DNA from: Clostridia bacterium
GTDB taxonomy: Bacteria > Bacillota > Clostridia > Oscillospirales > QAMX01
Length of the DNA stretch: 32,822 bases
NCBI GenBank assembly: GCA_017441705.1
Contig: JAFRWU010000023.1
Span: 1-32,822 of the forward strand
Reading direction: 5' to 3'
The notes under the pieces are model-generated. The model had not been told where the DNA came from and did not search any database. It worked only from the letters and a program-made list of their open reading frames with translations. The position numbers and the translations under genes were made by a program. This document shows positions 1 to 32,822 of this stretch, piece after piece; the first letter of the stretch is position 1, and the number at the start of each line of letters is the position of its first letter.

Positions 1-1
1 G

Positions 2-2242
2 ATCATCGGCGACTATACCGACAAATACGTCCAGGCGTATTTCCAGTACGACTCCAAGAAGACCGGCGGCGTCACCATCAGCCACCTGCGCTTCGGCGAC
101 AAGCCCATCAAGAGCCCGTACTACATCAACAAGGCCGACTTCGTGGCCTGCCACACCCCGGCGTACATCACCAAGGGATACAAGATCGTCAACGACGTGA
201 AGCCCGGCGGCATCTTCATGATCAACTGCCAGTGGGATCTCGACGAGCTGAATCATCACCTGTCCGCCGAGGCGAAGCGCTACATCGCGAAGAACAACAT
301 CCAGCTTTACACCATCAACGCCATCGACCTGGCCATTCAGATCGGCATGGGCAAGAGGACCAACACCATCCTGCAGTCGGCCTTCTTCACTCTCGCCAAG
401 GTCATGCCCCAGGAAGAAGCGATCCGGCACATGAAGGACGCGGCCACCAAGTCTTACCTGAAGAAGGGCCAGGACGTGGTGGATATGAACCACAAGGCCA
501 TCGATCTGGGCGCCACGGCGTTCGTGAAGATCGACGTTCCCGCCGACTGGGCCGACGCCGTCGACAACAACGAAGGCGAAGCCTACGAAGGCAAGGCCGC
601 TCTTGTGAAGCAGGTCAAGGAGATCATGGAGCCCGTGGGCAAGATGGACGGCGACAGCCTGCCGGTGTCCGCCTTCGTGGATCACGTGGACGGCCAGTTC
701 GAGCAGGGCGCTTCCGCCTACGAGAAGCGCGGCATCGCGGTCACGGTCCCGACCTGGGATTCCGAGAAGTGCATCCAGTGCAACAACTGCGCCTACGTCT
801 GCCCGCATGCCACCATTCGTCCCTTCGCCCTCGACGAAGAGGAAGCGAAGAACGCTCCCGCCGCCGCCAAGCTCGTTCCGATCAAGGCCGGCAAGGGAAA
901 GGGCGTTTATCAGTACGTCATGGCGGTATCCCCGCTCGACTGCATGGGCTGCGGCGTCTGCATCGGCCAGTGCCCGGTCAAGGCTCTCACCATGGTCCCG
1001 CAGGAAAACGAGAGCGCCCAGCAGGACGTGTTCGACTACTGCGTCGCCAAGGTTTCCGAGAAGAAGGATATGCAGGACAACACCGTCAAGGGAAGCCAGT
1101 TCAGGACCCCGCTCCTGGAGTTCTCGGGCTCCTGCGCCGGCTGCGCCGAAACCTCCTACGCGAGACTGGTGACACAGCTGTTCGGCGACCGGATGTATAT
1201 CTCCAACGCCACCGGCTGCTCCTCCATCTGGGGCGGTCCCGCGGCTACCTCTCCCTACACCGTCAACAAGGAAGGACGCGGACCGGCGTGGTCCAACTCC
1301 CTGTTTGAAGACAACGCGGAGCACGGCCTCGGCATGTACCTCGGCCAGAACGCGGTGCGTTCGGCTCTGGCCGAGAAGACCCGCGCTCTCATCGCCGTCG
1401 ATTACACCGACGAGGATATCAAGGAGACCGGCAAGGTCTGGCTCGACACCATGGACGACGGCGAAGCCAACAAGGAAGCCACCGCGAAGTACGTGGCGGC
1501 TCTCGAAGCCGCCGTGAAGCCGGATTGCCCGTGCGAGGCCTGCACCCTCGGACGCGAGATCCTCGGAAAGAAGGAATATCTCGCCAAGAAGTCCGTCTGG
1601 ATCTTCGGCGGCGACGGCTGGGCATACGACATCGGCTTCGGCGGCGTGGACCACGTGCTTGCCTCCGGCAACGACGTGAACGTCTTCGTCTTCGACACCG
1701 AGGTGTATTCCAACACCGGCGGACAGGCCTCCAAGGCCTCCAACATCGGCCAGGTGGCGCAGTTCGCCGCGGCCGGCAAGGAGATCAAGAAGAAGAGCCT
1801 GGCCGAAATCGCCATGAGCTACGGCTACATCTACGTGGCGCAGGTCGCCATGGGCGCCAACCCGGCCCAGACCATCAAGGCCATCGCAGAAGCCGAAGCG
1901 TATCACGGCCCGTCCATCATCATCGGTTACGCCCCCTGCGAGATGCACTCCATCAAGGGCGGCATGGTCAACTGCCAGGCCGAGATGAAGAAGGCGGTCG
2001 CCTGCGGCTACTGGAACCTCTTCCGCTTCAACCCCGCGGCCGAAGCCGGCAAGAAGTTCGTCCTCGATTCCAAGGCCCCGGCGGGCGGATATCAGGAATT
2101 CCTGATGAACGAAGCCCGTTACAGCCGCCTGACCCGCGAGTTCCCGGAGCGCGCCACCGTGCTCTTCGAACGCAACGAGAAGGCCGCCATGGAGCGCTGG
2201 GAGCATCTGAACCGTCTGGTGAAGATGTACGCCGAGGAGTGA
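2..2242 (+). CDS. nifJ: Pyruvate:ferredoxin (flavodoxin) oxidoreductase, 3' part
   Basis: Oxidises pyruvate plus CoA to acetyl-CoA and CO2 and passes electrons to ferredoxin or flavodoxin in the cytoplasm; it is the main pyruvate-consuming enzyme of many anaerobes. The frame is open to the left edge, so the N-terminal part (about a third of a usual ~1,170-residue single-chain enzyme) lies outside; 746 residues are visible. Two ferredoxin-type cysteine clusters are seen: CIQCNNCAYVC (from 770) and CMGCGVCIGQC (from 941). A CAGC pair (about 1134) follows that usually helps hold the proximal cluster in the TPP domain. The C-terminal TPP-binding region contains GGDGWAYDIG and NTGGQASK. GTG at 143 is an internal codon, not a start, because the family alignment continues upstream without a break. 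A strong terminator follows, so this is the last gene of its transcript. Identification is close to certain. Confidence 0.97.
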   Translation: MIGDYTDKYVQAYFQYDSKKTGGVTISHLRFGDKPIKSPYYINKADFVACHTPAYITKGYKIVNDVKPGGIFMINCQWDLDELNHHLSAEAKRYIAKNNIQLYTINAIDLAIQIGMGKRTNTILQSAFFTLAKVMPQEEAIRHMKDAATKSYLKKGQDVVDMNHKAIDLGATAFVKIDVPADWADAVDNNEGEAYEGKAALVKQVKEIMEPVGKMDGDSLPVSAFVDHVDGQFEQGASAYEKRGIAVTVPTWDSEKCIQCNNCAYVCPHATIRPFALDEEEAKNAPAAAKLVPIKAGKGKGVYQYVMAVSPLDCMGCGVCIGQCPVKALTMVPQENESAQQDVFDYCVAKVSEKKDMQDNTVKGSQFRTPLLEFSGSCAGCAETSYARLVTQLFGDRMYISNATGCSSIWGGPAATSPYTVNKEGRGPAWSNSLFEDNAEHGLGMYLGQNAVRSALAEKTRALIAVDYTDEDIKETGKVWLDTMDDGEANKEATAKYVAALEAAVKPDCPCEACTLGREILGKKEYLAKKSVWIFGGDGWAYDIGFGGVDHVLASGNDVNVFVFDTEVYSNTGGQASKASNIGQVAQFAAAGKEIKKKSLAEIAMSYGYIYVAQVAMGANPAQTIKAIAEAEAYHGPSIIIGYAPCEMHSIKGGMVNCQAEMKKAVACGYWNLFRFNPAAEAGKKFVLDSKAPAGGYQEFLMNEARYSRLTREFPERATVLFERNEKAAMERWEHLNRLVKMYAEE

Positions 2243-2274
2243 TCCCGGAAAGGCGATTTTCCCGCAAACAAATC

Positions 2275-2315
2275 CAAGAAGCCTGCGTGAGATCTCACGC
2301 AGGCTTCTTCTCTTT
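2275..2315 (+). terminator. Rho-independent terminator after nifJ, probably bidirectional
   Basis: A perfect 15-bp inverted repeat (AAGAAGCCTGCGTGA at 2276-2290 and its complement at 2295-2309) has a 4-base loop and is followed by CTCTTT. The A-rich left side gives T residues on the other strand, so it can also stop the ABC transporter transcript arriving from the right. Confidence 0.85.
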
Positions 2316-2337
2316 GGGGATATCCGGGGACGCGCCG

Positions 2338-4065
2338 TCAGGCGATCAGGTCGCTTTCCCGGAACTGCAGAGCGTAAAGAGAGGCATAGGTGCCGCCGAG
2401 GGCCATCAGCTCCTCGTGGGTGCCCTCCTCGGTGATCCGGCCCTCGGACACCACCACGATCCGGTCGGCGTTTTTCACGGTGGAAAGCCGGTGCGCCACC
2501 ACCAGGGTCGTCCGCCCCCTGCAAAGCTCGTCCAGAGCGGTCTGGATCAGGATCTCGGTGGTGTTGTCCAGGGCGCTGGTCGCCTCGTCCAGGATCAGGA
2601 TCGCGGGATCCTTCAGAAAGACCCGGGCGATGGAAAGCCGCTGCTTCTGCCCGCCGGAAAGCTTCACGCCGCGCTCGCCGATGCGGGTGTCGTACCCGTC
2701 GGGAAGGGTCGCGACGAACTCGTCGATATGGGCGCGCTTCGCGGCGAGCTCCATCTCCTCCCGCGTGGCGCCGGGACGGCCGTACAGGATGTTTTCGCCG
2801 ATGGTGCCGTCGAAGAGGAAGACGTCCTGCTGGACGATGCCGATGTTTTTGCGCAGGCTGTCCAGCGTCACCCCGTTGATATCGTTTCCGTCGATGGAGA
2901 GAAGACCGGATTCATACCGGTAAAACCGCGGGATCAGATGGCACAGGGTGGTCTTTCCGCCGCCGGAGGGACCCACCAGGGCCACCTTCTGCCCCTTGCG
3001 GATCTCCAGGGAGATGTCGCGCACCACTTCCTTTGCGGCGTCGTAGGAAAAGGAAACGTGGTCGAAGACGATGTCTCCCTTCACGTTTTGAAGGGGACGC
3101 GCGTCGGGGGATTCGATTTCCGGCTCCTCGTCCATGATCTCCAGAAAACGCTGGAAGCCGGTGACGCCGTTCTGGTACTGCTCCACGAAGTTGATCAGGG
3201 TCATCACCGGCCCGATGAACAGGTTGATCGACACCACGAAGGCCGAGTAGTCGCCGAAGGAGATGCGCCCGTTGTAGAGGAAGATGCCGCCGGCGATCAG
3301 GACGATGACGTTGAAAATGTCGGTGATGAAGGCGGTGGAGGAATGGAACTGGGCCATGGCCTTGTAGGAATGCTTCCGCGCCTCCACGAAGGAGGAATTG
3401 CCCGCCTCGAACTTGCGGGACTCCTCGGCGGTGTTGGTGAAGGCCTTGGTGACGCGGATGCCGGATATGCTGCTTTCCACGGCGCTGTTGATCACGGCCA
3501 TGCTCTTGCGGGTCTCCATGAAGGCCGCGCGCATCCGGGTGCTCATCACCCTTGCCACCACGACCAGAAGAGGCACGCAGGTGAAGACGATCAGGGTCAG
3601 AAGCCAGTCGATGGTAGAGAGATAGGTAAACGCGCCGACGATCATCACGCCGCTGATGAAAAGGTTTTCCGGCCCGTGGTGCGCAAGCTCCGAAATATCC
3701 ATCAGGTCGTTGGTCATCCGGGACATGATCTTGCCGGTCTCGTGGTTGTCGAAATAGGAATAGGGAAGGGTCTCCAGCTTCCGGAACATGTCGGTGCGCA
3801 TCTGGGCCTGCATGCCCACGCCGATCATGTGGCCGTAATACTGGATGAAGAACTGAAGCCCCATCCGGAGCGCGTAGACCAGAAGGAGTCCCGCTCCGGT
3901 GATCACGATCATCCGGAATCTGCGGTTGGGGATCAGATCGTTGAGCATGGTGCGGGTCATCACCGGGTAGACCATGCCGATCAGGGAGACCAGAAAGGAC
4001 GCCAGCATGTCGAAAAAGAACATGACGCGGTGAGGCCTGTAATAGGCGATGAATCGTTTCAGCAT
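2338..4065 (-). CDS. Half-size ABC exporter (fused membrane and ATPase domains)
   Basis: A 575-residue fused permease-ATPase of the multidrug/lipid exporter type that would work as a homodimer in the cytoplasmic membrane. The first ~310 residues hold the hydrophobic segments of a type-1 exporter domain. The ATPase half has Walker A GPSGGGKTT (from residue 365), the signature LSGGQKQR (from 469), Walker B ILILDEATSALD and an H-loop VAHRLST. Length is normal for the family. Its ATG lies inside the stop region of the upstream ArsR gene (shared ATGCTGA at 4059-4065), so translation is coupled and the pair is one operon. Substrate is unknown. The ArsR partner makes export of a metal, or of a compound sensed by ArsR, a reasonable inference, but nothing in the transporter itself indicates a metal. 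Confidence 0.93.
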   Translation of the reverse strand: MLKRFIAYYRPHRVMFFFDMLASFLVSLIGMVYPVMTRTMLNDLIPNRRFRMIVITGAGLLLVYALRMGLQFFIQYYGHMIGVGMQAQMRTDMFRKLETLPYSYFDNHETGKIMSRMTNDLMDISELAHHGPENLFISGVMIVGAFTYLSTIDWLLTLIVFTCVPLLVVVARVMSTRMRAAFMETRKSMAVINSAVESSISGIRVTKAFTNTAEESRKFEAGNSSFVEARKHSYKAMAQFHSSTAFITDIFNVIVLIAGGIFLYNGRISFGDYSAFVVSINLFIGPVMTLINFVEQYQNGVTGFQRFLEIMDEEPEIESPDARPLQNVKGDIVFDHVSFSYDAAKEVVRDISLEIRKGQKVALVGPSGGGKTTLCHLIPRFYRYESGLLSIDGNDINGVTLDSLRKNIGIVQQDVFLFDGTIGENILYGRPGATREEMELAAKRAHIDEFVATLPDGYDTRIGERGVKLSGGQKQRLSIARVFLKDPAILILDEATSALDNTTEILIQTALDELCRGRTTLVVAHRLSTVKNADRIVVVSEGRITEEGTHEELMALGGTYASLYALQFRESDLIA

Positions 4066-4418
4066 TTCGCTCCCTCGCTTTTCTCCGGAGCTCTCCGGCA
4101 GTGCAGGTATTCGGCTTCGTCGCAGCCGCCGTAGGCGGGCGTGCAGGGGGACGGCGTTTCCTTCGTCAGAGAGAGAAGGGACGCCGCCATGTCTTCGGCG
4201 GCGGCGTGGTCGATCACGTAATGCACGTGATATCCGCGCTTTTCGCCGGCGATCAGTCCGGCTTCGCGCATCAGCTTCAGATGCTGGGACACGGCCGATT
4301 CGCTGATCCCCAGCTTGCGCGCCAGCGCCCCGACGCAGTAACCCCGCTGCAGCAAAAGCCTATAGATCCGCATGCGCGTCTCGTCGCCGAGCGCGCGGCA
4401 GAGCGTGACGAGCTCCAT
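4059..4418 (-). CDS. ArsR-family winged-helix repressor
   Basis: A 119-residue DNA-binding protein, probably the repressor of its own operon with the ABC exporter. The N-terminal part reads as a classic ArsR fold: ALGDETRMRIYRLLL, then helix-turn-helix ALARKLGISESAVSQHLKLM (about residues 31-50) and wing EKRGYHVHYVID. The usual metal motif ELCVCDL is replaced by GYCVGAL, with only one cysteine. The C-terminal tail carries three cysteines in CTPAYGGCDEAEYLHC, plus a final Cys, which could form a different metal or thiol sensor site (inference). Start at 4418 is fixed by an AAGGAGG ribosome site just upstream. It shares seven bases with the transporter start. It is divergent from the PdxA-like gene, with its own promoter at 4461-4489. 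Confidence 0.92.
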   Translation of the reverse strand: MELVTLCRALGDETRMRIYRLLLQRGYCVGALARKLGISESAVSQHLKLMREAGLIAGEKRGYHVHYVIDHAAAEDMAASLLSLTKETPSPCTPAYGGCDEAEYLHCRRAPEKSEGAKC

Positions 4419-4460
4419 TCCCGCTTCGCCTCCTTTTTTCTTCCGGTTCGATCGAAAGAC

Positions 4461-4489
4461 AGTATACCACCGGAATCTGATTCAGTCAA
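4461..4489 (-). promoter_or_regulatory. Promoter of the arsR-ABC operon with operator-like palindrome
   Basis: On the minus strand, -35 TTGACT (4484-4489) and -10 TATACT (4461-4466) are separated by 17 bp. The spacer holds the palindrome GAATC-T-GATTC (4473-4483). Its position is what an ArsR autorepressor would need to block RNA polymerase; the binding itself is inference. Confidence 0.75.
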
Positions 4490-4528
4490 TACTTCATCGG
4501 ATCGAAGCGTTCCCCTCCGGAATGCGTC

Positions 4529-4557
4529 TTGTTTTTTCGGGGCGGATATGCTATCAT
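4529..4557 (+). promoter_or_regulatory. Promoter of the PdxA-like/kinase/araD operon
   Basis: -35 TTGTTT (4529-4534), 17-bp spacer, -10 TATCAT (4552-4557). It lies 28 bp before the GTG start and is divergent from the arsR promoter. Confidence 0.65.
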
Positions 4558-4584
4558 ATTTTCGGAAAAGGGAGGGGGAAAAGC

Positions 4585-5184
4585 GTGGAAAAGCCCAGAA
4601 TAGCCCTGCTTTCCGGCGATCCCGCGGGGATCGGGCCGCGCCTTGGCGCGAAGCTTCTGAAAAAGCGCGCGGCGGATTTTTCTCCGGTCGTCGTGGGAAA
4701 CGAGAGGATCCATACCGCGGCCCTTTCCCGTCTGGCGCCGGATCTGATCGATCTTTTTCCGGTTTACGACGTCCCGGCGGGGTTTTTGGTGCGGGGCGAA
4801 AGATCGGCCGAGGGCGGCCGGATGCAGCTTCAGGCCCTGGGAAAGGCCGCGCATCTTCTCCTGGAGGGACGGGTGGACGCGATCCTGATCACCGGCTTCG
4901 ATCCGGAGTCTGTCTCGCTTTACGATCCGCTGCTCCCGGACGATCTGGCTTACGTAAAAAAAGCCTTTCCGGGCCGGAAGATCGCGCGCGCGTTTTATCT
5001 TTCCGGCAGTCCCGTGACTCTGTATGAAGGTCTTCCGGCCCCTCTGGCAATCAGCGCCGCAGGCCCCCGCTACGGGGAAGAGGAGACCCGGCCGGAGGAC
5101 GAGAAGGCGACGGAGGACGCGCTCGCCTTTCTGCTTTCGCTCCGGAAGGCAGCGCCCGGAGAAGAGCGACCGCAATCCCCTTGA
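4585..5184 (+). CDS. Short PdxA-like protein (4-hydroxythreonine-4-phosphate dehydrogenase family, C-terminus absent)
   Basis: A 199-residue protein whose start, KPRIALLSGDPAGIGPRLGA, matches the conserved N-terminus of PdxA dehydrogenases. LLEGRVDAILITGFD corresponds to the usual nucleotide-side strand 'G.vDAivTaP'. PdxA proteins are normally about 330 residues and use three histidines for the catalytic metal. Here the TAPINK-like segment and the later histidine region are missing, and no continuation is found in any frame before the next gene. GTG at 4585 is chosen because GGGAGGGG lies just upstream and the family similarity begins there; the frame is open further left but without similarity. 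It is first in an operon with a sugar kinase and AraD. Normal dehydrogenase activity looks unlikely. It could be a reduced regulator, a partial subunit or a decaying gene. Confidence 0.7.
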   Translation: MEKPRIALLSGDPAGIGPRLGAKLLKKRAADFSPVVVGNERIHTAALSRLAPDLIDLFPVYDVPAGFLVRGERSAEGGRMQLQALGKAAHLLLEGRVDAILITGFDPESVSLYDPLLPDDLAYVKKAFPGRKIARAFYLSGSPVTLYEGLPAPLAISAAGPRYGEEETRPEDEKATEDALAFLLSLRKAAPGEERPQSP

Positions 5185-5201
5185 TCTGAAACAGGAAAGC
5201 A

Positions 5202-5240
5202 CGGCGCTTCGCGCGCCGGAAACAAGCCGCCTCCGGCGGC
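5202..5240 (+). other. Two GC-rich hairpins between the PdxA-like and kinase genes
   Basis: Stem CGGCGC/GCGCCG (5202-5218) is followed by GCCGCC-tcc-GGCGGC (5226-5240), ending seven bases before the GGGAGG ribosome site of the kinase. There is no T-tract, so these are more likely mRNA-processing, stability or translation elements than terminators. Confidence 0.5.
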
Positions 5241-5264
5241 GGAAAAGGGAGGAAGGACCTCATC

Positions 5265-6869
5265 ATGACCTTTGAAGAAAACGTGAAGACGATCCGGGAG
5301 GGCAAAGCGATCCTCGGCCTGGAAATGGGCAGCACCCGCGTCAAGGCGGTCCTGATCGGAGAGGATCACACTCCGCTGGCCAGCGGCAGCTCCGACTGGG
5401 AAAACAAACTGGAAAACGGAATCTGGACCTACTCGCTGGAGGACGTGAAGAAGGCGGTGCAGGAAAGCTATCAGACCCTGAAGGAAAACGTCATCGACCT
5501 TTTCGGGGTCAAGATCGGCCGCATCGCCGCCATGGGCTTTTCCGGCATGATGCACGGCTATCTGCCCTTTGACGGGGACGGCCGTCAGCTCGCGCCCTTC
5601 CGCACGTGGCGCAACACCATGACCGAGCGGGAGGCCGCCGAGCTTTCGGAGCTTTTCGGCTTCAACGTGCCCCAGAGATGGAGCGTTTCGCACCTTTATC
5701 AGGCGGTGCGCGCCGGAGAAGAGCATACGAAAAGGATCGCCCGCCTCACCACCCTCGCGGGCTATCTGCACTGGATCCTGACCGGGGAGTTCGTCCTCGG
5801 CGTGGGCGAGGCATCCGGCATGTTCCCGGTGAACGAAAAGACCGGCGATTACGACGAGCGCATGATCGCCCTGTTCGATGAAAAGATCCGGGCTTACGGC
5901 ATGCCGTGGCGCGTCCGGGACATCCTGCCCAGGGTCCTTCCCGCCGGCGCGCCGGCCGGCAGGATCACGCCCGCCGGCGCCCTCTTCCTCGATCCCTACG
6001 GCGATCTGGAGGACGGCAGCTTCGTCTGCCCGCCCGAAGGCGACGCGGGCACCGGCATGGCCGCCACCGACAGCGTCACGCCCCGCACCGGCAACGTCAG
6101 CGCCGGGACCAGCATCTTCTCCATGGTGGTGCTGGAAAAACCTCTGAAGAGCTATTATCCCGAGATCGACGTGGTGGCGACGCCCGCCGGGAAGCCGGTG
6201 GCGATGGTCCACTGCAACAACTGCACCTCGGATATCAACGCCTGGGCCGATCTCTTTGCGGAATTCTCCGCCACGGTGGGCAAAAAGGTCACCCGGGGAG
6301 AGGCGCTGGATTCCTTCTTCTATACGGCGGCGGAGGCTGAGGAGGACGCGGGCGGCGTGGTCGCCTATCCCTTCTTCTCGGGCGAGCATATCCTCGGGCT
6401 GGAGGAAGGCCGGCCGATGCTCCTCAGGAGCGCGGACGCCCGCTTCACCTACAGGAACCTGGCGCGCGCCTCGCTCTATTCGGCCATGGCGACCCTGAAG
6501 ATCGGCATGGACATCCTTTCGGAAAAGGAAAACGTGGAAATCGATTCGCTCTTTGGGCACGGAGGATTCTTCAAGGCGAAGGGCGTGGGGCAGAAGCTGA
6601 TGGCCTCGGCGCTTTCCACCCCGGTCACCGTGATGGAGACCGCGGGAGAGGGCGGCCCCTGGGGCATGGCGCTGCTGGCGGCCTACGCGTACCGGAAGGC
6701 GGAGGGAGAAAGCCTGGAAAGCTATCTCCGGGACCGCGTGTTCGCCGGATCGAAGGCGGAGACGGCGGCTCCCGATGAAAAGACCGGCGCGGGCTTTGCC
6801 CGGTATCTCGCCTCTTTCCGGGCGGCGCTTCCCGCCGAGAAAAAGGCCGTGGAGCTTCTGAAGGGGTGA
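5265..6869 (+). CDS. FGGY-family carbohydrate kinase (probable ribulokinase-type partner of AraD)
   Basis: A 534-residue cytoplasmic ATP-dependent sugar kinase. The N-terminal phosphate loop is [15 protein letters not shown] (about residues 18-32), and the sugar-binding strand reads [16 protein letters not shown]. The region [10 protein letters not shown] contains Asp260, at the place of the general-base aspartate of FGGY kinases. The C-terminal ATP-binding part shows [18 protein letters not shown] and [18 protein letters not shown] at 5265 follows GGGAGGAAGGACC. It stands four bases before araD, so the natural inference is phosphorylation of L-ribulose, feeding AraD, but no L-arabinose isomerase gene is present in the window. 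Xylulose or another ketopentose cannot be ruled out from sequence alone. Confidence 0.88.
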
Positions 6870-6873
6870 GGAT

Positions 6874-7575
6874 ATGCTGGAGGAACTGAAAAAGAAGGTT
6901 TGGGAGGCGAACCTCCTTCTCCCGCGATACAATCTGGTGATTTTCACCTGGGGCAACGTCTCGGCCGTCGACCGGGAAACCGGCCTCATGGTCATCAAGC
7001 CGTCGGGCGTGGAGTATGAGGATCTCCGCCCGGAGGATATGGTGACGGTGGATATCCATACCGGCGAAACGGTCGAAGGCGACCTGAACCCCTCCTCCGA
7101 CACCCTGACCCACGCGGCGCTCTACCGCGCCTTCCCCTCGATCGGCGGGGTGGTGCACACCCACTCCCGCTGGGCGACGATCTACGCGCAGGCGGCGAAG
7201 CCCATCCCGGCTCTGGGGACCACCCACGGAGATTATTTCTACGGCGAGATCCCGGTGACGCGGGCGATGACGCCGGAGGAGATCGGCGGCGGCCCCGGCC
7301 GCTACGAGGCGGAGACCGGCAAGGTGATCGTCGAAACCTTCCGGGACAAGGACCCCGACGCGGTGCCCGCGTGTCTGGTGAAAAGCCACGGACCCTTCAT
7401 CTGGGGCAAGGATGCGAAGAACGCGGTGCACAACGCGGTGATCCTGGAGGAGCTCGCCTTCATGGCGTGGCACGACGAGGCGCTCCTGCCCGGGATCGGA
7501 CCGATGCAGAAGGAGCTTCTGGACAAGCACTATCTGCGCAAGCACGGCAAGGACGCCTATTACGGACAGAAATAA
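6874..7575 (+). CDS. araD: L-ribulose-5-phosphate 4-epimerase
   Basis: Converts L-ribulose 5-phosphate to D-xylulose 5-phosphate, sending arabinose-type pentoses into the pentose phosphate pathway. The 233 residues align over the full length with enterobacterial Ara[45 protein letters not shown] and a C-terminal [14 protein letters not shown]. Metal-ligand histidines are at positions 95, 97 and about 172, with Asp120 and a Tyr near 229-230 as the acid/base pair. The related sugar aldolases of this superfamily diverge at the C-terminus, so AraD is a firm assignment. It starts four bases after the kinase stop and the operon ends at the terminator at 7591. Confidence 0.95.
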
Positions 7576-7590
7576 GGATCAAAGAAAAAC

Positions 7591-7627
7591 AAAAACCCGG
7601 CGGCGCACAGCGCCGCCGGGTTTTTCT
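7591..7627 (+). terminator. Bidirectional terminator between araD and the dehydrogenase gene
   Basis: AAAAACCCGGCGGCGC-aca-GCGCCGCCGGGTTTTT: an 11-bp GC stem flanked by A5 and T5, serving the convergent genes on both sides. Confidence 0.92.
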
Positions 7628-7645
7628 CTTTTCCGCCTTGCCGCC

Positions 7646-8647
7646 TTACGCCATGGTTTCCAGCATTTTCATGCTGACTTCCCATTTTGCGGGCTCTCCC
7701 GCGGCGAAGGCGCGGGCTTCTTCGATCATGTATTCGCCCATCCGGAGGCATTCGTCCCCGGCGGAGCCCGCGATGTGCGGGGTCAGGAGGACGTTTTCCA
7801 TCCCGTAGAAGGGATGGTTCGGCAGGGGCGGTTCGGGCATGGTCACGTCAAGAAGGGCGGTGCGGGTGGGGACCTCCTTCAGGGCGCGCACCAGATCGTC
7901 CTCCACCACCTGCGCGCCGCGCCCGGTGTTGAGGAAAAAGGCCGTCGGACGCATCCGGGAGAAAAGAGCGTAATCCAGCATCCCCACCGTGGCGGGAAGG
8001 TTCGCAATGTGATTGGAGATCACCCCGCAGGTCGAAAAGATCTCCTCCAGCGAGGCAGGCCTGACGCCGAATTCCTCCTCGCGCGAACGGTCGAAGAAGG
8101 GATCGTAGTAGAGGACCTCCAGACGGTAGGGCAGAAGGAGCCTCGCGACCTCCCTGCCCACCATGCCGAGGCCCAGAAGCCCGACCTTTTCGCCGTAGTT
8201 TCCCCGGTAGGTGCGGAAGACCCTCAGGGCGGCGGCGCGGTCCCTCTTTTCGGGCAGACAGGCGAAGAAGCCCTTGTTGGCCAGAAGGATCGCCGAAAGG
8301 GCGTACTCGGCCACCGGCACGGCGTTGGCCGCCCAGGCCGAAAAGACCCTGATTCCTTTTTCCAGGAAGGGACGGGCGAAGGCCTGCACCGATCCCGCGC
8401 CGTAAAACACGGCCTTGAGACAGGGCAGCTCTCTTTCGATCTCTTCTTTCGAAAGGGCGGGCATGCCCCAGGTGGAAAAGACGAATTCACAGCCGGCGTA
8501 TTTCCCGCCGGAGGAAGCCAGCTCCTTTCCCGACACGGGATCGGGAGAGAGAAACTCGTACGCGGAGGCGAGAGAGGCGATCCCCCCGTCGCCGTAAACC
8601 TTCCGGATGTTTTCGGGGGCGTCGCACAGAAACAGAGCCTTTTTCAT
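7646..8647 (-). CDS. D-isomer-specific 2-hydroxyacid dehydrogenase family protein
   Basis: A 333-residue NAD(P)-dependent oxidoreductase of the D-lactate/phosphoglycerate/glyoxylate-reductase superfamily. The cofactor fold has GLLGLGMVG (residues 156-164). The catalytic set is complete: Arg243 in NTGRG, Glu272 in MPEPP and His291 in TPHIAGS. The N-terminal substrate domain is divergent, so the substrate is not predicted. ATG at 8647 follows a clear AAGGAGGATCC. It is divergent from an Old-Yellow-Enzyme-like oxidoreductase, sharing a 201-bp intergenic region with an operator-like palindrome, which suggests co-regulation. An assignment to serA is not supported because there is no C-terminal regulatory domain. 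Confidence 0.9.
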   Translation of the reverse strand: MKKALFLCDAPENIRKVYGDGGIASLASAYEFLSPDPVSGKELASSGGKYAGCEFVFSTWGMPALSKEEIERELPCLKAVFYGAGSVQAFARPFLEKGIRVFSAWAANAVPVAEYALSAILLANKGFFACLPEKRDRAAALRVFRTYRGNYGEKVGLLGLGMVGREVARLLLPYRLEVLYYDPFFDRSREEEFGVRPASLEEIFSTCGVISNHIANLPATVGMLDYALFSRMRPTAFFLNTGRGAQVVEDDLVRALKEVPTRTALLDVTMPEPPLPNHPFYGMENVLLTPHIAGSAGDECLRMGEYMIEEARAFAAGEPAKWEVSMKMLETMA

Positions 8648-8664
8648 GACCGGATCCTCCTTTT

Positions 8665-8681
8665 GCCGCCCGGAGGGCGGC
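8665..8681 (-). other. Leader hairpin next to the ribosome site of the dehydrogenase gene
   Basis: GCCGCCC-tcc-GGGCGGC, read on the minus strand, ends four bases before AGGAGG. It could hinder or stabilise the leader; there is no T-tract. Confidence 0.45.
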
Positions 8682-8708
8682 GGCTTTTCCCAAAAAACAG
8701 GTGCAAAT

Positions 8709-8722
8709 CACAAAATATTGTG
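8709..8722. promoter_or_regulatory. Operator-like palindrome in the divergent intergenic region
   Basis: CACAA-AATA-TTGTG is an inverted repeat placed between the two divergent genes, about 25 bp before the plus-strand -10 element and 62 bp before the dehydrogenase start. No regulator gene adjoins it. Confidence 0.4.
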
Positions 8723-8741
8723 CTTTCCCTTTTCACCGACG

Positions 8742-8752
8742 TGTGGTATACT
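8742..8752 (+). promoter_or_regulatory. Extended -10 promoter of the first Old-Yellow-Enzyme gene
   Basis: TGGTATACT (8744-8752) is an extended -10 box; the -35 region (about TTTCCC at 8724) is weak. The leader to the ATG is about 95 bases. Confidence 0.6.
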
Positions 8753-8769
8753 TATTTTTGACCCCGTAT

Positions 8770-8785
8770 CCCTTCCGCGGAAGGG
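8770..8785 (+). other. Perfect 16-bp palindrome in the leader
   Basis: CCCTTCCGCGGAAGGG lies in the leader of the oxidoreductase mRNA. It could be a hairpin or a protein site. No T-tract follows, so it is not a standard terminator. Confidence 0.45.
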
Positions 8786-8848
8786 GACGGGTCTCCCACC
8801 GAAGAGCATACAGGTTTTTCCGACCTTTGTCAAGTGACGGAGTACGAC

Positions 8849-10162
8849 ATGAAACACGAGACCTTTCATTACAGAACCGCGGAGGAATTTCGGGACAAGC
8901 TCCGGGAGCTCGGTCTGGAGATCCCGCTCGCTGAAAACACGGACGCGTTGTTCCGCCCGCTCGGCCGGATCCCGAACCGCATCGTCTTCCAGCCGATGGA
9001 GGGCTGCGACGGCGGGACCGACGGCACCATCGGGGAGCTTTCCCTGCGGCGGTATATCCGCGAGGCCGAGGGCGGCGCGGGGATTCTCTGGTTCGAGGCG
9101 GTGGCCGTCGTCCCGGAGGGGAGAGCCAATCCCCGCCAGCCGTGGCTTACCGAAAAGACGCTCGCAAGCTTCCAGCAGACCGTGGAAAAGGTCAAGGAAG
9201 CCGGCGTGAAAAAGAACGGATACGCCCCCGTCATGATCCTGCAGGCCACGCATTCGGGCCGGTATTCCCGGCCGGAAGGTACGTCCGCCCCGATCATCGC
9301 CTATAACAATCCGCTTTTTGAAAAGGACGCGCCGATCTCCGCCGACCGGATCGCGAGCGACGGGTATCTGGATTCGCTTCCGGAATACTACGGAAGAACG
9401 GCGGCGCTCGCCGAAAAGGCGGGGTTTGACGGCGTGGATATCAAATGCTGTCACCGGTATCTCCTGAGCGAGCTGCTTTCGGCCTACAACCGTCCCGGGA
9501 AATACGGCGGAAGCCTGGAAAACCGGGCGCGGCTGCTTCTCGAGGGGATCGACGCGGCGAACGCCGCGACGGGCCGGGATTTCATCAAGACCTCCAGACT
9601 CAATCTTTACGACGCCTTCCCCTATCCCTTCGGCTTCGGAACAGACCTGCGGGAGGGAAGCGCGAAAAGGGACGCCGGGGAGCTTTTCGCTCTGGTCTCC
9701 CGGATGAAGGAGCGCGGCGTCCGCCTTCTCAACACCTCCATGGGAAACCCCTACGTGAATCCTCACGTGAACCGTCCTTACGATCTGGGCGGCTACGTTC
9801 CCGACGAGCATCCGCTCGAAGGCGTGGCGCGCATGATCGCCGGCGTAAAAGAGCTGCAGGAGGCGTTCCCCGATCTTCTGACGGTCGCCTCGGGACTTAC
9901 CTATCTGCGCGGATTCGCCTTCCCGGCCGCGGCGGCCCTGGTGGAAAGCGGAAGCGCGGCTTTTGCCGGCTTCGGCCGGGAAAGCTTCGCCTACCCGGAT
10001 TTTCCGAACGATCTCAAAAAGGGAGAACTCGACCGGAAAAAGCTCTGCGTCGCCTGCTCGAAATGCACCGAACTGATGCGCGCGGGCTCGGTGACCGGAT
10101 GCGTGCTGCAGGATAAGGAGATCTATCTCCCCCTGTACCGCGCCCGGTGCATGAAGAAATGA
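8849..10162 (+). CDS. Old Yellow Enzyme-family flavin oxidoreductase (NADH:flavin oxidoreductase), paralogue 1
   Basis: A 437-residue FMN TIM-barrel protein related to the N-terminal half of 2,4-dienoyl-CoA reductase. The start of the barrel has NRIVFQPMEG, a later strand IKCCHRYLLSELLS and the conserved YGGSLENRARLL (about residues 219-230). In relatives the central motif is HGYL; here it is HRYL. The C-terminus has cysteines 400, 403, 406 and 418 (C-x2-C-x2-C-x11-C), which resembles the Fe-S site of FadH but is one residue shorter between the second and third cysteines. There is no following NAD(P)H/FAD domain, so an external electron donor is implied. ATG at 8849 is preferred over GTG 8834 because GGAG lies six bases upstream. 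The substrate is unknown; the paralogue lies at 15177. Confidence 0.87.
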   Translation: MKHETFHYRTAEEFRDKLRELGLEIPLAENTDALFRPLGRIPNRIVFQPMEGCDGGTDGTIGELSLRRYIREAEGGAGILWFEAVAVVPEGRANPRQPWLTEKTLASFQQTVEKVKEAGVKKNGYAPVMILQATHSGRYSRPEGTSAPIIAYNNPLFEKDAPISADRIASDGYLDSLPEYYGRTAALAEKAGFDGVDIKCCHRYLLSELLSAYNRPGKYGGSLENRARLLLEGIDAANAATGRDFIKTSRLNLYDAFPYPFGFGTDLREGSAKRDAGELFALVSRMKERGVRLLNTSMGNPYVNPHVNRPYDLGGYVPDEHPLEGVARMIAGVKELQEAFPDLLTVASGLTYLRGFAFPAAAALVESGSAAFAGFGRESFAYPDFPNDLKKGELDRKKLCVACSKCTELMRAGSVTGCVLQDKEIYLPLYRARCMKK

Positions 10163-10164
10163 AA

Positions 10165-10200
10165 CCGTATCCCGGCGAAAAAGCACGGGAACGGATACGG
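10165..10200 (+). other. Hairpin between the oxidoreductase and foldase genes
   Basis: CCGTATCCCG (10165-10174) pairs with CGGG and GGATACGG (to 10200) around an A-rich loop. No T-run follows; the AAAGG ribosome site of the next gene starts at once. It may be a weak terminator or a processing hairpin. Confidence 0.45.
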
Positions 10201-10217
10201 AAAGGATGACAGCCGAT

Positions 10218-11225
10218 ATGAAAGGGATCCTCAAAAGAGCGGCGGCGGTCGCGCTCGCGCTTGCGCTGGCGGTCGCGCTCCTCGCCTCCTGCTCGGGATC
10301 GCGCACCCTCCTCACGGTGGACGGCGCCGCCGTCACCGAGGAGATCATGAATTATTACGTCTATATTTCCACCTCCATGCTGGAGCTTTACAATCGCGGC
10401 GCCCTGGATTACTCCGCCGAGATCGAAGAATTCGGCGGAAGGAAACTCGGCGACGTGATCAAGGAGCTTGCCTACCAGCAGATCCTGAACGATTATGCCG
10501 GCCTGAGCCTCGCCAAGCAGTACGACCTGGAATTCGACGAGGAGGAAATGACCCTGATCGACAGCCAGGTGGAGAAGGTCATCGCCGGCATCGGCGACAA
10601 CAGCACCTACCGGGATTTCCTGAACACCGTGAAAATATCCGACAAGACCTACCGCCAGATGCTCCGGAATCAGATGCTTCTGGACAAAGTCAAGGAATAT
10701 CTGGTGGCGGACGACGGTCCGATGGCTCTGACCGAGGAAGAACTCGCCGCGGCCACCGAAACCTTCCGGGAGGATTTCGTCAACGTGGAATACGTCGTTC
10801 TTTCCCGGCTGGATCTCACCAACGGCGAGGAGCTGGATTCCGCGACCATCGCAGCCCAGCGTGAGCTGGCGCAGAAGGTGCGCGCGCTCGCGCTCAACGG
10901 CAGCAATTTCCACAAGCTGATCGACAAATACAGCGCGAACAAGCCCAGCGACGGCTACAGCGCCTACGTCAAAAACGACGCCAGCGAAGGACTTCCCGAA
11001 GAATTCCTCCGGGCGGCCTTCTCCCTGAAGGACGGCGAGATCAGCAATGTGATCTCCACGGAATACGGGTTCTACGTCATCAAGCGCCTGCCCTACGACG
11101 AACTTCTCCCCACGGTGGTGAAAAAGACCGCCCAAGAGGAAAAATATGAGAAGCTGCTCAAAGAGGTACAGGACCGCATGACGGTGGTCACCACGGCCGC
11201 CTTCAACGCCTACGAGGTCAAATGA
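10218..11225 (+). CDS. PrsA/SurA-like peptidyl-prolyl isomerase lipoprotein
   Basis: A 335-residue exported foldase, probably anchored to the outer face of the cytoplasmic membrane. The N-terminus MKGILKRAAA with a long Ala/Leu/Val stretch ends in the lipobox LASC, giving a lipid-modified cysteine. A SurA-N-like helical region follows (about residues 40-170). The parvulin-type part is near VEYVVLSR and FHKLIDKYSANKPSDGYSAYV to GEISNVISTEYGFYVIKRL. ATG at 10218 is chosen over 10206 because the signal peptide starts there and the AAAGG at 10201-10205 is too close to the earlier ATG. Its stop overlaps the next start by four bases (ATGA). The parvulin domain is divergent, so it could be a holdase rather than an active isomerase. 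Confidence 0.85.
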   Translation: MKGILKRAAAVALALALAVALLASCSGSRTLLTVDGAAVTEEIMNYYVYISTSMLELYNRGALDYSAEIEEFGGRKLGDVIKELAYQQILNDYAGLSLAKQYDLEFDEEEMTLIDSQVEKVIAGIGDNSTYRDFLNTVKISDKTYRQMLRNQMLLDKVKEYLVADDGPMALTEEELAAATETFREDFVNVEYVVLSRLDLTNGEELDSATIAAQRELAQKVRALALNGSNFHKLIDKYSANKPSDGYSAYVKNDASEGLPEEFLRAAFSLKDGEISNVISTEYGFYVIKRLPYDELLPTVVKKTAQEEKYEKLLKEVQDRMTVVTTAAFNAYEVK

Positions 11226-12109
11226 ACCGCACGCTCTTTTTTCGGGTGGCTCCGGAGGAAGACGGCCGCAGGGCCGGGGAGCTTTTGCGGAAAAAAGGAA
11301 TATCGCATACCCTGCTGGTGCTGATCAAGCGGCAGGGTATGCTTTTCTGTGACGGCGAGCCGGTCTTTTCGAACCGCGTCGTGCGCGCGGGGGAGACCCT
11401 GGCCGTCACGCTCCGGGAAGAGGAGGGGAGCGGGAACATCGCGCCGGAGGAAGGACCGCTTCGGATCCTTTACGAGGACGAGGACGTCCTCGCGGTCGAC
11501 AAGGAGGCCGGGATCCCGGTGCATCCCTCCCGCGCTCACGTGTACGGGACCCTGGCCGGGCGGGTGATGAAGAGATACGAGGGGGAGGTTTTCACCTTCC
11601 GCGCGGTGAACCGGCTGGATCTGGGCACGAGCGGGATCGTTCTGGTGGCGAAAAACGCCCTTTCGGCCAACTGGCTCGCCTCTCACGCCGGAATGGAAAA
11701 AGAATACCTGGGCCTTGCCCGGGGGAAATTCCCGGAAAAGCTTCTCATCGACCGGCCCGTTGCGCGGGAGGCCGAAGGGGAAATGCGCCGCGTGGTCCGG
11801 GAGGACGGGGAACGGGCCGTGACCGAAGCCGAACGTCTCTCCTTTCACGGGGATTTTTCCCTGGTGCGTTTCCTCCTCCACACCGGCCGGACCCACCAGA
11901 TCCGGGTGCACGCGGCTTACGTCGGGCATCCTCTTCTGGGCGATCCGCTTTACGGGGAGGGCGGCGAAGAAGCGTACGGTCTTGCGCGTCAGGCGCTCCA
12001 CGCCGCGCGGCTTTCTTTTTTCCTGCCCTATTCCGAAAAGAGGGCGACGATCGAGTCTCCTCTGCCGGAGGATCTTTCCCGGATCCTTGCGGCGCATCCC
12101 GCGGAATAG
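11222..12109 (+). CDS. RluD-family RNA pseudouridine synthase
   Basis: A 295-residue enzyme that isomerises uridine in rRNA or tRNA to pseudouridine. An N-terminal S4-like segment is suggested by RAGELLRKKGISHTLLVLIK. The catalytic motif is NRLDLGTSGIVL with Asp133; most relatives have HRLD. The C-terminal motif GRTHQIRVHAAYVGHPLLGD is typical of the family. It overlaps the foldase gene by ATGA, so the two are translationally coupled. Which site it modifies cannot be told from sequence. Confidence 0.93.
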   Translation: MNRTLFFRVAPEEDGRRAGELLRKKGISHTLLVLIKRQGMLFCDGEPVFSNRVVRAGETLAVTLREEEGSGNIAPEEGPLRILYEDEDVLAVDKEAGIPVHPSRAHVYGTLAGRVMKRYEGEVFTFRAVNRLDLGTSGIVLVAKNALSANWLASHAGMEKEYLGLARGKFPEKLLIDRPVAREAEGEMRRVVREDGERAVTEAERLSFHGDFSLVRFLLHTGRTHQIRVHAAYVGHPLLGDPLYGEGGEEAYGLARQALHAARLSFFLPYSEKRATIESPLPEDLSRILAAHPAE

Positions 12110-12151
12110 CGGCCGGCGATCCGGAGCCCTGCGTCAAAGCATGATAAACCG

Positions 12152-12164
12152 CCGCCGGAGGCGG
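12152..12164 (-). other. Small CCGCC-tcc-GGCGG hairpin
   Basis: The 13 bases, read on the minus strand, are identical to the core of the hairpin at 5227-5239 and close to that at 8665-8681. This is a recurrent intergenic hairpin of this genome. Confidence 0.4.
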
Positions 12165-12175
12165 AAGAAAACCGA

Positions 12176-12225
12176 AAGGGCTGTGAAAAGGAGCGGAAAA
12201 GTCCGCGGCTTCACGGCCCTTTTTG
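12176..12225 (+). terminator. Terminator after the pseudouridine synthase gene
   Basis: GGGCTGTGAA (12178-12187) pairs with TTCACGGCCC (12210-12219) with one G-U pair, an inner CGGA/TCCG stem and a T5 tail. Confidence 0.85.
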
Positions 12226-12248
12226 CCGCTCTTCCGGGCGCGGAGCTC

Positions 12249-12277
12249 TTGTCACCGGAGGAGAAATATGCTATACT
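12249..12277 (+). promoter_or_regulatory. Promoter of galE-phosphoglucomutase operon
   Basis: -35 TTGTCA (12249-12254), 17-bp spacer, -10 TATACT (12272-12277). It lies 56 bp before the galE ATG. Confidence 0.8.
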
Positions 12278-12333
12278 GTTCCACAGAAAATCGCGCACGG
12301 CAAATGCTCGCGGAAGAACGAGGAGGATATCAT

Positions 12334-13350
12334 ATGAAGGTTCTGGTCACCGGCGGCGCCGGGTATATCGGCAGCCACACCTGCGTGGCGCTTCTGGAGG
12401 CGGGGTATGACGTCGCCTGCATCGACAATCTGGACAACAGCTCCTACGAGGCGATCCGCCGCGTGGAGGAGCTGACCGGCAAAAAGATCCCCTTTTATGA
12501 AAAGAACATCCTGGACAGGGAAGCGCTGAAGGCGGTCTTCGAGGCTGAAAAGCCAGACGCGGTCATCCACTTCGCCGCGCTGAAGGCGGTGGGCGAATCG
12601 GTGGCAAAGCCGCTGGAATACTACCACACCAACGTATACGGCACCATCACGCTCCTGGAAGTCATGCGGGAGGAGGGCGTGAAAAAGCTGGTCTACAGCT
12701 CCTCGGCCACGGTTTACAGCTCGGTCAAGGAGATGCCGGTGAACGAGGAATCCTTCGCCTACGTCACCACCAATCCCTACGGCTGGACCAAGATCATGTG
12801 CGAACAGATCATCCGCGACACCGCGAAAGCCGATCCGGAGCTTTCGGCGGCGCTCCTGCGCTACTTCAATCCGGTGGGCGCCCATCCCTCCGGCCGCATC
12901 GGCGAGGATCCGGCGGGCATCCCCAACAACCTCATGCCCTATATCGCCCAGGTGGCCAGCGGCAAGCTCCAGCGTCTTTCGGTCTACGGCAACGATTATC
13001 CCACCCGCGACGGCACCGGCGTGCGCGACTACATCCACGTCTGCGATCTGGCCGACGGACACGTGCTGGCGCTGGGCAGGATCGCCGGAGGCAAGGGCGT
13101 TTACACCTATAACCTCGGCAGCGGCAAGGGCACCTCGGTCCTGGAAATGGTAAAGGCGTTTGAAGAGGCGTCGGGCAGAAAGATCCCCTACGTCATCGCG
13201 CCGCGCCGTCCCGGCGACATCGCGGAGGTTTTCGCCGACGCGTCGCTTGCGGAGAAAGAGCTCGGCTTCAAAACGAAGCGGGACGTCTTCGACATGTGCC
13301 GGGACCTCTGGAACTGGCAGTCGCACAATCCCAACGGATACGAAAAGTAA
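12334..13350 (+). CDS. galE: UDP-glucose 4-epimerase
   Basis: Interconverts UDP-glucose and UDP-galactose, for galactose use and for building cell-surface polysaccharide. The 338 residues equal the usual GalE length. The N-terminus VLVTGGAGYIGSHT is the NAD-binding glycine motif. YSSSATVYSS carries the active-site Ser/Thr and NPYGWTKIMCEQI the Tyr-x3-Lys pair. RYFNPVGAHPSGRIGEDP and RDGTGVRDYIHVCDLA are GalE-specific. The ATG at 12334 is set by AGGAGG at 12321-12326; the frame is open further upstream without similarity. It is 33 bases before the phosphoglucomutase gene under a common promoter, matching a glucose-1-phosphate/UDP-sugar unit. Confidence 0.97.
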   Translation: MKVLVTGGAGYIGSHTCVALLEAGYDVACIDNLDNSSYEAIRRVEELTGKKIPFYEKNILDREALKAVFEAEKPDAVIHFAALKAVGESVAKPLEYYHTNVYGTITLLEVMREEGVKKLVYSSSATVYSSVKEMPVNEESFAYVTTNPYGWTKIMCEQIIRDTAKADPELSAALLRYFNPVGAHPSGRIGEDPAGIPNNLMPYIAQVASGKLQRLSVYGNDYPTRDGTGVRDYIHVCDLADGHVLALGRIAGGKGVYTYNLGSGKGTSVLEMVKAFEEASGRKIPYVIAPRRPGDIAEVFADASLAEKELGFKTKRDVFDMCRDLWNWQSHNPNGYEK

Positions 13351-13383
13351 GCGGAAGGCCTGCCGGCAGAAAGGATCCGATCT

Positions 13384-15102
13384 ATGGCATATCTGGACGA
13401 ATATCAAAAATGGCTTGAATATCCCGCGCTGGACCCGGCCTTGAAAGAGGAACTGGAGGCGATGAAGGGGAACGAGAAGGCGATCGAGGACGCCTTTTTC
13501 GCGCCGCTCTCCTTCGGGACGGCGGGGCTTCGCGGCGTCATGGGCGCCGGGATCAACCGCATGAACCGCTACACGGTGGCGCAGGCCACCAAAGGCCTTT
13601 CGGAATACATCCTTTCCTTCGGGAAGGAGACGGCGGAAAGAGGCTGCGCCGTCTGTTACGACAGCCGCAACAACTCCGCCCTTTTCTCGGAGATCGTCGC
13701 CCGCGTTCTGGCGCACGACGGGATCCGGGTGTTCCTCTTCGACGAGCTGCGCCCCACTCCCGAGCTTTCCTTCATCATCCGCCGGAACGGATACGTCGCC
13801 GGCGTCAACGTCACCGCCAGCCATAATCCCAAGGAGTACAACGGCTACAAGGTCTACTGGGAGGACGGCGCTCAGCTTTCGGACGCCGTCGCCGGCGCAG
13901 TCTCCGAAAGGATCCGCGCGACCGATCTTTTCGGCGTGGAGCTCGCCGATTTTGAGGAGGCGAAAAGGAACGGCCTGATCACGATCCTCGGAAAAGAAAC
14001 GGATGAGGCGTTCTACGAGGCCATTCTCAAAACCTCCATCAATCCCGGCGCGATCCGGGAGGCGGCTCCCGGCTTCAAGGTCATCTACACGCCCTTCCAC
14101 GGCGCAGGCTACCGGGAGGTGCCCGAGATCCTGAGGCGTCTCGGCCAGGAATCCTTCTATCCGGTGAAGGAGCAGATGGTCGTGGACGGCAATTTCCCCA
14201 CGGTGAAAAGCCCCAACCCGGAGAATAAAGAAGGCTTCGCCATCGCCATCGACATGGCGAAGAAGATGAACGTGGATCTGATCGTCGGCACCGACCCCGA
14301 CGCCGACCGGCTCGGCGCGGTGGTCCGGAACGCCGAAGGCGAATACGTCAGCCTCACCGGGAACCAGATGGGCGTCCTGCTTCTGGACTACATCATCCGC
14401 GCCCGGAAGGAAAACGGCACCCTTTCGGATAAGGCCGTGATGATCACCTCCTGCGTTTCCACCCGCATGGCCGAAGCGGTCGCCGACGCGGGCGGCGTCG
14501 AGACCGATTACTGCTTCACCGGCTTCCGCTTCATCGCGGAAAGGATGAACAAGGCCGTTTCCGAGGGCAAGCAGTTCCTCCTGGGGTTTGAGGAATCCTG
14601 CGGCTATCTCATGGGCGATTACGCCCGCGACAAGGATGCGGTGGGCGCCGCGGCCGTCGCGATCGAAATGGCGGCGTATTATCACCTCCGCGGCAAGACT
14701 CTCTACGACGTCCTGATCGAATGCTACCGGAAATATGGATACTATTCCGAAACGACTATGAATCTGGTGATGCCCGGCGTGGACGGCCTGGAAAGGATCC
14801 GCGGCCTGATGAAATCGCTGCGGGAGGAGCCTCCGGCCGATATTGCCGGCAGAGCCGTCGCCGCCGTGAGCGATCACCTGGCGGGGACCCGGAAGAGCGC
14901 GAGCGGGACCGAAGCGCTTCCCGCCCATCTCACCGGATCCAACGTTCTCGGCTTTATGCTGGCGGACGGATCGGAGGTCCTGGTGCGTCCCTCGGGCACC
15001 GAGCCGAAGGTCAAGGTCTACGTCCTGACCCGCGGCAAAAGCGCCGAAGAGGCCGAAAAGACGAAGAGCGAGCTCACCGAAGCCTGCAAGGGCTGGATCT
15101 GA
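13384..15102 (+). CDS. pgcA: Phosphoglucomutase/phosphomannomutase (alpha-D-phosphohexomutase)
   Basis: A 572-residue enzyme that moves phosphate between C6 and C1 of glucose (or mannose), supplying glucose-1-phosphate for UDP-glucose. The motifs are in family order: GTAGLRGVMGAGINRMN, the phosphoserine loop TASHNPKEYNGYK with Ser146, the metal loop DPDADR (304-309), the sugar-binding loop GFEESCGY and the C-terminal phosphate-binding RPSGTEPKVKVY. The length and loop sequences are those of the Firmicutes PgcA type rather than the shorter GlmM type. It is the second gene of the galE operon and a perfect hairpin follows. Confidence 0.93.
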   Translation: MAYLDEYQKWLEYPALDPALKEELEAMKGNEKAIEDAFFAPLSFGTAGLRGVMGAGINRMNRYTVAQATKGLSEYILSFGKETAERGCAVCYDSRNNSALFSEIVARVLAHDGIRVFLFDELRPTPELSFIIRRNGYVAGVNVTASHNPKEYNGYKVYWEDGAQLSDAVAGAVSERIRATDLFGVELADFEEAKRNGLITILGKETDEAFYEAILKTSINPGAIREAAPGFKVIYTPFHGAGYREVPEILRRLGQESFYPVKEQMVVDGNFPTVKSPNPENKEGFAIAIDMAKKMNVDLIVGTDPDADRLGAVVRNAEGEYVSLTGNQMGVLLLDYIIRARKENGTLSDKAVMITSCVSTRMAEAVADAGGVETDYCFTGFRFIAERMNKAVSEGKQFLLGFEESCGYLMGDYARDKDAVGAAAVAIEMAAYYHLRGKTLYDVLIECYRKYGYYSETTMNLVMPGVDGLERIRGLMKSLREEPPADIAGRAVAAVSDHLAGTRKSASGTEALPAHLTGSNVLGFMLADGSEVLVRPSGTEPKVKVYVLTRGKSAEEAEKTKSELTEACKGWI

Positions 15103-15114
15103 GAAGCAAAAGAC

Positions 15115-15152
15115 GCGGGCGGAAAAACGACAGCCGTTTTTCCGCCCGCTTT
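15115..15152 (+). terminator. Terminator-like hairpin after phosphoglucomutase
   Basis: A perfect 15-bp stem (GCGGGCGGAAAAACG at 15115-15129 and complement at 15135-15149) with a 5-base loop and a short TTT tail. The next gene starts 27 bases later, so some readthrough is possible. Confidence 0.75.
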
Positions 15153-15176
15153 CGCGATCCGGGAAAGGGGAAAAGC

Positions 15177-16436
15177 GTGAAACGAAACTGGTTTGAGTAT
15201 CATTCGCCGGAGGAAATCCTGGCGGATGCGAAGCGAAACGGCGTTCATCTTCCGCTGGCGAAAGACGCCGGGGTCCTTTGGGAAAAGCTGACCTTCGGAG
15301 GCGTGACGCTTCAGAACCGGATCGGGATCGCTCCGATGGAGGGGGTGGACAGCCTTCCCTCCGGCGCGCCGTCGGAGCTGACCTTCCGCCGTTACCGCCG
15401 CTTCGCCCGGGGCGGGGCGGGGCTTATCTGGCTGGAGGCCACGGCGCCGTCGCCCGCGGGCAGAAGCCACGGGAAGCAGCTGATGCTGACCGAAGAAACG
15501 CTCGGCGATTTTCAGCGCCTTTCGGACGCTGTGCGCGAGGAAGGAATGAAGAAAAACGGCTTTTCGCCCTATCTGGTGATCCAGGCTCACGTTGCCGGGC
15601 GAATGGCCGAAAAACGGCCGCTGGTCGGCCGGTTTTTCCCCGAACGCGACAGGAAGCTCCGGGGGTTTGACGGAAAGCTCGCGACCGACGACGAACTGAA
15701 AAGGACCGAAGAGGAGCTCGGCGCTTTCGCCTTGCTTGCCAAAAAAGCCGGTTTCGACGCGGTGGAGATCAAATGCTGCCACGGCTATCTTCTGGGAGAG
15801 CTGCTTTCGGCCTACGAGCGCCCCGGTCCCTACGGCGGTTCCTTTGAAAACAGGACCCGCCTGTTCCGGAACGCCGTGAAGGCTGCGAAAGCCTTTGAGG
15901 ACGATGCTTTTCTCGTCACCGCCCGGCTCGGGATCTACGACGGGCTGCCCCGTCCCTACGGCTTCGGCGTCGGGCCGGACGGCGGGATCGAACCCGATAT
16001 GACCGAGCCGGTCCGTCTGGTCAGAGAGCTCCGGGAGGAAGGCATGCCCTTCCTGAACCTCTCTCTGGGCCTGACTCTCACCGCCGCGGCGAAACAGAAT
16101 CCGATCCGGGATCTCGCGCGGATCGCCGACCTGACGGGGCAAATCAAAAAGGCCGTGCCGGAGATGACCGTATCGGGCACCGCCTTCTCGTATTTCCGGC
16201 AGTTCGCGGGGCTCCACGCCGCGGGATGCGTGGAGGAGGGCGTGTGCGACCACGTGCTTTTCGGCCGGATGGCCTTTGCCGACCCGGATTTCCCGCTGGA
16301 GCTGCGCGGCGCGGGGACGATCGACCCGGAAAAGACCTGCCTCACCTGCGACGGATGCGGCCGTCTCATCCGGGGCAGAAGACCCACCGGCTGCGTCGTG
16401 CGGGACAGGGAGACCTACCCGGTCCGGGAGGATTGA
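15177..16436 (+). CDS. Old Yellow Enzyme-family flavin oxidoreductase, paralogue 2
   Basis: A 419-residue FMN TIM-barrel protein, the second member of this family in the window. It has NRIGIAPMEG, IKCCHGYLLGELLSAYERP and YGGSFENRTRL. The C-terminal cysteines 388, 391, 394 and 406 have exactly the same C-x2-C-x2-C-x11-C spacing as the copy at 8849, and again there is no fused FAD/NAD domain. The GTG start at 15177 follows GGGAAAGGGGAAAAGC. Unlike paralogue 1 it keeps HGYL. The gene is followed directly by the A7 tract and half-stem of a terminator that has been split by an inserted element (16451-18302). Substrate unknown; an enoate or dienoyl reductase role is only family-based inference. Confidence 0.87.
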   Translation: MKRNWFEYHSPEEILADAKRNGVHLPLAKDAGVLWEKLTFGGVTLQNRIGIAPMEGVDSLPSGAPSELTFRRYRRFARGGAGLIWLEATAPSPAGRSHGKQLMLTEETLGDFQRLSDAVREEGMKKNGFSPYLVIQAHVAGRMAEKRPLVGRFFPERDRKLRGFDGKLATDDELKRTEEELGAFALLAKKAGFDAVEIKCCHGYLLGELLSAYERPGPYGGSFENRTRLFRNAVKAAKAFEDDAFLVTARLGIYDGLPRPYGFGVGPDGGIEPDMTEPVRLVRELREEGMPFLNLSLGLTLTAAAKQNPIRDLARIADLTGQIKKAVPEMTVSGTAFSYFRQFAGLHAAGCVEEGVCDHVLFGRMAFADPDFPLELRGAGTIDPEKTCLTCDGCGRLIRGRRPTGCVVRDRETYPVRED

Positions 16437-16450
16437 GCCCGCCGGGCCAT

Positions 16451-16496
16451 AAAAAAAGGAGGCGCCTTCAAAGCACACTCCCCGTAAGACAGTAAT
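16451..16496 (+). other. Left attachment site (attL) of an integrated element
   Basis: The outer half is the host terminator arm: A7, GGAGGCG, CCTTC (16451-16469). The shared core is AAAG (16470-16473). The inner half ends in CCCCGTAAGACAGTAAT (16480-16496), which is the inverse of the right end at 18261-18275. Together with 18261-18302 it rebuilds two palindromic sites, as expected for attL of a serine recombinase. Confidence 0.7.
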
Positions 16497-16531
16497 TCAA
16501 GAAAAGCATTGAAAAACAGCATCTGTCTTAC
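16484..16531. repeat. Inverted repeat GTAAGACAG / CTGTCTTAC at the left end of the element
   Basis: GTAAGACAG (16484-16492) and its exact inverse CTGTCTTAC (16523-16531) are 30 bases apart. A further inverse copy is in the right end (18265-18273). They may be recombinase or accessory-factor binding sites. Confidence 0.55.
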
Positions 16532-16569
16532 AGGATTGGGAATCAACGCAAACCTTTTATTTTGAACAC

Positions 16570-16608
16570 GACAGCCGCCCGGTTTGATCCGCGCGGCTGT
16601 CCGTTTTT
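16570..16608 (+). terminator. Terminator inside the left end of the element
   Basis: GACAGCCGC (16570-16578) pairs with GCGGCTGTC (16593-16601), followed by CGTTTTTT. It reads on the plus strand, so it would stop transcripts coming from the oxidoreductase gene, replacing the terminator broken by the insertion. Confidence 0.8.
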
Positions 16609-16628
16609 TGAAATGGGGGATTTCTATC

Positions 16629-17714
16629 TTATGATACTCCCGATTCGAGTATTTCTATTCTCGGGACATCACAGTCTATCTCCATCAATGCCCCGGTAGG
16701 AAGTATAGTCATAGGAGTCCGGTGAATGTAATCCACATTTTCCAATATGACCAAATCCGGTCTGTGTACTTCCTTACACATAACCTTTATGATTGTTTCC
16801 TCATTGTCATCATCCAAAGGGCCTGTTATCACAGCTTTCGCCTTATCAAATGCTCCGGCCGCAGCAAATGCCCGAAGTTCATGTAATCCCGCTAATTTAC
16901 TGCCGTAAACACTTCCGTGTTCCAACGCAATAATGGAATCTTCCCAAATATCGGAACCCGGAAAATACTTCGTTCCCATGATCTGCCAAAGAGGGCCTCC
17001 GCAGACCGCGATAACATGGCCTCTGACTTTTCCCGATCCCTGCAATACTTTGTAGCCGGTTCCAGGCGTCCAGGGAATCATATCTTTCGGGTCCTCAATC
17101 TCATCATTATCCAAAAAGCGTTCATATTGCACTTCTTTCTGTCCCTCTCTGATTGTGTATGTGGTATTCCAATCAATAGGTGCAGTCTTTTCCGCTGGTT
17201 TGATCTCACCTATTACCTCATTTGAAAACAATGTCCGTCTGATTGCCTCTTCCGTATACTCATCAAGTTTTCCGGGCTGTGCGAGCGGGGTCAGAACAGA
17301 GGGACCGTAATAAGCACGGACGCCTGCATATGCAAAAACGGCCATCCATGTAGCAATATCGGAAAAACCCATAAATACCTTGGGATGATCATGAATGACC
17401 TGCGGATCGATATACGGAAGAACACGATAGGAATCATCTCCGCCCAAATTACAGATAATACCTTTGATGGAATCATTTTTCAAAGCCCACATCAAATCCT
17501 CGGCTCTTTTCTCGGGATGCTCATAAAGGTACTCGCTTCCACGAAGCGCATTAGGAGTTTCAACCACTCTTACACGAAAGATTTTTTCAAATCTTCTTTT
17601 GCCAAGCAGATACCTGGGGAGCATATCTTCATCTCCGGCACGACCACTTGAAATCGAAAGAAATGCTATGGTATCGCCCTCGTTCAATTTTGATGGGATG
17701 ATCAGTTTTTTCAT
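16629..17714 (-). CDS. S66-family serine peptidase (MccF / LD-carboxypeptidase-like)
   Basis: A 361-residue cytoplasmic peptidase of the S66 family. Members either trim tetrapeptides in murein recycling (LdcA) or cleave microcin-C-like peptide-nucleotides and give self-immunity (MccF). The nucleophile elbow is GFSD with Ser118, following LGGDDSYRVLPYID (residues 90-103). Glu265 in IIALEHG and His331 in DYIHRTP complete a plausible triad, and TILPTGALMEID is the usual C-terminal motif. The ATG at 17714 follows AAGGAGGAGG. Base and codon use are far more A+T-rich than in neighbouring genes. It is the only intact gene inside the integrated element, so it is probably transferred cargo. A resistance role is inference; the sequence does not distinguish it firmly from murein recycling. 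Confidence 0.9.
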   Translation of the reverse strand: MKKLIIPSKLNEGDTIAFLSISSGRAGDEDMLPRYLLGKRRFEKIFRVRVVETPNALRGSEYLYEHPEKRAEDLMWALKNDSIKGIICNLGGDDSYRVLPYIDPQVIHDHPKVFMGFSDIATWMAVFAYAGVRAYYGPSVLTPLAQPGKLDEYTEEAIRRTLFSNEVIGEIKPAEKTAPIDWNTTYTIREGQKEVQYERFLDNDEIEDPKDMIPWTPGTGYKVLQGSGKVRGHVIAVCGGPLWQIMGTKYFPGSDIWEDSIIALEHGSVYGSKLAGLHELRAFAAAGAFDKAKAVITGPLDDDNEETIIKVMCKEVHRPDLVILENVDYIHRTPMTILPTGALMEIDCDVPRIEILESGVS

Positions 17715-17783
17715 TACGCCTCCTCCTTAATTTTCAAGCTGACGGTCTGTATAGTTGGAAGAGCCACTAACTAATATAGTTAT

Positions 17784-17812
17784 AGTGTACTTAATGCAGA
17801 CTCATAATTCAA
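17784..17812 (-). promoter_or_regulatory. Promoter of the S66 peptidase gene
   Basis: On the minus strand, -35 TTGAAT (17807-17812), 17-bp spacer, -10 TACACT (17784-17789). The first 30-bp duplicated unit begins inside the -35 box. Confidence 0.55.
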
Positions 17813-17869
17813 GAGTGTTTCTGTGAACATACAAAAAAACAAGAGTGTTTCTGTGAACATACAAAAAAA
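17810..17869 (+). repeat. Perfect tandem duplication, 2 x 30 bp
   Basis: The unit starting CAAGAGTGTTTCTGTGAACA and ending in a C and seven A's occurs at 17810-17839 and again, without any difference, at 17840-17869. Identity implies a recent duplication. Confidence 0.95.
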
Positions 17870-17911
17870 CTGCGAATTGGCAAATCCGGTTGAGCCGCTT
17901 TTTTCGCAGTT
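17868..17911. other. Inverted repeat AACTGCGAA / TTCGCAGTT
   Basis: A 9-bp perfect inverted repeat (17868-17876 and 17903-17911) encloses 26 bases, including a CGGTTGAGCCG sub-hairpin. It lies in the non-coding part upstream of the mobC remnant. It could be a terminator or part of a transfer origin; the latter is only suggested by position. Confidence 0.4.
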
Positions 17912-17922
17912 CAAAATATTTA

Positions 17923-17948
17923 CAACTCATAGGTTCAACTCATAGGTT
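17923..17948 (+). repeat. Perfect tandem duplication, 2 x 13 bp
   Basis: CAACTCATAGGTT occurs at 17923-17935 and 17936-17948, directly joined. The second copy overlaps the -35 box of the promoter at 17947. Confidence 0.95.
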
Positions 17949-17974
17949 GAAAATCCGCACAATTCGTGTACAAT
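17947..17974 (+). promoter_or_regulatory. Promoter ahead of the mobC remnant
   Basis: -35 TTGAAA (17947-17952), 16-bp spacer, -10 TACAAT (17969-17974). A GGGAGG ribosome site follows at about 17996-18001. Confidence 0.6.
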
Positions 17975-18011
17975 GAGTGTGTACACCCGGAATTCGGGAG
18001 GACCCGTGGAA

Positions 18012-18071
18012 ATGGCAGAGAAGAAAAACCGACTGCGGCCGACACAGCTTCATTTCTATGTAAACGATTGA
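18012..18071 (+). pseudogene. N-terminal remnant resembling a MobC mobilisation protein
   Basis: From an ATG with a GGGAGG ribosome site, 19 codons read MAEKKNRLRPTQLHFYVND and then stop. This resembles the basic start and first strand (Q-L-x-F-Y-V) of MobC/ribbon-helix-helix relaxosome proteins of Firmicutes mobilisable elements, which are normally over 100 residues. The reading breaks where similarity to a recombinase C-terminus begins (about 18061-18070), so an internal deletion joined two genes out of frame. The match rests on a short segment and is therefore uncertain. Confidence 0.45.
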
Positions 18072-18228
18072 AAGCCTCACTCCCTACGCACGGAGAGAAC
18101 TTGTAAAGGCTGTCTATGCGGGGGCTCCGGACAAATCCGGCGGCAAGAGGAAGCAGAGGATTCACATCGCCTATGAGTTCATCGGCTTCATCCAGGTTGA
18201 GGAACTGATGAACGCGAAAGAAGCATGA
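18067..18228 (+). pseudogene. C-terminal remnant of a large serine recombinase
   Basis: 53 codons, open from 18067 to the TGA at 18226-18228, begin IESLTPYARRELVKAVYAGA and continue with PDKSGGKRKQRIHIAYEFIG and FIQVEELMNAKEA. This matches the usual end of transposon-type large serine recombinases (the DUF4368-like tail, LTP..RELI..I.VHAP.KS.GKR.Q.I.I.Y.FIG). There is an in-frame TAA just upstream (18061-18063), and the catalytic and DNA-binding domains are absent. Its position, about 30 bases inside the right att site, is where such recombinase genes normally sit. Confidence 0.7.
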
Positions 18229-18248
18229 CCGAAATCATGCTTCTTTCG
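18215..18248 (+). terminator. Hairpin overlapping the recombinase stop codon
   Basis: A perfect 14-bp stem CGAAAGAAGCATGA (18215-18228) with its complement at 18235-18248 and loop CCGAAA. The stem includes the stop codon. The A/T-rich outer arms can act in both directions. Confidence 0.7.
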
Positions 18249-18260
18249 AGAAAATCGCAT

Positions 18261-18302
18261 ATTACTGTCTTACGGAGGGTGCCCTAAAGGACGCCTCCTT
18301 TT
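18261..18302 (+). other. Right attachment site (attR) of the integrated element
   Basis: The inner half ATTACTGTCTTACGG (18261-18275) is the exact inverse of 16482-16496. The core AAAG is at 18286-18289. The outer half CGCCTCCTTTT (18292-18302) is the exact inverse of 16454-16464 and is the T-tract arm of the split host terminator. Confidence 0.7.
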
Positions 18303-18341
18303 GACTTGCCTCTAAAGCGAGTCGTCTCTCCGTCTGCGTTA

Positions 18342-18370
18342 TTGCATCCCGCACACAGGTTTTGTATAAT
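18342..18370 (+). promoter_or_regulatory. Promoter of the XRE regulator gene
   Basis: -35 TTGCAT (18342-18347), 17-bp spacer, consensus -10 TATAAT (18365-18370). Confidence 0.85.
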
Positions 18371-18411
18371 GATCCCGCAAGAGAAAAAAGACTCTCAAAG
18401 GAGGTTTCCCC

Positions 18412-19446
18412 ATGGAACTGGGAAAGAAAATCAGGACGCTGCGCCTCAAGGCGGGCTTTACGCAGGAGCAGCTCGCGGAAAAGCTCGGGATCGGACCGCA
18501 GGCGGTTTCCAAATGGGAAAACGCGGCGGCGATGCCGGACGTCGCCGCCCTTCCGGTCCTGGCGGAGGTTTTCGGCGTCACGGTCGACGATCTTTTCGAC
18601 CTGACCGTGGAGCAGCGCTTCCGCCGCATCGAAAACCGCATGGATATCGAAGAGGATCTGCCGCAGGACGTGTTCCTGGAGTACGAGGAATTCCTGAAAG
18701 AACGGGCCGGGGAGGAACCGTACGAAAAACGCGCGACGGAGCTGCTCGCCTATCTCTACTGGCACAAGATGAACGCCTTTTCCCGAAAGGCCGGCCGGTA
18801 CGCGCGGGACGCGGTGCGCCGCGCGCCCGGGGAAAAGACGTGCTATTGGATGCTCGCGCAGGCGGAAAGGCACGCCGTGTGGGACTGGAACGTCTCGAAT
18901 CACCACAAGGCCATCGGTTTCTACCGGGAGATCGTGGAAAGCGATCCGGGCGCGAAGCTGCCCTACCTCTATCTCCTCGACAATCTGCTCGCGGATCACC
19001 GGGCGGAGGAGGCCGAAGCGGTTCTCGCGCGCTACGCCGCCCTGCCGGACGTGAATCCGGTCCACGTCGGGATCTACCGGGCGTATATCGCCCTGGCGCG
19101 CTTTGACGAACCCGCGGCGGACAGGATCGTCGAGGAACTGGAGAAAGAGCATCCGGACGATTTCGGCTGTCTTTTCGAGTCCGCCCAGTATTACGCCCGC
19201 AAATGCGATTACGACAGGGCGATCGCCCTCTACGAACGCTCCTTCGAGCGGGAGCCGCGCCGCCCGCGGTTCCAGGACGAGCTGATGGCGATCGCGGACA
19301 TCCACGAGATCCGGGGCGATTTCCGGAAGGCAGCGGCGGCGTACGAAAGGATCGTCGACCTGCTCCGGAACGAGTGGGGGATGACCGAGGAGACCGAACT
19401 GAAGGACGCGGAAAAGGAAAGAGACCGGCTGCTCGCCAAAGCATGA
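18412..19446 (+). CDS. XRE-family transcriptional regulator with TPR-like C-terminal domain
   Basis: A 344-residue protein. Residues 1-62 form a Cro/CI-type helix-turn-helix (IRTLRLKAGFTQEQLAEKLGIGPQAVSKWEN, ending LAEVFGVTVDDLF). The rest is helical, with repeated aromatic/alanine pairs such as YARKCDYDRAIALYERSFE and IRGDFRKAAAAYERIVDLL, as in tetratricopeptide repeats, which often bind peptides or partner proteins. The ATG at 18412 follows AAAGGAGG. Base composition is that of the host, so the gene lies outside the adjoining mobile element. Before the insertion it would have been directly downstream of the oxidoreductase terminator. No target operon is evident nearby. Confidence 0.87.
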   Translation: MELGKKIRTLRLKAGFTQEQLAEKLGIGPQAVSKWENAAAMPDVAALPVLAEVFGVTVDDLFDLTVEQRFRRIENRMDIEEDLPQDVFLEYEEFLKERAGEEPYEKRATELLAYLYWHKMNAFSRKAGRYARDAVRRAPGEKTCYWMLAQAERHAVWDWNVSNHHKAIGFYREIVESDPGAKLPYLYLLDNLLADHRAEEAEAVLARYAALPDVNPVHVGIYRAYIALARFDEPAADRIVEELEKEHPDDFGCLFESAQYYARKCDYDRAIALYERSFEREPRRPRFQDELMAIADIHEIRGDFRKAAAAYERIVDLLRNEWGMTEETELKDAEKERDRLLAKA

Positions 19447-19457
19447 CCGGAAGCACG

Positions 19458-19502
19458 CAAAAACCCGGGGACGCCTTCCGCAGGGAAGACGCCCCCGGGT
19501 CT
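19458..19502 (-). terminator. Terminator between the XRE gene and prmA
   Basis: ACCCGGGG (19463-19470) pairs with CCCCGGGT (19493-19500) around an inner TTCC/GGAA stem. On the minus strand a T5 run follows, so it mainly ends prmA; on the plus strand the tail is weak. Confidence 0.8.
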
Positions 19503-19512
19503 GTTGTTTCCG

Positions 19513-20475
19513 TCAGCGCAGAGCGACAAGCAGAGCCGACCAGTCTTCGGAATCGCGGGTCGAAAGGACGCGGTACCCGGCCTTTTCGGCGGCCAGGACG
19601 ATCTCGTCTCTCCTTTCGGAGATGATCCCCGAAAGCACCGCGCGTCCGTCCGGCTTCAGGAGCTTCCCGAAATACGGCATCAGGGCGAGGAGCACGTCGG
19701 CCACGATATTGGCCGCGATCACGTCGTATCCCTCCCCGAGAGAGGCGAGAAGCTCACGGTCGGAGGTCAGATCGCCGACGAACGTACGGGCTTCGGCGCC
19801 CGCGCGGGCAAGGTTCCCGCGGGCGATCGCCGCGGCGTTTTCGTCGATGTCCACGCAGGAGAGATCGCGCGCGCCGAGGAGCCAGGCCGCCAGACTCAGG
19901 ATCCCGCTGCCGCAGCCGAGATCCAGAAAACGCGTATTCTCCCGGACCAGATCCTCCAGGTATTCGATGCAGAGCCTCGTGGTGGCGTGGCTCCCGGTGC
20001 CGAAGGAGGAGGCGGGATCGATCTCCAGGACCGTACGTCCCCCGTCGTCTTCGACCGTCTCCCAGCTCGGCTTGATCAGAAAGCGCTTCCCCACGGGGAA
20101 GGGCTTGAAATACTGCTTCCAGTTCTCGGCCCAGTCTTCCTCCCGCACGGCGGAAATTTCCAGGGTCAGGGGGCCGAAAAGCCCGCCTTCGTCCCTTTCC
20201 CGGATGCCCCGGAGCACCGCTTTGACGGTTTCCAGCTGTTCCTCTCCCTGGGCGTTTGAGGCAAGATACAGCTTGACGCGGCTCTTTTCGTTTTCTTTTT
20301 CGGCGAGAAGATCCTCGTCCACGTAGTCCCAGCGCGGCGTGTTGGTTTCGAGGAATTCCCTGAAATCCTCCGCATCCTCGATCACGAAATTCTGCAGTCC
20401 CGCGATCGACAGGGCGCCGGTCACCACGTCGATCCCTTCGGTGGTTGTGGAAATGGCGATCTCTTTGAATTCCAA
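19513..20475 (-). CDS. prmA: Ribosomal protein L11 methyltransferase
   Basis: Methylates ribosomal protein L11 with S-adenosylmethionine. It is a 320-residue protein with the N-terminal L11-recognition domain and a methyltransferase fold. Conserved motifs are DPASSFGTGSHATT (residues 153-166; most relatives have GTGxHPTT), the SAM loop FLDLGCGSGIL (183-193), VDIDENA and ANIVADVL. TTG at 20475 is chosen because GGAGG lies eight bases upstream and similarity starts at EFKEIAI; the frame stays open to 20556 without similarity. Transcribed alone from a promoter at 20506-20534. Confidence 0.95.
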   Translation of the reverse strand: MEFKEIAISTTTEGIDVVTGALSIAGLQNFVIEDAEDFREFLETNTPRWDYVDEDLLAEKENEKSRVKLYLASNAQGEEQLETVKAVLRGIRERDEGGLFGPLTLEISAVREEDWAENWKQYFKPFPVGKRFLIKPSWETVEDDGGRTVLEIDPASSFGTGSHATTRLCIEYLEDLVRENTRFLDLGCGSGILSLAAWLLGARDLSCVDIDENAAAIARGNLARAGAEARTFVGDLTSDRELLASLGEGYDVIAANIVADVLLALMPYFGKLLKPDGRAVLSGIISERRDEIVLAAEKAGYRVLSTRDSEDWSALLVALR

Positions 20476-20505
20476 GGCGTCGTCCTCCGTCTGTTTGATA
20501 GTCTT

Positions 20506-20534
20506 ATCATACCGCAAAACGCGTTCCTTTGCAA
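20506..20534 (-). promoter_or_regulatory. Promoter of prmA
   Basis: On the minus strand, -35 TTGCAA (20529-20534), 17-bp spacer, -10 TATGAT (20506-20511). Confidence 0.8.
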
Positions 20535-20583
20535 GGGCAGGCCGGCTCTTTTCCACGGAGCCCGCAAACGGCGAAAGAAAAGG

Positions 20584-20613
20584 TTGACGGGGAAGAGGGA
20601 ACTGTGCTATCTT
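20584..20613 (+). promoter_or_regulatory. Promoter of the GH29-like gene
   Basis: -35 TTGACG (20584-20589), 18-bp spacer, -10 TATCTT (20608-20613). Confidence 0.6.
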
Positions 20614-20651
20614 GAATACGGAAAACGATGAAGAAAAGGAAGGGGACCGGT

Positions 20652-21647
20652 ATGCAGGCTCAGGATCGCATGATGCGGAAAAAATGGGGCGTTTTCAATC
20701 ACTATCTTTACGGAAGCGAAAAAGGGTATATCGATTACCGGGGCGAAAACAAGGAGGAGATCCTCCTGATGGCGGAGGAGTGGAACGGGCAGGTCGCCTC
20801 CTTCGACGTCGGGAAGCTGGCCCGGACCCTGCACGAGGTCGGATGCGGCTACTATATGATCACGGTCATGCAGGGGACCCGCTTCATGATCGCGCCGAAC
20901 GAAGCCTATTCCCGTATCACCGGGATCGGGCCGGGCGAGGGCTGCGCGAAGCGCGACCTGGTCCGGGATATCGGGGAAGCACTTCGGGAATACGATATCG
21001 ATCTCTATCTCTATTACACCGGCGACGGTCCGCATTTCGACAAAACGGCGGGTCCGGGAATGGGGCTTTACGAGGACTACGAGGCCGGGATCCACGGAAA
21101 GGTCGACCGGCGGTTCGTGGAGAACTGGGCGGCGGTGCTGGAGGAATACGCCGTGCGGTACGGCGATCTGGTCAAGGGCTGGTGGGTGGACGGATGCTAC
21201 GCAAGCCTCGGCTATAACGACGAATTGCTTTCGATCTACGACAAAGCCCTGAAAAAAGGAAACCCAGACGTCCTGGCCGCCTTCAACAGCGGGACGGCGA
21301 GCTTCGTGCATCCCGACGGCGACGACACGCCGGTGAAATGGTACAAAAACGAGGGCTTCACCTGCGGCGAGGACAACGACTTCACGTATATCTTCAAGAC
21401 CCGGTTCACAGACGGCGCGCAGAACCACCTCCTGATCCCCATGGGCGAGTACCGGGACGGGAACGTCTGCAATGGATGGCGGAATACCGGCGTCCGGCGG
21501 AGCCCTGCCTATATGGCCGACTACATCCGGAAGAACAACGAAGCCGGCGCGGTGATCACCGTGGACGTTTTCGTGGATCAGCACGGGAATTTCGATCCCG
21601 CGCAGGTGGAGGCGCTCAGATTCATCGGCAGGGAAGTGGGGAAATAA
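20652..21647 (+). CDS. GH29 (alpha-L-fucosidase)-like TIM-barrel protein, short form
   Basis: A 331-residue cytoplasmic protein without signal peptide. KKWGVFNHYLYG resembles the opening barrel strand of alpha-L-fucosidases (WG.F.HW..Y). YYMITVMQGTRFM stands where they have the 'T.KHHDGF' strand, and VKGWWVDGCY carries an Asp in the position of the GH29 nucleophile (W.DG). The C-terminal FVDQHGNFDPAQVEALRFIG fits the end of the barrel. It lacks the C-terminal beta-sandwich and is about 100 residues shorter than ordinary fucosidases, so substrate and activity are open. ATG 20652 is preferred over 20628 because of AAGGAAGGGG before it. A lipoprotein gene and an unrecognised TIM-barrel-like gene follow on the same strand. 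Confidence 0.6.
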   Translation: MQAQDRMMRKKWGVFNHYLYGSEKGYIDYRGENKEEILLMAEEWNGQVASFDVGKLARTLHEVGCGYYMITVMQGTRFMIAPNEAYSRITGIGPGEGCAKRDLVRDIGEALREYDIDLYLYYTGDGPHFDKTAGPGMGLYEDYEAGIHGKVDRRFVENWAAVLEEYAVRYGDLVKGWWVDGCYASLGYNDELLSIYDKALKKGNPDVLAAFNSGTASFVHPDGDDTPVKWYKNEGFTCGEDNDFTYIFKTRFTDGAQNHLLIPMGEYRDGNVCNGWRNTGVRRSPAYMADYIRKNNEAGAVITVDVFVDQHGNFDPAQVEALRFIGREVGK

Positions 21648-21678
21648 GGAGCCGTATTCATAAACAGCGGAAAACTCC

Positions 21679-21706
21679 TTGCATATTCTGCAAAAAGCGT
21701 TATAAT
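21679..21706 (+). promoter_or_regulatory. Promoter of the lipoprotein gene
   Basis: -35 TTGCAT (21679-21684), 16-bp spacer, consensus -10 TATAAT (21701-21706). Confidence 0.8.
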
Positions 21707-21717
21707 AAACATAACGG

Positions 21718-21756
21718 AGCCGCAAGCGGCTTTGCCCGGAGGGAAATCTCCCCGGG
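21718..21756 (+). other. Two leader hairpins of the lipoprotein mRNA
   Basis: AGCCGC-aa-GCGGCT (21718-21731) is followed by CCCG..GGGA-aatc-TCCCCGGG (21734-21755), both between the promoter and the AAAGGGG ribosome site. There is no T-run; a stabilising or regulatory leader is possible. Confidence 0.45.
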
Positions 21757-21786
21757 AACGTATGAACTGTGAAAGGGGCACCTGAT

Positions 21787-22332
21787 ATGAAAAAGACGGT
21801 TTCTGCTTTTGCGCTGCTTTTGATCCTCGCCATGCTTCCCGCGCTGTTCGCGGCGTGCTCCGGCAAGACGCCTGACGTGATCGCCGCGGAAGAAGAGGCC
21901 CAGAAGACCGTGGAGAATCTGGACTGGAGCTTTGCGGTGGAAGGCGCTGAAAAGACGACCTATACGCTCGCCGATGCCAAACAGCATGAGATGAAGCACA
22001 TGATCACCACCTGCAAGCTCTCCGGAGAGGGAGACGTCAAGGCGGCGCCCAAGAGCTTCCGCGTGGACGGCATCAGCTTCCAGGACTTCCTGGCCGACGT
22101 CGGAGCTACGGGAGCGACTTCGATCACCTATTACGGCCATAACGTCTTCGGCGAAGAGATGAGCTACACGTTCACCCCGGAGGAATGCAAGGATGAAAAA
22201 ATCATGATCGGATGGATCTCCAACAAGGATAACCTCCTCTCCGACAGCATTACCTACGTGGGCATTTTCGCCCCCAACTCCACCTCCACCTTCATCGGGA
22301 GCACGTCCCTGATCAAGATCGTCATCGGCTGA
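21787..22332 (+). CDS. Lipoprotein, sulfite-oxidase/molybdopterin-binding-fold-like
   Basis: A 181-residue secreted lipoprotein: MKKTVSAFALLLILAMLPAL, then lipobox LFAAC. The mature part (WSFAVEGAEKTTYTLADAKQ, later RVDGISFQDFLADVGA, and SYTFTPEECKDEKIMIGWI) has the look of the small beta-rich fold of oxidoreductase molybdopterin-binding proteins in which 'Y(T/S)..DL' and 'G.....LL...G' recur. The cofactor-binding part is not evident, so it may be a stand-alone binding or structural protein. ATG 21787 starts the signal peptide; the frame is open from 21769. It has its own strong promoter. No function is claimed. Confidence 0.65.
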   Translation: MKKTVSAFALLLILAMLPALFAACSGKTPDVIAAEEEAQKTVENLDWSFAVEGAEKTTYTLADAKQHEMKHMITTCKLSGEGDVKAAPKSFRVDGISFQDFLADVGATGATSITYYGHNVFGEEMSYTFTPEECKDEKIMIGWISNKDNLLSDSITYVGIFAPNSTSTFIGSTSLIKIVIG

Positions 22333-22340
22333 CGGATCTG

Positions 22341-22398
22341 CCCCGGTACGGGGCCAACAGCATATCACGCGGCGCGCTTTTTCGGGCGCGCCGCCTTT
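22341..22398 (+). terminator. Hairpins after the lipoprotein gene
   Basis: CCCCG-gta-CGGGG (22341-22353) is followed by a 9-bp stem GCGGCGCGC/GCGCGCCGC (22369-22394) and a CTTT tail. The T-run is weak, so termination is probably partial. Confidence 0.55.
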
Positions 22399-22432
22399 CA
22401 CAAAAGCCTTCAGAAAGAATAAGGATTCGAAT

Positions 22433-24211
22433 ATGGAACGACGGGAGATCGTGATCTGCGATCTGGCGGAAGCGTGCCGTGAGAGCGAAAGGCTTTCCGG
22501 CGTCACGGCGAAGGACCGATGGGAGATCGTACGGTACGAGACGGCCGAACGGAGCGGCACGGGGATCATCGCCTCGCCGCGGACCATGCCGCAGCAGCTC
22601 ACCCTGGATCCCGGCCTGCGGGGCTGGTACAGGATCTACCTGGCCATGGCCGCGGAGGACGGTATGAACGGGATCGAACTGCGGCTGGACGGCGATGATT
22701 TTTCGGAGATCGTGCGTCCCTGCGACATCTCCCGGCACATCAACTGGAATTCTTTCGAAATGATCGAGGAGTCCTACTGGAAAGCGGCGGATATGACCGG
22801 GAAGAGCCTCTGCATCATGAAGCCGGAAAAGCATTTTTCCTACACGGCGAGCCTCATGTGGATCCGTTTTGTCCCCGCGGAAGAGGAAGAAGTCCGGCAG
22901 GATACGGCGGCAAAGACCATGTATGCCCACATGGACGAAGACTTTATGTGGATGGATCCGCTGGATCCAACGAATATCCGGGATTATCTCAGACCGATCC
23001 GGCGCATGAGGGAAAGCGATGTGGAGGTCATCGCGCAGGAAGTGACCAACGACCTGTGCGACCGGATCTCCGGACTGAAGCCGGAGGAATCGGTCACAAG
23101 ACGGTCCCGGGGAGAAGACGTGTTTGACCGGATCCGGCTGGAACGGGCCCGGCATCTGACGGGCAACCGGGAGGCGGTCATCCGGGAGGAAACGGAGTAT
23201 GCGCACCGGTACGGCATGCGCTTTTTCGCCGCACACAGAATGGCGCTTTCCAACTTCGGCTTTCCCTTCTCGGGCGAGAGCAACAGGATCGGCTTCGTGG
23301 CCGAGCACCCCGAATTCTCGTGCGTTTCCCGGGACGGGAAAAGGCTTGCCTTCCTCTCCTATGCCTTCCCGGAAGTTCAGGACTATATGATCGCGCAGCT
23401 CAGGAAGACGGCGGAGTACGGCGTCGACGGAGTGACCCTGATCTTCACCCGCGGCCCATGGATCATGTATGAAAAGCCGGTGCGGGATCTTTTCGCGGAA
23501 CGCTACGGAGAGGCCGCCGATCTCAGGCGGCTTCCCTCGGGCGACAGGAGAGCGTGCGAGATCCGGTGCGCCGTGATGACCGGGTTCATGCGAAGACTGC
23601 GCGGCGAGATGGACTCCGTCGGAAAGCGGCGCGGCAAACGCGTCGAGATCTATGTCACGTCCTACACGGCGGCGGAGGACATCCAAAAGGACGGACTCGA
23701 CGTGGAGACACTGGCGCGGGAGGGTCTGATCGACGGAGTGATCCAGAGCAATATGACCGTGTGGGAAGAGACGGACGATGTTCTGGGCGAAGACGGGCTG
23801 ATCGATCTGGAGAAATACAGAAAGAAGGCAGAGAGCAGATTCATCGTTAAACGTGCGCACGCGAACGAGATCGAACGGATCCTGCGAGGGCTTCCGACCT
23901 ACCGCCGGATCGCCGGAACCTACGGCATCCGGCTCTGGTCCGAGATCCAGTGGGAAAATTCGGCGGAACCGGAGGATTATGCGGCGGACGCGAAGCGCAT
24001 CTACGAAAACGGGGGCACGGGGATCGCCCTATGGGACGCCTATCCGAAGCGGGTGACGCGGCTTTCGGAATGGTACGTGACCTCCCGGCTCGGAAGCCCG
24101 GAACATATCGGAGAACTCAATCGGGGAAACACCCCGTACCGCAGACTCATCAAGATCCTTTCCTGGAACGGCGAGGACATGAGCCTGTACAATCCGAGCT
24201 GGAGAGGGTGA
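22433..24211 (+). CDS. Unrecognised 592-residue protein, TIM-barrel glycoside-hydrolase-like
   Basis: I do not recognise a named family. There is no signal peptide. The first ~150 residues look beta-rich (WYRIYLAMAAEDGMNGIELRL, and IRFVPAEEE), like a jelly-roll or carbohydrate-binding domain. Residues ~160-560 show the alternation of a (beta/alpha)8 barrel: DVEVIAQEVTNDLC, YAHRYGMRFFAAHRM, YGVDGVTLIFTRGPW, RVEIYVTSYTAAED, GLIDGVIQSNM, IRLWSEIQWENS and GGTGIALWDAY. Spaced Glu/Asp at strand ends and several tryptophans suggest carbohydrate handling. It lies behind a GH29-like gene and a lipoprotein on the same strand, which supports a glycan-related role (inference). ATG follows AAGGATTCGAAT. 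GC-rich hairpins without a T-run follow at 24222-24262. Confidence 0.6.
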   Translation: MERREIVICDLAEACRESERLSGVTAKDRWEIVRYETAERSGTGIIASPRTMPQQLTLDPGLRGWYRIYLAMAAEDGMNGIELRLDGDDFSEIVRPCDISRHINWNSFEMIEESYWKAADMTGKSLCIMKPEKHFSYTASLMWIRFVPAEEEEVRQDTAAKTMYAHMDEDFMWMDPLDPTNIRDYLRPIRRMRESDVEVIAQEVTNDLCDRISGLKPEESVTRRSRGEDVFDRIRLERARHLTGNREAVIREETEYAHRYGMRFFAAHRMALSNFGFPFSGESNRIGFVAEHPEFSCVSRDGKRLAFLSYAFPEVQDYMIAQLRKTAEYGVDGVTLIFTRGPWIMYEKPVRDLFAERYGEAADLRRLPSGDRRACEIRCAVMTGFMRRLRGEMDSVGKRRGKRVEIYVTSYTAAEDIQKDGLDVETLAREGLIDGVIQSNMTVWEETDDVLGEDGLIDLEKYRKKAESRFIVKRAHANEIERILRGLPTYRRIAGTYGIRLWSEIQWENSAEPEDYAADAKRIYENGGTGIALWDAYPKRVTRLSEWYVTSRLGSPEHIGELNRGNTPYRRLIKILSWNGEDMSLYNPSWRG

Positions 24212-24312
24212 GGGCATCCTCCCGCCCGGCGGCGGGCGGCGCGTCTCCGGACCGCCGGGGCTGAAACCGGAAAAGAATCGGAAAATAAGTCGGGAAAGAA
24301 CAAGAAATCCTC

Positions 24313-24341
24313 TTGCAAACCGGGACGAAGTATGATATTCT
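24313..24341 (+). promoter_or_regulatory. Promoter of secG
   Basis: -35 TTGCAA (24313-24318), 17-bp spacer, -10 TATTCT (24336-24341). Confidence 0.7.
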
Positions 24342-24386
24342 ATAAAAGCTGAATTTTCGGGTATTCTATCGGTTGGAGGCACAGGA

Positions 24387-24620
24387 ATGCAATACGTCAA
24401 GCTCACTCTTATCATCATTCAGTTTATTATGTCGCTGGCCCTGGTGGGCGTGGTTCTTTTCCAGAGCGGCAGAAGCAATAATCTCGGGAGCATCGGCGGC
24501 GTCGCCGACAGTTTCCTTTCCAGAGGCAAGGCCACCACGCTGGACGCGAAGCTCGCCAAGGCGACCGCCATCGGCGCGGCTGTCTATATGGTCCTGACCC
24601 TGGTTATTTCACTTCTCTGA
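24387..24620 (+). CDS. secG: Preprotein translocase subunit SecG
   Basis: The small accessory subunit of the SecYEG channel in the cytoplasmic membrane. The 77 residues form two membrane helices (about 5-25 and 55-76) joined by the typical loop VVLFQSGRSNNLGSIGG. The length and motif match Firmicutes SecG. ATG 24387 follows TTGGAGG at 24373-24379. It has its own promoter and is followed by a hairpin, so it is probably monocistronic, with some readthrough into the gdpP run. Confidence 0.93.
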   Translation: MQYVKLTLIIIQFIMSLALVGVVLFQSGRSNNLGSIGGVADSFLSRGKATTLDAKLAKATAIGAAVYMVLTLVISLL

Positions 24621-24644
24621 GGACAAAGCGATATCGGCTTACGT

Positions 24645-24671
24645 GGGGCGGAGGGATTTCTCCGCCTCTTT
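24645..24671 (+). terminator. Weak terminator after secG
   Basis: GGGGCGGAG (24645-24653) pairs with CTCCGCCTC (24660-24668) with one G-U pair and is followed by TTTG. Confidence 0.6.
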
Positions 24672-24685
24672 GCGTCTCTTTCGGA

Positions 24686-24714
24686 TTGCAGAGATTTTCC
24701 GTTTGTGGTAAAAT
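24686..24714 (+). promoter_or_regulatory. Promoter of the gdpP-rplI-dnaB-tilS-hpt-ftsH run
   Basis: -35 TTGCAG (24686-24691), 17-bp spacer, -10 TAAAAT (24709-24714). It is 42 bp before the gdpP start. Confidence 0.8.
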
Positions 24715-24756
24715 ACGGATAGAGACGGAGCGTGAATAAGAAGGGAGGAAAAACCG

Positions 24757-26748
24757 TTGGATAAGAATTTCCTGCGTCTGATGGAACCGGCCATGCCCTT
24801 TTATTTTGCGGCGTTTGCGCTTCTGGCGGGGGCGGGCTATTTCTTCAACCTCTGGCTCGGCGTTGCCGGAACGGTTCTTTTCCTGGTCACCCTTCTGGTA
24901 TATCTCCTGGTGCGGTCGCGCCGGAGAAAGCGCTTCGCGCGCTATATGGAGACCTCGCTTCTCAACTCCGACACGCTGTCAAGCCGCAGCATGCTCACCT
25001 TCCCGCTGCCCATGACGGTAGTCCGGACGGTTTCGGGAGAAGTGATCTGGTGCAACCAGAGCTTCAAGGACCTGACGAGCGAGAGCGGGCAGATTTTCGG
25101 CGTGCGGCTCGAAACGCTGGTGCCGGGCTTCGAGCTCCGGTGGCTCACGGGCGGCAGCACCGTCTGCCCCTACGACGTCAATTACGGGGGAAAGATCTTC
25201 ACCGTTTTCGGAACGACCTTCGACGAACGAAGCCGCCGCAGCGAAGACGAGGATATGGTCATCCTCTACTGGCAGGACAAAACCGAGCTTCTGACCCTGA
25301 AACGCGGGATCGAGGACAAGAACGTCATCTGCGCAGAGATCGTCTTCGACAATTACGACGAGGCGATGACCACTTTTTCGGATTCCCGGAAAAGCGAGAT
25401 CCAGGCGGCGGTGGAAAAGGAGCTTTCCGCCTGGGCGGCTCCCGCGGGCGGCATCCTCAGGAAGGTGGACCGCGACCGCTTCCTCTTCGTCTTTGAGGAA
25501 AAGTATTTCAAGATCTTCGCGGAGGAGAAATTCTCCATCCGCAAAAGGCTGCAGCAGAATCCGGTCACGTCGGAGGCGGCCGCCACTCTCAGCATCGGCA
25601 TCGGCCGGGACGGCGACACGCTCCGGGACAATATGGAAAACGCGCGGCTCGCGCTGGACATGGCGCTTTCACGCGGCGGCGATCAGGTGGTGGTCCGTTC
25701 GCGCCTGAGCTTCGACTTTTACGGCAGCGGCGGCAGCGAATACGAAAAACGCACCAAGGTCAAGGCCCGCATCATGGCGAACGTTCTGGCCGGTCTGATC
25801 CGGGACGCCAGCGGGATCTATATCATGGGCCATTCCTACGCCGACAACGACGCCCTGGGCGCCGCGGTGGGCATGGTCTGCGCCGGGCGGAAATTCGGGA
25901 AAAAGACGCGTATTGTCATCGACCGGGAAAACAACAACGTGGGGCCGATGCTGGCGATGCTCGGCAAAAACGAAGAATACGAAAACGTTTTCATCACGCC
26001 GGAGGAGGCGCTGGTGGAAAGCGACGCCGGATCCCTCCTCATCGTGGTGGACACCAACCGGCCGCAGTATGTGGAATCGCCCCAGGTCCTGGAATCCTTC
26101 GTGCGCGTGGCGGTGATCGATCATCACCGGCGCGCCGCCGATTATATCGAAAACGCCGCCGTGAACATCCACGAGCCTTCGGCCTCCTCGGCCTGCGAGA
26201 TCGTCGTGGAGCTTCTCCAATACCTGGTGAAGCCCGGAGAGATCCTCAAATGCGAGGCGGTGGCGATGCTGGCCGGCATCACGCTGGACACCAAGAGCTT
26301 CACCCTGAAGACCGGCGTGCGCACCTTTGACGCGGCCTCCTTCCTGCGCCGGATCGGCGCGGATATGGTGGAGGTAAAGCTGCTCTTCCAGAACGATTTC
26401 GCGAATTATCTGAAGCGGGGCGAGCTGATCCGCCACACCATTTTCTACGAAAGGGCCTACGCCATTGTCAAGAGCCCCGAACAGGTGGACAACGCCGTCG
26501 CGGCGCAGGCCGCCGACGAGCTGCTTTCGGTGGCGGGCGTCAGGGCATCCTTCGTGATATTCCCCATGAACAACCAGATCCGCATCTCGGCCCGCAGCCT
26601 GGGCGAGATCAACGTACAGCTCATTCTGGAACGGTTGGGCGGCGGCGGTCATCTGACCACCGCGGGGTGCCAGATCACCGGCAGCACGCCGGATAAGGTC
26701 TACACCCTACTGACCGAAGCCATCGACAATTACAACGCGCAGACCTGA
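24757..26748 (+). CDS. gdpP: Cyclic-di-AMP phosphodiesterase GdpP
   Basis: A membrane-bound enzyme that hydrolyses c-di-AMP and so affects cell-wall and potassium control. The 663 residues follow the family plan: two membrane helices (about 12-30 and 34-53), a PAS-like domain (about 75-170), a degenerate GGDEF domain (about 180-310), and a DHH/DHHA1 catalytic part. In the catalytic part, [11 protein letters not shown] (358-368) has DND where most relatives have DMD, both Asp being kept; DHH is at 455-457 and GGGGH at 628-632. TTG is the start, behind GGGAGG. It is followed by rplI and dnaB, the classic Firmicutes order, which supports the name. Confidence 0.95.
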
Positions 26749-26782
26749 CCACAGGGTCCCGCGGAAAGGAAGCGACAGCCGT

Positions 26783-27232
26783 ATGAAAGTCATTCTGAAG
26801 GCCGACGTAAGAGGACAGGGCAAAAAGGACCAGCTGGTCAACGTATCGGACGGTTTTGCCCGTAATTATCTGTTCCCGAAGGGACTGGCGGTGGAGGCGA
26901 CTCCCGCCAACCTGAACGCGCTGAAGCAGAAGGCGTCCTCCGACGCCCACAAGCTGGCGGAAAACCGGGAAAAGGCCCGGGAAGCCCGGGAGGAACTGAA
27001 AAAGGTCAGACTGAAAATCGCCGCGAAGGGCGGAAGCAACGGGAAGCTCTTCGGCTCGGTGACCTCCAAGGAGATCTCCGAGGCGCTGAAGGAGCAGTGC
27101 GGCATGGAGATCGACCGGCGCATGATCGCTCTGGAGGAACCTCTGAAGCAGTACGGAGAATACGAGGTCAAGGTCAAGCTCTTTGAGGAAGTCAGCGCCA
27201 ACCTGAAAATCGAACTGGTCAAAGCGGAATAA
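26783..27232 (+). CDS. rplI: 50S ribosomal protein L9
   Basis: A large-subunit protein binding 23S rRNA. The 149 residues include the N-terminal [20 protein letters not shown], then [16 protein letters not shown], a long connecting helix (about residues 45-75) and a C-terminal domain with [11 protein letters not shown]. The length is normal. The ribosome site AAAGGAAG is 11 bases upstream. It lies between gdpP and dnaB, 34 and 18 bases apart. Confidence 0.97.
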
Positions 27233-27250
27233 TACCGCATCGGAGACGTC

Positions 27251-28606
27251 ATGGAAAACGAGCTGATCAGCCGGAAAGTCCCCTATAACGCCGCGGCGGA
27301 ACACGCCGTTCTGGGCGCCATGCTCATCGATCCCGCCCGGTGCGTGCCCGAGGCGATCGGTATGCTCACCGCGGAGGATTTTTACGTCCCGGAGAACAAA
27401 AAGCTCTTCGAGACGCTTTTTGGCATGTTCAATCTCAACCGCCCCATCGATCCGGTGACCCTGGTGGACGAGCTGCAGACGAACGGCGATTACGACGAAG
27501 CGGGCGGGCAGAGTTATCTGGCCCAGATCCTCGAGGTCACGCCCACCGCCGCCAACATGCGGGAATACGCCAAGATCGTCAAGGACAAATCGACCCTGCG
27601 GCGTCTTGCCGAAATGACCGGCGAGACCTACCGGCGCATCATGGCGGGCGAAAGCGACACAGAGCTTCTGATCGAATCGGCCGAGCAGGAAATCTACGGA
27701 CTGCGCTATCAGAACGTCCGGTCGAGCCTGGTGCCGATCCGCACGGTTTTGCAGAACACCTATACGCATCTGGAGGAAATCTCCGCGAACGGCGGCAAGC
27801 TGCCGGGCATCTCGTCGGGCTTCGGCGAGCTGGATCGGGTCCTGACCGGACTCAACAATTCCGACCTCATCATCGTGGCGGCCCGCCCCGGCGTCGGCAA
27901 GACCTCCTTCGTTCTGAATCTGGCGCTCAACGCGTCCCGCAGCGAACCCGGCAAGAAGATCGCGGTCTTCAGCCTGGAAATGGGAGAAGAACAGCTGGCC
28001 CTCCGCCTGCTTTCCAGCCAGTCGCTGGTGGAATTCAAAAAGCTGCGCACCTGCTCTCTGGAGCCGGAGGAGTGGGAGAAGGTCGCCCAGTCCACGCAGA
28101 TGATCTCCGGAAGCCAGCTCTATATCGACGACAATCCCGACACCACCCCCGGCGAGATCAAGGCCAAGTGCCGCCGGCTCGGCGGCGATCTCGGCATGAT
28201 CATCATCGACTATCTGCAGCTTCTGAAATCGGGCAAGAATCTTGAAAACCGCGTGCAGGAGGTCAGCGAGATCTCCCGCGCCCTGAAGATCATGGCCAAG
28301 GAAATGAACGTGCCGGTGATCTGCTGCGCGCAGCTTTCGCGCGCCGTGGAAAGCCGCGACGACAAAAGGCCGCGCCTTTCCGACCTGCGCGATTCCGGCG
28401 CCATCGAACAGGACGCCGACGTCATCATGTTCCTTTCGCATCCCAACGAGAAGGATCCCAATTACGAAAATACCATCGACTGCTCCATCGCCAAAAACAG
28501 GCACGGCGAGACCGCCACGGTCTCCTTCCGCTGGATCGGGAAATACTACCGGTTCTTCTCGGAAGAGGTGCGTTACGACGATCCGTCCCTGCCGCCGGTG
28601 ACCTGA
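27251..28606 (+). CDS. dnaB: Replicative DNA helicase DnaB
   Basis: The hexameric 5'-3' helicase of the replication fork. The N-terminal domain starts VPYNAAAEHAVLGAML. The RecA-like core has Walker A ARPGVGKTS (from residue 211), FSLEMGEEQLALRLL, Walker B IIIDYLQLL, and DnaB motif 4 QLSRAVESRDDKRPRLSDLRDSG without interruption. No intein is present. The length (451) is standard. It ends two bases before the GTG of tilS, an arrangement that joins two gene blocks often found apart. The B. subtilis name for this helicase is dnaC. Confidence 0.97.
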   Translation: MENELISRKVPYNAAAEHAVLGAMLIDPARCVPEAIGMLTAEDFYVPENKKLFETLFGMFNLNRPIDPVTLVDELQTNGDYDEAGGQSYLAQILEVTPTAANMREYAKIVKDKSTLRRLAEMTGETYRRIMAGESDTELLIESAEQEIYGLRYQNVRSSLVPIRTVLQNTYTHLEEISANGGKLPGISSGFGELDRVLTGLNNSDLIIVAARPGVGKTSFVLNLALNASRSEPGKKIAVFSLEMGEEQLALRLLSSQSLVEFKKLRTCSLEPEEWEKVAQSTQMISGSQLYIDDNPDTTPGEIKAKCRRLGGDLGMIIIDYLQLLKSGKNLENRVQEVSEISRALKIMAKEMNVPVICCAQLSRAVESRDDKRPRLSDLRDSGAIEQDADVIMFLSHPNEKDPNYENTIDCSIAKNRHGETATVSFRWIGKYYRFFSEEVRYDDPSLPPVT

Positions 28607-28608
28607 CC

Positions 28609-29970
28609 GTGACGGCCTTTTCCGGCGCGAAAGCGCTTTTCGCCTCCTTCGGCGTTCCCGATGACGCGAAGATCCTGGCGGGTGTTTCGGGAGGCTCCGA
28701 TTCCACCGCTCTCTTTCTCTTCCTTCTGGAGGAGGTCGGACCGGCAAGACTCGCGGTCCTTCACGTGAATCACGGGATCCGCGGGGAAGAGGCGGCGCGG
28801 GACGAAGAATTCTGCCGCGGCCTCGCCCTGAGATACGGCGTCCCCTTCGCCGCCGTTTTCCGCGATATTCCCGCGGAGGCGCGGGAAAAAGGAAAAGGCG
28901 TCGAGGAAGCGGCGCGGGACGCGCGCTACGCGCTTTACGAAGAATACGCGGAAAGATTCGGCTGCCGCTACGTGGCGCTGGGACATACCCGGGACGATCA
29001 GACCGAGACCTTCTTCTTCCGCCTCTTCCGCGGCGCGGGACTCCGGGGGCTTTCCTCGATCCCGCCGGAGAGGCAGGCGGGGAAGATCACGGTGATCCGC
29101 CCCCTTCTGTCCTCGGGACGGGAGGAACTCCGCCGGTATCTCCGGGAGAGGGGACAGGCGTGGATGGAGGATTCCACCAACCGGGATCTTTCCCATACGC
29201 GGAATCTCATCCGGGAACAGCTCCTGCCGGAAGCGCGCGGGATCAATCCCCGTCTCGACCGGGAAACGGCGCTCCTCGCGGAGGAATTCCGGGAGGAGGA
29301 GGCGCTCCTCACCCGCCTTGCCGACGAGGCCTTCGACCGGGTGAAGGCGAATGACGGGCTTTCGGCGATGGCGCTTCGCGCGCTGGACCGTCCGGTCCGT
29401 GCGCGCGTACTCAGACGGTATCTGGAGGAAGCGGACGCTCCCTGGAACCGGGAGATTTTCCGGCGGACCGAATCGCTTCTGGCCTCCGATGCGTCGCCTT
29501 CGGCGCGGATCGCGCTCGGAAACGGAAAGACTCTCTGCCGCCGCTATGACCTCGTCCGTCTGGCCGGCGAAGCGGCGAAAAGCTTTGCCCCGGTCAGGAT
29601 CGATCTCGCGAAAGAGGGAGAATATCTTCTCTTCCCCGGCCTTCGGGCCCGCGTGCGTTTCGGCCCCTTCCCCGGACGGGAAAAGGCCGAAAAAAACGCG
29701 ATATATCTTTGCACGACCGAAAAAGCGGCCCTTCTCCGGCCGAGGCGCACCGGCGACGAATTCTGCGGCGCGAACGGGAAAAAGACCCTGAAAAAGCTCT
29801 GGATCGACCGGAAGGTCCCCCGGGACGAACGGGACCGGATCCCCGTAGTCGAGATCGGCGGAAAAGTCGCGGGCGTCATGGGCGAGGGCGCGTCGTTCCC
29901 CTTCCGGGCGGCGGATGCGGGCGACGAGACGGTCATGATCGTATTTATCCATGAAACGGAGGAAGAATAG
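28609..29970 (+). CDS. tilS: tRNA(Ile)-lysidine synthase
   Basis: Modifies C34 of the AUA-reading tRNA-Ile to lysidine with ATP and lysine. This is essential for telling Ile from Met codons. The PP-loop is SGGSDST (from residue 27), followed by HVNHGIRGEEAARDEEFC and LGHTRDDQTETFFFRLFRG. The C-terminal domain has LLRPRRTGDEFCGANGKKTLKKL. The 453 residues are a normal length. GTG start two bases after the dnaB stop indicates translational coupling; its stop is directly followed by the hpt ATG. Confidence 0.95.
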   Translation: MTAFSGAKALFASFGVPDDAKILAGVSGGSDSTALFLFLLEEVGPARLAVLHVNHGIRGEEAARDEEFCRGLALRYGVPFAAVFRDIPAEAREKGKGVEEAARDARYALYEEYAERFGCRYVALGHTRDDQTETFFFRLFRGAGLRGLSSIPPERQAGKITVIRPLLSSGREELRRYLRERGQAWMEDSTNRDLSHTRNLIREQLLPEARGINPRLDRETALLAEEFREEEALLTRLADEAFDRVKANDGLSAMALRALDRPVRARVLRRYLEEADAPWNREIFRRTESLLASDASPSARIALGNGKTLCRRYDLVRLAGEAAKSFAPVRIDLAKEGEYLLFPGLRARVRFGPFPGREKAEKNAIYLCTTEKAALLRPRRTGDEFCGANGKKTLKKLWIDRKVPRDERDRIPVVEIGGKVAGVMGEGASFPFRAADAGDETVMIVFIHETEEE

Positions 29971-30525
29971 ATGGAAACCAATTTCACGATGCATCCCGAC
30001 TGCGCGGAGATCCTGATCGGACCCGAAGAGCTGCAGAAAAAGGTGAAGGAGCTGGGGAAGATCCTCACCGAAGAATACCGCGGCAAGGATCTGATCGTGC
30101 TCGGCCTTCTGAAAGGGTCCTTCGTCTTTATGTCCGATCTGGTGCGGGCGATGGATCTGGATCTGGACGTGGAATTCATGGTGGTCTCCTCCTACGGAGC
30201 CTCCACCCAAAGCTCCGGCAACATCAAGATCAATCTGGATCTGAAGGCCGATCTCACCGGGAAACACGTCCTGATCGTGGAGGACATCCTCGATACCGGC
30301 AGGACGCTCTACAACATTCGCGACATCATTCGTCTGCGCGGACCGGAATCGGTGAAGATCTGCACGCTTCTGGACAAACCCGCCCGCCGCAAGACCGATA
30401 TCAAGGCCGACTTCGTCGGATTCACCGTAGAAGACAAATTCATCATCGGTTACGGACTGGACTATGCGGAGAAATACCGCAATCTCCCCTACATAGGCGT
30501 CCTGAGGCCGGAGATTTACCAATAA
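29971..30525 (+). CDS. hpt: Hypoxanthine phosphoribosyltransferase
   Basis: Purine salvage enzyme making IMP or GMP from hypoxanthine or guanine and PRPP. The 184 residues contain [17 protein letters not shown] (about 45-61), a flexible loop with [13 protein letters not shown], and the PRPP-binding motif [11 protein letters not shown] (103-113). ATG follows the tilS stop with no gap. The tilS-hpt-ftsH order is conserved in Firmicutes, which rules out confusion with other phosphoribosyltransferases. Confidence 0.96.
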
Positions 30526-30550
30526 AGACCCAAGAGAAAGGTGTGATTTT

Positions 30551-32446
30551 TTGAAGAGCAGCTACAGGGGTATCCTGTTTTACGTTGCGATCTTCATCGC
30601 TCTGGTGGCGGTCCTGACGATGCTTTATACCTCCCAGCTCGGGAAGGGCGACAACATGACCTATCATCAGGTCATGGAGCTGTTCCGGACGAACAAGATC
30701 GAAGAATTCGTTCTGGACGGGACGACCCTGAAATACCTTCCGGTGGGGGAAAAGACGGTCAGGACCTATAAGGTCGCCTATCCCAATATGTTCTATCAGG
30801 AGTTTACCGATATCCAGAAAGAACTGGCCGAACAGGGGACGGCGTCCGCCGTCAAGGATTACGACTACGTGGTGCACGAAACGCCGTGGTGGGTCTCCCT
30901 GATCCCCTACGCCATCATGATCGTGATCTTCATCGTGATGTTCTATTTCGTGATGAACAACGCGGGCGGCGGCGCGAAGACCATGAATTTCGGCAAGGCG
31001 CGCGCCAAGGTCGGCGTGGACACGAAAAGCAAGATCACCTTCAAGGACGTGGCCGGAGCCGAAGAGGAAAAGGAAGAGCTTTCCGAGATCGTCGATTTTC
31101 TCCGTTCTCCGAAGAAATTCGCCGACATCGGCGCCAGGGTGCCGAAGGGCGTGCTTCTGGTAGGCCCTCCGGGAACCGGCAAAACCTACCTGGCCAAGGC
31201 CGTCGCCGGCGAAGCGGGGGTCCCGTTCCTGAGCATTTCGGGTTCCGACTTCGTGGAAATGTTCGTGGGCGTCGGCGCGTCGCGCGTGCGCGACCTGTTC
31301 GATCAGGCGAAAAAGAACGCCCCTGCCATCATCTTCATCGATGAGATCGACGCCGTCGGCCGCCAGAGAGGCGCCGGCCTCGGCGGCGGACACGACGAGA
31401 GAGAGCAGACCCTGAACCAGCTTCTGGTGGAAATGGACGGCTTTGCCCAGAACGAGGGCGTCATCATCATCGCCGCCACCAACCGTCCGGATATCCTGGA
31501 CTCGGCGCTGCTGCGCCCCGGCCGGTTCGACCGGCAGGTCTATATCGGCCTTCCCGACATCAAGGCCCGCAAAGCGGTCCTGGAGGTCCATTCCCGGAGA
31601 AAGATCCTGGGGCCCGACGTGGATCTGGACGTGATCGCCAAGACCACCGGCGGCTTCTCCCCGGCCGATCTGGAAAACCTTCTGAACGAAGCGGCCCTGC
31701 TTGCGGCCCGCCGTCAGAAAAAGGCCATCGGCATGGACGAGATGCAGGAGGCCATGATCAAGGTCATCGCCGGTCCCGAAAAGAAGAGCCGCGTGATCTC
31801 CGAGCGCGAAAAGAAGATCACCGCCTATCACGAGGCCGGGCACGCCGTGGCGACCCATTATCTGGAGCATCACGACCCGGTGCATCAGATCTCCATCATT
31901 CAGCGCGGCAGAGCCGGCGGGTACACCCTGTCGCTGCCCACCGAAGACAAGAACTACACCACCAGGGCGGAAATGCTGGACGAGATCGTCTCGCTGCTCG
32001 GCGGACGGGTGGCGGAAAAGATCGTCCTCGGCGATATTTCCACCGGCGCTTCCAACGACATCTCCCGGGCCACCGACATCGCCCGCAAGATGGTCACCCG
32101 TTACGGCATGAGCGATTCGCTCGGTCCGATCGTTTACGGATCGGATCACAACGAGGTCTTCCTCGGAAGGGACTTCACCAGCACCAAGGAGTATTCCGAG
32201 ACCGTGGCTGCCGAGATCGACAGCGAGATCCGCACCATCGTGGAGAACGCCTTTGAACGCTGTGAGATGATCCTCCGGGAACACGGCGACAAGCTGGAAA
32301 GCGTGGCGCAGTTCCTCCTCGAACACGAGAAGATGGAAGAGGACGAATTCCTTGCCGTCATGGAACCCGGCAAGGCACCCGAAGCTCCCGCGGAAGAAAG
32401 CGGCGAAGGATCCGGACGCTCCGGAGAAGAACCGACCGCAGAATAA
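30551..32446 (+). CDS. ftsH: ATP-dependent zinc metalloprotease FtsH
   Basis: A hexameric membrane AAA protease that removes misfolded membrane and regulatory proteins. Two membrane helices (about 7-26 and 114-135) flank an external domain. The AAA module has Walker A GPPGTGKT (205-212), Walker B IFIDEID (261-267) and second region of homology [18 protein letters not shown]. The protease domain has the zinc motif HEAGH (427-431) and the later Asp in [13 protein letters not shown]. The C-terminal tail is acidic and low in complexity. TTG start follows AAAGGTG. It is the last gene of the run, with a terminator after it. Confidence 0.97.
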
Positions 32447-32452
32447 AAAAAC

Positions 32453-32500
32453 GCACGGGGATCCCCGGCGCGGCCTTCCGGCCCGCGCCGGGGATCTTTC
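32453..32500 (+). terminator. Terminator after ftsH
   Basis: A 14-bp GC-rich stem GATCCCCGGCGCGG (32460-32473) with its complement at 32483-32496, followed by TTTCG. Confidence 0.85.
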
Positions 32501-32523
32501 GTCCGGGCAGGAGAAACAGGCGA

Positions 32524-32552
32524 TTGCAATTTCCGGCCTTTCGTGCTATGAT
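32524..32552 (+). promoter_or_regulatory. Promoter of the last gene
   Basis: -35 TTGCAA (32524-32529), 17-bp spacer, -10 TATGAT (32547-32552). Confidence 0.8.
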
Positions 32553-32585
32553 GGAAACAGGATATCGGAAGGAGATGGTATAATC

Positions 32586-32822
32586 GTGCAGGATCCCATG
32601 GAAGGCAGATGGAGCCGGGAGAGGGCCTGGGAATGGTACGAAGCGCAGCCCTGGATCCGCGGATACAACGGCCTTCCCTCGCACTGCGTCAACCGCATCG
32701 CCCTCTGGCAGGAATACGGCCATGAGGAGGTTTTCCGGGAGGTGGAGGAAAACTTCGCCCTCGCGCGCGAGACCGGCTTCAACGCGGTGCGCGTCATCGT
32801 GCAGTTCGAATGCTGGAAGGAA
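32586..32822 (+). CDS. Glycoside-hydrolase-like TIM-barrel protein, 5' part only
   Basis: 79 codons run off the right edge. GTG at 32586 follows GGAAGGAG with good spacing; ATG at 32598 is the alternative. There is no signal peptide. The text AWEWYEAQPWIRGYNGLPS, then ALWQEYGHEEVFREVEENFA, then TGFNAVRVIVQFECW resembles the start of clan-A glycoside hydrolases (cellulase/beta-glycosidase type), in which a 'W...G.N..P' start is followed by 'D..G.N.VR'. The catalytic residues would lie beyond the window, so family and substrate stay open. Confidence 0.6.
   Translation, partial: MQDPMEGRWSRERAWEWYEAQPWIRGYNGLPSHCVNRIALWQEYGHEEVFREVEENFALARETGFNAVRVIVQFECWKE

Follow-up and report, generated by a model that had tools for sequence, protein, structure and literature searches.

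The window analysed here, a stretch of 32,822 nucleotides from a Clostridia bacterium (contig JAFRWU010000023.1), carries an insert of 1816 bp (16472-18287, counting one copy of the core, with core positions taken from the family geometry described below) between a gene for an FMN oxidoreductase (PF00724, Pfam 1.2e-22; 14721-16436) and a gene for an HTH_3/TPR regulator (Pfam 9.4e-16; 18412-19446). Features lie on the forward strand unless stated otherwise. In relatives (L046, L047), a terminator just upstream of the regulator gene is kept and the left neighbour gene changes. The insert holds a cargo gene for an MccF/MccC-like S66 peptidase on the reverse strand (16629-17714), recognised by the N- and C-terminal S66 domains in Pfam and by a match to an MccC family protein in the PDB (5f5x, E 4.6e-71), and, upstream of it, a tandem pair of a 30-nt unit that is 100% identical (17810-17869). 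Two gene remnants complete the inventory. The first encodes the N-terminal 19 residues (MAEKKNRLRPTQLHFYVND) of a mobilization protein that resembles MobC/NikA, followed by a stop codon (18012-18071; Pfam NikA-like/MobC), 89% identical to the MobC start at L116, one of the relatives that share this start with the window. The second comprises the last 54 residues and stop codon of a DUF4368 large serine recombinase (18064-18228; PF14287, E 9.5e-9), at most 70% identical to its intact relatives; the Resolvase and Recombinase domains that those relatives possess are absent from it, only the DUF4368 part being left. Since no more than these 54 residues are retained, we class the window copy merely as the remnant of a large-serine-recombinase element. 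Where relatives are intact, mobC precedes the recombinase gene, and a few dozen nucleotides separate the end of the latter from the right-end motif; given this order, we take the window copy for an integrative mobilizable element that has undergone an internal deletion. Judged by its gene content, the insert is thus an internally deleted element of this kind without an intact recombinase: a later internal deletion would have joined the beginning of mobC to the last part of the recombinase gene, and a fusion of that sort would leave the element incapable of autonomous movement. The att sites appear intact. No transposase was found in the insert, and the window gave no Rfam match, to a group II ribozyme or otherwise. 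A search of plasmids and phages with the insert DNA returned no match, and a search of 295 genomes of the same order with the element end returned the window alone. The exact element end has a single match in IMG/VR (L158), which we rejected as a chance match within a phage gene.

The insert splits the terminator of the oxidoreductase gene. The left half (A7-GGAGGCG-CCTTC, followed by the left copy of an AA core; 16451-16471) corresponds in position to the left flanks of relatives, and the right half (AGGACGCCTCC-T4; 18288-18302) folds with it. When 16451-16473 is joined to 18290-18302, the resulting sequence, AAAAAAAGGAGGCGCCTTCAAAGGACGCCTCCTTTT, is bordered by A7 and T4 and forms a single hairpin of -21.9 kcal/mol with short flanks. 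An earlier sequence-only reading of this DNA had predicted exactly this rebuilt terminator, and had taken the two junctions for attL and attR of a serine-recombinase element lodged within it. The rebuilt sequence is as claimed, and the att assignment now finds support in the recombinase C-terminal remnant (PF14287) of the insert, in intact relatives with full recombinases and the same ends, and in the hairpins that the joined flanks of those relatives rebuild.

The left end arm of the element (AGCACACTCCCCGTAAGACAGTAAT; 16472-16496) is an inverted repeat of the right end arm (ATTACTGTCTTACGGAGGGTGCCCT; 18261-18285), and the two ends form an imperfect inverted repeat of about 42 bp with an 84% match (E 6.8e-4, own genome). 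Joining 18261-18289 to 16474-16496 yields a 52-nt palindrome with 21 of 25 pairs matching around a central AA; both the sequence and the fold (MFE -28.9 kcal/mol) confirm what had been proposed for it, including that this putative attP and the putative attB are two different imperfect palindromes of unlike sequence. Taken alone, the palindrome is statistically borderline, the best 25-nt inverted match in the 2.2-kb region (21/25) being equal to the maximum of 30 shuffles. The main weight therefore comes from relatives that share the ends, their spacing and the core geometry.

We fetched 80 such loci from a species-genome collection, using as the query the full-length recombinase P0001 of a related genome. 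A search for elements with the same ends and an intact recombinase had been suggested beforehand, and it was successful: the 80 relatives carry an intact or near-intact recombinase, and nearly all have a right end of the same kind, (A)CTGTYTTACG or a close variant, in which 13 nt separate TTA from the dinucleotide core. Their left ends mirror the right ends, with 13 nt from the core to TAA. Both ends of the window element obey the 13-nt rule, so that its core must be AA, at 16470-16471 (attL copy) and 18286-18287 (attR copy). The AAAG that the sequence-only reading had considered common to both ends is indeed shared, but the family geometry confines the core to AA and renders the AG coincidental. 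That a dinucleotide core is shared without target duplication holds for the window (AA and AA) and well beyond it, because the core is identical at both ends in 30 out of 30 paired elements, eight of them with a core other than TT (the types being TT, TC, CA, GA and AA), as a 2-bp crossover would predict. These 30 pairs are the set after removal of an artefact pair (L100/L142) whose right end had been read backwards.

What do the target sites of these elements have in common? Recombinases that are at least 90% identical are found between unrelated flanks, and flank sequences differ at every insertion; with PF14287 present and many unrelated target sites for close relatives, the family has the marks of the multi-targeting DUF4368 recombinases. 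Four or more consecutive T within +5 to +26 beyond the core were observed at 69 of 82 right junctions, compared with 217 of 1922 control windows (11.3%), and the median distance from the core to the first T of the run is 12 nt. A few junctions in this set of 82, positioned by automatic motif matching, may be out of register (e.g., L034). An A-run marks the left flank in 27 of 31 cases. When the two flanks of each of the 30 pairs were folded together, matched flanks gave a mean of -16.8 kcal/mol and swapped flanks -6.9 kcal/mol (permutation p < 5e-5), and the true partner was the best of all 30 in 21 cases. Perfect stems of 9 to 20 bp are common among the rebuilt hairpins. The joined flanks at Holdemania massiliensis locus L054 read AAAAAAGCAGCGTGGTT-ATGCATGCGGCTTTTTT. 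The pairs that do not fold (L050, L064, L071, L076, L099, L105 and L109) include a few that probably combine ends of different copies within one genome. From these comparisons, the recombinase clade, with dozens of intact members in other gut bacteria, appears to use intrinsic terminators as its landing sites (attB).

It is conceivable that the recombinase recognises sequence only, namely a TT-like core with an A-tract and a T-tract at set distances, and that terminators merely happen to fit this pattern. The tracts on both sides of most sites agree with such a scheme, as do the TT core and A/T-rich ends reported for one multi-targeting large serine recombinase, and Cp36 works in human cells (Durrant et al., PMC10083194). 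Yet sites in the same DNA that have the A-tract, a TT/TC core and the T-tract at the same distances are mostly not hairpins (84 of 1158), whereas 16 of 22 targets are; when GC-rich arms are also required, the proportions are 11 of 145 and 13 of 17 (p 9e-10). The tract pattern alone is thus insufficient to explain the preference, and we regard recognition by sequence only as possible rather than probable. Alternatively, integration might be broad and only insertions into terminators might persist, since others harm genes. The elements that we observe are necessarily those that persisted, and an insertion between genes should do less harm; selection against gene damage would, however, permit any intergenic spot, and accounts neither for a core placed in the hairpin loop nor for the narrow spacing of the T-tract, so that we hold survivorship to be quite unlikely as the explanation.

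Could the half terminators instead belong to the element ends rather than to the target? The GC-rich ends can in fact pair with a host arm, and hybrid attR hairpins composed of an element arm and a host arm fold mildly better than with shuffled arms (-8.3 vs -7.1). The flanks nevertheless vary from one insertion to the next, while the two flanks of a given element are mutually complementary, and Holdemania relatives have the terminator without the element, which makes this explanation scarcely credible. The inverted repeat at the ends is nearly all that would suggest a DDE transposon, which would have terminal inverted repeats and duplicate a short stretch of the target; this origin can be dismissed, because there is no transposase, because the insert has a DUF4368 recombinase remnant and its intact relatives the recombinase itself, and because the shared core is only 2 bp, varying between elements and identical within each; repeats flanking a transposase with target duplication, the outcome named in advance as refuting a serine-recombinase origin, were accordingly not encountered. 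Chance was likewise rejected as an explanation.

Uninterrupted sites offer a more direct view of the target. Both sister species of Holdemania massiliensis have an unbroken terminator at the homologous place, with a right flank that aligns directly with that of the element site, and in one of them (G417) a single contig carries both flanking genes, separated by about 300 nt without the element. In a congener of the window (G002), an unbroken terminator precedes the orthologous HTH gene and aligns with the joined window flanks. Its left neighbour gene is not the same as that of the window, and the two genes that flank the window insert are found there on different contigs with other neighbours; because the left gene differs and because the right arm predicts the left arm of any hairpin, this comparison is weaker than that in Holdemania. 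Most congeners of the Flavonifractor element host (L072) have an unbroken hairpin of changed sequence at the homologous place. Among 59 related genomes, none had a full joined empty site with the flanking genes of the window, and relatives in Oscillibacter and Negativibacillus had no homologous empty site. The expectation that close relatives would reveal an empty site is thus met by homologous unbroken terminators in Holdemania, G002 and Flavonifractor, but not by the exact predicted junction, the collection containing one genome per species.

Taken together, we read the insert as a decayed integrative mobilizable element that would have integrated conservatively into a terminator loop, and its whole clade as alike in choosing intrinsic terminators for attB, with a probability of about 0.92. 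How might such integration proceed? We envision an element plan consisting of the ends, a MobC/NikA-like gene, a DUF4368 large serine recombinase and variable cargo. In the window, a palindromic attP with an AA core would have recombined conservatively with the loop of the oxidoreductase terminator, which would serve as an attB with the same core, leaving a half-hairpin at each end and no target duplication. The attB common to the clade would comprise an A-tract, a GC stem, a loop with the 2-bp core and, towards the recombinase, a T-tract, in sites that are otherwise unrelated. That the recombinase itself chooses the site and catalyses the reaction between attP and attB is inferred, with no experiment behind it.

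An insertion of this type would deprive the left gene of its T-tract, for which the element provides a substitute terminator about 100 nt inside its left end. The window has such a terminator just inside the left end (16570-16608; MFE -23.8), in place of the T-tract lost to the left gene. Its designation as the element's own terminator in the sequence-only reading is borne out by the family, in which the first 220 nt of the element contain a terminator-like hairpin on the same strand at 27 of 30 left ends, usually some 100 nt from the end. Twenty-five of these hairpins fall below -18 kcal/mol, whereas 25% of random windows contain any such hairpin and 4.9% one with an MFE < -18; the elements being related, the 27 cases partly reflect shared descent. 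A second proposed terminator, at 18215-18248, did not hold up: it is a family-conserved hairpin with a CCGAAA loop that encloses the recombinase stop codon (stem of at least 8 bp in 56 of 57 loci, with 16 distinct arm pairs), has no clean T-run after it and is not an intrinsic terminator. At loci L048-L127, the loop of the stop-codon hairpin is CCGAAA or ACCGAAGC, again without a following T-run. At the right end, the host T-tract would stay in place and the element arm and host arm may pair as a hybrid hairpin, which together with T4 can serve as a right-end terminator. Hybrid attL hairpins fold no better than with shuffled arms, so the general claim that both junctions stay terminators is unsupported. 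The likely gain for the element would be an intergenic insertion without loss of transcriptional insulation, although preserved insulation is itself an inference. One might go further and suppose that the recombinase reads a foldable DNA shape, such as complementary arms or a cruciform, rather than sequence, and that the family has evolved a terminator-replacement kit which silences the insertion for the host; we consider this extension doubtful.

Multi-targeting large serine recombinases are under development for genome engineering, and the basis of their target choice is open. DUF4368 has been described as a mark of such recombinases, one example having a TT core and A/T-rich ends, which was read as relaxed specificity (Durrant et al. 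2022, PMC10083194), and a 2026 paper on MTI/MNGE treats DUF4368 recombinases as non-specific tools (PMC13137831). The window clade resembles these enzymes in its Resolvase, Recombinase, Zn ribbon and DUF4368 domains, in its many attB sites, in a common TT core and in an A/T-rich outer attB; it differs in that the relaxed specificity is replaced by a putative attB that is a terminator hairpin split in its loop. The word 'terminator' is absent from the main texts of PMC10083194 and PMC13137831, and we found no report of terminator targeting by DUF4368 recombinases in open-access papers; most subscription papers and all supplementary files were outside this scope, so that terminator targeting may have been described elsewhere before. 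Group IIC introns are the known mobile elements with intrinsic terminators as insertion sites (Robart et al. 2007, cited in PMC7161350). They share this type of target with the window clade but are RNA-based retroelements, employ a reverse transcriptase and insert after the terminator stem-loop, whereas a DNA recombinase would split the loop here. The clade would thus be a DNA-recombinase counterpart to group IIC introns. A terminator rule would allow its integration sites to be predicted from genome sequence, and would amount to a natural safe-harbour principle, in which insertion is intergenic and the neighbours remain insulated.

The core of Tn4451 is GA and hence not that of the window (AA), and most relatives of the window have TT. 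Elements of the Tn4451/TnpX group are small and mobilizable, and use a TnpX-like large serine recombinase with a 2-bp core and low site specificity (PMC5704250, PMC3158075), all of which they share with the window family; for the target site, PMC3158075 states only that it is 2 bp. A limit of the terminator rule is set by L183, a Tn4451-like element whose recombinase is 45% identical to the window family and which lies in coding sequence, where the overlap is 2 bp and a hairpin is absent; its empty site is present in pK29 (L186). It has TnpV/TnpW. The window family differs from it in its ends and in having terminators as targets. Terminator targeting is therefore a property of the clade of the window and not of all DUF4368 recombinases. 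The element at L183 (about 3020-10720 in CP123681.1) is 7.7 kb long, carries aac(6')-aph(2'') and interrupts a gene of a Salmonella IncHI2 plasmid.

Two further observations concern the ends. In the window, a second copy of the end motif (CTGTCTTACAGG; 16523-16534), complementary to the end motif, lies 30 nt inside the left end. At L085, two identical left ends with identical left flanks (positions 3960 and 6317) lie 2.4 kb apart, perhaps as a result of tandem duplication or as an effect of assembly.
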